Shown here in pieces: positions 1 through 64,000 of a stretch of 64,000 nt of DNA. The notes under the pieces are model-generated. The model saw only the letters and a list, made by a program, of their open reading frames with translations, did not search any database and was not told the origin of the DNA. This stretch comes from Rhizoclosmatium globosum (Eukaryota; Chytridiomycota; Chytridiomycetes; Chytridiales; Chytriomycetaceae), in the NCBI GenBank assembly GCA_002104985.1, contig MCGO01000003.1, positions 1-64,000 of the forward strand, in the 5' to 3' direction. The position numbers were made by a program, and so were the translations under genes. Numbering within the stretch: the stretch's first letter is position 1; each line of letters opens with the position of its first letter.

Positions 1-958
1 GCTTTACTTATAAGAGTCCTTCCTCTCAAAATAGGCTATTGTCGAACCCTACCGAAATAGCCTATTTTCATTTTGAAGCTTTACTAATAAGAATTCTCTC
101 CTTTCAACTATTGTTGTTCTCTTTCATTACAGCCTATTACCTTGAAGCCTTAGTGACCTGCTTATGAATCTTTTCCTGGGGGCTGAGGAATTTTTTGGTT
201 CTTTCCAATTAACAGATTGAATGAGTGTCTTGGTTGTTAAGGCAACCAAAAAATTTAATTAGCTGATAGGATCAAGATTCAAATGAATAAAATTTGACTG
301 GTTAAAGATTTAAATTGAAAATGGTGATTTAATTGAAAATCAAGAAAGGAAGTGGCACCTTTGAAAATGGTTTAAAAAGGCTGATTGTCTCTATAGAAAC
401 CTTATCTACAAAATCTCTCTGAAGTAAACTCCTAAATGTCTTCCCATATCATGAACTTGAAATAGCCTATTTTGCTGAAATAGCCTATTTTCTTGAAATA
501 GCCTATTTTGCTGAAATAGCCTATTTTCTTGAAATAGCCTATTTTGCTGAAATAGCCTATTTTCTTGAAATAGCCTATTTTGCTGAAATAGCCTATTTTC
601 TTGAAATAGCCTATTTTGCTGAAATAGCCTATTTTCTTGAAATAGCCTATTTTGCTGAAATAGCCTATTTTGCTGAAATAGCCTATTTTGCTGAAATAGC
701 CTATTTTCCTGAAATAGCCTATTTTTTTTCTTTGAAGGTTGTTCATGTAAATCAAGAGGGAATTTAAATTGAGTGTGTCATTTGGCTTAATTTAGGTTTT
801 TTCATAGATTCTTCCCTTCTTTGTTTTTTTAAAGAGGTTGTTACTCTGGTTTTGTAGCAATGGGGATTTTTCATAAAGCAAGATTTGTCAAAAATTCATT
901 TTTGTAAATCCCTCTCCTTCACAGTCTCCTCCTCCTTGCTTTCTATCAGCAAGGGTGT
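1..958. other. AT-rich flank without a recognisable gene
   Basis: I find no supportable gene here. The segment opens with two similar stretches starting near 1 and 79 (both begin gctttact.ataag), which suggests a roughly 78-bp tandem duplication. Isolated copies of the AAATAGSCTATTT word occur near 29-41 (opposite orientation) and 54-69, outside the main satellite at 459-728. The rest is A/T-rich with no conserved reading frame. The open frame through the satellite on the minus strand is an effect of an 18-bp period without stops. Confidence 0.6.
459..728. repeat. 18-bp tandem satellite, about 15 units
   Basis: Fifteen head-to-tail 18-bp units begin GAAATAGCCTATTTT and end mostly in alternating GCT or CTT. 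Each unit contains AAATAG-C-CTATTT, a near-perfect palindrome with 6-bp arms around one central base. The two unit types alternate (GCT, CTT, GCT, CTT) for the first two thirds and become uniform near 650-700, which suggests amplification of a 36-bp dimer followed by local homogenisation. Units abut directly without unique spacers. Confidence 0.9.
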
Positions 959-1183
959 TTTAAGTAGAGACAGTCAGAGATCAGGACATCACAGTTATAA
1001 TGGATCAAGTAATGAGGTATAGTTTGATCAAGAGCAGTTGCATCCCCGCGCATTTTTGAGCAGAGATAGAGAGTGTCACAATCTTTGATCCAAGTGTACT
1101 GTAGAGATGTTTGGGGTTGCAAATGGATCATCAGGACTCTGTAATCGTGATCCAGTGTTTCTGTGCTCTCCCGATTTCTCTCC
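959..1183 (+). repeat. Left 225-bp terminal inverted repeat
   Basis: This arm begins tttaagtagagac and ends ttctctcc. Its reverse complement is found at 5802-6026. The identical short open frame inside both arms (about 60 codons) is a consequence of the duplication and resembles no protein I know. Confidence 0.85.
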
Positions 1184-1399
1184 TAGTGTGCAAGACGTAA
1201 ATTGCCAACTATGCTTGTTTACTTTATTAAATGTGGTTAAAAAATAAAAGATGTACAATCAGATTGTTCGTGAATTCTTGATTTGCAACTGTTTGCTCAA
1301 TATATGGCAGAAATAACTTATACACAAAGATCTTAACCCGAAAAAGCAATGAAATCAAAAACTTTTCATATTAAAACGTCGTCAGTTTAAAGAAGTGGA

Positions 1400-1816
1400 C
1401 TTGAGGTTTAAGCTGTCTAACTTCAATTCTCACCAAGGTCACAAACATCCGACACACATGCATCCACCACTCAATAACATCTACACAATCAACTTTAATT
1501 AGTTATGTTAGCTTTGAGTGGATATTCGCCGTGTGCGGGTAAAACGTAACTTAAGGCTTTAGTCCAGAATCCTATCAGTACATGCTCCCACACCTCAAAC
1601 ACATCTATAAAGTCAAGTTTGATAGTTTACTTTAGTTCTGAGTGGATATTAGTGGTGTGCGGGGAAAACGTAACTTGAGGCTCAAGTCAGCCAACTTCAG
1701 GCTCAAGTCCAGAATCCTCTCAGCTCATGCACCCATGACTCAAACAATCTATAAAGTCAAGTTTACTAAGACATGTTAGTTTCAAGTGCATATTAGAGGT
1801 GTGAGGGTAAAGCGGT
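1400..1816. repeat. Three degenerate tandem copies of about 125-145 bp
   Basis: Three related segments share the landmark gtgtgNGGGNaaa followed by acgtaacttNaggct at about 1531 and 1655, with a truncated third landmark at about 1799. Each copy also carries a tcaaacacatctataaagtcaagtt-like stretch and a gagtggatatt-like stretch. No coding potential is visible. They lie inside the inverted-repeat element, downstream (3') of its gene. Confidence 0.65.
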
Positions 1817-2324
1817 GACTGGGAACCTCAACCAATTTGGTAGAAGTGGTCGAAAAAGGTTGAGAGTTAGAGCTTTCTTGTTGGTTTGTCCATGGGCAGT
1901 TACCAGTCTCGCACAGTGGCGGTTGCTTCTTTATCTTTGAAGGCAGGTCAAGTTGTGGTGCTGAGGAGATACTGTGGCAAGGTGCACTGGAGGCATTGAG
2001 ATGGAAGACACAGAGGTGACAAGTCAGGTAGGCAAGAGCTCCAATAGGAGTCTGTGACGTGGGTCCTGAACCAGGATCAACAAGGCCTGATGCCATGGAA
2101 GGTGAGGATTGGGCTAATATTCTGAAATAATTGTAAACACAGCAGCAATTCAGTGATTCAAAGTGGCTGTGAGTTGAGCAAGTAGACCAATGCAAGTAAA
2201 GCAGTGAGCACAACTACAGTAGTGATAGGCATCTTGGTTAATAAAGAACTGAAATGTTTTATTGAGGTTAAATGAATGGTGCGTTTTTGTTTTGAGCCAG
2301 TGATACTTCTTTGTAAACAACTCC

Positions 2325-5300
2325 TTAGCCTTCAGTTTCATCATCGTCATCATCGTCATCATCATCATAATCTGTAGCCCAAGCCTCATCTTCACTGGGT
2401 GTGTTATTGTATCCAAGGGCTTCAGCATTATCATCCAGATACTTGAAAATCATGGAGTAAAAGGTTGCTAAATTAGGATCATTAAATTCTTTAGGATATC
2501 TAGGATCAAGCCGTCCGTCATTCCTGGAATCAGTTTCACTTTCCTGACCATCTACTGATTCCTGCTCACTGGTGCTGGCTTTGTCCAAACAGTCCCTATT
2601 ACTTTCACTGTTGTCTTCATCACAGAATTCATGCTCCTCAGTGTTTTCATGACCAAATGTACTCTCACTCAGAACAGAGTCAATTTCTTGATCAACGTTG
2701 CCATCACCAAGAGCACTTTCAGCCCCACCATCACTACTGTCACTGTCTGCAGCATCATCACTGTGTTCAACGTCAATTACTACTGAATCAAATACTCCTG
2801 ACCCAGTGCCTGCTGATCTCGATCTTGAGACAGGTAAAGTACCTTGAGAATCAACTTCTCCTATCAAACAGCACCAATGCCACCATTTATCAGAGATGCT
2901 TTCATTTTGCGAATAACTGCAGCTCCGTCAGTAGTGGCCCCGTAGTTGAGTTGGTGGACCCTGGAGCTGTGCCCAAACTGTCTGCTAACAGTCTCATTCA
3001 CAGTGGCTGCAGCAGCTTCTTCAAAGTCAATGTCATCAGCAAAAGATGCCATCATTTGTCGAGTGTGGCGGATTCCCAGATTGACCCCGAAAATGTTCCA
3101 GAAACTTTGCATGTACAATCGATGCAATACTTTTACGTTTGTTTCAACACCATTTCTCAAGAACAGGTAAGTCTTGGCATGAATTTCCTCTTCATGGGTA
3201 AGGAACGACATCTTTTTGCGGATTCTCATATCTGCCCAGAAAGCACTGAGAAAGCCATTAGTAATCTTATGATTGATACTTTGCAAAGAAGCCTTACGTG
3301 TAGAGTGGATACACAAACACCAAATACTTCATAAGAATTTGTGCAAGCTTGTCTGGAACAAATCGAAAAACGTCTTTGTGGTATCCAGAGTTTGCACTCG
3401 ACTTGTTGTACCTTTGAAGTAACGTAAGTTGAGTCTTTCCTAATCATTCTATCAATACAAACCTCAAATTAATGCAGAGTCTATGCTCCAAGATCATCAA
3501 ATTCCTTTTTCCCAAACCAACCTAACCTAACCCCTGAAACTCAGTCGTACGAGGAGGCATTCCACAAAACAAGGTAAGACCCAGCATCAAAAGAGAAATA
3601 AACTTGTCAACTTGAACTGCTCTTTGTTAGATGTATAATACTAACCAGTTGTGTAATACCTGTGTATCGTTCCATAGCATCAGCCTTATAAATACACCTG
3701 CCAGGTACAAAAAACATAGCTCTCAATTCTATCTTTTTCCTGAGATGCTCTTCCAGTCTATTTCCATTGGCTTCAGTGAAAATAGTGCTGTTGGCTGCAT
3801 CTGTCATGAAGCTGTAGCCTGGTGTTGTATTTGCGACATTATCAGTCAGATGTGTTGGATCAAACTTGAAGTTGGTAACATCCATTCCATACAACAAAGA
3901 GTCCAAGTCCTCAGATATAACTTGAAAGTAATTTGCACACCCTTCACGGAACATTGTCTTTGAAATCCCAACCCGATTGTCAATGACCAATTTTGGTTCA
4001 TTTGGCAGAGAATAGTCCCAATGCTTGCTGATTAAATTGGCTGTGTTACTGCCCATCACAATCAATCCACAGACTGACTTGAACTGTTTCATTTTTGCAT
4101 ATGGAAGACTGTGTTTCCCATAGCTTACGAGCTCAATGACTTGATTGATCTCTCTTTTCCAAACATTAATAACCAACATAAATAGAACATAACTTACTTT
4201 TCTTTTTCAGCTTTTTGCATCCAAGAACCAAAGGAAGCTATTTCTTGGCACCAATCCAAGACAAGACAACGAGAGGCAAAAAGAATATGAGTACATGGCC
4301 CAGTCATCAGTTGTTCCTTGCAAAATGTGCCATCAGACTGCAAAAACTTGAGCATCAAGAACTCCTCCACTAAATGGATTCGGCTAGTGTCAAGGCCATC
4401 AAACCCAATGTCCTCGAACAGTACAATCCTCAATAATTTGACCAAAGCCTGTTGCTGATTTTGAAAGACAGCATCTGTTCTGCAAAGAAGGGGGACATCA
4501 AGAGATTGAACAAATTCATCGACAGCCTCATTCACTTCTTCACGGAGTTTCGGCAGCTTTGTGCCAGTGGGTTTCCCTTCCATTCGAGCAATCAACATCA
4601 CAACAAAAAGGCCCAGTGTTCTAGTGTAGATTGGAATACTGGTTTTGACGTCAATAGCTTTGAAAACCTTTCCTGCATAGCCAGAGTCATTTGTAGACTT
4701 ACGACCAGCATTTTTGATAGCAGTGCGGGTTGGTTGCGTTCCAGGCAATGATGCCAACTCATTCACTTTTTCCAAGAACAGACGACAACATACAAAGACA
4801 GCTTTGGTGTCTTTTGACTCCTTCAATAAGGCAATGTAGTTTGCAGGATTCTTGATAGCATCAACCCCAAACACCAACTTGTCCCATCCCATCTACCATA
4901 AAATTAAGTAAACAACCACTGCTATGAATATATTGAACTCACATTGTTTAAAAATGGTGTGTTTGTTTTGCTTGATGAGGCAATCAAACCAGCAGTTTCC
5001 AATCCAGTTGAGAGGTATGCTTTTGAACGTGATCCAGCTGTGTTTTTCACCTTTTTCTGTTTCCGAGCAAGGCTTTGAAGTTGCTTGGCTCTCTGACGAG
5101 CATCGAATCCTTCCTCAGGCTTAAACATTTTATAGATGCTACTGTGAACTTTTGTCACAAGAGTTGGCTTGAAAGCCCAGTATGGGTTATCAGAATGTTT
5201 AGTCCGACAGTGCAATTTCATGGATCGTTCAGTCACACAAACATAGGGACAATCCAAGCACATGAAACCATGTCTAGCAGGATGGCCAACACCACACTTT

Positions 5301-5398
5301 GTAATTTTCACGTGTTTCTGAAGCTTCTCAGGAAAGGGGTCAGCATAGCTACACTTATTGCACTTGAACATTTTGTTTTCTGGATTTCGTTGAATCAT
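2325..5398 (-). CDS. C2H2/C2HC zinc-finger protein of fungal TLH-associated, tyrosine-recombinase-like type
   Basis: Minus-strand multi-exon gene filling the inverted-repeat element. Exon 1 (5398-4943) encodes two fingers: CNKC...H-x5-C, then CLDC-x12-H-x4-H. Intron 4893-4942 (GTGAGT...TAG) leads to exon 2 (4892 to about 4206, ending at GTAAGT), then an exon from about 4170 to 3630 containing a VxDNVANTTPGYSFMT-like block, an exon near 3430-3300 (frame reading KDVFRFVPDKLAQILMKYL) and 3316-2864 with GIRHTRQMM and GHSSRVHQLNYG. The last frame (about 2867-2325) is Asp/Glu-rich and ends in a poly-Asp tail. From memory, the block order matches proteins fused to, or found beside, RecQ-like helicases in fungal subtelomeres, and stand-alone relatives in mushrooms. 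The RH...GHSS...Y spacing resembles tyrosine recombinases. Junctions near 3300 and 2867 are unresolved and may be frameshifts. No helicase is present. Function is inferred. Confidence 0.6.
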
Positions 5399-5801
5399 AG
5401 TAGGTACATCCTCTCCTATAAAAATCTTTGTTTTAGTTATCGACTAAAAAAGAGAAACAATTGTATACTTGTGTAGTCATTTTTCCAGTAATAAACTCCA
5501 ACAACAGGTTGATGGTGTAACCTTGCATGTTTTATCAATGAATACTTGCTTCCAAACAAGGGGAGATCCTTGCATTCTGCTTCTGGGCATTGAAGCGGAG
5601 ATCTATTTTTACAGTGAAGAGAGTGTGAACAAGCAGAAACAAGATGTTGTCTAAACCCTTTCCAACCACAAAAACCTTTGTAATAAATCCTGATATATAG
5701 AAGAGAGAAGAGTAGATTTGGATAGAAAGAGTGGATAGAACTGTGGAGCAGCTATTGATTGCATATTTCAAGAGCCAAAACAAACACACACAGGCTACAC
5801 T

Positions 5802-6026
5802 GGAGAGAAATCGGGAGAGCACAGAAACACTGGATCACGATTACAGAGTCCTGATGATCCATTTGCAACCCCAAACATCTCTACAGTACACTTGGATCAA
5901 AGATTGTGACACTCTCTATCTCTGCTCAAAAATGCGCGGGGATGCAACTGCTCTTGATCAAACTATACCTCATTACTTGATCCATTATAACTGTGATGTC
6001 CTGATCTCTGACTGTCTCTACTTAAA
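5802..6026 (-). repeat. Right 225-bp terminal inverted repeat
   Basis: Reverse-complement copy of 959-1183. The lack of visible divergence between arms implies recent insertion, recent duplication or ongoing gene conversion. Confidence 0.85.
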
Positions 6027-6145
6027 CAGTATAGAACACTAAGGGTATAAGCCCTACATTGTATTTAAAAAGAATCTTTTCAGCGCCAAAAACCAACCAG
6101 CATCTGAACCAAAAGTTCCTTAACATTTTTGGACATCAAAGTTTT

Positions 6146-9100
6146 CTACTTGTTGAGAGTGAGGGAAAAGAGTTTCTTTCCAGCAGTCCAGATAACAGAT
6201 GAATTGGAAAAACCATCAATTTCTGTGCTAAGGCAGTACAACAGTGTCTTACCTTGGCAAACCCAACCATCCTGAACAGTCAACTTGGATGGAAAGAATA
6301 CTTGTGTGGAATTACTTCCATCCCAATTGCGCCTTTCAAGAAATTGGCCTGTTTTCACAGCCCACAATGTGACTGTCATGTCAAGCGATTGAGAAACCAC
6401 AGTCGTGGAATCAGGTGCAAATGCCACTGAAGTCACACCCCTAGAATGCCCTACAAGGGTCTTGGAAAGTTTCCCAGTTTTCACATCCCACAATTTGACT
6501 GTTCTGTCATCTGATCCAGAAACAACAGTCTTGCCGTCAAGTGAAAATGCCACAGAACTCACTCCATCAGAATGCCCTTCAAGAGTGACACATTCCCCAG
6601 TTTCCACAGACCACAATTTGACAGTCCTGTCAAATGATCCAGAAACCACAGTGTTGCAGTCTGGCGAGACTGCCACTGCATTCACACATTCAGAATGCCC
6701 CTTAAAGGTATTGATGAGTTTCCCTGTCATCACATCCCACAATTTGACTGTCATGTCATATGATCCAGAAACCACTGTCATGGAATCAGGTGAAAATGCC
6801 ACTGAAGTCACACCGCTAGAATGCCCTTCAAGTGTCGCAAGACATTCCCCTGTTTCCACATCCCACAATTTGACTGTTCTGTCATCTGATCCAAAAATTG
6901 CACATTTGGAGTCAGATGAGAATGCCACAGAATTCACGAAGTAAAAATTTCCAATGAAAGTCTTCCAACATTCCCCAGTTTCCACATCCCACAATTTGAC
7001 TGTGTTATCATATGATCCAGAAACCACAGCCTTGGAGTCAGCCACATATGCTACTGAAGTCACACTCCTAGAATGCCCTAAAAGAGTCTTGAAGAGTTTC
7101 CCTGTTTTCACATTCCACAATTTGACTGTTCTGTCATCTGATCCAGAAACAACAGTCTTGCCGTCAGGTGAGAATGCTACTGAAGTCACACCCCTAGAAT
7201 GATCCTCAAAGGTCTTGGAAAGTTTCCCAGTTTTCACATCCCACAATTTGACTGTTCTGTCATCTGATCCAGAAACAACAGTCTTGCCGTCAAGTGAGAA
7301 TGCCGCAGAACTCACTCCCCCAGAATGCCCTTCAAGAGTGACACATTCCCCAGTTTCCACAGACCACAATTTGACAGTCCTGTCAAATGATCCAGAAACC
7401 ACAGTGTTGCAGTCTAGCGAGAATGCCACTGCATTCACACATTCAGAATGCCCCTTAAAGGTATTGACGAGTTTCCCTGTTTTCAAATCCCACAATTTGA
7501 CTGTTGTGTCATATGATCCAGAAACCACAGTCATGGTGTCAGGCGAGAATGCCACAGCCTCCACAGTGCTATCATGCCCTTCAAAAGTCTTGAGATATTG
7601 GCCTGTTTTCACATCCCACAATCTGACTGTCCCATCACGTGATCCAGAAACCACAATCTCGGAATCAGGCGAGAAAGCCACTGAAGTTACACTCTCAGAA
7701 TGTCCAACAAAGGTGTCGGAAAGTTGCCCAGTTTCCACAGACCACAATTTGACTGTCTTGTCACTTGAACCAGAAACTATTGTCTTGGAGTCAGTTGAAA
7801 ATGCCACTGACTTCACACCTCTAGAATGTCCAAGAAGTGTGAATGGCCCCCAATCTTTTTCGGCACCAATAGTTAAACGTGCAGAGGCTAGTCCCTGATA
7901 CAGCTGGTAATACACGCTTTTTTGTGGCACTCCAATCAATGCATGGTTGTAGACTTGAAGAGGGCTCACCAACAACTGGGTACGGAAGTTGATGACAACG
8001 CACTTCAGGTCATTGAGTAATGAAAGTATTTCATGCCAAGCCAAAGGTGAGTTGTCCAACAGTGACTCAAACCTGACTTCCCGAAGACATGCAGTAAGAT
8101 CAGCAACAAGACGGGGAATATCATTTAATTTGTTAAGCAGAATAAGGGCTTCCAGGTAGTAAACAAGTTTTGTTTCACAGAACTTGACAAATAAGCATAT
8201 CAGTTCCTTTTTATCGTCAATAGCACAGTCACTACTGAGAGCCTCAATAAAGTGTAAATGCCAAAACTGCACGCCATATACCAACTCTTCAGACAAGGTG
8301 TTCCCACTGTAGAATTCAGAAGCAGTAGCAGACAAGTTGGCCATGTTTTTGAAGAGAAACTTGCCACCACAAAAACGCTTTAAATATGTTTTGGCTATCT
8401 GAACTGACATTGACTGTCCATCAATTGAAAACAATGTCTTTTCATCAGAGAGATATTCACGCACTGTTTTGTGAATGAAGTGAAGCTTGCCATCCAGCAA
8501 ATCATCAGGATCATCATTATAGAGCAAGGATGAACTGCGTTCAACATAATCTCTGACAGCAAATATTTCTTCTAATGAGGGGTTTTCTGAATTGGGAAGG
8601 CCGTCAAATTCAGCAACCAGCCTGGCAATTAACCTCAATGAAACTGGAACCTTGGCATGCAAAACAAATCCAATTGCAGCTTGGAAATACTTTTTGTCTT
8701 CACTGGGAGGATACGCCCTTTCAAAAGCCAAAGTGTAGAAATCATACAACTTCAACTTGGCAATTTCTTGCAATTCTATTTTGAGAAGCTCCATCATCTG
8801 GGTACTATTGCTTTCAATCCATGGAATATTCTTGTATGTTTTTGTCAAGGAAAATATATTCAACGCCATTGCTGCCCAAATGAACAATCCATTTGACTTT
8901 TCTTTGAAGAAATTTGCCAGTATGGCAATGTCTCCATCAGTGAAATTTCTTTTTATAAGATATGGTTTGAGTTGGGTGGTGGCAAACAATTCAATATCTT
9001 CCAAGTTATGTTGTTTATCATCATTTTCATGAGGGAAGTCCCTGATGATTGCCATCAAACAATCTGGTAATATTTGTTCCATATCAGCCTTAGTAGTTCT

Positions 9101-11215
9101 GGTGGTGACAAAGAGTTTGACTTTCCCAGAAGCAGAAAATTCTGTCAAAAGGGTGCCAAGGTCTTTAATGAGGGAACTGTTGGTCAAGAGTTCATCCAAT
9201 GCATCGAGAATCACAAAACATGGTACATTTTCTGGCCACTTGCTCAGGGGAATGACAATATAGGTATCTAATAGCTCGACGACAGTACTGGGGTCTCTTT
9301 TAAATTGCTGATAAAAAGCTCTGTGAGCTTCAATAAGAGCATTGTAGAATTCAGAGTTGGAATTAGCCAACTGGGGAACAGTAGTCAGCAACATCATACA
9401 AACCAAAAATTCCTACCTGATGTGCAACATTTTGAATCAAAGCAACAAAATTGTTAGTTTTGTCATCTCCATTCTTGCAAAAGAAGGCCGCTTTCAATAG
9501 CTTTGAGTCTTGTAAACGCTTTCCTAGACATGCTGAAATGACTGATTTTCCCATACCTGCTTCGCCACGAAGACAATACACTTCGATGGAGGAAAACTTT
9601 TCTTCAATTTCATCAAGAAGCCAGACTCGTGTCCCTTTGGTTGACGTTTTTGAAATTTTTTGGATCTGGACCACACTATCATGGACAGGGTACCTGATGA
9701 AGCTTAGAGGGTCTGTTTCTGGGGAAAACATGAGTCGAGCAATAGACAGATGAAAGAACCAAACCTTTTTTAGACTCATTTTTAGATTTGATGAGTTGAG
9801 TGAGCATTGTATTGTTCTGTACAACAACAGCACTTATGGCATCAGCCTTTCCACTGGTCTCTGCACCAATGGCAAGCCCAACATCAACCTTTGCATTCAT
9901 GTCTGCTGAAATGACAAAAGTGGCAGTTTCCAACTTTTTCTGAAGCTCTGAAGTGCACATGTCAAGACACTCTGTGATTGTTTTGAATTTGTCTATAGCA
10001 GATCCTGCAAATATAAAGCGAGCAACTAAATTGTTTAGACAGGAGTACAAGAATCACAACTCAACATACCCTTGTGTTGATTGTCGTGCTCTAAACACAC
10101 TGGACCAATTGAATCGTACACTTCATGCAATCGTTGATACCCTGTACAACAAAATCTGTAACTGCTGTCGACATTCCACCTGCTTCAGCTGTCATCAAGA
10201 TCCGAATATGGCCTGAAGTATTGTCAAATGCCCTAACCAGATCCACAAACTTATTATCAGATCAGCTGCGTTTTTAACCATCTGTTAAGATATTAGAACA
10301 GTTTGGATGGAGAGAAGACACCCACTTTGAACCCTGCACTAATGAGACTCCAAGCAACTTTCAAGAGTGGATGTGTCTGAAAGAAGAAAATTTCAGCCAG
10401 GTTAATACTCAGGAAGACATACATCAGCAACATTTGTAAGAATATTGTCCAAACTCTTGAGTCCTTGGTTGACTGTGACAGTGACATCACTAACTGCAGG
10501 GATTGAGGCAGTAAACTTTTTCCAACACCTCGTCAACTTTTTTCATTTTCAGAGTAGCTGTGTTGCCTTTCAATCATATCAACAAGCTCCTTTCCACTAG
10601 CCAAAGGTGAGTTCTTGGACAAATTTTCCAGATCATCTACATGCTTTTTGCCAAATGAGTTGGAGGAGAATATGATTGGATCATATGGAGGACTGCATTC
10701 ACCAACTTTTTTGATTCAGTTTCAAGTTCTTCAGAGAGTTGGGATCAACAAGTCTGCCACTAAAACGAGTGTGTAAATAAATACTGCAATGGAGGTATGA
10801 CACTCACACGTCTTGCCTTTGGGTTTCAAATTGGTTCTGTGGGTTCTGGGTGCTGAGCAGAAGCAACAGCATGAACAACAGAGGGAGTAATGACTGGAGA
10901 AGCGACAGCAGTTTCTTTATTGTCAGGGACGTTATTGGTGCCTGTGATCAGTAAATGCAGACAAAATAATCACAGGTTCACATTACCTGCAACAGGTGAA
11001 AGCAATGATGGATCGTTGCCCTCAAATGGCATGGATGGTGTAGCCAACTCCTCGACAGTTGCGGGACCATGAGCAAGAGTAGCTCCGTAGTTATTACGAG
11101 CAATCTTGTTTTTAAGTTTCCCGACGCCCTTATTAACTACACGAGTGACACAGTGAGTGAGCGGAGAAATACCGAAGTCCGATGCCTTACCCAGATTGGA
11201 CTGAGTGTTACCCAT
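6146..11215 (-). CDS. NLR-type NACHT-WD40 protein with N-terminal myristoylation motif
   Basis: The start at 11215 gives MGNTQSN, a fit to the N-myristoylation consensus, so membrane attachment is likely. A helical N-terminal region follows (THPLLKVAWSLISAGFK near 10340-10380, typical of fungal NLR N-domains). Then come the NACHT P-loop GEAGMGKS (about 9540-9570), an LDALDE Walker B, and twelve 42-residue WD40 repeats (about 7845-6335), and a short C-terminal tail. Clear introns are 9371-9416 and 9719-9764. The 6146-9406 part is one long intact frame, but the N-terminal exons (about 10060-10900) need several one-base shifts, for example at gttggaaaaagttt near 10520. Fungal proteins of this class act in non-self recognition and regulated cell death; that role is inferred. 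The WD40 units are nearly identical, which is typical of fast-evolving recognition repeats. The inverted-repeat element lies directly 3'. Confidence 0.8.
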
Positions 11216-11897
11216 TGCGTTTTGTGTTTTCTTGAATGAATCAGAACCTATGTAATCAAGAGAGGTGGGGGGTCAATTTGTTGTTTCTCCTTAACAGGGG
11301 GGACAAGGATTGGATGGAGAGAAGGGCTGATTGGAGAAAGATAATCATGACGCTTGTCTCATAAATGCTCGGATGAGGCTCAGATGACGAGATGCTTGCA
11401 CCAATTTAGATCGCCACCACACGTGTATCATGATCAAGATCAAGAGCTGCGGATTTCAGAGTTGTATCAATTGGTCGAGGTTGTTTGTTCCAGTAGGGGA
11501 GGGGTAGGGAGGGTGGAGAAAGGGACAGTGAGGCTCTTACTGATGTTGTTTGCACGTCGTTGTTCTCTACCAACTTGAACCAGTATTCACTTTCCCGTCC
11601 TCAAACAACCAGAAACAATCGCATCCATGAGTCACGCGAACATATGCATTTTCATTTGAGTATTCTCGATCCATCACATATTACCCACCCTCACCCCTTT
11701 GTATAGTAACCAAGAATTTTTAAACATGCCATGTTTATTAGCAAATGCCCCTTCACTTTCCTTTCTCACTAATTCACCTACTCACTGCTCAGTTCAACGT
11801 TAGTCTCTTTTCTCTTCCAGTATTTATGCATTTTATATATTGACAACATTATATAAAAACGAAAGAGCCGATAGATAAACTTCGATCCATAGAGGCT
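11216..11897. other. Intergenic stretch, no gene seen
   Basis: About 680 bp between the NLR start (minus) and the PRCC-like stop (minus). It should contain the NLR promoter. I see no conserved reading frame, tRNA or repeat. The short plus-strand frame at 11354-11578 has no recognisable sequence. Confidence 0.5.
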
Positions 11898-13055
11898 CTA
11901 GAATCCGTACTTGTTCATGGATGAAGCCTTTGCTTGGCGGCGATCTGCAAAGGCCTCTTTGAGTTCATGTTCCCTTGCTTTCGCTTCATATGCAAGGGCC
12001 ATGATTGAATGCTTGCTTTAGCGAGTCTCATATCTTTGGTTTGAGATGCTACAAAAAGGAGAGAGAATCAGAATGAAGGAACCAACAAGTGACACATTGA
12101 AACACACGTACCTCGTATGCACTCTTTTCCACCTTTTCACGACTCAAATTCTTGATGTTCCGCATTCGAGCTTCTTCGCCACCAAGTTGGTCTTCATGAT
12201 TTAGATCCACAACTTGGACAGCACCCAAACCACTCCTGTGACCAAGGCGATGGAGCGCAGAGTCATCCAGATGTACTTGAGCATAGCGAGTTGAATCGTC
12301 TTCTTGGTCGTAATAACTTCCATAGGATTGAGCATCTGTGGCGGCATTTGGGTCATAGATGTAAGACGAAGATGCTGATTCAGAGTATGCGTATGCTGCT
12401 GAAGATGAAGAAGATGGCGCGACCGGTAATGCTTTGGGACGATGCTGATAAGAAGGTATGGGTTCAGGCTCGAGATCTTCGTCACGACAGAGACAGCAGG
12501 TTTGAATGAAGGGAGGGGAAGAGGCGCACGCTTTTCTGGTTTTGGCAGATCCAGAGTAAAGAAACTGTCTGAGTCATTGTCCCTTTTCTATTTCAGGTTC
12601 AGGATTGTCCAAGAGTTGTTTCTTTTGAGGCGGCAGTTGAGTTGATTGCGACTGCGCAGCCAGCCGCTTCCTCAGATTCTGCGGAACCAGCGACGTCGTG
12701 GATGACTCAGCCACCGGTTTCGAAGATGCTTTTGGCGGCGGAAGAAAGCCAAAGAGACCCGTCTTTGATTTAGGCTGAATTGGAGCAGAGTCGTTGGTGG
12801 TGTGTCGTCGTCGTCGCTGAGTGAGTCCGGAAGATCGAGTGTGATTGTTGTTGTCTTCTTCTTGTGCGGCTTTGGTGCTTCAGTGTCGCTGTCGCTGTTG
12901 CTGTGGAAGTGGCTTGCTTTGGAGGGACTCCCGCTTTGACTGCTCGGCCTCGTCTTCGGCGTCGCTGTCACTGCCACTTGAATAACCACCGAGAAAGTTC
13001 TGGTAAAAGGTGAATTAGTGTGTGGAAGGAGGGTGTTGTGTTGCTGTCAAACCAT
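11898..13055 (-). CDS. PRCC: PRCC-like splicing-associated protein
   Basis: The C-terminal exon reads LKPKDMRLAKASIQ...EAKAREHELKEAFADRR...MNKYGF and stops at 11898. This matches the conserved end of PRCC, a nuclear spliceosome-associated protein whose human form ends in KYGF. Upstream blocks also fit: an acidic GGYSSGSDSDAEDE start, a KTGLFGFLPPPK...SLVPQNLRKR segment and a DNDSDSFFTLDLP segment. An intron at about 12052-12112 separates the last exon (donor GTACGT). The start is probably a one-codon exon: ATG at 13055, then an intron ending TTTTACCAG, giving MNFLGGYSSG. Several single-base frame changes interrupt the middle; removing one G from the GGG near 12580 restores DNDSDSFF. I read these as sequence errors rather than decay. 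Expected role: pre-mRNA splicing. Confidence 0.7.
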
Positions 13056-13096
13056 TTGTTTCTTCTTGTTCTTTTTCTTCAAACAAACCAACTGAC
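13056..13096. promoter_or_regulatory. Very short divergent promoter between PRCC-like and TrmO-like genes
   Basis: The proposed start codons of the two divergent genes are 41 bp apart (13055 minus, 13097 plus). If both starts are right, core promoters and 5' UTRs must overlap the neighbouring coding sequence. The interval is C/T-rich on the plus strand (tcttcttgttctttttcttc) with no TATA box. Confidence 0.4.
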
Positions 13097-14591
13097 ATGA
13101 CTTTGAAGTCTCTATCACTGCATCTTTCGCTTGTCCTTGTTGGATTTGTGTGTGCTGAGGGACTCCGCTTTCTGTTGAAACCGGCACCAAAGAAGCCCGA
13201 AGAAGAAGTCCTTGGCCCGCCCGATGAAGGAGGCGATCCAATACACAAGGTACCTACTCCCTCCTCCTCCCCTTCTTCTAAATCACACCACACCACTCCG
13301 AACCAATTCTCACCCACCAAATACCAAATCAATCAAAAGCACTGTCGCCAACGAATCTACGCCGAACGCGCCGGTCGAATCGCTGCAGAACGCTCAATTC
13401 GAGAAAACGTAGTCAATATCATCAAAGACGCGAAGGTTGGCTTTCCCTCGCTCGTGATTGGAACGGTCGAGTCGGCCTTTGTGAGCAAACGAGGAACACC
13501 GCGCCAGGGTCTTCTTGTTTCTGGAAGCAGAGGAATACTGCAGTTTTCAAAGGAACTTCCTGTGGAGGCGTTTGTTGGATTGGATGGGTATGTTAGCTGC
13601 CCATTTTGTTTGTCGCTGAATGTTGTCCAACTCATCAATTCCTCAACTCTTCAGTTACTCCCATGTATTCGTCATGTTCATTTTCCACGACAACACAAAT
13701 CTGCCAAAACTACTCCTAAGAACTGCAGAATCAGCTGCCACAGGAGAAGATTCGCCCAACTCATCGTCCCCTCTAACAACACGTTCTTCGACTCTTTCTA
13801 CCTCGAAATTCAACAAAACAGTTCCTCTGTTTGCTGCAAAAGTGTTCCCTCCCCTTCTCCGTGGTGGAAACACGGGCGTCTTTGCAACCCGCTCTCCTCA
13901 CCACCCAAACCCATTTGGCCAATCCCTCGTCAAAATCGAGGCCGTCGATGCTCAAAACCGCCGTGTTCTCGTCTCTGGTCTTGATATGGTTGAAGGCACT
14001 CCCATCCTCGACATCAAACCCTGGAACCCTGCTGACTGTCCTGTCTGTCTCCACGCAATCGTAGACCACAGAAAACAAATCAATGAACCATGGCTCCAAG
14101 ATGGTTCATGTCATCCTGCCCCTCCAACATGCCCACAGGCGTTCCAGCCATACAGTGACCCATGCAAATCAGGAAACTTTTCAACTCGCGTTCCTGACTG
14201 GGTCGATGCGGGAATCAGTGATCCATATGAGCTGCCTGTTCAGTATACTGACGAATCTCTTGTATCGCTTACGACTCTTGTGGACGCTGGGAAACTCAAA
14301 TTCTACAAACGCGGTGAATCTGCCACCGTGCAATCAGTATTGAAGGCAATCTTGTCTCTGGATATTCGCTCTTTCCATCAAGGCCGTGGAAAGAAATCAA
14401 AGTCGCCAAAATCTGTGTCGGATGTGGCGGAAGATACAGCGAAAAGAGACGAAAAGGGACAAGACTATGAGTTGGACTATGACACACTGAATGTACAGTT
14501 CACTGTCCGACAGGACGACACGGAGGAAGCTGAACCATACGTGCTCGTCAAGAAGATTTCATTCAGAGTTGGGAAAGCAAAGGATGATTAA
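13097..14591 (+). CDS. TRMO: TrmO-like tRNA t6A37 N6-methyltransferase (UPF0066 family)
   Basis: Three exons, 13097-13249, 13340-13587 and 13655-14591, join in frame to about 445 codons. Family motifs are clear: GTPRQG, YSHVFVMFIFHDN after the second junction (GG|T), GGNTGVFATRSPHHPNPFGQS, and LDMVEGTPILDIKPW. Family members methylate N6-threonylcarbamoyladenosine at tRNA position 37 using SAM. The protein has extra N- and C-terminal sequence compared with bacterial TrmO. The N terminus MTLKSLSLHLSLVLVGFVCAEG is hydrophobic, like a signal anchor or an organelle-targeting peptide, which is odd for a tRNA enzyme; a mitochondrial location is one possibility. A Cys pair (CPVCLHAIVD) lies in the insertion after the core. 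Confidence 0.85.
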
Positions 14592-14727
14592 ACCATCAAT
14601 AAAACTAACTATAATCATAGAAATGTTATTTCGCGAGTTTCACTATAAAGAATAAGAGGATTCGGCATCAAGACAAAAAAGAATAGGAGGAAATTGAATG
14701 TTTTCTGATAAGAATGAGGTCGTGACT
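14592..14727. terminator. Convergent 3' region between TrmO-like and giant gene
   Basis: The two stop codons are 136 bp apart. An AATAAA-type signal for the plus gene is present (caataaaac near 14598). The minus gene should use signals in the same A/T-rich interval. Confidence 0.4.
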
Positions 14728-17700
14728 TTAGGCATGTTCTGTCGCAGCAACAGGTTGTTCAACTGGAGCATCAGTAGTCTGTTCAACGGAAGCTTCAACT
14801 TGGGGCTCAACAGCCTTTTCGTCAGTTGAAACAACTTGCTCCGCCGCAGCTTCGATAGGCTGTTCTGGAGCCGCAACAGTCTCTTCGACAACCTCCTCAA
14901 CAGGAGGTGGCGGCGGTGCTGGACAGGCGATAGACTTGAACGCATTCACAAACGCCTCGTCATCAAAGACCTGAATTCCATCAACAACCAAAACAAATCC
15001 CTCCGCATCAATAGCTTGAGTGCGAACCGCAAACGCCTCAGCCTTTTCCCCAACAACTCCGTCCTTGTACACCAACGCATTATTACATTCCTCAGACTCC
15101 AAGCAAATAATAACAGTCTCATTCAAGCCTGGAAGATCTTTGGCGAAAGCTTCCAACTCGTCCGCAGTATATCCAACAGTAATATTCGCGGATGGATTAG
15201 CAGTTCCGACCAACTCAACAGCATGAGCAGTAGCATTTTCGTTCTTGAGGTCAGACCAAATGTAGACTTGGTTACGAGAACAGCTGTCACCAGGAGGCAA
15301 AACGACAAGAACCACAACAACAGCAATGATAGCAACCAACAACGACACAATCACGATAACCAAACCACCGCCGCCACCAGACGCTGGAGCAACTGGTGTA
15401 GTTTCGGCAGTGTTTACTCCTCTTGATGTTTCCACGACAGGTGCATCCGAATCAAGGGTGATTTCACGGCTTTTAGATTCTCCAACAACAACATCTTCAG
15501 TGGCTGTCTCGACAATGGTAGGTCCAGCTGGCTGTTCCTCGACAACAGCCTCAACAACAGTTTCTTCCTTCACAGTGGTGACAGTTTCAACTACAACTGG
15601 TTCAGATTCACCTTCACGGGTTTCAACGGTAGTCACTGTTGTGGTGGTGGTGATAATTGTAGTGGAAGATTCTTGTGGAACGATGGTAGAATCAGTCGCA
15701 GCGCCAGACTCAATCACAGCTTCGTCAACTACAACTTCCCTGGTAGCCTCAGTCGCAGCAGCCTCACTCACAAGAGCTTCGGCTTTGACTTCCGAAACAG
15801 TCTCGAGCACAACAGCTTCTGTGTTGGCGTCTCTCGCAGTCTCATTCACAACAGTATCGCTGACAACAGCCTCGCTTACAACCGTTTCGGTGTTAACATC
15901 TTGAGAAGTCTCATTTGTAACAGTTTCAACTACAGCAGCTTCGGCAGTGACAACCGCCACAGTCTCTACAGTTTCAACGTTGACTTCACTCGAAGTCTCC
16001 TTCGCAACACCCTCGCTTACGACCGTTTCAGTGTTAACTTCTCTAGTCGTGTCATTCGAAACAGTTTCAATCACAACAGTTTCGGTGATGACTTCACGAG
16101 TTTCGACAGCTGGATGCGCTTCAGTCACGACAGTGACAACTTCAGGAACCACAGTGTCTGAACTGATTGCAGTAGTCTCAACAACCTGAACAACAGTCTC
16201 GTTAACTACAATATCTCTCGACTTGCTTGAAATGTCGTCAATAGGTTCATGAGCGACAGCCTCGTTGCTTTCGATGACTGTTGGGGCAACAACACCGGTA
16301 TCAATCGCCATATCGGCCTTGTCTTGAGTCACAGAAGTAACAACCACTGATTTCTCAGTGGAGGTTGGAACTTCATCAGAGGTTTCAATTGTGTTCGTGG
16401 TAGTCGTAGTGGTGGTTGTGATGACTGTAGTTGTTGTAGACGTTTCAACTTCAGCAACTGGCTCCGCGGTCTCCGAAACAACTTCAACACAAACAGCTTC
16501 AGTAATTCCCATAGCTTCCACGGGGAGAACATCCTGTTTTAGAGAAGCGTCAACGGCAACATTAGATTCCGCGACAGTAGTTTCCTTCTCAGCGAAATCA
16601 ACAGTGTTAGGGCTTGTAGACTCAGCAACGGTCTCTGATACAACGACAGTGGATTCGTGATTATCTTCAAAATTTTCTTCGACAGCTGCAACGACCTCAA
16701 CCGTTGTCACTGCCACAGCAGCTTGGGTTGCAATGACATCAACATCCGCTGCTTGAAGCGAATCAACCACTGGTGGTACTTCGACAGAAACCACCTCTGG
16801 CTCCGCGATAATTGCAACGGCTTCAGATAAAGTACCAACATGAGGGGCTGCAACCACTGTCTCATTCGATTCGTTAACAGCACGGTCAACGGAATCGGCC
16901 TGAATAGTATCAACAACCTCAGTTGCAACAACGGTTTCCTTTGAGACACTTGTATCGTTTTCGACACCATCAATCGTTGTTGTTGTCTTTGTCGTTGTAA
17001 TAGTGGTAATAGTGATGGTCTTGGTGACAGAGTTTTGAGCCTCTTCAATGGCAGGATCAACAGCAATTAAAGCGCCTGATTGCTCAACAGAAACAGATTC
17101 AACGACAACTTCGCTTGGAACGTATGAAGGAACAGCTTCTTTGGTTGCTACTTCAGCTTGAACTGTTGGCTCCACAGTGTCAACAATCGCCACAGGAACA
17201 ATAGTCACCGCAACGTCATCAACATCCACAATTGCAAGAGGAACTTCACCCACAACTGGTGTCGACTCAACGACAACTTCTCTTGGAACATATTCACCGA
17301 CAACAACACTGGACTCCTCAACCGTTGATGTTGGCTCCAGAGAAGAGCTCGACGTTTCCACCGCGGTAACAGTCGTGGTTTCCACTGTTTCCACTGATTC
17401 GACACTTTGCACGGTTTCGACTGGAGCCGACTTAGATACGTCAACTTCCTCGATCTGTTGCACAGATTGTTCAACAGGGACAGACTCAGCGTAAGAAGCC
17501 GCAGCGATTTCGTCAGGTTCAACAGGATCAAGAACAAAGTGCTGAGTTTCAACGACTGGCTCAGCATTGGCTGTCTCTGTAACAACAGTGTCGTCAACAA
17601 TCACGCCTTCAGCAGTCTGTGTAACCACAATAGTCTCCGTAACAACCCTTCCTTCAGTGGTAGTGACAATTACATCTGTTGTAACTCGAGAATCCGCTGT

Positions 17701-20700
17701 TTCAGTCACCACCATATCTTCGACGATTTCTGCGTCCGCGGTTTCCGTAACAATGATGGTCTCCGTCACAACAGACTCGACAGTCTTGGTTTCAATCACG
17801 TCCACCACAACAACACCCGTGGCAGTTTCATTCACAGTGATACCTTCAGTCACAATCGCACCATCTGCTCGTTCTGTCACAGTGATGGTCTCCGTGACCT
17901 TCCCGTCTGAAGTCTCGGCAACAGCAACCTCGCTGGCTTCCTTGGTGGCTTCCACTTCGATTGGTGCGATTTCCACAACATCGATATCAGCGACTGGAAC
18001 TTGTACAACTGGCGCATCCTCGGCAACCTCAACAATTGCAGGCTGTGAGACAGTGGAGGCGCATTCCTCTGTTGTGGTGAGGACTTCGGGTGCACCTGTG
18101 GATTCAATAATGATGACCTTTTCGACTTCGGTGTTTGGGGGCGTCGATTCAATGACAACATCTTTAGACTCTGGGACTTCAGCCGTCGAAACTTCAACCG
18201 CGACGAGATTAATTAAATCAATTATTGAAAGAAGCAAGTTACCTGGTTGAATTTCGCTCACAATAACTTCTGGAGCAATAACTTTGTCTCTAATCGATGC
18301 CAGTGATGCTTCAACTTCAATCACATCGATCTTTGGAAAAGAAGTGTCAGTTGTAACAACTTGATCAATGGTTTCCCTTGAAGTCTCCATTTTGATCGTT
18401 TCGATTGATGACACTGCGATAGTATTCTGAACTATTGCAGTGGCGCTTTCTTCTGTTTTAGAAGGTTCTTCGACAGTTTCAATCACAATGATTTCTTCTG
18501 CATCTGTGCGTACAGGAGTTGATGCCTCTTGAACATTGACTCCAGAAGAGTACTCTGAAAGAAGAGAAGTCGAGTGCAATGAGTTAAGTAAAATCTATCA
18601 TTCATAAGAGGATTACCTGGCTGGATCTCGGTGATGATAGCCTCCGACAATGTGACCGTTTCTGAAACAGATGGCTGAGGAACATCAACAAAAATCTTTT
18701 CAACCTTTTCAGAAGCTGAAGTTTCTGTGACAATAACCTCGCTAATGTCTTTAGAACTCTTCACTTCAACGTTCTCAATTGACACTTCCGTAACATCTGC
18801 GACAGAAACGTCCTCAACGATTTGAGTAAGTGCAGGTTGGATGACAGAATCTCCTTCTGCGGTAATTACGTCAGAAGTTTTCAGAGCAACGATTTCTTCG
18901 ACGTTTGTTTCTGGAAGTGCTTCAATGACAATGTCTCTTGAAGAGAGCTCTGAGACGGTAATGGTCGAAACTTCAGCTGAAAAAAGTTCAGTCTATGTGA
19001 TGATTCAAAAGGCGACGTTACCTGGCTGGCTTTCGTTCACAATAACTTCCGAAACAAAAACTTGTTCTCCAACAGTTGGCTCGGACGAAAGAATAACCGT
19101 CTCGAGCTTTGGAGTGGCTGGTGCATCTAAAACTATATCGCGTGAAACAACTTCGTGAACGGGTGTGATGGCAGCTGGAAAACATTATTAGTAAATGATT
19201 TGATAAAAACTAATTTCTACTTGTTGTTGCTTCAGTGGTTGCCTCAGAAATTGAAAAAACTGGGGCTTTTGTTTCTGTCGTAGTTGTTGTTATTGTGGTC
19301 ATCGTAGTTTTCGTTGAACTACTCGAAGAAGAGTTTCCCCAAATAGATGCAAAGAGACCACGTTTCTTTGGCGGCGCTTGCTGACTCTCTGTAGCCGGCA
19401 AGTCGGTTGAAGAAACATTTTCTTCAACCAATTCAACACTGACTGTCTCAGCTTCTGCAATGCTCTCGGGCTCATTAATTGCGTCAATCGCCTTAGCAAT
19501 AATCTGAGATTCACTGTTCACAATGTTGGCTTCAGCCTGTGGAGCCACCTTGCATATCAACATTTCAGAAACACGAAAACAATGAAAAGATAAACATACA
19601 GTCACCTGTTCCGGAACAGGATCGGTAATTACGGTTTCTACGACGTACACTTCACTTTGAACGTTGTCAGGAGCGACGACGGGACCCTTTAAATTTTAGC
19701 CATGAGAAACTATAGATGAGGACAAGCAAAAATAGGCAATCTTACGGTCTCGTTCAAGATGTTCCCATCTTGCGTTTCAACCACGTGGACATCACTGTGA
19801 ACTGTGCTTTCAATAGGTACCTCGCCCTAAAATACATTAAAAGACAAAACTGTGGCCCATCATTCTTACGGTATCTGCTTCTTTGTGAAGGACAAAATCC
19901 ACAACTGAGTGTTCGACTTTTTCGACGGCGGTTTCTACAGCCTCAATGACAACCTCGAACAAAGAGCGATGTGGCTGAATCTCTGAAACTTCGGCAGTTT
20001 CTTCAACATTCTGCGCTCTGGGTACAGTTTCGACAACAATATTGCCGAGCGCCAAGTTTCGTTCCTCAGTTTCTGACGATACAGTCTGAATAGCTGTGAT
20101 TGTATTCACAGCTCCTGATTGGGAAATGTCTTCTTGAGCTGCGTCAATTTCAGATGTAGAAGCTGAAAGAACGTCGCCCACTACATTATCCCTTGACTCC
20201 GTAGCGCCAGTGTCTAGTGTTTGAACGATTGGAGTGTTATTGATTTCGACAGCTTCGGTGGCTTCAATAGTTGACGCCACAATGACTGATTCTGTTTCGA
20301 ACGCAATTGCCTTGGATTCTAGCACAACCACATGATTCAATTCAGAAGGCAGTACTTCTTCATCAATGTCTCCGACAATCGCGACTTTCTCTGCGACTTG
20401 TTCTGCAACAGCTGTTACATCTCGTGCATAAACAGGCTCTAGCTCGAGAATTTCAACAGTCGCTGCTGTGGATGGAAATTCTTCGATTGAGGGAGGAATA
20501 GCGTCTCTGCATCCTGAATCACTAGCGATATTTATCGCTGCTTCAGATGAGCTTGTCTCTATTTCTTTACGCGAAACTGGGGCCCATTCAATAGTTGCAA
20601 TATCTTGAAGAGTATCCTTTGACGCGTTGGTCTCAGGGGGCTCCAAAGTGTAACTTTTCGATTCAACCACAGCTGGTCCATCAGAAGTTTCAGTCACAAT

Positions 20701-23700
20701 AGTATCCTCCACAGTAACGCCTTCCGAAGTCTGAGTGACAATGATAGTCTCAGTTACAATGCGGTCCTCCGTAGTTGTGACAATGACGTCTTTGGTGATT
20801 CGAGATTCACAGTCTCAGTCACAATCACATCTTCCACCACTTCAAGATTAGCCGTCTTGTTGATAGTTATCGTCTCTGTAATAACTGAATCATCCGCCTT
20901 TGTCTCAATAACATCCGTAACTACAATGCGGGAAGGGGTCTCCACAACTGTTAGATCCTCTGTGACAACTGCACCGTCAAGATTTTCAGAAACTGTAATG
21001 GTTTCAGTCACTCTTGTGTCATCTGTCACTGTAACAACGATATCTTGAACGGCGTCATCTGTCACAGTGACAGTTTCAATAACAACTGGTTCCTCAACTA
21101 AGGGTGCAGATTCAGGAATTTGTGCAGATTTTTCTTCGACAGAAGAAGATTCAACCTCGGCAGTGATCGTGTTTACCACATCATCCGAAGCTGGAACTTC
21201 TCGAGAAACATCTCTGGAAATGATTTCTGAAGGCTCTTCTGCAGAACCAATATCAGACATCACAAAAATCAATGATCTGAACAATTTACCGTTGTAGACT
21301 TCAGTGTCCATGACTTCTTGAGGTCTAGCTTCGTATTCAGATCTGGTGGTGGTAGTGGTTGTCGTTGTCGCAGTAGTAATCACACTGTTGCTAGGGGACT
21401 TCTTTGACCCAAAGATGGTTGTGAAGAAACCGCCTCGCTTGCTTGATTCATTCTCAATTGTTTTTTCATCAGTTGCTGCTTTGTTTTCAAGTGGAACAAC
21501 ATCCGTTGAACTTGATTCTGACACAGCCACAACAGTCGTATCAGGAATGGCTTCAGATTCACCCAAAATAGAATTCTACCAAAAGAATTAGCCAATAAAT
21601 AGAGAGGAGGCGAAAAATACTTGCATTAATTTGAGACACAAATTCTCTTGCTTCAGTGGACTCAACTTCTCTTGTCAGAACAAAATGACGCTTTCGAGTC
21701 AACAAACTCTCGTCTTCAACAGCCAATTCTTCAGCCAAATCGTCAGATGACGCCAAGTGACTTTCTGCAGTGGGTTCTGTGTTATTAATAACATCAACGA
21801 CAGTTTTTTCTTCGAAATTCACATGCGCACCATCAAGTGGACTGGTGGTCTGTTTTGTTTCAACAGTTGTGATGACGGATTTAGACCCTTCAAACTCATT
21901 CACCACTGTGTCTTCTACAGTTACTCCGTCAGTAGTTTCCGTAGTAATAATGGTTTCAGTCACAACATGCCCGTCAGAAGTGGTGGTGATAACGTCTTTT
22001 GTGACTCTGGAATCAGCTGTCTCTGTGACGATTACATCTTCAACAACTTCCGCGTCCTTTGTTTCAGTTATGATAATGGTTTCAGTGACTTTGGTATCGC
22101 TTGACTTGGTTTCAATTACATCAACAAGTGTAACAAGACCTGGAGCGACAGAGACAATGAGATCCTCCACCACAACTGCCCCATTAGTAGTTTCAGTGAC
22201 AGTAATAGTCTCCGTGATTTTCGCATCCTTAGTGTCCGTGACCGTGATATCTTGGATGCTGTCGTCAGTAAACGTAACAGTTTCAGTCACAGTCGCCTGT
22301 TCAACAACTGGGACATTATCAGCAACTTCAATCACTTGAACATTTTGACTCGATTCCAATGTTTCGCATGCATCAATAGCAGGGTCTTCTTCGATTCTAA
22401 CTCCTTCAGCAACTATATTGTCCTTGGTTTCGATAGCTGAAGAAATTTTGGTGGTATAAGTAATATCTTCATTAGCTTCTGGAATTACACTTGTCTCCAC
22501 AATGATCGGAGCTTCTGTTGATGCGGCTCCTTCAGCAGGCAATGGCTCTGTCGCATTTTCTGCAGGCGATGGCTCAACAATGACAACGTCACGAGCGATG
22601 TATTCAGAAACAACTGAAGAGAGGTTAGTGAAACCAAATGTCGAATGTAACTTAGTCACCTGGTTCAATAAAAGAAACTGCTTCGGATGGTGCACTTGTT
22701 CGCTCTGATGTGGCAGCTACTTCAGCAGGCAATGATTCTGTTGCAATCTCTGCAGCCAGTGGTTCATCGATAACAATATCCCGTGTAATGGGTTCAGAAA
22801 CAACTGCAGAGAAGTCAGTAAAAAAAGTGTCGTCTTCAATACGGTTACCTGGTTTGGACTCGTCGAGAAGAACAGCTTCTGAAGGGGTCACCGTTGGTTT
22901 CTCTGGTGCTTCGCTCGCTGTCGAAAGAATTTTGGTTGCAGCCGCGGCACTCGCTAAGATGGGAGCACTGCCCCAAATAGACGAAAAGAATCCTCCGCGT
23001 TTCTTTGGTGCAGCCTCTACTGCGACAGTCTCTTTAACTTCAGTGACTGTCACAGTTTCAACAACGGTTGATTCAGCTGGCTCAGGAACAATCTGAACTG
23101 GTTCCATTGCCTTATCCTCAACAACGGCAACAGATTCTGTTTCCACCACCGAAACACTTTCCACGAGAGCTTCGGTTGATGTTGGTTCAGCCTCTTTAAC
23201 TTCCGTGACGACTACCTTTTCGACCGCAGTTTCAGTTTCAGGCAAAATCGCTGGCTCAGTTTCCAATTTAGGAGGAGCATCAACTGCTTTGCTTACTTTC
23301 TCGTCAACGACAACAACAGTCTCTGTCTCCAACGTTTTGATGTATTCCGACGCTACAACTTCGGTTGAAGTTGACGTATTCTCCGTTGGTACATCTTCGA
23401 TGATAATATCACGAGTTTCGACAGCTGGATGCTCTTCAGTCACGACAGTGACAACTTCAGGAACCACAGTGTCTGAAGTGATTGCAGTAGTCTCAACAAC
23501 CTCAACAGTCTCGTCAACTACAATATCTCTCGACTTGCTTGAAATGTCTTCAATAGGTTCATAAGCGACAGCCTCGTTGCTTTCGATGACTGCTGGGGCA
23601 ACAACACCGGTATCAATCGCCATATCGGCCTTGTCTTGAGTCACAGAAGTAACAACCACTGATTTCTCAGTGGAGGTTGGAACTTCATCAGAGGTTTCAA

Positions 23701-26700
23701 TTGTGTTCGTGGTAGTCGTAGTGATGGTTGTGATGACTGTAGTTGTTGTAGACGTTTCAACTTCAGCAACTGGCTCCGCGGTCTCCGAAACAACTTCAAC
23801 ACAAACAGCTTCAGTAATTCCGATAGCTTCGACGGGGAGAACGACTTTTTCTAGAGAAGCGTCAACGACAGCATTAGATTCCGCCACAACAGTTTCCTTC
23901 TCAGCAATATCAGCAGTGTTAGGGCTTGTTGACTCGACAACGGTCTCTGACACAACGACAGTGGATTCGTGATGACCTTCGACATTTTCTTCGACAGCTG
24001 CAACGACCTCAACCGTTTTCACAGCAGCTTGGGTGGCAATGACATCAGCATCCGCTGCTTGAAGCGAATTAACCACTGGTTGAACTTCGACCGTAACCAC
24101 CTCTGGCTCCGCGATAATTGCAACGGCTTCAGATAAAGTACCAACATGAGGGGCTGCAACCACTGTCTCATTCGATTCGTTAACAGCATGGTCAACGGAA
24201 TCGGTCTGAATAGTATCAAGAACCTCAGTTGCAACAACGGTTTCCTTTGAGACACTTGTATCGTTCTCGACACCATCGATTGTTGTTGTTGTCGTCGTCG
24301 TTGTAATAGTGGTAATAGTGGTGGTCTTGGTGACAGAGCTTTGAGCCTCTTCAAAGGCAGGATCAACTGCAAGTAAAGCGCCTGATTGCTCAACAGAAAT
24401 AGATTCTTCGATAACTTCGCTTGGAACGTATGAAGGAACAGCCTCTTTGGTTGCTACTTCAGCTTGAACTGTTGGCTCCACAGTGTCAACAATCGCCACA
24501 GGAACAACAGTTACCACAACGTCATCGACATCCACAATTGCAAGAGGAGCTTCAGCCACAACTGGTGTCGACTCAACGACAACTTCTCTTGGAACATATT
24601 CACCGACAACAGCACTGGACTCCTCAACCGTTGATGTTGGCTCCAGAGAAGAGCTCGACGTTTCCACCGCGGTTACAGTCGTGGTTTCCACCGTTTCCAC
24701 CGTTTCCACCGTTTCCACCGTTTCCACCGTTTCCACCGTTTCCACTGTTTCCACTGATTCGACACTTTGTACGGTTTCGACAGGAGCTGACTTAGACACA
24801 TCAACTTCCTCAAACTGTTGCGAAGATCGTTCCACAGGGACAGACCCAGCGTAAGAAACCGCAGCGATTTCGGCAGGTTCGACAGGCTCAAGAACAAAGT
24901 GCTGGGTTTCAACGACTGGCTCAGCATTAGCTGTCTCTGTAACAACAGTGTCATCAACAATCACGCCTTCAGCAGTTTGCGTAACCACAATAGTCTCCGT
25001 AACAACCCGTCCTTCAGTGGTAGTGACAATCACATCTGTTGTGACTCGAGAATCCGCTGTTTCAGTCACCACCATATCTTCGACGATTTCCGCGTCCGCG
25101 GTTTCCGTAACAATGATGGTTTCCGTCACAACAGACTCGACAGTCTTGGTTTCAATCACGTCCACCACAACAACACCCGTGGCAGTTTCATTCACAGTGA
25201 TATCTTCAGTCACAATCGCACCATCTGCTCGTTCTGTCACGGTAATGGTCTCCGTGACCTTCCCGTCCGAAGTTTCGGCAACAGCAACCTCGCTGGCTTC
25301 CTTGGTGGCTTCCACTTCGATTGGTGCGATTTCCACAACATCGATATCAGCGACTGGAACTTGTACAACTGGCGCATCCTCGGCAACCTCAACAATTGCA
25401 GGCTGTGAGACAGTGGAGGCGCATTCCTCTGTTGTGGTGAGGACTTCGGGTGCACCTGTGGATTCAATAATGATGACCTTTTCGACTTCGGTGTTTGGGG
25501 GCGTCGATTCAATGACAACATCTTTAGACTCTGGGACTTCAGCCGTCGAAACTTCAACTGCAACTAGATTAATTACATCGATATTGCAAAAAAGAAAATA
25601 CCTGGCTGACTTTCACTTGCAATACCTTCTGAAACATTGACTTGTTCCGCAGTAGATGTGTCTGGCGATAAAACAATAGCCGTTTCGACTGCAGGTGCTT
25701 CCAAGAGAATGTCGCGGGTAATGGTTTCGACAACAGGTGTGATTGCGGCTGAAAATGAAAATTAGTCAAGAGTATCGTTACGAAGAAGTTCTACCTTTTG
25801 AAACATCAGTGGTAGTGATGGATTCAGAAACTGCTGGGAAGCTTGTTTCTGTTGAAGTTGTGGTGGTTGTGGTGGTTGTTGTGGTGGTTTTTGTTGATTT
25901 ACTTGATGGAGAACTTCCCCAAAGAGATGCGAAGAGCCCACGTTTCTTTGGTGGTGCCTGCTCTGCCACAGGCACACTGGCCGTTATTTTTTCGTCAACT
26001 ACTTCGACAACATTTTCGGTTGGGATAGCTGTAAACGTTTGGGATTCCTGTCTGGGATCGACTGTTTCAATGCTACTCGAGAGTTTGTTCTCAAGAGTGC
26101 CATATCCAGTGGAAACTGTATCACGATCAATGGTGTCGATTGAAGGATCCACCTTAATCAAAAATTTGTCAGAAGCGAAATAAAAAGAGAACTACATACA
26201 GAATCCTCGACAATGGCATTGCTTACCAAGGAATCAGCGACTGGAACTTCAATCTGAGTACTCTCAGTGTTAGTTGAAGTTTCAATCACGACAATATCTT
26301 TCTTAATGGTCTCCTCAAGGGAAACTTGAACCTAAACGAGTGTTAGACAAGTTTTTGTGCAAAATTTCACTTACTGGTTCCTTCTGGGGCATTAAGTCTG
26401 AAACTGTTTGTTCTACCTTATCAACAGCAGTTTCTACGGCTTCAACCACGACATCAAATAGGGAAAGATGTGACTTTATAGTCGAGGAATTAATCGACTC
26501 TTCCACCTGAGATTCTTCGGATTCGACGAGAACATTTGAGGGCTTCTCTGTTGACAATCCAAACGATTCAGTTTCCACAGTCGTAACAGTTGTTCTTTCT
26601 TCAACAATTGTTGGTACATTTTCGACGGCAACATCTCTTGTTGAAACCAAAAAACCTTCAACTACATCAGTGGTTGGCGCATTGGAACCTTTTGAAGTGT

Positions 26701-29700
26701 CGTTCTCCTCGAGAAGTATCTGAACAGGAGGCGTTCCAACAGGGGCTGCTTCGTTGGGAGAAATGTCAGCCACAACCACCATGGGCTCAGCAAACTCCCT
26801 AGATTGTACTTCCACGGCGCTTTCTGTTGAAATAACGGTATAGCTAGCGATATTAACGTCGTCAACTGCAGGAGTTACTATATTTTCAGGAGTGGAAGCT
26901 TCCAAGAATACTTCCGAAACCGTCGATTCAAGTTTTTCTGTAATGACCTGCGCATTGGGTGTGGCATTATCTTGAATAGCATCCTTTGACTCGTTTGTCT
27001 CAGGGGGCTCCAAAGTGTAACTTTTCGATTCAACCACAGCTGGTCCATCAGAAGTTTCAGTCACAATAGTATCCTCCACAGTAACGCCTTCCGAAGTCTG
27101 AGTGACAATGATAGTCTCAGTTACAATGCGGTCCTCCGTAGTTGTGACAATGACGTCTTTGGTGATTCGAGATTCACCAGTCTCAGTCACAATCACATCT
27201 TCCACCACTTCAAGATTCGCCGTCTTGTTGATAGTTATCGTCTCTGTAATAACTGAATCATCCGCCTTTGTCTCAATAACATCCGTAACTACAATGCGGG
27301 AAGGGGTCTCCACAACTGTTAGATCCTCTGTAACAACTGCACCGTCAAGATTTTCAGAAACTGTGATGGTTTCAGTTACTTTTGTGTCATCTGTCACTGT
27401 TACAACCACGTCTTGAATGACATTGTCCGAGACTGTCACAGTCTCAAGAACAACTGGCTCTTCCAGAGCAGAAATTGATTCAATACTTTGAACTGGCGTA
27501 AAATTGGATTCAGTGGCATACGATGTGGTGACAACAGGAGCAGTCTCAGTGATATCTCGTGTAACGACTTCCTCAACAGTATTTGAGGCAAGATATGACT
27601 CACTCTCCGACGTGGCTACATTCACTGGAATGCCATCCTGTAAATTTGAAGCTGTTGCTGATGTTGTTGTGGTAGTGGTTGTGGTTGTGGTTGTGGTCGT
27701 AGTTGTTTTATGGTTTGGAGTGTCCTTGACCCCAAATAATGATGAAAAGAATCCACTTCGACTCGGTGATTCCGAAGATTCAACAGGAGTTTGATCAATT
27801 TCAGGGAGTTCTGCAACTTCGGTTGATTCAGTTGCAATCTCACGGACAGTTTCTTGAAAAATCTCAACGTCCTCTCTTGTGGCATCATTCACAATGTCAC
27901 TATCATTCAATTTTACTGAATCAGAAACATCCTAAGTCAATTCAAATTAGATTAAGTCAAAATAAGTTAAAAACACTCACCGCCGTGAGATCAATCTCGG
28001 TTTCTTGTTGATCCGCGTTCACGATTCTTTCCAAGACAAAATGTTGTTTGCGCTTGGACGACTTTTCCCCACCTGATTCGGCCGTTTCTTGTGCATCTGC
28101 GTTAATAGGAGCATCAGTTGATTCGGCTGAAGAGCCAAGTTCATTTTCCGCCGGTTCAGACGACGTCTTGTCCAAAGAAACAGGCTCGGCAACTTCAACG
28201 TTTGCTGCATCCGAAGCCTTGATTGTAAAGCTTTGTGTTTCAACCACTGGATGAGCACCGACAGTTTCTACAACAACAGTGTCTTGGACTGAGACTGATT
28301 CTGCAGTGCGCGTCACAAGAATGGTTTCGGTAACAACCTGTCCATCAGTAGTAGTAATTATCACGTCTTTGGTGACTCTGGAATCTGCGGTCTCTGTGAC
28401 AATCACATCTTCAACAACTTCCGCGTCCTTTGTTTCAGTAATGATAATGGTTTCAGTGACTTTAGAATCACTTGACTTGGTTTCAATTACATCTACTAGT
28501 GTAACAAGACCTGGTGTTTCAGTGATTACCAAATCCTCGACCACAACTGCACCATTCGCTGTTTCCGTAACAGTGATAGTCTCAGTAATTTTTTCATCGA
28601 CCGCGGTCGTAATAGTGACATCTTGAATAGAATTGTCAGTAATAGAAACTGTTTCAACCACTTTGGGTGTGTCAGCAAGAGCATCATCAACAACTTTAGA
28701 AACATGAACGGATTCGTATGATTCTAGTGTAATGTTCTGTTCAGCAACGGTGGGAGATACTGGGTTTGCAGTTGCCTCAACAACTGTAACATTGGAAGTC
28801 TCAGCCACTACTGACTCTTCCACAGTCTCAACGCTTGAAGAAGCTAGTTCGACCTCACACGCTGGAATTGTACTTGTCTCAACAATGACAGGAGCTTCCG
28901 TTGATGCGACTTCCTCGGCAGGCAATGGCTCTGTCACATTTTCTGCAGGTGATGGCTCATCAATGACAAAGTCACGAGCGATGTATTCAGAAACAACTGA
29001 AGAGAGGTTAGTGAAACCAAATGTCGAATGTAACTTTGTCACCTGGTTCAACAGAAGAAACTGCCTCAGATGGTACACTCGTTGCTTTCTCCGCTACGTC
29101 ATTTGTGACAGCTACTACTTCAGCGGGCAATGATTCTGTCATAATTTCTGCAGCCAGTGGTTCATCGATAACAATATCCCGTGTAATGGGTTCAGAAACA
29201 ACTGCAGAGAAGTCAGTAAAAAAAGTGTCGTCTTCAATACGGTTACCTGGTTTGGACTCGTCGAGAAGAACAGCTTCTGAAGGGGTCGCTGTTGGTTTCT
29301 CGGGCGCTTCGCTGGCTGTCGAAAGAATTTTGGTTGCAGCCGCGGCACTCGCTAAGATGGGAGCACTGCCCCAAATGGACGAAAAGAATCCTCCGCGTTT
29401 CTTTGGTGCTGCCTCTACTGCGACAGTCTCTTTTACGACAGTCTCTTTAACTTCAGTGACTGTCACAGTTTCAACAACCGTTGATGCAGCTGGCTCAGAA
29501 ACATTCTGAACTGGTTCCACTGCCTTATCCTCAACAACGACAACAGATTCTGTTTCCACGACCGAAACATTTTCCACGAGAGCTTCGGTTGGCGTTGGTT
29601 CCGCCACTTTAACTTCCGTTACTGTAACAGTTTCCGTCACGGTTTCGGTCTCAGTTTCGGCAACAATCGATGCGATCGGCTCCATCTCCGTTTTTGGAGC

Positions 29701-32700
29701 ATAATTGACAGCTTCAATGGGGTTCTCTTCAACGGCAACGACAGACTCTGCCTCCGGCACGATGACAGTTTCCACTGCAATCACTTGAGTAGGTGTTGAT
29801 ACAGTGGGTGCAGAATCTACAACCGTGACCACTTCAGTCACAGCTGATGCGACTGGTTCAATTTCAGTCTTTGGAGAATCATTGACTGCTTCAACGGCGG
29901 TTTCTTCAACAGTGACAACAGTCTCTGTCTCCACCACAGTGACAGTGTCAATGGCTGGGACTTCAGTTTCTGTTTGTGCAGCCTCCTTCACCTCCGTAAC
30001 TATCGTAGTTTCGGTGACAGTGTTAGTCTCAGCTTCGGTTGAAATCGACACGACTGGCTCGGTTTCCGTTGTTGGAGCATAATTGACAGCCTCAATGGCT
30101 TTCTCTTCAACAGCAACAACAGCCTCGCTCTCCACACTGCGACATTTTCTAACACAAGAACTTCTGTTGGTAAGTTTCGCTGACAGGAACAACACCCTAC
30201 CAGATTTTGTAAGATTAATAAGAAAAGAATAAATCCTACCACGTCTTTGTGAGAGACCAATTCCGCCACCTTGTGTTCAATAGTTTCGACAGCAGTTTCG
30301 ACAGCTTCAACTACTCTGCTAAGCAACGAATGATGCTCTTGGTTGCTTTCAACGACAGTGGCATCGTTGGGGCATCTTTGGAAACGACAGTTTCGTAATC
30401 AGTAGCAGCTGTCAGACTTCGCTTTCTTTGGATTCTGTAGTGATAGTTGTCGTTGTGGTCGTTGTGACGGCACTCTGAGTGACAGTTTCAATAGTAGGAA
30501 TTGACGTGACTCTTCTTGAACGATAATCTCTCTCGTTTGCACAGTATCAATTTGTTCAACATTGACAGTAGCAACTTCTCGGTGATTTCTGCAGATGCAG
30601 TCGCAACAATCACGACTTCACTTGTGCGGCGGCCAAGGCATTCTCTTTGGAGTCTCTTGAGGTACTGTTGCACATTCGACGATGTCGGTAATAACAGTTG
30701 AGGATTCAATGGTGAACTAGATTCTTCTGTCGTAACTGTTGTCACAGTCGTCGTTGTCGTTGTAGTGACAGTAGACTCTTCACCAACTACATTACTCTCC
30801 AGCACACTTCTTTCGGAAACAACAGAAGATTCTTCAGCTGGAAGAATCTCAGAGTCGGCAATAGGCTCTTGGGCGACAGGTTGTTCGTCAACAACTACGA
30901 TTTCTTCTTGGACGACAGCTTCGGCGGGATCTTCAACAGGTCGATTGTCGCGTCCAATACCGCAACCGATTCTGATGTTTCAACAACATTCCAGCAGCAG
31001 ATTTTTACTGGTGGTTGTAGTTCTTGTGTTGTGGTTGTCTTGGCCCGATCGGCTTCTTAACTGGCGACGCCGCCGACTTGACCGAAGTCGCAGCAGTTCT
31101 TTGACTCAGCGTCGTTGGTCTAGTGGTACTCGCTGGTGTGGTAGGAGTTGTTTGTCTCGAAGTCGAGACTGACGTCCTTGTTACAACAGGTGTAGCTGGG
31201 GTTTTAGTGGAAGTGGTTGTGGTGGTTCTTCGGGTGACAGTAGGTTGAGACGTCGATGTTGTCGCAAGAGTCTGCTTTCGGACTGCAGCAGGAGAAGCCA
31301 CACTGCGGGAAGTAATGGTTGGTCTCGGTACCGTGACTGGCGGTCTGGTGGAGGAAGAGGAGGTGCTACTGCTCTTTGAAGAAATCGAGGGCGAACGGCT
31401 TGTAGTCGTGGTGGTGGTTCGTTTCGCGGCTGTTGGTGTCGTTGAGGAAGTCTTCTTGGCAGTTGGAAGCTTTGTGGAGGTCGTACCTTCTTGCTCGAAT
31501 GACTTTGCTCTTTGTTTCACGTCTGGCCATTGAGTGACGGACGACTTTTTCTTTGGTCCGAGAGTTGGACTGGTCTTTGTGAAAGTGGAACCCTTCGAGG
31601 CCTTGACGATGGACGGCTTGATGCTTGCACCATCCGTGTCAGCATCGCTTAAAACAGATTCAGAGGTGATTGAGAATCTTCATCCTCTCGTGCCGAAACT
31701 TCCGTGACCTCGACAGGACTTTCAGCATCACCTTCCGCAGTCTCGTCATTACTTCCAATTCTTCTTCTTCTTCCTCAAGATCATCTTCCACGACTTCGTT
31801 AGATGAGCCGTAGTCATCCAACACGTATTCGATCGCGTCATCGGTTTCAACCTTCTCCAAGTCTACCAATTCGACGTCGACGACAGATTTCGCTTCATCG
31901 ATTTGCTGGTAAGGAACAGTATCAACGGTGAAAATAGATGATGTTGTGGATTTTGAGGGGAAATGAGAACTGAATCGACTTCGCAACTTTGAAGAAGAAC
32001 GCGGAGGACTCGCTTCGCCAAAAGCCTCTTGCTCTCCAGAGTCGCCAACAATATCAGATTCAATCGTATCTAATACGATCTCTCGGGTCTCTGTGGTGGT
32101 AATACTGACCGGCTCCTTAGATGGCTCTGGGACAACTGAAGCATTAGTTGTTTCGGAAGTCTTCGTGGTGGTTGTGACAGTAGTTTTGGTTTCAGCAGCA
32201 GGGGTGCTGCTTCCAAAGAATGACGAAAAGAATCCCGCTTTCTTCTTTGGAGCCTCCTCAACAACTGCAGTGGCCTTCTCAACGATAGTCGATGAAGTGA
32301 CTTCAGGGATTGACTTAACATTCTCAGCGAGGGCTGGAATGGGGGTATCAACAATGACTGGCTCTTCGTCGGCAGGTTTGACAAGTTCCCGATTCTTCTT
32401 GACAGTAGTGACTTCAGTAGTTTCGGTGACGTAAACTGTTTTTACACGCTTTTGTGCTTGGTATACGGCATAGGCTTCAGCGTTACGAGCCAACGCCTTG
32501 TTAACGTTTTCTTGAAGGGAAACAAGCCTAAACTTATATGTGAACACAATGAGGCTGGAATATATCGGTAAGTACAAAAAATAAGTAAATAATGTGTAAG
32601 AAAATTACATACAATTCGTTCTTGATAAGAGCAGCAGCAAGAGCTTCCTCAGCTTCAGCTGAAGCAACAACCTTCTGCTCGCCAATCTTGAGTTCACGCA

Positions 32701-33514
32701 GATGCTGGTTGATCGAAATAGCCTTAGCAAGTGCCAAAAGACCTTCACTGTCGATCTCGTTTCCCTGGAGATCAAGCTTTTCAAGTGTTGTATTCGAATG
32801 GAGTGCCTGTCAAAATCGAATGAGCCATCTGGACACCCACAGGCTTTCCCTATCTACAAACCTCAGCGATCATAACAACATCTTCAGTTGTAAGACCATC
32901 GTCATTCAGCTCAAGGGCAGCGATACCGGCATTACTCCGGATTTCACCGGCAAGCCAAACCAAGTCCAAGTCTCCTTCTTCAACAATTGTCTCCTCCAAT
33001 TCCTTCTTGTCTTCTTCAACAACAATCTCGACAGGCTTCAAAGAAGTAACTTGACGCGTCTCGGTGATTACGATTTCCTTAATGATTTCGCCATGTTCGC
33101 CAATGATAGTGGATTCGTTGGTGGCAACGACGGTGCTGGGCTCGGTGGCCTCCAAAGTTGCATTCTAATAAAGGGAAGGTTGTTAAGATGACGTGTGGTG
33201 ATATCCCAAGCATATCAATATTTGATCTTGAGACTCAATTTACCTCTGAGACGACCCTGGTGGTCGTTGTGACGGTCTGGGCACCGTCGATCAATGAGGT
33301 GCTAGAGTTTGTATCCTGTATGCCTGTTACGGCAGCTGCCTCAGTCGGAACGACTGGTGTGTCAGCTGTGTTCTGGATTTAAGGGTACAAGCGTTAGTCG
33401 TTTTACTGCCAAGAGAGCATCGGAATGTGAATGCATTTCGATATTAAGCTATTGGTTTGATAGTAGGGAGCTTTCAAGGGAATAGGAGAGCAGACGAAGG
33501 GGACTCACAGGCAT
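14728..33514 (-). CDS. Giant modular Val/Thr/Glu-rich membrane protein with tropomodulin-like LRR N terminus
   Basis: I read one minus-strand gene. ATG CCT at 33514 forms a two-codon exon with donor GTGAGT. It is followed by an Asn/Thr-rich exon (about 33244-33372), a tropomodulin-like LRR (33.17-32.6 kb) and long low-complexity T/V/E-rich exons. One membrane span lies near 15.3 kb, then a glycosylatable ectodomain, stop at 14728. About 24 introns of 45-60 bp are visible; those tested from 29 to 18 kb are mostly phase 1 with the exon ending ...PG|GTAA or GTGA. Repeated modules include VTETITVTETADGAVVTED-type strands, seven GFFSS-type motifs and three EAVETAVE helices. The whole would be near 5,800 residues. 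Frame shifts near 20.81, 29.9-30.8 and 31.0-31.75 kb interrupt it; the first is a one-base loss relative to its own paralogous copy. If some shifts are real, it is two or more genes. An actin-to-membrane linker is a speculative role. Confidence 0.55.
14933..15385 (-). other. Membrane span and Cys-containing ectodomain at the giant protein's C terminus
   Basis: A Gly run and a roughly 23-residue Val/Ile/Leu/Ala stretch (about 15300-15372) form a clear transmembrane helix. It is followed by about 115 residues with four cysteines (CSRN, CLES, CNN, CPAP) and three N-x-T sequons (NAT, NIT, NET), then a Pro run and an acidic tail. Sequons occur only after the helix, which supports cytosolic repeats and an external C terminus. 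The fold is unrecognised. Confidence 0.75.
16096..18213 (-). repeat. Intragenic duplicate block A1
   Basis: Nearly identical to 23411-25573 in the same orientation. It includes the VTETITVTERADGAIV module and the ITTITTT stretches. Length 2,118 bp against 2,163 bp; the 45-bp difference is explained by six extra 9-bp units in the other copy minus 9 bp of small deletions there. Confidence 0.85.
20636..23150 (-). repeat. Intragenic duplicate block B1
   Basis: Related to 26996-29560 at an offset of about 6.36-6.4 kb, with the same module order. The first 400 bp are near-identical apart from a few substitutions and a one-base deletion at 20809-20812. The stretches around 21.9-22.25 kb and 22.5-23.1 kb are also close matches; between them similarity drops. 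Confidence 0.75.
23411..25573 (-). repeat. Intragenic duplicate block A2
   Basis: Partner of 16096-18213. It carries an expanded 9-bp tandem repeat (gtttccacc) at about 24684-24754 that encodes VET eight times, against twice in block A1. At its 5' end the intron acceptor reads gcag where block A1 reads gcgg. Confidence 0.85.
26996..29560 (-). repeat. Intragenic duplicate block B2
   Basis: Partner of 20636-23150. It keeps the reading frame at 27171-27180 (gattcaccag), where block B1 has lost a C. Confidence 0.75.
32590..33175 (-). other. Tropomodulin-like leucine-rich repeat domain of the giant gene
   Basis: Exons here read VWLAGEIRSNAGIAALELND, then, after an intron of about 55 bp (donor GTTTGTAG, acceptor GACAG), ALHSNTTLEKLDLQGNEI and ISINQHLRELKIGEQKV, continuing into ENVNKALARNAEAYAVY after the intron near 32533-32620. 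Alternating LxxLxLxxN and the final HLRELKI-type repeat followed by a charged helix match tropomodulin/leiomodin C-terminal LRRs. Those domains bind actin pointed ends; actin binding here is inferred only. Confidence 0.65.
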
Positions 33515-33914
33515 TGACGGAAAAAATATAAGGGATATTATCGCCTCCCAAAAAAGATCAACTCCAGTCATTCGCGTTTTTATCTTTCGATTAATCGATT
33601 ACGTTTGTATAACTTAAGCGACTCGTGGGGGTTCCCTTGTGCATAACAAAATCTTTGCTGAACACATCCTGAAACTCCTTGGAATTATTTCAGCCTTCAA
33701 ACACCACTATTGTTTTTGTTCTCTTGCATTATTTGCTATTATTTGTTACCATATTAATTTGTTTTCCCACAATGAAGACGTCGTATTCACAGTGACTCAA
33801 ACATACAGCTCACGCCGATTTCGCAATCTTGCACCACCGCCAAGCCTATCTTGTGGAACCAGAGCATAAATAATACTTTCCAGATACGCAAGTGTCTTTT
33901 TCCCCCAGAAGTAA
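33515..33914. other. Intergenic stretch, no gene seen
   Basis: Probable promoter region of the giant gene: a T/A-rich stretch (aaaaaatataagggatatta) lies directly upstream of its ATG. The small frames at 33639-33869 and 33787-33988 show no conserved motif. Confidence 0.45.
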
Positions 33915-34592
33915 ATGGTCGAACCACCCTCAGTACCAGATAACACCAGTTTGCCTTGGCGATGGAAATCAAGAAGCCGGCACTTCAACCGCGTTCATAT
34001 TCAGTGGCATGCATTCTCTAAAGTTCCAACGCAAATCGTCAATAATGCCCTAACAGATTACAAGGAGGCGCCTCATTCAATTTCCTCAGTCAAGAGCAGA
34101 TAAACTCACATCCTCTCCTTACCGACGGCACAGTATCTCTCATAATAACATCAAGCAAGAGCTTGTAGCCACGAAACCCGAAACGAAATTCCTCCCAAAA
34201 TACAAGTTTAGAATTGTAAGCGCCTCTGACCACACTGCCGAGTATGGAGAGCTTGTTCTCCGCATCGGAAATGATCCGTGGGTATTTTGGAACGGCACAT
34301 CGGATACGAAGTACATGAACCTGAACGCGGTCACCGTTATGCAACACATGCTAGTATCCTCGCAATACAGTTTGCAAGAGCCGTTCACAATCTCAAAACG
34401 ATTTATATAACATGTGATCCAACCAACATAGCCTCATTCAAGACACTGGAACGAATTGGGTTTGAAGGGCAGTGCATGGGAACTTTTGATGTTCCTGAAC
34501 AAGCACCTCTTTACCGTACTGGAATGCGAAAAGTTATTTCATATCGATATGGTCCAGCGTGTGACTTATTGGAACCGCCTCTTGAAGAATAA
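33915..34592 (+). pseudogene. GNAT-family N-acetyltransferase copy 1, three frame breaks
   Basis: The start MVEPPSVPDNTSLPWRW at 33915 leads into NRVHI, then YKFRIVSASDHTAEYGELVLRIGNDPWVF, and after a break GYEVHEPERGHRYATHASILAIQFA and ITCDPTNIASFKTLERIGF. The latter blocks are typical of GNAT acyl-CoA-binding motifs (R-G-H-x-Y/G-T and N-x-x-S-x-x-x-L-x-x-x-G-F). Its paralogue is at 41643-42302. One-base shifts are needed near 34070, 34155 and 34292. No intron is apparent. They may be assembly deletions, since similar breaks hit other conserved genes, but three in one short gene make real decay plausible. Substrate unknown. Confidence 0.6.
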
Positions 34593-34930
34593 ATTATAAA
34601 GTTGATGTTGTTATTGTTATTGTGATGGCTGACGTACCCACTACGACCCTTGTATTTGAGATGTTGTGTGAAAACTTGGAGTTACACCTATAAACCTGTG
34701 GAAAGATGGATGTGGATTTGATATATCGAGGGTATCTTGTTTCAACCCCGTTGCTCAGGCTCTTAACGAAGTGCACTCGACCCACTGAGACAGAGAGCAT
34801 AGTCTCGTCAAGGCAAACACAAGATACATATCTTCTTCAAAGAAGATATTATTTGGAGAACAATGGGCGAAACAAGTTTCTCTTTTCTCCCTCCCCCTTT
34901 CCCCTTCTCAAAAAACCACCTCTCACAAAA

Positions 34931-36002
34931 ATGGTCAAGATCACCTCCAGCGACAACCAAGAATTCAACATCAGCAAGGAGATTGCCAACCAATCTGTCC
35001 TCATCAAGAACATGTTGGAGGTGTGTAACCAATCGATGAAACCCAGGCCCCTTCAAGCACAACGCAGACACCCTCCGCTGCGCAATCAAACCCACACCCA
35101 CTCAAACACCGCAACTAACCACCACCCACCTAGGACGTTGGCGAGGCCGACGACCAGCCAATCCCTCTTCCAAACGTGTCCGGCGCCATCCTCCAAAAGG
35201 GTAATAGTCCCCCGCACCCTCTCCTCCCTCCCGCCTTCCACCTAACCACCCATCTAGTGATCGAGTACGCCACCATGCACAAAGACGACCTCCAGCCGCC
35301 CCAGAAGAAGAGACAAAGCCAAAGTCGTCCGAGGACATTGAAGAGCGTGACAAGGAATTCATGAACGTGGACCAGGGAACGCTTTTTGAAATCATCTTGG
35401 CTGCAAACTACCTTGACATGAAGAACTTGTTGGATTTGGGTGAGTTTCTTACAACGCTGTTTTTGGTTTGGAGGGGGCGTTGGCGGAGGGAGGGAGGGAG
35501 GGTGATGAAGGGAGTTTTGGGAAGTGCGGCGTGGGTCAGTAAGGGGTGGGAAAATGGCGTCACATCAGTCCCCTCCTGTCATAAGCTTCAGACTATACGT
35601 TTCAAGCCAAATATGCGTTTCTTAGCTGCGGAAGTGATTATGTCGAATGGGGAACAGTTGGGTTTTGAAGTTCAAACACAGACTGTAATCCACTCCTGCC
35701 CATGAGATCTGGACTATTGAATAAGACGTATTCCATCTATTCGCTGCAATCCTCATCCTATGTAACATCCCGACAACAACAATCTAACATTAATTTAAAT
35801 AGGATGCAAGACTGTCGCCAACATGATCAAGGGAAAGAGCGTTGAGGAGATCCGCAAGACTTTCAACATTGTTAACGATTTCACTCCAGAGGAGGAGGAG
35901 CAGATCCGTAAGGAGAACGAGTGGTAAATTTCTGTGCTTTGAGTGAAATACCATGAGTACGCTTGCTCACTGGCAAATTTCTACAGGTGCGAGGACCGTT
36001 AA
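34931..36002 (+). CDS. SKP1: SKP1, copy A (SCF ubiquitin ligase adaptor)
   Basis: Exons 34931-35020, 35134-35200, 35258-35439, 35803 to about 35925, and about 35988-36002 encode [19 protein letters not shown]..., [60 protein letters not shown] and a final ENEWCEDR. These are the BTB-like core and F-box-binding helices of SKP1. The last intron splits the Trp codon (TG|G) of WCEDR, an intron absent from copy B. Intron 3 is 363 bp, far longer than usual here. The frame breaks at the CCCC run 35298-35302; adding one C gives [17 protein letters not shown], which matches copy B, so an assembly deletion is likely. Role: bridge between cullin-1 and F-box proteins. Confidence 0.9.
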
Positions 36003-36228
36003 TTCAAGTGTATTCCCTGAGTGTAATTTTGCTGCCTTTGTTACCATGATGTTCATCTTTTGATTTATTCGTGTGCTTATTGCTTGAAAAATGAAGATAA
36101 TGAGTGAACGAACAGAATATTTTACTATTTAAGGCAACTTATCTTTTTGGAGGAAGGCGTGTCACATTTTGGAGTTTTGGGATGTGACTTGGAGCACACA
36201 AATTGGCCCAAACAACAATCACTCCAAA

Positions 36229-38329
36229 ATGTCCACCACCGCCGCCATCGACGCTCCTGAAACTGCGTATGCGGCTGTAAGCGAGGCTGTCTCATCCGCA
36301 GCCACATCAACCGAGGCCAAGCTGGATCAGTACATTGCCTCAGCAACGCCAAAGCCAGTCACTGCCACTGCCACTGCGGAACAAGTGGCTGAAGCTGCGC
36401 CATCGGGTACATTCACTTTCCCCGTCTTCCCTCCCTCTCTTGCCATTCCATTCGTACCCTCCTTTCCCTCCTTCCAGCCACCCGATTCCACAACAAATTA
36501 CTAACCGTCACATCCGCACACTTAAAGCTCCTTACGCTGCCGTCCTCTCCGCCGTTCAACACATCCAAGAAGAGAAACAAGACGCAAAAGAGAAACTCTC
36601 CCACCTCATTGAAGAGAAAGCCGCCAAAGTCGAAACACAAGTAAAGCTCTCTGCCGTTCTCAGCGATGTTGCACACTTGAAGGAGGAAAAGGAGGAAGGA
36701 AAGGAGAAGCTCGCTCAATTGTTGGAGGAGAAGGCTGCACGTGTGGAAGCACAGGCGAAACTTGCCGCTGTCTTGAACGATGTGGAGCATTTGGGCGAGG
36801 AGAAGGAAGAGGGAAAGGAAAAGCTTGCCAACCTGTTCGAAGCCAAGGCCGCTAAAGTCGAGGCTCAATCTAAACTCGCTGCCGTCCTGCACGATGTGGA
36901 ACACTTGAAAGAGGAGAAGGAGGAAGGCAAAGAGAAGCTTGCTCACTCTTTGAGCCAAAGCAGCTCAAGTCGAATCCGCGCATAAATTGGATTCCGTCTT
37001 GGACGATATCAAGCAAGGCGAAGCTGCACACGTTCTCACTCACCATGTGAACCCCACGTGTCTCACGCCCCTATCGTTGAAGAAACCCAAACCTATGGAA
37101 CCAAGGAAATCACAGCCGACGAAACAACAGTAAAGCACAACCTCGCCGCCGTCCTGCACGACGTGGAACACTTGAAAGAGGAAAATGAGGAAGGAAAGGA
37201 AAAGCTTGAACACTTGTTTGCCGAAAAAGCTGCGAAAGTCGAGTCTGCGCATAAACTGGATTCCGTCTTGGACGACATCAAGCACGGTGAAGCCACCCAC
37301 GTTCTCACTCACCATGTTGAACCCCACGTGTCTCACGCACCTATTGTCGATGAAGTTCCAGTCGAGGCTGCTAAAGACGTTGAACCAGAAGTCGTGAAGC
37401 ACAACCTCGCTGCAGTCTTGAACGACGTGCAACAGTTGAAGGAAGAAAAGGAGGAAGGAAAAGAAAAGATTGCCCACCTCTTTGAAGAGAAAGCTGCCCG
37501 TGTTGAAGCACAAGCGAAACTCGCTGCCGTCTTGCACGAAGTTGAACACCTGGGTGAAGAAAAGGAAGAGGGCAAGGAAAAGCTCGCCAATCTGTTCGAA
37601 GCCAAAGCCGCGAAAGTCGAAGCTCAATCTAAACTTGCTGCAGTGCTTCATGATGTGGAACACTTGAAGGAGGAGAAAGAGGAAGGAAAAGAGAAGCTTG
37701 CACACTTGTTTGAGGAGAAGGCTGCTAAATTGGATGCGACACACAAGCTTGACTCTGTGTTGAATGACATTGAGCATGTGAATGCTGCGCAAGTGCTTTC
37801 TCACCACGTTGAGCCACATGTTTCTCACGCGCCTGTTGTGGATGAGGAGGCTGCTCCTGTTGCTCAATATGATGCCGTTCCAGCGCAGGTTGAGGCGCCA
37901 GCACAAGTTGAGGAGACTACCTACGCTGCTGTTAAGGAGACTGTTGCTGTTGAACAGGTTTCTGTTGCTACTGCTGCTACGGTTGTTGAGGAAAAGATTG
38001 TGGAAGTTGTGACTGAGACCACCCAGGTTACTGAATCAATTACAACTACTACTACCAGTGCTGTCACTGAAACTGCGGCTACTGAAACTACAGCCACCAC
38101 TGAAACTGTTGAAGCAACTGCCACTGCCACCACAGCTGAAAGTGAGGGAATCACTACAGTAATTATCAAGACAGCCAACCAAGGATTGAGCTCATTGTAC
38201 CGATTTGTGCGCAAGTCATTCTACAAGGACCCAGCGTCACCAGTTGTAGGAGATGCTCCACCTGTTCCAGCTCCAGCCAGTGGCGAGACTGAAGCATCCG
38301 CTCCAACACCAGCAGCCACCTCTGCTTAA
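36229..38329 (+). CDS. Coiled-coil protein with eight 38-residue Lys/Glu repeats
   Basis: The start MSTTAAIDAPETAYAAV at 36229 is followed by an intron at about 36406-36527. Then come eight repeats of the type KLAAVLHDVEHLKEEKEEGK plus EKLAHLFEEKAAKVEAQ. Some units are followed by HKLDSVLDDIKHGEATHVL and a THHVEPHVSHAPIV linker. The C terminus is Thr/Val/Glu-rich (VTETTQVTESITTTTT) and ends with a SLYRFVRKSFYKDP segment and a Pro/Ala tail. Heptad-like spacing suggests long amphipathic helices. The frame is lost near 36945 and 37047; restoring two bases and one base respectively recovers the repeat consensus. No signal peptide or membrane span. The T/V/E-rich segment resembles the giant gene. 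Family unknown; cytoskeletal, membrane-surface or desiccation-type roles are guesses. Confidence 0.75.
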
Positions 38330-38531
38330 TCAACCAACTTAGTTGTTCATTCTCCCATTTCTCGTACGTACACTCTTTTCTTCTTTTGTCTCAACTACCA
38401 TGATCCATTATCATTACAATAAAAACAAGCCAGAGTATTTGATTATATTTCTGTTTGTGATGGGAAAGGGTGGGAGACACTGCCGGCATTTTTCGTTTCA
38501 GATCTCCATTGATTGATTGGGAAAGTAGTGA

Positions 38532-40786
38532 ATGCAAGCACTGACAGTCCTTCTTTCCCTTGCACTTGCGGCACCAAGGCTCGTGTCCGGACAAGGACAA
38601 GGCGGGGCAGCGACGGTGACGGGGACACTCGGAGCAGCAACGACAACGACACAGAACGGACTCGGTGATTCAACAACAACGACAACAACGACACTCGTCA
38701 ACAACGGCAACTCGAACTCGACGGGCCTGACTCGAACGACCTCGGCAACGGCATCGCGAACGGCAACAACGACAATTTCAGCGACAACGACGGCGGCTTC
38801 GAACGGCGGCGATGGTGTCCAGTGCGTGTTCCTCAAGGGCTCGCAGCACTGTCCCTCGTACGCTGCTTATGCAATCGATGCAAACTCGCTGGTCCTCAAG
38901 CAGGAAGCCCAGGGGCAGACCGGTGTTGCTGCGTTCGATATCATGGTGAGTGTTTGTTTGTTTGTTTGTTTAGAAGGTGGTGGTGGTTTGGTGGTGGTGG
39001 TCGGTGACTCATACCCAAAACCAAAACAGATTGAGAACTGGGCTTCAGCGGGACCTCGTTCAATCTTCTCTCAGGCAACTTGCTCAATCTGGGATCCTTC
39101 TCAAGTGCGCTATGCAGACCAGTTCTTTTGCGACTACTTTGTCTACGACCCATTTGTTTACGGCGATCCAACTACCCCAAACGCAATCAAAGACTGTAAC
39201 CTCTTTCTGACGGGAAACTCTATCGAATCCACTTCCCCCTCCTTCAACTCCCGTCTCTACCCTCGCATCTCAAACGCTACCTGTTCAGCCTTTTACGAGT
39301 CAATGTTTGATTACATTTCGGACTGTGATGGGTCTACCGTCTCTGGAAGACAGTCGGTCAAGGATACGGTTTCTAATGCGTGTCTTGTGGCGGTTCAAGC
39401 TGTTCAGGCTGGAAGTCCTGCTATTGATATGCTCAAAGACACTTCTTCTGAGGCTCTCAATTGTGGTGCGTCGTCTAGCCTACTTGCGTAGTGAAATCAA
39501 AAGCGAGAGTGTGTGTGCGTGCAAAGTGAGAGCTCGAGAGTGTAGCTCGATGCCTTCAGGCGAAAGCTGTTGAAATTTGTGAACGCAGCGAACAGTCTTC
39601 TCGTGAAGTGATTTATGCGTAGCGAAGTCACGAGCTCGATGCATTCAGGCGAAGCTATTTCATTAGTGAGCGTAGCGAACATGCCCTGTGCAGCACTTCG
39701 AGTTGAACTCGATGCCGTCAGGCGAATCTGTTAAACTCAGTGAGCACAGCGAAAATGCTTTTTGTGAAGCAAATGTGCGTTGCGAGAGTTCGAGGGTCGA
39801 TGCTTTCAGGCACACTTAAATATAGAGTGGCGCAGTCTAAAAACTGCCATGGAGTACAACTATCAACAAAGAGTACTGACTTGGATTGATATAGGATTCG
39901 GAATGTTCCAAGGAAACGTGACAAGAACTCTTCAAGAGGCATACAACTACTGTCTTAGCACAGGCCATCCACCTACAGACCCATGCTGTACAGCAGATCC
40001 AACTCTTGCGAATGCGCTCAACAAGGGAATTATTCCAGGAGCCATACAAGACGTTTACAATTGCCAGCTTTCCCTCTCAGGTGGCGCCTACCTAACTTGC
40101 GGCCAAGTCATTGGTGCTTCAAGTGGTTTCATCATGGGTTGTCTCTCGCTCTTCATCGTATGGTGGGGTGTGAAGCAACAAGACCAAGATGCAATGCGCA
40201 ACACAGCCTCTTACCAAGACAACCCTTCCAAAAATGGTTCCGCAATTCTCCCTTCTCCACCTCCTCCAAACAATCTGCCGCCGACGACGCCGCCCTCGCC
40301 GCATACCACAACTCCCAACAGCAGCAATACCAAAAAGACCGGCGTGAGTTCCGTCGCTTTGACGATACCCCTACTACTCCACAAGACCCTGTTAACGGCG
40401 AGTTTACAGAGTACCAATTCGTCAACTCCCAACGACGCAGCCACTCTGCACGACGACCTTCCGCCGGTGGAGTCCCTGGTGACAACACGTACCGGTCAAT
40501 GGCGCGAGACGGCCGGTCCAACTCGCGCAGTCCGATTCGCGGGGTGGATCCCTTTGCGGAGATGATGGGCGGTAACCCGGCGCAATCGCCACCTCCATCC
40601 GATTCGATTCCAACATATCGAGCCATGTTTGAGTTTTACGGGACTCGGGGGACGATGGAGATGGATGTTGTGAAGGCTGGGGATCGGTTGATTTTGTTGG
40701 AGGTGAGAGGAGGTGGAGTTGCTGTTGCCAGGAATTTGGATACTGGACGACAGGGACTGGTTCCACTGAATATTTTGGCTCGTTGA
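38532..40786 (+). CDS. Secretory-pathway single-pass membrane protein with Cys-rich ectodomain and cytosolic SH3 domain
   Basis: MQALTVLLSLALAAPRLVSG is a signal peptide. A Thr/Ser-rich stalk follows, then a Cys-rich region (VQCVFLKGSQHCPSY, SQATCSIWDP, FFCDYFVYDP, NATCSAFYESM, and after a long intron YNYCLSTG, DPCCTADP, YNCQL). Next is a hydrophobic span (ASSGFIMGCLSLFIVWWG), a Ser/Pro/Gln-rich tail and a C-terminal SH3 domain (YRAMFEFYGT, KAGDRLILLE, GLVPLNIL). Introns: about 38944-39029 and 39466-39825. A missing C near 40223-40226 splits the frame before FQKWFRNSPFSTSSKQS. Fungal proteins of this design (Sho1/Fus1-like logic) link wall or surface sensing to SH3 partners; the function here is inferred. 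The product is otherwise unassigned. Confidence 0.75.
39546..39820. repeat. Four tandem copies of a 73-89 bp unit inside an intron
   Basis: Units begin ctcgatgcnttcaggcga at 39546, 39635 and 39708, with a partial one at about 39797. They share gtgagcgNagcgaac-like cores (39596-area, 39666, 39740). All lie in the 360-bp intron of the SH3 gene, whereas most introns here are 45-70 bp. Confidence 0.7.
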
Positions 40787-41023
40787 TAGAGGAAGGAGAT
40801 TTCGAATTCTTAAAAAAGGAAGCCGTGTTCATTTTGTATCTCTGTTTTGTAATCCTTATTCTTTGCCACAACAAAATTACTAGTATAATTTTGCTTTTTG
40901 GTGTTAGAGTGGTGTTAGAGTTGAGTTTGTGTTGGTTCATAGTTGTTCACGAGTCAATGTTCAACAGAGAACAATGAGGACGCTTCTTTCTGAACGCACG
41001 CAGTCGAGTTATCATTTATTCTC

Positions 41024-41422
41024 ATCAAGATAGCTTCTTTTCGAGCAAGTCCCAACGGTTTCCGTACAAGTCTTGCCAACTACAACCCAACCGTACACTT
41101 CATTTCGCGGCTCCTCTGTAAAAACCACTCCGTTCGCTTTCATGCTATTATAAGTTTTCCAAAAGTCTTCAGCATAGAGAAAGAGCCAGACCCGGCCACC
41201 TCCTTGATTGCCAACCATATTCAGTTGTTGCGGGCCATCAGCCTTTGCAAACAGGAGACCTCCAGACGGAGAAGTCGCTGACGGATTGATAACCACCCAT
41301 CGCTTAGTAGGTGACAGAGTCTCATCCTGCTTCAAATGAAACCCAACTTTCTTGGTGTAGAAGTCGATGGCCTCGTCGTAGTCTTGGACGATTAGAGACA
41401 CCAGTCCAAGTGCTGCGCTCAT
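41024..41422 (-). CDS. VOC / glyoxalase-fold protein
   Basis: The start MSAALGLVSLIVQDYDEAID at 41422 and FYTKKVGFHL, RWVVINPS, GRVWLFLYAEDFWKTY and EEPRNEVYGW are typical of small VOC-superfamily proteins (glyoxalase I, fosfomycin-resistance or dioxygenase-like fold). Near 41080 the frame slips; with one base restored the end becomes VVWQDLYGNRWDLLEKKLS with stop at 41024, the conserved VOC C terminus. Without the correction a non-homologous tail ends at 41012. No intron. The substrate cannot be read from sequence. The gene is divergent from GNAT copy 2 across about 220 bp. Confidence 0.8.
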
Positions 41423-41642
41423 TGTTTTATACTCAGATAATGCACAAAGAAAAGCATCTGGAATTAATAATTTCGGCCAGAAAAATGAATGAGTTTTGAG
41501 TAAAGAAATTTTGGGGGCACCTTCCACAGCCGCCACAGCCGAACACGCATTTGTAAGAATAACAAATCGATAAGACAAAAGGCCACGCCACCTCAAGAGA
41601 TACCTGAAACAAAAAACACAGAACCAAAAAACCAAGTTGCAT

Positions 41643-42302
41643 ATGACAAAGTCCACAGTGACAACAGCTTGGCGTTGGAAGCCTCGCAGTCAACTCCTCA
41701 ACCGCGTCCACATCTGGCAACCACACTCAAAACCCCCAACCCAAATCGTCAACAACACGCTCACAGATTACAAAGAAGCAGCCTCATTCCATTTCCTCAG
41801 TCAAGAGCAGATAAACTCGCACCCACTGCTTACCGATGGCACAGTATCCCTCATCATCAAATCAAAAAAGGATCTCTTAGCTTGGACACCTGAGACCAAA
41901 TTCCTCCCTAAATACAAATTCACAATCGTAAGCGCATCCGACCACTCCATCGAATTCGGCGAACTTGCGCTTCGAATCGGGAACGATCCTTGGGTGTTTT
42001 AGAATGGCCATATCGGGTACGGTGTGCGCGAACATTCACGGGGTCATCATTATGCTACGCATGCGAGTAACCTTGCAATCCAGTTTGCAAGAGCCGTGCA
42101 CAACCTCAACACGATCTATATCACGTGCGACCCAACAAACCCAGCTTCACACAAGACACTGCAAGGGATTGGGTTTGACGGGCGATATATGGGTACACAC
42201 GATATTCCTGAGCAGGCTCCTTTGTACAGGACTGGGATGAGAAATGTGATTGTTTATCGATATGGCCCAGCATGTGAACTCTTGGAACCGCCTCATAAAT
42301 AA
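41643..42302 (+). pseudogene. GNAT-family N-acetyltransferase copy 2 with in-frame TAG
   Basis: MTKSTVTTAWRWKPRSQLLN starts at 41643 and runs through YKFTIVSASDHSIEFGELAL to DPWVF. A TAG codon at 42000-42002 sits where copy 1 has TGG (Trp). The same frame continues NGHIGYGVREHSRGHHYATH, ITCDPTNPASHKTLQGIGF and stops at 42302. The family motifs (R-G-H-H-Y-A-T, N-P-A-S-x-K-T-L) are intact after the stop. It is otherwise a full-length single-exon gene. It may be a recent nonsense mutation, a sequence error or a readthrough codon. Substrate unknown. Confidence 0.65.
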
Positions 42303-42387
42303 AAAACTGCATCATTAAAAATTTGAATACGACTATGAATCCATCCTCATTACGAGAAATAAGTGTGGTGCAAATCTCCTGAAAAAG

Positions 42388-45001
42388 ATGATCTTCATTC
42401 TGTTTCTCACCCTGCTCACGCAACTCGTTCAAGCCTTATCCATTATAAGAGGCGGTGGCTCTTCTTTACCTGCTGATTTGTTGACAGAGGCGCTTTTTGA
42501 ATTTGGTCAACTTTATGGTTAGCAATGAGTTTCGTAATGATGAGAATCTTCAATTGGTTAACTTTTCCTGCAGCCGATATCCAAACTGCCCCTTACGATC
42601 TTTCTAGTTCGCCCACTGGCCAACTAGATGTAGCTTCAGGGAAGCTGGACTTTTCTTTCAGCTCGTCTGCTATTCAGACAGCACTTCTCACGAACGGAAC
42701 AAACCAACTCGTGGCTCTTCCCAGTCTTGTAGGCGCGGTGGTCTTTGTGTACAACTTGCCTGGAGTCCCCGTTCTTAAACTTTCTCAAAAAGTGTTGCCA
42801 AGAATCTTTGATGGGACGATTGGGACCTGGGATCACCCACTTCTGGTTTCTGACAATCCAACTCTCGTAAACAATTCTGCGAAAATTCGAATTATTCAAC
42901 AAGATCCTACCACATCTACTTATTCTCTTCTAAATAAATTCATGAAAGTGCTCGACACAGCTACAAAGTTTCCTAATACGCCATTCAGTAACCCGGCTCA
43001 AATTAAATTGGTTTCCCCTATAACTTTACACACCCAACAAGATGCTGCTGTTGTTGTTGGTGCTGTGGAAAATACTCTTGCATACTTGAATCCTCATGAT
43101 GGCCTCAACGCAGTTAACAAGAATGATTCTGAAGCTAATATAGCGTACATTCAGCATGCTGATGGGAGTTACGTCCTTTGGTCTGAAGATGCTGTCAAGG
43201 TTGCAGTATCAGGCCTTACTCAGCAAAAGATTTCCTCTTTGAATGTTTACAACGACACTCTCACATTATACAACAGTCCTGCAAAGGGGGCATACCCATT
43301 TTCAGTTGTGTCAAATCTTGTCATTAAACCAGCGAATATTTCATCTGACTATGTTACAACCGTGGCTACTCTTAAGTTCCTGTGGTGGTTGATTCAAACG
43401 CCATCATACACTGCCAAATACCAGTTTTCATCCATTTCAAACACTTCACTCGGAATAATGACCTTAAATCGCTTGAAATCTGTCAGTTTTGATGGAGTCA
43501 ATCCAATATACGGACAATCTGTGTGCGACATTGATTCTGATGGGACATATAAAACCCCTTGTCAGCACGGATACTGCAAAGACCCTTTACCATTTCAAGA
43601 CGCACGAGCTACTTGTATCTGTGACATAGGTTATTTCAATGTGAAAAACAAAGACTGCAGTGAACCCATCGGTTTCATAAACCCTGTCTCCTACTCGTAT
43701 ATAGAGATAGTTTTGTTTTTTGTTGGAATTGCTGTTGTTCTATGGACAACCTTACAAGTCTACTTGAAACGCGAGGAACCTGATTTGAAGGCGATGAGTC
43801 CTCCATGCTGCTTTTACATACTCGCAGGATGTTTTATTGGCGAATTTGCTATCGTAATTGATGCACTTTCTGTCACACAAGGCACATGTTATGCCAAATT
43901 CGCCATTCCTGCTCTTGCTTTTGGTATGGTGTTCAGGTATGTTCGATTCGAAACTCTAAACATGACTTACCGTATTCTAGTATGATTTTTTTCAAGTCCT
44001 TCAGAATCTTCCTCATTTTCGGTTACTCCAAAGTTGCACGCTCAGGTCTTTTGAGGGACACTGTCATGATGTTGGCCTCTTCAATCATAGCCTTCATTGA
44101 TTTGATTGTTGCCTTGATGGTCATAAAGAATGGGAACGTTTCGCCTTCGATAGTTACCTTCACCGACTCTTACGACTCATACTTTGACTGTCTGAGCCCG
44201 ATTGGTCAGGAAGATCGTGCTAATTCAGTCTTCAATGGCCTTCTTGCTTTAAATGGAATCATTCTGTTTCTGTGCATTATGATTGCGTTCCAAACAAGAA
44301 AAGCTGCACACAAGTTCAACGAATCGAAACAAGTTGGTGCTGTCATCATCATGGGTGCAGTTCTCATAGGACTAGATTTGGCCATTGATTACGGGATACC
44401 AGTTACGTCATTATCACTATTTAATGTTAGACGTATATTCACGGCAATCGTTATCTTTATTCTTTGTACCGTCACTCCCATAATTTTATTTGCTACTGCC
44501 TTGGGACTTGGCGGAACTCCTACAAAAGAGGGAATGAGTCACGGATACTCTAGTCAAACACAATCTGGTGACCACGACAAAACAGATGGACTTACAAAAG
44601 CATACATATTTCACGCTGGATTGAAAGTGAACAGACCCACTTCCTTGTGGAAATCTGCGATCCTCGTCATTATGCCCGACCTTGACATGCTCATTATCCT
44701 GTCAGAAGGAAATAACGGAACTCATAGTTTCTCAAAAGTCTTTCTTAAGGTTCAAGAAAAGACAACGCACGCTGCAAAGTCGAAGCAGGAGGAATATCTT
44801 GAAATGACTTTGGGAGACAAGTCGAATTTCATTCTTGAACTCTCAAACAAAGCAAAAATGGAAGAAATTCGAAACTTGAGACTCACTACGGCGGCAGCAA
44901 AGAAAGCGGGTAATGCGGGTACTGCTGGTACTGAGAGCACCAATTTGACAGCATCGTCAGTTTGTCGTACTGATGTTCGAGCTTCTGTGAAGAGAAATTA
45001 A
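42388..45001 (+). CDS. Class C GPCR with PstS-like periplasmic-binding-protein ectodomain, copy 1
   Basis: Exons 42388-42517, 42574-43936 and 43981-45001. A signal peptide (MIFILFLTLLTQLVQA) leads into SIIRGGGSSLPADLL, a phosphate-binding PstS-type N-terminal motif, then IFDGTIGTWDHPLL and QQDAAVVVGAV, also PstS-like. A Cys cluster (CDIDSDGTYKTPC, GYCKDPL, CICDIGYFNVKNKDC) resembles an EGF-like linker. Seven hydrophobic spans follow, with LKREEPDLKAMSPPCC, SFRIFLIFGYSK and LILSEGN-type loops typical of GABA-B-like class C receptors. The cytosolic tail is about 150 residues with a helical KAKMEEIRNLRL stretch. Phosphate or another anion is a candidate ligand by homology only. It is in tandem with copy 2. 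Confidence 0.88.
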
Positions 45002-45237
45002 TTCAATAGTATTTTCATTTGAAAGTTACATTTTAGCTATTTCATAAATCCTTTTTTTCCACAACAATATGACCATTATGAATGCACATTTCCTCAGTCT
45101 CCAACACTTCTTTTGCTTTGAAGTCCATAAAATACAACAAAGAGCAAAGAATTGAAAGCCCATGCCGTCAACAATTTCAGTCACAGCATTGTTTTTAAAA
45201 GTGTAAATCTCAAACAAAGTAAGAGAATCATACAGAA
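45002..45237. other. Spacer between the two GPCR genes
   Basis: 236 bp holding the 3' end of copy 1 and the promoter of copy 2. No gene seen. Confidence 0.5.
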
Positions 45238-47867
45238 ATGCTCTTTGGCCTGTTAGTTGTCATTCCCTGTATTCAGGCTCTCTCCATAATCCGAAGTGGC
45301 GGTTCAACTTTTACAACGGATCTGCTAACAAACGCGTTAGCAGACTTTGGCCAAATCTATTGCACGTATCTGTTGTAACTTTTACCAACACCAGTCAACT
45401 TCTAACATTTTGATCACAGCCAATATTCAAACTGCACTTTACATTCCGTCCACATCTTCCATCGGTATGCAAGATGTTGCAACTGGCAAACTCAACTTTG
45501 CGTCAAGTTCGTCTGCTGTTACACCAGCCTTAATGACGAATGGAACAAATCAACTTGTCGCCTTACCTACCGCCGTTGGGGCCTTCGTATTTGCATATAA
45601 CTTGCCTGGAATATCAACTCTCAAACTCTCTGAACGCGTACTTCCTCGAATCTTTGATGGAACAATCAACAAATGGAATCATCCACTCCTTGTTGCTGAT
45701 AACCCAGATCTAGCAAATAACTCAGCAACTCTTCGAATCATCCAGCAGCAATCCACCGCTTCAGCTGCGTCTATTCTTAACAAGTATTTGAAGGCTCTCG
45801 ACTCGTTGACCAAGTTTCCCAAAACACCTTTCGGCAATTCATCATTTCAGATTCCAGTCGCAGGATGTATTACTACGTACTCGCAGCAAGACGCTGCTGT
45901 CGTTGTTGGTGCTGTGGTGAATACCCTTGCATATCTCAATCCTCATGATGCGCTTTCCGCCATTAGCCGACCGGGATCAACAACAAACCTCGCACTTGTC
46001 CAGCACCCTGACGGTTCGTTTGTCGCCTGGAACGAAAACTCTGTCCGAGTTGCATTTTCAAGTCTCAGTCAAGCAAAAGTTGATAACTTGAACATCTACA
46101 ACGACAGTCTCACGTTATACAATAGCCCAGCAAAGGGGGCATATCCGTTCGCAGTTGTGACTAACATTGTCATCAAACCTGCAAACATTTCAAGCGATTA
46201 CTATACTGCGATTGGAACACTCAAGTTTTTGTGGTGGTTGATACAAACTCCCTCTTATGCCGACACGTTCCAGTTTTCATCCATTTCCAACTCAACTCTT
46301 GGAGTAATGTCGCTTGAGTACTTGAAAAACGTATCATTTGACGGAATCAAACCAGTCTACGGACAATCTGTATGTGACATTGATTCTGACGGTATGTACA
46401 GGACACCTTGCCAACACGGTCGCTGTGAAGACCCATTGCCCTTTCAAGATCCGCGAGCAACGTGTATTTGCGACTTTGGTTATTTCAATGTCAAGAACAA
46501 AGATTGCAGCGAACCTATTGGTGTATTTAATCCGGACTCTATTAGTTATGGTGAGTTGGCAATGTTCTTAATTGGTGTGGCCATTGTTCTTTGGACAACT
46601 TTACAAGTATACTTGAAGCGCGAAGAGCCGGATTTAAAAGCCATGAGTCCTCCATGCTGTTTTTATATTCTCATGGGCTGTTTGATTGGTGAATTTGGAA
46701 TTATCATTGACGCACTTTCTGTTACGCAAAGTACCTGTTATGCAAAGTTTGGAATTCTTGCCCTTGCGTTTGGAATTGTTTTTAGGTGAGTTAATCGCAT
46801 ACAAAAAACAAATAACTAATTGCCTTCAAAGTATGATCTTTTTCAAGTCCTTCAGAATCTTCCTCATCTTTGGATACTCTAAAATTGCTAGATCAGGACT
46901 TCTGCGAGACACAGTTATGATGCTAGCATCGTCAATAATTGCTGTCATCGACTTAATTGTTGCGTTATTCGTAATCAAGAACGGACAAGTCGCTCCCCAC
47001 TTGGTCACATTTACAAACTCTTTTGATATTTACTGGGACTGTTTGGCACCACCAGATTATCAAGACCAAGCAAACTCAATGTTCAACGGTCTACTCGTTC
47101 TCAACGGAATCCTTCTATTCTTGTGCATCGTGATGGCATTCCAAACAAGAAAAGCAGCACACAAGTTCAACGAGTCCAAGAAAGTCGCCGTTGTCATTGT
47201 CATGAGCACGCTCCTTATCGGTCTTGACTTGGCAGTCAACTACGGAATTCCAATCACATCCCTCTCAACATTCAACGTCCGCCGTATATTCACATCCGCA
47301 GTCGTATTCATTCTGTGCACAGCAACTCCCATAATTTTATTCGCACCCGCCCTGGGACTCGCCGGCGGCACAAAGGAAAACATGAGCCATGGATATTCCA
47401 GCGAAACCCAATCAACGAACCATGATGAAACAGACGGTCTAACAAAAGCATATATTTTCCACGCAGGATTGCGCGTGAACAGGCCCACATCGCTCTGGAA
47501 ATCTGCGATCCTCGTAATCATGCCCGACCTTGACATGCTCATTATTCTGTCAGAAGGAAACAACGGAACCCACAGTTTCCATAAAATCTTCCTCAAAGTG
47601 CAGGAAAAGACTACACACGCGGCGAAAGCCAAACAGGAAGAATATCTTGAAATGACGTTAGGTGATAAGTCCAATTTCATTCTCGAGCTTTCCAACAAGG
47701 AAAAGATGGAAGAGCTTCGAAGTTTACGGCTTGCAGCCACTTCAAAGAAGAATACAGCCGCCAGCGCAAATATCACTGCTGGATCAGCAATTCCAGTTGC
47801 ACGAAACCAAAGCATAAAAGTAACAAGCAAAGGACCCACAAGCAAAAACTCAACAGCAACTCAATAG
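45238..47867 (+). CDS. Class C GPCR with PstS-like ectodomain, copy 2
   Basis: Exons 45238-45365, 45420-46785 and 46832-47867. Same architecture as copy 1: signal peptide MLFGLLVVIPCIQA, PstS-like start SIIRSGGSTFTTDLL, IFDGTINKWNHPLL (closest to the bacterial KWNDP motif), QQDAAVVVGAV, Cys-rich linker CQHGRCEDPL, seven spans and a cytosolic tail. The first intron donor has shifted to GTATCT, adding two residues (Cys-Thr) compared with copy 1; the other junctions are conserved. Divergence from copy 1 is moderate, lower in the membrane part than in the ligand-binding part, which suggests the ligand specificity may differ. Confidence 0.88.
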
Positions 47868-47940
47868 CAAAATCCCATGATATTCTTTTTTCATTCTCTC
47901 TCCAAATAATTACATGAAACTAATAAAAAGCACCATTCGA

Positions 47941-48617
47941 TTAACGGTCTTCACACCACTCATTCTCCTTACGAATCTGTTCCTCCTCCTCAGGAGTAAA
48001 GTCATTCACAATATTAAACAACTTGCGCACCTCCTCCACGCTCTTCCCCTTGATCATATTAGCAACGGTCTTACATCCTATCACACAAATAACGTCAGCC
48101 ACAAAAACAACCCCCAACAACAAAAAAAATCCTTACCCAAATCAAGCAGGTTCTTCATATCAAGATAATTCGCAGCAAGGATGATTTCAAACATGGTTCC
48201 TTGGTCAAGCTGCATAAACTCCTTATCCCGCTCTTCAATGTCCTCGCTTGTCTTGAGCTTGGTTTCGTCTTCAGGGGCTGGTGGGGGGTCGTCCTTGTGC
48301 ATGGTGGCGTATTCGATCACTGTTGTTGTTAAGTTGGTAACGGTTTAGGGGAGTGTTGGAGTTGAGTTGAAGTTGAGGGTATCTATGAGTTACCTTTCTG
48401 AAGGATGGCACCAGACACGTTTGGAAGAGGGATTGGCTGGTCATCCGATTCACCAACGTCCTAAGAATAAACGCTAGTTGATCAGTATCAAATGCTTGGG
48501 GGAGGCGCAGAGCTTTGAAGTACACACCTCCAACATGTTCTTGATGAGCACAGATTGGTTCGCAATCTCCTTGCTGATTGTGAATTCCTGGTTGTCGCTG
48601 GAGGTGATCTTGACCAT
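47941..48617 (-). CDS. SKP1: SKP1, copy B (SCF ubiquitin ligase adaptor)
   Basis: Minus-strand gene from ATG 48617 ([19 protein letters not shown]) to TAA 47941 (ENEWCEDR). Introns lie at the same first three positions as in copy A (after NMLE, within the K/V junction of ILQK|VIEY, and in DLG|CKT), but the final WCEDR intron of copy A is missing and intron 3 is about 60 bp rather than 363. The frame is intact, with [20 protein letters not shown] in the variable loop. It is very similar to copy A, so either could supply the SCF adaptor. It is convergent with GPCR copy 2, with 73 bp between stops. Confidence 0.93.
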
Positions 48618-48890
48618 TTTGGTTGCTGTGTTTTGCGCTGAAGTTTTTTGTTGTTGAATGTTCTTCCTCCTCATCGTGGCATAAATGGTTTCGATTCAAC
48701 TTGACCACGAGTCCGCTCAACAGAGGTCAAGTACTAAGCCACATACAACTAATCAAAGAGAAACAAAATACACTCTTTCATTTCGTGAGTTTACTTTTAA
48801 CCTTTGCTCCCTTCCCTTCCTTCCCCTTGATAAAAAAAATGGGAGATCGTTCTTTTTGCACAAATACATTCCCAACAAGAATTAAAAAGT

Positions 48891-50045
48891 CTACAATGGT
48901 GGTGGAGGTGGAGCTGGAGGTAAAGGACCACCAGGAAGTGGAGGCACGAACGCGTGATGAGGAAGCGGAGGAGGAGGTACAACAGGATTCCTTCCGTGAG
49001 GCTGTGATTGAGGTGGGTACCATCCAGGAAGTGGGGGAACTGGTGGCGGGTTTCCAGGTTTCTGATAAGTTGCGCCAGTTGAGGTAGAGGATGGCGGCGG
49101 TGGTCCGCGGTAGTGACTGTCACGGTCTCGTTGGTTCGAATAGCGATCTGATGACCCATTCGATTTGTATGAGCTTCCGCTGCTGCTCGGCCTTTGTTGC
49201 GAGGAATAATTACTGTTGCTGTATGATGATGAAGGTGGTTTTGCGTACGGATGGAATCGATTGTCTCCGCTGGACTGTTGTGTTGAAGACGTGGGGATAG
49301 GAATGGAAGGAGATGGTACCACCGGCTTTGGAGGTAACGAATGTATAGATGAAGAACTACGAGGAAGTTGGGAATTCGTTACAGGCTTTGATGAAGTTGA
49401 TGACGACAGCTGAGCGTTTGATACAACCGCTGGAGATGATGGACTACTGCTCTTTGTTGGCATAGGTCGAGCAGGTGCAATGACGGCAGGAGATGGGCTG
49501 TTGCTCTTTTTCGCTGCAAGGTGTTGCTAACACAGAAGTCAGTTTCAGATGAAACACAAAACTGTATCCATACTTTTCTCAACTGTTGCATCCGTGTAAT
49601 AACTGGACCATACAGTTCTCCAATGTATTTTTCATACTTTGGTCGATTACCCACCAGCATAATCTCCATCCCAGCATCTACGCAATCAAGTCATTAGAAA
49701 CTTGGATAATAAGAAACAAAGAAACTCACTTAGTAAAACTTTCGCCAACTCCTCGCCCCGTACTTCCGCACTCTCCAAACACCCAACACCTCCAAAAATA
49801 CCTTCATAGTCACGTTTTAATCCACGATATCTCATCATCTCAACTTCAAAAAAGTCAGGGACGTGAAAGATACTCCGCAGTGTGTCCGTGAGAGGCGGGA
49901 TAATCAGGAGGTTATTCAAAAACTCAGCGACGCGTGTTGGAACGGTACGTTTCGCAAACGAATTTTTTGTGGCTTCGACTGCAACGCGTAATATTATCAG
50001 GGCGAGGAGGTTGCGGTTGTAGCGGAGTGGCAGAGTTGTTGCCAT
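48891..50045 (-). CDS. Unidentified protein with conserved helical N terminus and Pro/Ser-rich tail
   Basis: The start MATTLPLRYNRNLLALIILR is at 50045. The first exon runs to EELAKVLL, then an intron (donor GTGAGT near 49730) to DAGMEIMLVGNRPKYEKYIG and MQQLRK. A second intron (about 49527-49573) leads to QHLAAKKSNSPSPAVIAPAR and a Ser/Pro-rich region with SSYSNSNYSSQQRP, SDRYSNQRDRDSHYRGPPPP and a C-terminal run of PPLP and PPPPP motifs before TAG at 48891. The tail looks like a WW/SH3/profilin ligand. I do not recognise the N-terminal family. No membrane span. Confidence 0.7.
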
Positions 50046-50087
50046 ACTGTGAGAGTGAGGTTGTTAAAATCCCTTATTCCTGGTTCG

Positions 50088-51396
50088 TCAGAATGATGCG
50101 CACCATTCATTTGAGTAATGCAAGGCATGGTGCCTCAGCTTTTGGTATATTTCCGTCCTGAGCTCAATCTCTTCATCAGTTTCGCTTAACCGTATTGGTT
50201 CTTCACAGAATGTTAGGAAAACATCAAATCCAAGAGTGCAATTAAGACACCAACCAAAGCATATTTCCAATAAATCAATGACAATTTCGTGTGGTAGTTG
50301 AACCACCAAGTCAAAGCATAACGCCGACGTCATGTGTTCTTCTGTTGCAATGATATTATCGTACCACTGCTTGTACTCCTGTTTTGATAATTATTAGTAT
50401 TGTGCATTCAAAAAAAAAAGAAATTCATTTTCCAATTCCATATTACTCCAACGCTTCAGCCTCCACCCTTCCGCTATATTCCAGACATGCACGTTCTTCA
50501 TTTAAATCGAGTTTTTGTAACGCATTGTTAATTTCATAGAGTCGTACCGGATCCGAATCTTTAAACTCTGGGCGAATAATGAATTCCGAGTCTGGAGTTC
50601 CTTCGGGAGGTCTGAAAGCGACCCATCTGCACTGATAAATCAAGTTTGCGAGTTTTTTGTAGTGGTCTGTTGATTTGCAAGCGAGGAAGAGGGCCGTAGC
50701 GCCTAATGAAGGGATGGAGAGAAAGGGTATTGATGAGAGACGGTTGATTGAAAGATGGATAAGATTGTAGTAAGGAGAAGGCGAAGGTGTGTGGCATGAT
50801 TTCGAAGCTTCTCCACAAGACGGTAACATTCCATGATCTGATTGACTGACAGATTGACTGACTATGACTGAAAGAGAGCATCCACTAGAGAACAAATCAA
50901 ATATAGTTTCGAGCAGGTTTGGTTGATTGACTGAAGAACTGCTGCGTCCAAAGCCAAAGAGACAGAGATTGCGATACGACAGGGACACCCAGCACCCAAA
51001 CAACACATCTTCAACCAAGACAAAGACAAAGATCTAACCAGCGACATAAGGATGAACCGAGTTTTGAATGTTACGAGCAACGACGTGGCGCACGGCAAAG
51101 CGCAGCAGAAAGACCTTTGCCACAGCGACAGTTTCGCAGGGTCTTTTTTAAACGAAGAGACGTTAGAGAGTAGTTCCTTGGGGAGAAACAAACAAAAACA
51201 AAAAGAAAACAAACAGGCCGCGAAGTCGAAGCGCCACCCGGTCAATGAATGCGCACGCAGACAGTCGCGCACCCGCATCGGCCGCCGCTGAAGCCGCCGC
51301 GTTCGTTGCATCGAGAAGCGCGCCTGACGAACACAGCGACTCAAGCGTGAACCGCCACTGTCCGCTGCCGTGTCGCACGTACGGATCGAACGTCAT
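50088..51396 (-). CDS. Cyclin-fold protein, transcription-kinase type (cyclin K/T/Ctk2-like)
   Basis: MTFDPYVRHGSGQWRFTLES starts at 51396. After CAFIDRVALRLRG there is a short T-rich intron. The frame then reads ETVAVAKVFLLRFAVRHVVA and NSVHPYVAG, then an intron to ATALFLACKSTDHYKKLANL, the classic first cyclin box (helices 3-5). The last exon carries EYKQWYDNIIATEEHMTSAL and CFDLVVQLPHEIVIDLLE, the start of the second box, and stops at 50088. One base must be dropped near 51133-51141 (accctgcgaaac), and the junction before EYKQW lacks a canonical in-frame donor, so this model has gaps. By resemblance it would activate an RNA polymerase II CTD kinase. Confidence 0.75.
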
Positions 51397-51746
51397 TTGG
51401 TTGTTTTTGTTGTTGTTGGTTGGTTGGTGGTGGTGGTGGTGGTTTGCACAACAAGAAAAAGAAGATGGAACAAATAGTACTCGCCTCCTTGACTCACTTT
51501 GATCTGCTGAATCTGTCAGGAGTCTCTGTCTGACAATAGAATTTATTGTTCGGGAGTATACTACCTAATAGAATTGGATCGATTCTTTTTTCTGTACCAT
51601 ACACAGTATATAGTACTGCAAAGGAACTTAGCGAAGAACTTGATGAGTCACAGGAATTGCATTGAAATAGCTTAGAGTTACTTTGTTCTACACATTAAAT
51701 GTGGAAGAGAAAGTGAATCACCACAAAAAACAAAGAAGAAAAACAA
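51397..51746. other. Divergent spacer between cyclin and eIF2 gamma genes
   Basis: About 350 bp that should hold both promoters. A TG-rich microsatellite-like stretch (ttgttgttggttggttggtggtgg, 51410-51445) is present. No coding sequence recognised. Confidence 0.5.
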
Positions 51747-53779
51747 ATGGCCAGTGAGACCATCGACTATGCGTCCCTTGACGCCCTTTCGCCAGTTGTC
51801 ATTCGCAACCAGGCAACAATCAACATTGGTACTGCCTCCTAGCACTCTTCCTAGCACTCCTCCTAACACTCTCTCCCCAACTGAACAAACTAGGAACCAT
51901 CGGCCACGTCGCCCACGGAAAGTCTACTGTCGTAAAGGCAATCTCTGGTGTCCAAACAGTCAGATTCAAGAACGAACTCGAAAGAAACATTACAATCAAG
52001 TTGGGTTATGCCAATGCAAAGGTACTCTTCCATCTTCTTTTTTTGGGTCTTCACCCCCTACACTCACTCACTCATACATTTCCTACTGAATGCCTTCAGA
52101 TCTTCAAATGCTCCAACGAATCTTGTCCAAGACCTGGATGCTACAAATCTGCAAAGTCGTCGCAGGAGGAAGGCTTTGCTTGTGAACGTGTCAACTGTAT
52201 GGGAAAGATGAAGTTGTTGAGGTGTGTCTTTGTGCCCTGCCCACACGGTACCGCTCAGCATGAAATATTCATCTATGAAAATCTATCGAAACCGTGGACG
52301 TCATCGAAGCTTTTTGGAGTGGGAGAAAGGGGGCGTCGAGGTTGAGGCTGTTTGAAAAGACAAAGGAGGGATGGAAGTTGATGGGTGCCCCAATTCCATG
52401 AATGCCACCTATACTTTCGTTGGAAATTGAGGGCGAAGAATGTGGTGTGGTCGGAGAATGAAATGCGGTGACTCAACAAGAAGACTTTATGGATGGAACA
52501 GCAACTGAAGAGAGACATGACGCTCAACGATACTTCAATGCTGCAATCAAACTATGCCTGTTTCAATCTCTCCTATTCCAAGTCTCCTCCCACATACTCT
52601 AAACTAAACCCTCAAAATCCAAAAACAGACACGTCTCCTTCGTCGACTGTCCAGGACACGATATTCTCATGGCAACAATGCTCAACGGAGCCGCAGTCAT
52701 GGACGCCGCCCTCCTCCTGATTGCCGGAAACGAAACCTGTCCACAACCCCAAACCTCTGAACACCTTGCCGCCATCCAAATCATGAAGCTCAAGAATATT
52801 TTGATTTTGCAAAATAAGGTTGATTTGATTAAGGAGTCGGCAGCGTTGGAGCAGCATGAGCAGATTCTCAAGTTTATTAAGGGAACTGTTGCAGACGGTG
52901 CGCCTGTGATTCCTATTAGTGCGCAGCTCAAGTATAATATTGATGCGATTAATGAATACATTGTGAAGCGAATTCCTGTTCCTGTTGTGAGTATATTGTT
53001 CTTTTTCTTGTTTGTATCACAATTCTGATACCGTCGACAGAGAGACTTCAGTTCCGACCCAAAGCTGATTGTCATTCGTTCCTTCGACGTCAACAAGCCT
53101 GGAGCTGAAGTTGCCTCTTTGAAGGGAGGTGTTGCCGGTGGTTCCATTCTCTGTGGAGTTCTCAAAGTCGGTGACGAAATTGAAGTCCGTCCTGTACGTT
53201 ATTCTGTTCACCTACAATTTTGTATAAACTGCATCTTAACCAACTTCGTCAAACAATTAGGGTCTCGTTACAAAAGACGCTGACGGAAAAGTCCGTGTCC
53301 GTCCAATCTACTCTCGAATCATCACCCTCCTCGCTGAATCCAACGAACTCAAATTCGCCGTTCCAGGAGGTCTTATCGGTGTCGGAACAAAAATCGATCC
53401 AACAATCTGCAGAGCCGATCGTCTCGTTGGACAAGTCTTGGGAGCTGTTGGAAAACTCCCTGCAATCTACACTGAAATCGAAGTCAACTTTTTCCTGCTG
53501 AGACAGTTGTTGGGTGTCAAGACAACATCTGATGGAAAGAAGCAGACAAAGGTTGAGAAGCTTGCCAAGAATGAGGTCTTGTTGGCAAATATTGGAAGTA
53601 CGTCTTGTGGATGCAGAGTGTTGAGTGTGAAGGGAGATTTGGCAAAGATTCAGTTGACAACTCCTGCTTGTACTGAAGTCGACGAGAAGGTTGCTCTTTC
53701 TAGACGTATTGACAAGCACTGGAGATTGATTGGATGGGGAAAGATTACTCGGGGTACTACCATCGACCCTGACGTTTAA
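51747..53779 (+). CDS. GCD11: Eukaryotic translation initiation factor 2 gamma subunit
   Basis: Exons 51747-51828, 51894-52021, 52100-52221, 52629 to about 52987, then about 53040-53193 and 53262-53779. G motifs: [11 protein letters not shown] (G1), [13 protein letters not shown] (G3), LQNKVDLI (G4), SAQLKYNID (G5). The zinc-ribbon region [14 protein letters not shown]...C...C is typical of eIF2 gamma. Domains 2 and 3 follow ([37 protein letters not shown]). eIF2 gamma binds GTP and, with alpha and beta, delivers initiator Met-tRNA to the 40S subunit. The joined frame is open throughout. Intron 3 (407 bp) is a size outlier. Confidence 0.95.
52222..52628 (+). other. Unusually long intron 3 of eIF2 gamma
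   Basis: Donor GTGTGT and acceptor AAACAG join KMKLLR to [11 protein letters not shown] (AG|A). The other introns of this gene are roughly 50-80 bp. The interior is not repetitive and shows no long conserved frame on either strand. Confidence 0.8.
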
Positions 53780-54077
53780 GCGTCTGTATTGATTCTCTAT
53801 TGGGGTTTATGATATGAGGAAGAGGAGGATGTGGATTTGTCATTACATTTGATTTGCGTTTCATGGATAATACATCCAGTTTATTTTTGATCATCTTTGT
53901 TTCCTTACTTTTTGGCAAACGAGCGTACCCAATTACTTATTTTGCTTGACGTTGACGAAACAGAAGATTCGCGACTCCTTCCATTGTCCCCCTTCAACGG
54001 AACCTGGAGCGTGTTTGCTCGCAACATCAGTGTCTCCAATTCTTTTTCAACACCGTCCTCCCCATTCTTCCTTGCAT
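53780..54077. other. Convergent 3' spacer
   Basis: About 300 bp between the eIF2 gamma stop (plus) and the arrestin-like stop (minus). No additional gene recognised. Confidence 0.4.
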
Positions 54078-56250
54078 TCAATCAGCGGGTCCAGTGTGTC
54101 TCAACAGGCCAAACGATGGTGTTGCAACATTCATTACAACAACGGGTGGCGCCACAGTTGGTCCGTCCATACAAAACCGTAATTTCTTGGCAACAGAACT
54201 CCGCACAGACCCCAACCCATCCATCTGACTCTCAAACACCGACCGTTCACGCAAAGAATCCAACCCCTCCCTCCTCAACTTCTCCCTCTCTTTCCGTTCC
54301 AAAAACCCATCCGGGAGTATTTCAAGAACCGATTGAGGAATATGCGGACAGGTCAAAAGATTATCCAGCTGTTTTCGTGTGAACGGTGCAATCTTGATAT
54401 CAATCACCTCTGTGGTTTTCTCCACCTCTCCACTCGGTGAATTCCAACAAAAGTTCACCACAAGACGATGCTGCACAACAGGACTCTGCTTGATCTTAAT
54501 AGACGGAATAAGCGTCTCGGGAGCGTGACTTCAACCTAATCATAACATATCAATTTCAAAAGGTGTTTCAAAAAAAATGGGGGGCACACAAATCAGAAAT
54601 TATGTTTCACCTTTTCACCCTTCCGAAACCGTATATCAACCGTCTCAGACACCTCAAACAGAACAATTTCTCGTTCTCCTCTCGTTTCCACGTCTCTGTG
54701 TCCCATTTCCAGCTTTCAATCAAGACGACGGAAATAGAAGCCCATCCTTCCGGTGGTCGTTTTATACCTCCAGAACAAATAATTGGTTCTGTGCCCATAG
54801 ATACATTTTTGAGGTCTTGGATGAGTTGATTTACAATGTTGGTTGTTGGATCTAATGGCGGTAATACGGGAAACTGCTGTATAGAAGCTGGATCACGCGG
54901 TGGAAATACGATTATATTCTTTTGAGTTGGGGGGCGGGTGCAAAGCGGGGAAACGATGAATGGTTGGGGAAGCGTGCCTAGTGAATTTAGTTGTATAGGT
55001 TCCTCTTCAGGAACTTCCAGTAGAATTAGGGGAGGTTGTGGTGGTGTATTTTCTTCTTCTTCTGGCTCTTCAAAGATTATTCTTGGGGAGGTGGAGGTGT
55101 GTTTTCTTCTTCTTCTGGTTCTGAGAAGATAATTCTTGGTGGTGGGGGTGGTTGTTTTCTTCTTCTTCGGGTTCAGCATAAATAATTCGGTGATTGTGTT
55201 CCTCTGTGATGGTGCTTGATTTGGATACGAGGGATGGAGTGGCTTCGCTGTCAGGCCCTTGACTTTCATAATTCAGATTTCTCAGCACTTCTTGCTGCGA
55301 TAAACTTCCTAATCGATCGTTTGACTGACCGCCAGTCAAGTTTTATCAGAGGCAACGCTGTCCATGAATCCTCTCGTTCATTCACTCTGAATCGAAACAC
55401 TTTACGATCGCCCAAGCAACCACAAACCGCTGAAGATTCATCATGACTATCAATCTCAAAGCTCCATTTTCCAACGTGAGAAGGTGCAGATTCCCATTTT
55501 CCTTCCTTCTCATCACCTTTTTGTGATCTAACAGCTCCGATTTGACAATATTAATAAGAGCACTCTCTTTGAAGTTTGGAAATAGAACTAAAGCTTCATC
55601 TGACATCTCTGTATGCTCATATATTCCTTCAAATCGAGCATCGACCCGAAGAACGTAGAAAACCCCAGATTCATAACAACACAGCTTATTTGTAGCTGAT
55701 TTTTGTGTGATTTGGCCATGATTTATAAATGGCCCATCTGGTGAGAGAGAAATAGACGGAGGAAGCCGAGAAATGTCAGCGGCGTCTAGGGGAATGATGA
55801 CAGGAAACTCCACGACTTTCAAAGACTCCTTAATGCTTTCTTGATTATCTGTGATTGGAGATGGTAGATCCGCGAGACAAACAGGAACAGCTGCTTGCAC
55901 CAAAAGCTGCTCTGCCGGAATCAGAAGCCGCTCTGCATCTCGTCCTGGATATTTGATGAAACCCTAATCCTTCACGATCAGCACTCGAAATCTTTGAGTT
56001 ATTAATTAGGACAGACCTCGAAAGTGGCGCGAAGATGTTCGAGCCTTGGCCGACGAGACACTGGGAATGATATTCTCACGACTGCGCGTATTGAGACCCC
56101 TTCCGTACTTTTGTCTCTCTGAAGATCCGTCGTGATTCGTTCTGAGATATTCGGGTTTGTTAGACCTGGATATCCATGGACAAAGCTTCCATTCTGAGGT
56201 TGATGGATTGAAACGAACATTCCAAAAATACACTCAACTTCTGGTATCAT
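54078..56250 (-). CDS. Arrestin-like protein
   Basis: Model from ATG 56250. Exon 1 ends ...RPRLEHLRATFE|GTCTGT; exon 2 begins GFIKYPGRDAERLLIPAEQL, then FPVIIPLDAADISRLPPSIS and GVFYVLRVDARFEG, an arrestin N-domain pattern. Asp/Glu/Pro-rich linkers (EEPEEEENTPPQPP) occupy 55.0-55.2 kb. The C-domain pattern continues with RPPEGWASISVVLIESWKW, APETLIPSIKIKQSPVVQHR, LVVNFCWNSPSGEVEKTTEV and IDIKIAPFTRKQLDNLL, stopping at 54078. The frame changes several times (near 55480, 55100 and 54530), so exon limits are uncertain. Fungal arrestin-related proteins adapt ubiquitin ligases to membrane cargo; this role is inferred. Confidence 0.6.
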
Positions 56251-57009
56251 TTCTGGTATTATGTCGCGAAACTAGCCATTTACGGGCAATTAACGATAAT
56301 TTATGAAATGAAGGGTGGATGATATTGTGGCTGTGGTGATGCCATCAGCACGATCCAATTCATAGTATCACACCAATTATCTTACACACGGAACAAGAAA
56401 GCATTCTTGAAATCTACGAACTAAAGAAACTATATAGGAAACGTCTGTGCTTCTTGGACCCTATGAGAAAAATTTCGATGGTTGTTTGTGAACTTTGGTG
56501 CGTGCCCAAGCATATTATTGAACACGCACGAAGCTGCACAATAGACAAAACATATTAAAACCCCGAACCTTTTCAATTGTGAAATAAATGCTCTTCATTA
56601 CTGCATTCGATGGTATAAACGTGTTGAACTTGGCGAGTATTACAACAATATCATGCTGTACCCATCCATATGAAAATAATTGAATATATTCTCACATACA
56701 AAGTTAATTATCATTTGGGAAATCACTTTGGTTGAAGGAAAATGGCCCAATTTGATTTCAGGAAGACACCTGTCTCATGCCACCTCAAACAACTATTTAA
56801 GTTCTGATAGTATTATCAATAAGATTATGATGCCGTGAGCCTTGGCGGAAGGAGTGTCTGTTCAAATTGGGCAGGAGATGGCTCTCTGCGTGCAAGGGAG
56901 ACATCCTCCTTTAATCAATTTAGGTGCAGAAAATTTTTGTTTCGAATTCCTTTAAAAGGGAACGTCTCCCCCTGAAACGATTGCTTCCACCAATTAGACT
57001 ATAGACAAG
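56251..57009. other. A/T-rich intergenic region upstream of the secreted repeat protein
   Basis: About 760 bp without a recognisable gene. It probably carries the strong promoter of the following gene. A pyrimidine stretch and gggaacgtctccccctgaaacg sit 40-60 bp upstream of the ATG at 57010. No tRNA or repeat seen. Confidence 0.5.
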
Positions 57010-59050
57010 ATGAAGATCGTTGCCATCCTCGCTGCCGTTGCCTCTCTCGTTGCTGCTGCTGATGTGTAAGTCTTGCAGCAACTCCTTCACTATGCCTTCA
57101 CAGTTCCTCATGTATCCTTCGTTGAAACATCGGTTGTTGTTGGGTTGGATTGGGTGTCTGGAAGGCAAAGAGGATAGTCAACAGTATGTGGAATTGATCG
57201 GCCTGCTTCCGCAACACTCATCAGCGTCAAATTCGAAAGGATGCGAGGGACTGGTAGCACCGTTAGTTCATTAAGGATGACCTTAATTGGTTGTTGCGAT
57301 ATCACAATCTCTATGATGCACGCCACCTACCTTCAACTCCTCAAAGTATCTTTGGGCAACGCATCAAACCTCTACCGAACATATCTAACAGTCGAAATAT
57401 AGTGCATACGTTGCCCCAGCCCCAGTTGCCCCATACGTTCCAGCTGTGAACACCCCACCAGCTGTTGTTGTTCCATCTGTCCCAACCTGCACTGGAACTC
57501 CAGCTGCTGTTGTCCCACCAGCCAACAACAACCCATACGTTGCTCCAACCCCAGCTGCCACCCCAGCTGGCAAGACCACCCCACCAGCTGTTGTTGTTCC
57601 ATCTGTCCCAACCTGCACTGGAACCCCAGCCAACGTTGTCCCAGTTGTTACTCCACCAGCTAACAACAACCCATACGTTGCCCCAACCCCAGCTTCCAAG
57701 ACTACTCCACCAGCTAACAACAACCCATACGTTGCTCCAACCCCAGCTTCTACCCCAGCTGGTAACAACCCATACGTTGCCCCAACCCCAGCTGGAAAGA
57801 CCACCCCACCAGCTGTCGTTGTTCCATCTGCCCCAACCTGCACTGGAACCCCAGCCAACAACGTCCCAGTTACCACCCCACCAGCCAACAACAACCCATA
57901 CGTTGCCCCAACTCCAGCTGGAAAGACCACCCCACCAGCCAACAACAACCCATACGCCCCAGCTTCGACCCCAGCTTCTACCCCAGCTGGTAACAACCCA
58001 TACGTTGCCCCAACCCCAGCTGGAAAGACCACCCCACCAGCTGTCGTTGTTCCATCTGCCCCAACTTGCACTGGAACCCCAGCCAACAACGTCCCAGTTA
58101 CCACCCCACCAGCCAACAACAACCCATACGTTGCCCCAACTCCAGCTGGAAAGACCACCCCACCAGCCAACAACAACCCATACGCCCCAGCTTCTACCCC
58201 AGCTTCTACCCCAGCTGGTAACAACCCATACGTTGCCCCAACCCCAGCTGGAAAGACCACCCCACCAGCTGTCGTTGTTCCATCTGCCCCAACCTGCACT
58301 GGAACCCCAGCCAACAACGTCCCAGCCACCACCCCAGCTGGTAACAACCCATACACCCCAGCCCAGACCCCAGCTGGTAACAACCCATACGTTGCCCCAA
58401 CCCCAGCCAACAACGTTCCAAAGACCACCCCAGCTAACAACAACCCATACGTTGCTCCAACCCCAGCTGGAAACAACCCATACACCCCAGCCCAAACCCC
58501 AGCTGGTAACAACCCATACGTTGCCCCAACCCCAGCCAACAACGTTCCAAAGACCACCCCAGCTAACAACAACCCATACGTTGCTCCAACCCCAGCTGGA
58601 AACAACCCATACACCCCAGCCCAAACCCCAGCTGGTAACAACCCATACGTTGCCCCAACCCCAGCCAACAACGTTCCAAAGACCACCCCAGCTAACAACA
58701 ACCCATACGTTGCTCCAACCCCAGTCACCCCAGCTGGAAACAACCCATACTCCCCAGCCAACTCTACTCCAGCTGCCACCCCAGCCAAGAAGAAGTGTGC
58801 CCCAAAGAACACCCCAGCTAACGTTGTCCCAACTGGTTACGTTGCCCCAGCCCCAGTTGCCCCAGTCAACCCAATCCCAGCCAACAACCTTCCATACGTT
58901 GCCCCAGCTGCTAACAACAACAACTACGGTGGCCCAGCTCCAGCTGCCTCCGGTGCTGCCCCAGCTCCAGTTGCCCCAGTTGCTTCTGGTGCTAACTACG
59001 GTGCTCCAGCTGCCACTGTCCCAACTAAGCTCCCAGCCTACGGAATCTAA
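57010..59050 (+). CDS. Secreted Pro/Asn/Thr/Ala-repeat protein
   Basis: Exon 1 (57010-57065) encodes the signal peptide MKIVAILAAVASLVAAADV. A 337-bp intron (57066-57402, GTAAGT...TAG) follows, and exon 2 (57403-59050) encodes the mature protein. This is about 550 residues of NNNPYVAPTPAGKTTPP, AVVVPSAPTCTGTPANNVP and NNPYTPAQTPAGNNPYVAPT repeats. Cysteines are nearly confined to single PTCTGTP motifs and one KKKCAPK. Codon use is extreme (Pro almost only CCA, Asn AAC, Thr ACC/ACT, Ala GCT/GCC), a sign of very high expression. A cell-wall, sporangium or cyst-coat structural protein is plausible. I do not know a named family. Confidence 0.85.
57812..58310 (+). repeat. 228-bp coding tandem repeat
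   Basis: The word gctgtcgttgttccatctgc recurs at 57812, 58040 and 58268, a 228-bp (76-codon) period. Copies differ only at scattered third positions. Confidence 0.85.
58411..58720 (+). repeat. 129-bp coding tandem repeat
   Basis: caacgttccaaagaccaccc recurs at 58411, 58540 and 58669, a 129-bp (43-codon) period. Copies are almost identical. Confidence 0.85.
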
Positions 59051-59424
59051 ACTGCTTTCTTCAGTCTTATTAGTCTAATTCCTGAAAGTTAGTATCTTAT
59101 TCTTCGTTCTCATTTTTTGTTTACCTTTATAGACTGTTGTTTTTTTGTTATAACTTCCCCCTTACCCCCCTTCTCTCTCAACTGCCCTTTGTATGTTTGC
59201 AATCTCTCCCTTTCCCTTCATCAGACTTGGCGCCTTCGTGGCTTTTGCCTGTTCTTTCGATCGCTTTTGCTGATCATCTCTCCTCTCTCCCATTTCCCCA
59301 TTTTCCCCTATGTATGGTTTTATCTCGGGTTGTTTAGAATAAAAACGCAACGATTGACAGAACCTTGATTGATATTGATATGAAATAGTATTCATCATTC
59401 TTCCGTTGAAACACTTCAACTGAA
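59051..59424. other. Intergenic, pyrimidine-rich
   Basis: 3' UTR of the secreted protein and promoter of the next gene. Long T/C-rich tracts (59110-59320) and an AATAAA at about 59338. No gene recognised. Confidence 0.45.
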
Positions 59425-60247
59425 ATGGCGTTCGTGACCCCGCTTCGTAGCACAGCAAGCCAGGCATCAGCAAGCAACCCACTCGCACGCTCATGCGTCG
59501 AGAAAGCAAAAGAAATACACGCGTCTGTATACAGGTGAGTGTACAACAACGTTGAACCAGCACATGGAAACATTTCAAACTCCGCCAACAAAGCACCTCC
59601 CGCGAACACAAGGCGTCCGTCATCAGCGCCTACTACGCGCCGCGAAGCACGTTCAATGACCCGCTGGTTTCCGTCCAAGGCCTTCATGCAGTCACACAGC
59701 AGCTGATGTTCATTGCCCTCTTTCCCGCTGTCAAATCCCGCATTTCACACGTCTCGTGGACCCATTTGGGAACGGGAGAGCCAGAGCCTGGATTGTCAGA
59801 AAGCGGATGCAGAACAGAGCTTGTCGTTATTGATGCTGTGGTATGGTATTTTGGATGCTTGATTCTCTCTGTATTCTAACTGCATAAACATAGGTTACGT
59901 TCACACTCGTCCCATTCCTGCCTCAATACCTCTCAAACATCACTCTCCGCATTTTGACCCACCTCACATTCGACGCGAGTGGTCGTGTGATTTCGCATGA
60001 AGATGTTTGGAGTTTTTCGGAAGCATTGGGAAGTGCATTCAACGGATCCGTGAGTCACTTGGTGGATGCGTTCAGGAAAACAAATGGATACGTGTCGACT
60101 ATTTTGATTGAGTATTTGATTGCGATTGTGGACGGATTCCAGGCGAAAGTGTTGGGAAATGTGAAGCGAAACTTCTCAAATCTTGGATTGGATCGCACAG
60201 CTTTGATGGGGAAGGAGAAAACGAATCAGCATCAGCCCGTGAGATAG
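59425..60247 (+). CDS. NTF2-like / SnoaL-fold protein
   Basis: Exons 59425-59534, 59594-59840 and 59894-60247 total 711 nt, 236 residues, in frame. The sequence EHKASVISAYYAPRSTFNDP, LVSVQGLHAVTQQLMFIALF, VVIDAVVTFTLVPFLPQYL and ITLRILTHLTFDASGRVISH, then EDVW, fits fungal NTF2-like proteins (cone-shaped alpha+beta fold; YY..FxDP near the start, D..W near the end). The C-terminal helix region VSHLVDAFRKTNGYVS follows. No catalytic function can be assigned. It is convergent with COX16, stops 57 bp apart. Confidence 0.7.
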
Positions 60248-60303
60248 ATTCTTTGTTTCGTTTATTGCTGAGTGTTTTATGGTGTCAGAATGATGTTTTG
60301 GAG

Positions 60304-60697
60304 CTATGTGCTCTTGGTAAAGATTGGTTCATCAATGCCCTTCGGTCTGGGTACTCGTACCATATCCCAATCCTTTTCATTTTCTGCCAGTTTCTAATGC
60401 CAGGTTATTCAAGAGGTAGGAACAAGCTGTTCAACTTACAAAGTACTCCTCCTGCAGATTCAGCCGCTTCCTATTTGCATCCAGCTTAAGTTCTTCTTCT
60501 TTTGACACCTGCAATCCAGGTCAGCTATTGATACACTTCCAAGTGAAGTGACTCACCGCCTGGACCTTCTTGTCCTTTAAATCAAACTTTGTCTGGGTCA
60601 GGTTACTCAGCATCGCAGTAGCTCCGACCATCGTGGCCAGAAACGGCATTCCAAAAAAGAAGAACTGTCGCTGTTGCTTTGAGAGACGTTTGATCAT
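60304..60697 (-). CDS. COX16: Cytochrome c oxidase assembly protein COX16
   Basis: Three exons on the minus strand, 60697-60557, 60508-60440 and 60393-60304, give 99 residues: MIKRLSKQQRQFFFFGMPFL, a membrane span ending in TAMLSNLTQTKFDLKDKKVQ, then VSKEEELKLDANRKRLNLQE, EYFKLAENEKDWDMVRVPRP and KGIDEPIFTKST. The short N terminus, single span, QTKFD-type motif after it, EEYF and DDW..VRVPRP-like end match COX16, an inner mitochondrial membrane factor for complex IV assembly (Cox2 maturation). All exon junctions are GT-AG and in frame. The start lies 31 bp from the divergent lipoate ligase start. Confidence 0.9.
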
Positions 60698-60728
60698 TTT
60701 CTTTTATCTTCTATCCACAGAAAAACAA
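60698..60728. promoter_or_regulatory. 31-bp divergent start-to-start interval, COX16 / lipoate ligase
   Basis: Only 31 bp (ttcttttatcttctatccacagaaaaacaa) separate the two ATG codons. Both products are mitochondrial, so shared control is attractive. A short upstream leader exon for either gene cannot be excluded: the interval contains cacag, a possible acceptor for the plus gene. Confidence 0.4.
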
Positions 60729-62206
60729 ATGAATGCAAAGGCGTTCATTAGCAAGGTTACAGATCCCTGGATCAACCTTGCCTTTGAAGAATGGTATTGT
60801 TTCTCTGATATGTAATGAAGGTGCTAACAATGATATCGTCAAGGCTCTTTCGAAAACCATCTGGCCTTCTTTCCCCCAACACTGTATACCTCTGGCGAAA
60901 CACTCCATGCGTAGTCATTGGTCGCAACCAAGTAATACCGTCCTAATCTTACCCATCCACTGTCTCAAAACCCATCTAACTCCTTCACTCTTCTGCAAAC
61001 CACCATACCAGAACCCATGGAAAGAATGCAACCTCCCTCTAATGCGTGCCGCAAAGATTCCTCTCATTCGAAGACGTTCCGGCGGTGGAACAGTCGTCCA
61101 CAACCTCGGAAACACAAACTACACCTGCTTCATGCCCCGGGACGCATTCAACCGCGACTCCTCCGCTCAAATTGTCGCTCAAGCTCTGCATCAGCTGGAT
61201 ATTCCTGCAAGCGTGAATAAACGGTACAGAAAACTGAGTTCAGGGTTTGATTTCCTTTATTAACGGAATTTTTGAAATCACTCTAGACATGATATTGTGG
61301 TGGATGGGATGAAAGTCAGTGGAAGTGCGTTCAAAGTTGTTCATGAACGGGCGTATGCGCACGGGACAATGTTGATTTCTTCGGATTTGGTGCAACTCGG
61401 GAGTCTCCTCAAGAGTCCGCGTAAAGAAAAGATTGTGGGTCGTGGTGTTGAGTCTGTTCCGTCAAAGGTGAATTAATGAACCATAAATGGCTGATGGAGG
61501 CTCATCGCATATTTTCTTGGAATAGGTTACGAGACTGATTGACCATTCATATACTGTCACACACACGGATTTCTGTCGAGCAGTAGCAGAAGAATATGGA
61601 AAAGTATTTACGGGGCAGCCTGGTTTGAAGGTGCGGCAACTTCTCAACTCTGATCCCCAAACTCACCCCTATAACACCAGAACGAAATGGTTGAACTCAC
61701 CATGGACGACTACACATCTGACCCAAAACTTCAATCATATTATGACGAAATTCGCGTAAGAGAGTTTCCTGACTGTAACCTTTGTGTTTCTAACAACCAT
61801 TCCAGACTGACGAATGGAAATGGGGCTCAACACCAACATTTACCCACGAAATGGAACAACGCTTTATTTGGGGCAATGTGGTTCGTCATTTTAGTGGTAC
61901 TTGTCTGAAAGAACTAACGAATTCATTCAGAAAATCACTCTCACTGTCACGGAATCTATTATTGCAACGGCAGAGACAATATTTACTCCTGCATCAGCCA
62001 GCTCAATCTCAGAGTCAAGTATTGCCAACGCAGTGAGCGCCTTCTTCGTCAACATGCCTTACGATGACGGAAAGCTTTCCACACTCACTCTTCTGAATGA
62101 TATGGAAAGGTGGAAGATGGGGGCTTCCGGTTTAGCTGGGAAAGAGTCTGAGGAGGTGTATGAATGGATTAAGAGTGAGATTTGGAGTGGAATAGAAACT
62201 ATATAA
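60729..62206 (+). CDS. AIM22: Lipoate-protein ligase / lipoyltransferase (LplA family)
   Basis: Exons begin 60729-60793, 60844-60931, 61012 to about 61223, then further exons to 62206 with introns near 61224-61288, 61469-61525, 61631-61680, 61756-61805 and 61880-61931. Motifs: VTDPWINLAFEEW, YLWRNTPCVVIGRNQNPWKE, IRRRSGGGTVVHNLGNTNY and DIVVDGMKVSGSAFKV (catalytic Lys in the GxKxSGSA motif), and a C-terminal accessory domain with WKWGSTPTFTHEM. Family members activate and transfer lipoate or octanoate to E2/H-protein lysines in mitochondria. Some distal exon limits are approximate. Length is near that of eukaryotic LIPT1/Aim22. Confidence 0.88.
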
Positions 62207-63004
62207 AGTAAGAAATGACTTTATGATACATTTCCAACCCCAAAAGACAAAGAAACAAGCAAATAATACGACCTTGTGTTCACAGGGTGTCTGTGAATAA
62301 CAAATGATTAGAACTTTACCTCACCAAAAGACTTGGTTGCCCTCCAGGAATATAGGGTCACTCTCCAATTGGTCCAAGCCAAGTCGCCCAAAGCTTCTCT
62401 CCATAGGTTGAATTCAGAAACACAAAAAGAGAGATTCCATTTCCGTTCACGAATGTGAAGTCCTCCAATAGAAATGAAGAGTCCTCCCAACGTGACAGAA
62501 TGTATGTGTACGAAGTCCTCCAAATAGAGTCCATCCAATTTATAGAAGTCCTCCAAAAACAGAGTCCATCCAGGGAAAGAAGTCCTCCAAAAAGATCATT
62601 CAAGGGAATCCAACGAAATCCAATGAAATCCCAAGGCAAAGAAAACGATTCCATTCCAAGAGAAAAGGAGTCCTCCACAACGAGCCCATCCATTAACGAA
62701 GGAAGTCCACATAGCCCGACCCGACAATCCACAAACATAAACGTCAGTCCTAAGTCCACCCATTTCTTTCCAAGAGATCCTTCCGAATCAAGATTCTAAT
62801 AAGCCCTCCATCATCCGCCAATCCAGAAAAAAGGGAAGAGTCCTCCATAAAAACCCCAAACGATATCCAGAAAAAAAAGTAATCCAAGGAGAGAGCGCCA
62901 CGAGAACTTTGCAAAAGAGCCAAAAGGAAGTTGACCTATATCCCAAACGAGTGGCAACCTCAAAACAACCAAACAAAACTTACCACCAAAATAACTTCAA
63001 TACA
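62207..63004. repeat. Intergenic region with dispersed GAAGTCCTCCAA repeats
   Basis: Between about 62455 and 62860 the word aagtcctcca(a) or gagtcctcca recurs roughly ten times at irregular 20-60 bp spacing. In places it is paired with agtccatcca (62529, 62569), giving a 35-40 bp compound unit. Both strands carry short open frames through it that look like by-products of the repeats. No gene recognised. Confidence 0.55.
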
Positions 63005-64000
63005 TTAATTTCTGTCACCCCCAGCGCCATCGTAATTAAGCGCAGCAGGAGCTCCGCCGGCATCACTTCTACCGCCCGCATCACTTCCCGCATTCCCAAC
63101 ACTAGCACTCGCACCACCACTTCTAGGTCCAAATCCATCCCCAACAGTACCCCCAGAAACAGGTGGCGCACCTCCACCCCCACTTCCGCCTCTGTAATAA
63201 GAGTCCCCACCTCTATCGTCATAACGAGGGTACCCCCTTAACCAAAATCAGAAAAAAAAATTTTGTGGTGGTAAAAGAGAACACTTGCCTTGGTCCGTCA
63301 TCGTATCCACGGTCACCGCCTCCGCCACGGTAGTCGTGGGGAGGTGGGCGGCGGTCGTCGTAGTAGTCGCTGCCGCCGCGACGGTCGTCGTAACGGTCGT
63401 AGCCGCCACCGCGAGGTGGGTATGGGGCACGGTCGTATCCACGGTCGTAGCCGCCACGGTCTGGGGAGCGGCGGTAGTCGTCGTAGCGGCGGGGTGGTGG
63501 GCCTCCGCGGTAGTATGGGTCTCTTCTGTCGTATCTGAGGTATTGGAGTATGAAAAGATGTTAGTGAGTGGATGGGCGAGTGTATGAGTGCGTTGGAGAC
63601 AATTGGTAGGAAGTAGAGGAGATGCAGAGGAAGATTTAGTTTGATGGGTGTATGTAGGTTGACTGGATTCCGAAACATTGATGGGATAGGGGACACAACA
63701 TACCCTCTGTCGTATCCACCACGGTCATATCCACGGTCGTATCCAGGTGGACCTCCTGGTCTCTGGCCTTCTCCACTAAGATACAGATTAGTGAATGTAC
63801 AGTACAATAGGGCTGAAATGAAGTCGTATCGCTCAATACTGATCCCGAATCTTCAAATATTTACACATCTAATTCGTATAACACGTAATTACTTCAAGTT
63901 CCAGTCCATACACAAGTTTCCGATTTGATGACTGCGCAAGGGAGAGACCAAACCAAGCGACTCACCGACAGAAACGAGCCAAGTGCCCAGGCTGACCACA
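63005..64000 (-). CDS. CCHC zinc-knuckle, Gly/Arg/Tyr-rich RNA-binding protein, 5' end outside window
   Basis: Minus-strand exons 64000-63966 (CGQPGHLARFC, a CCHC zinc knuckle), 63775-63704 (GEGQRPGGPPGYDRGYDRGG), 63534-63289 (YDRRDPYYRGGPPPRRYDDY, RRSPDRGGYDRGYDR, RGGGYDRYDDRRGG) and 63236-63005 (GYPRYDDRGGDSYYRGG, then Gly/Ala/Ser-rich to TAA). Knuckle plus RGG/YDR repeats is typical of splicing or mRNP proteins (RSZ/SRSF7-like or Air-like); an RRM may lie upstream beyond the window. The intron between the last two exons has a GC donor (GCAAGT). Other introns here are 169 and 190 bp, longer than average for this window. Confidence 0.8.

Follow-up and report, generated by a model that had tools for sequence, protein, structure and literature searches.

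The window, by which we mean the whole stretch of 64,000 nucleotides of Rhizoclosmatium globosum DNA that was analysed, sits on contig C223 of an assembly of 56.9 Mb in 420 contigs, and its sequence gives good support to a single minus-strand gene with the architecture listed in Table 1. Chained open frames begin with an ATG at 33514 and run down to the stop codon at 14730–14728, both within the window; upstream of the ATG, an in-frame stop lies at 33601. From the N- to the C-terminus, the predicted parts are an LRR head, an acidic T/V/E-rich spacer of ~5,400 aa, one strong transmembrane helix, an ectodomain and a short tail. Elsewhere in the window we observed a repeat with a period of 126 bp in a minus-strand frame of 1,088 aa (6351–7828; WD40-like by period alone), repeats with a period of 114 bp and 69–72% matches (36611–37698), and a Pro-rich repeat array with units of 228 bp (94% matches) and 129 bp (99% matches) (57451–58724).

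Table 1. Features of the giant minus-strand gene, with positions in the window
Feature	Positions	Strand	Remarks
Whole gene	14728..33514	minus	~5,800 aa; 19 accepted introns; frameshift cluster within
First exon, ATG CCT	33509..33514	minus	from sequence and gene model
Head, tropomodulin/leiomodin ABS2-like LRR domain	32440..32981	minus	exons 32981-32862, 32806-32613, 32554-32440
Spacer	15364..32439	minus	about 5,400 aa, T/V/E/S-rich
Cluster of frameshift points, possible assembly errors	30365..31752	minus	gene model
Internal duplicate pair	16081..18272 + 23396..25631	minus	94.7% identical DNA
Internal duplicate pair	22479..23206 + 28862..29619	minus	92.3% identical DNA
Internal duplicate pair	20594..21089 + 26961..27457	minus	94.6% identical DNA
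Internal duplicate pair	21946..22221 + 28317..28592	minus	84.4% identical DNA
Transmembrane helix LVIVIVSLLVAIIAVVVVLVVL	15298..15363	minus	KD 3.68
Ectodomain, 121 aa, 4 Cys, 3 sequons	14920..15282	minus	probable kin to N-terminal alpha/beta domain of GH67/GH84/GH20-fold protein family
C-terminal tail, 63 aa, Pro-, Glu-, Val-rich	14731..14919	minus	gene model

An intron- and frameshift-tolerant gene model yielded 5,826 aa with 21 introns and nine frameshift points. Nineteen introns of 43–136 bp were accepted, 17 of them with an A+T content of at least 61%, and the largest non-coding gap in the accepted list is 136 bp; the remaining two model introns (30695–30621 and 30239–30130) lie among or beside the frameshifts at 31.75–30.36 kb. 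The duplicate copy has an intron at 25601–25558, which suggests a possible twentieth one near 18.43 kb. The initial annotation had described about 19 kb of minus-strand coding sequence, an extent that these frames and gap sizes confirm, and about 24 introns, which is too many.

The modelled spacer (5,381 aa; V 17.2%, T 15.5%, E 13.9%, S 9.6%; net charge -765) repeats a KKRGGFFSSIWGS-type motif six times and a 30-residue EAVETAVEKVEH-type module three times, and has 12 runs of at least five Thr; P0124 of Siphonaria sp. JEL0065 carries the module once. Together with the internal duplicates, these bear out the earlier description of thousands of T/V/E-rich residues with recurring modules. The dN/dS set was drawn from six self-match rows: rows one and two were treated as one pair, and row six (74.7% over 190 bp) was excluded. 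Across the four duplicate pairs dN/dS was 0.39, 0.17, 0.10 and 0.31, values that indicate direction rather than size, being based on 86–697 codons, hand-set frames and simple counting; the gaps were 54, 1, 6 and 3 bp, then 1 bp, none, and 15 and 15 bp. The two 1-bp gaps would fit frameshift errors.

Eight of the nine frameshift points fall between 31750 and 30365, where the coding pattern switches frame. Many loci occur twice in the assembly with main alignments 95.8–97.8% identical (nine comparisons), and we read these doubled loci as alleles. Assembly error is a plausible source of the cluster, because in these nine comparisons the allelic contig pairs show between 10 and 75 gap openings over 4.1–9.5 kb; genuine frameshifts are possible as well. 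Over its C-terminal 734 residues the model aligns without gaps, at 91.7% identity, with P0001, a partial protein from Rhizoclosmatium sp. JEL0117 and the sole match to the tail among 2,234 candidates of the protein collection (lengths 0.55–1.75x the query). Judging by this identity and by the dN/dS of the internal copies, the gene model is more than a product of chance. The number of frameshift points, and a DNA search of the assembly with the head region that found no second allele, would suit a decaying gene with real frameshifts, which we nevertheless regard as very improbable in view of the clustering of the points, the low internal dN/dS (0.10–0.39) and the intact tail in JEL0117.

No signal-like hydrophobic stretch was found at the N-terminus, where the best 19-residue KD among the first 60 starts is 0.34. 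The 5,826-aa model contains one strong hydrophobic stretch, and P0001 has the same helix (KD 3.67). Six weaker V-rich stretches (KD 1.63–2.07) were considered as further transmembrane helices and discounted, each being interrupted by Asp or Glu. The single transmembrane helix of the initial annotation therefore stands, as do the four Cys and three sequons counted beyond it. Because there is no signal-like N-terminus and the single helix comes late, the head and spacer are probably cytosolic; the Cys, the sequons and the helix suggest that the ectodomain lies outside the cell or in a lumen.

Pfam and NCBIfam searches with the tail and with paralogue pieces gave the ectodomain family no match near the cut-off. 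Pairwise BLAST matched the ectodomain to a unit of locus L031 (22% identity over 107 columns, E 5e-11) and to a unit of the Siphonaria protein P0126 (E 6e-8), and a profile comparison of the window unit with the enzyme-like family, L031 being left out, gave a weak match. This enzyme-like family, which holds parts of L031 and P0126, has 852 matches at E ≤0.01 among 7,047 candidates, and the named ones among the 120 matches listed (P0002–P0121) come from chytrids and bacteria (Myxococcota, Deltaproteobacteria, Uabimicrobium), for which transfer between kingdoms is possible. In PDB sequence searches with two enzyme pieces, the best rows had E values of only 0.046 and higher. The predicted fold of P0012 (pLDDT 89.5) placed GH67 alpha-glucuronidases in Foldseek rows 1–9, followed, within the best 50 rows, mostly by GH84 and GH20, with TM-scores of 0.36–0.52 by query length and 9–12% identity. 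On sequence comparison and fold prediction, the ectodomain is probably related to the non-catalytic domain at the N-terminus of a family with a glycoside-hydrolase fold. No catalytic barrel occurs in the window protein: past the helix and a short linker there are only the ectodomain and the tail before the stop. A sister gene in which the enzyme-like part is fused hints at an uncommon path by which an enzyme became an anchor. In the scanned pieces of the family itself (L031:4271–5275, L032 and P0002–P0121), Pfam gave no match above the cut-off. Ten chytrid members were scanned for a hydrophobic stretch resembling a signal peptide at the N-terminus; P0007, P0011 and P0113 have one, and the other seven do not.

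A protein search of the R. globosum genome with the head gave 32 matches at E ≤0.001, three of them in the window gene and the other 29 at 14 places that form seven pairs; therefore, together with the window gene, there are at least eight head genes. Two head matches besides those of the window gene lie ~30 kb past the window (L041 and L042, C223:94116–99520), with a near-identical copy on C53. The tail found seven matches in the genome, namely itself and six at four places that form two pairs (C409, C236, C415 and C57), and each of these four loci, which represent the allelic pairs of two genes, has a head match upstream of it on the same strand. In Siphonaria, P0126 (1,500 aa, partial, flagged UNVERIFIED_CONTAM) carries head, spacer, helix (KD 3.69), ectodomain and an enzyme-like part in one chain. 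Since the two parts co-occur at all four other tail loci found in the genome and are joined in P0126, the head and tail appear to belong together, and the search for the same combination elsewhere, proposed with the initial annotation, thus had a positive outcome. A reading as two or more independent genes that were joined by eye could be entertained on the grounds that the frameshift cluster near 31 kb parts the head from most of the spacer and that the gene is known from DNA alone; with no accepted non-coding gap exceeding 136 bp, the paralogous pairs and the joined P0126, we reject this reading as having little chance of being right, and the single gene originally proposed survives.

The membrane anchor holds for some members of the family only. 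The C236 gene encodes the helix (KD 3.44) and the ectodomain in a single frame without interruption, and P0125 has a C-terminal hydrophobic stretch of KD 2.54; in the C415 gene the best stretch ahead of the first of two ectodomain units reaches a KD of only 1.51, and no hydrophobic stretch at KD 1.9 was found in P0122, P0123 or the partial P0124. Beside a head gene with two ectodomain units stand tandem frames that look like seven-helix receptors (L033 and L034, ~1–3000), and in P0125 a BET domain (PF17035, 1.5e-16; residues 205–264) lies between two tropomodulin-like heads. A head search of the protein collection, which scored the 7,998 candidates sharing most words, with limited lengths, and covers these alone, returned 27 proteins. 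Physocladia and Siphonaria supply the five best (E 9e-89 to 2e-41). Of the remaining 22 (best 3.6e-29), 21 carry PF13516; among the 22 are proteins of algae, fish and corals and an RNI-like protein of a basidiomycete (E 7e-6). The three chytrid genera, Rhizoclosmatium, Physocladia and Siphonaria, belong to the Chytriomycetaceae, and R. globosum to the Chytridiales.

The acceptor of the last head intron must be at 32555, because the peptide LIVFTYKFRLVSLQENVNKALARN then aligns with the paralogues, and the join gives a peptide with KNEFLIVFTYKFRLVSLQENVNKALARN; position 32528, which the gene models chose, was rejected on the same paralogues. The head carries PF13516 (LRR_6) in one stretch (32.9 bits, cut-off 23.4) and matches leiomodin-1 ABS2 over 92 residues without gaps (35.6 bits), with a collinear C-terminal cap. 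Profile comparison likewise places the R. globosum heads near the tropomodulin/leiomodin ABS2. For the predicted fold of P0122, a homologue 54% identical to the head, Foldseek rows 1–12 are all chains of tropomodulin or leiomodin entries, and the best E of this family is ~1000-fold below that of the next other row. The resemblance to the tropomodulin/leiomodin ABS2 thus holds on the sequence and on the modelled homologue.

The part of tropomodulin described by PF03250 was looked for and not found: there was no match in the window head piece, taken without its first 45 residues (E up to 10), or in P0122, P0124, P0125 and P0126 (E up to 1). A genome search with PF03250 also gave no match, but its controls gave none either, so it has no bearing on a classical tropomodulin. 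In the tropomodulin-1 rows of P0122 the match begins between residues 182 and 197, and residues 1–70 of the P0122 model have a pLDDT below 50. The tropomodulin-like LRR of the initial annotation is accordingly upheld by the sequence match and the fold of the homologue, but tropomodulin is an unsuitable name, as a protein in which PF03250 was not found does not qualify as a strict tropomodulin. According to PMC4571291, the ABS2 of leiomodin nucleates actin and is also able to bind along the sides of filaments, and residues 164–186 of Tmod1, the N-terminal capping element of ABS2, are, besides ABS1 and TMBS2, critical for capping. Given that PF03250 gave no match, we lean towards a leiomodin-like nucleation or side binding of actin. 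A tropomyosin-like gene is also present in the genome (C61:12548–13144 and C24:76265–76861), with 74.4 and 72.9 bits with neighbours against a cut-off of 38.6; in the same search, five of 14 control genomes matched, below the cut-off.

On the one hand, the head could be a general protein-binding scaffold of the RNI or axonemal type, which within the same architecture would anchor a partner other than actin. By whole-protein score, the first row of the tropomodulin family is preceded by 36, 14 (profile) and 4 (the search that matched leiomodin-1) other PDB rows, totals compatible with an ordinary RNI, and axonemal LRR proteins follow close behind the tropomodulin family in Z in the fold comparison of P0122. 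On the other hand, the fold ranking, with its unbroken first 12 rows and its gap in E, and the gapless leiomodin match in a single stretch that includes the cap outweigh these totals, and we consider the scaffold unlikely, though far from negligible.

The best explanation, to which we give about an even chance, is a membrane-anchored, actin-binding linker that would work like a leiomodin-headed membrane linker. Its head would bind actin filaments in the manner of the leiomodin or tropomodulin ABS2, its spacer would form a flexible tether, with a full extension of ~1.9 micrometres if 0.36 nm per residue is assumed, and its ectodomain would attach to glycans of the wall or to partners in the lumen; the protein would thereby couple actin to a membrane. 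The initial annotation, which proposed a cytoskeleton-to-membrane linker or elastic spacer, is supported in part, whereas elasticity, like actin binding and location, is putative. The protein might instead be a LINC-like linker of the nuclear envelope, with the head on cytoplasmic actin and the ectodomain in the perinuclear space. Such a linker would have the part order of giant nesprins in its favour. It would also explain the perinuclear actin shells reported for R. globosum (PMC8887899). We consider it improbable, as no KASH or CH match was found in the head piece or at 14731–18594 (Pfam, E up to 10), no spectrin repeat was found in the spacer exons scanned (14731–18594, 22655–25612 and 26318–27931), and a glycosidase-related ectodomain suits the wall or cell surface equally. 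More tentatively, and with distinctly less than an even chance, we suggest that leiomodin-like actin binders form a protein family in chytrids of the Chytriomycetaceae and that part of this family is membrane-tethered. The window member could then be a micrometre-scale tether that nucleates or holds filaments at the membrane and grips glycans across it through a retired glycosidase domain, and would thus parallel, in a fungus and by independent origin, the linkers of the membrane skeleton in animals.

Proteins of the tropomodulin type have been described in animals. In the literature searched, we found no report of a tropomodulin in chytrids or Chytridiomycota, no report of LRR membrane proteins in Rhizoclosmatium and no prior description of a head–spacer–helix–ectodomain architecture, and the titles and opening lines of abstracts on fungi with LRR or pointed ends describe no fungal tropomodulin; among these are PMC4542287, PMC10638096 and a paper on Fusarium capping proteins (PMC6988429). 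The perinuclear actin shells of R. globosum are credited to Prostak 2021 in PMC8887899 and PMC12050087. If the proposed linker is real, it would be a concrete candidate for tying chytrid actin to membranes in an early-diverging fungus with such shells, might represent an unrecognised way to tie the cell skeleton to a membrane, and would bear on the age of the tropomodulin fold.

Among known systems, giant nesprins combine an N-terminal actin-binding part, a very long spacer, a C-terminal helix and a short luminal part, an order that the window protein shares; it differs from them in lacking CH, spectrin and KASH matches in the scanned pieces. We know of no membrane anchor in axonemal LRR proteins (DRC5/TCTE1 and others), which, unlike the tropomodulin family, rank beneath all of the first 12 Foldseek rows. 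Plant class I transmembrane formins are unlike the window protein in the size and order of their parts. They place an actin factor on one side of the membrane and possible wall-binding motifs on the other, a split that is also proposed here, whereas their actin domain is a formin domain (PMC11194305). The window ectodomain resembles the N-terminal domain of the fused members among the GH67/GH84/GH20-fold enzymes and their chytrid and bacterial relatives; in contrast to these, the window protein has this domain only, without a catalytic barrel. With tropomodulin and leiomodin it shares the ABS2 LRR fold, as predicted for the homologue P0122, the gapless C-terminal cap and a long last helix, whereas it has no match to the region of TMBS1, ABS1 and TMBS2 (PF03250) and is instead predicted to be membrane-anchored, with a giant spacer and a glycosidase-related ectodomain.
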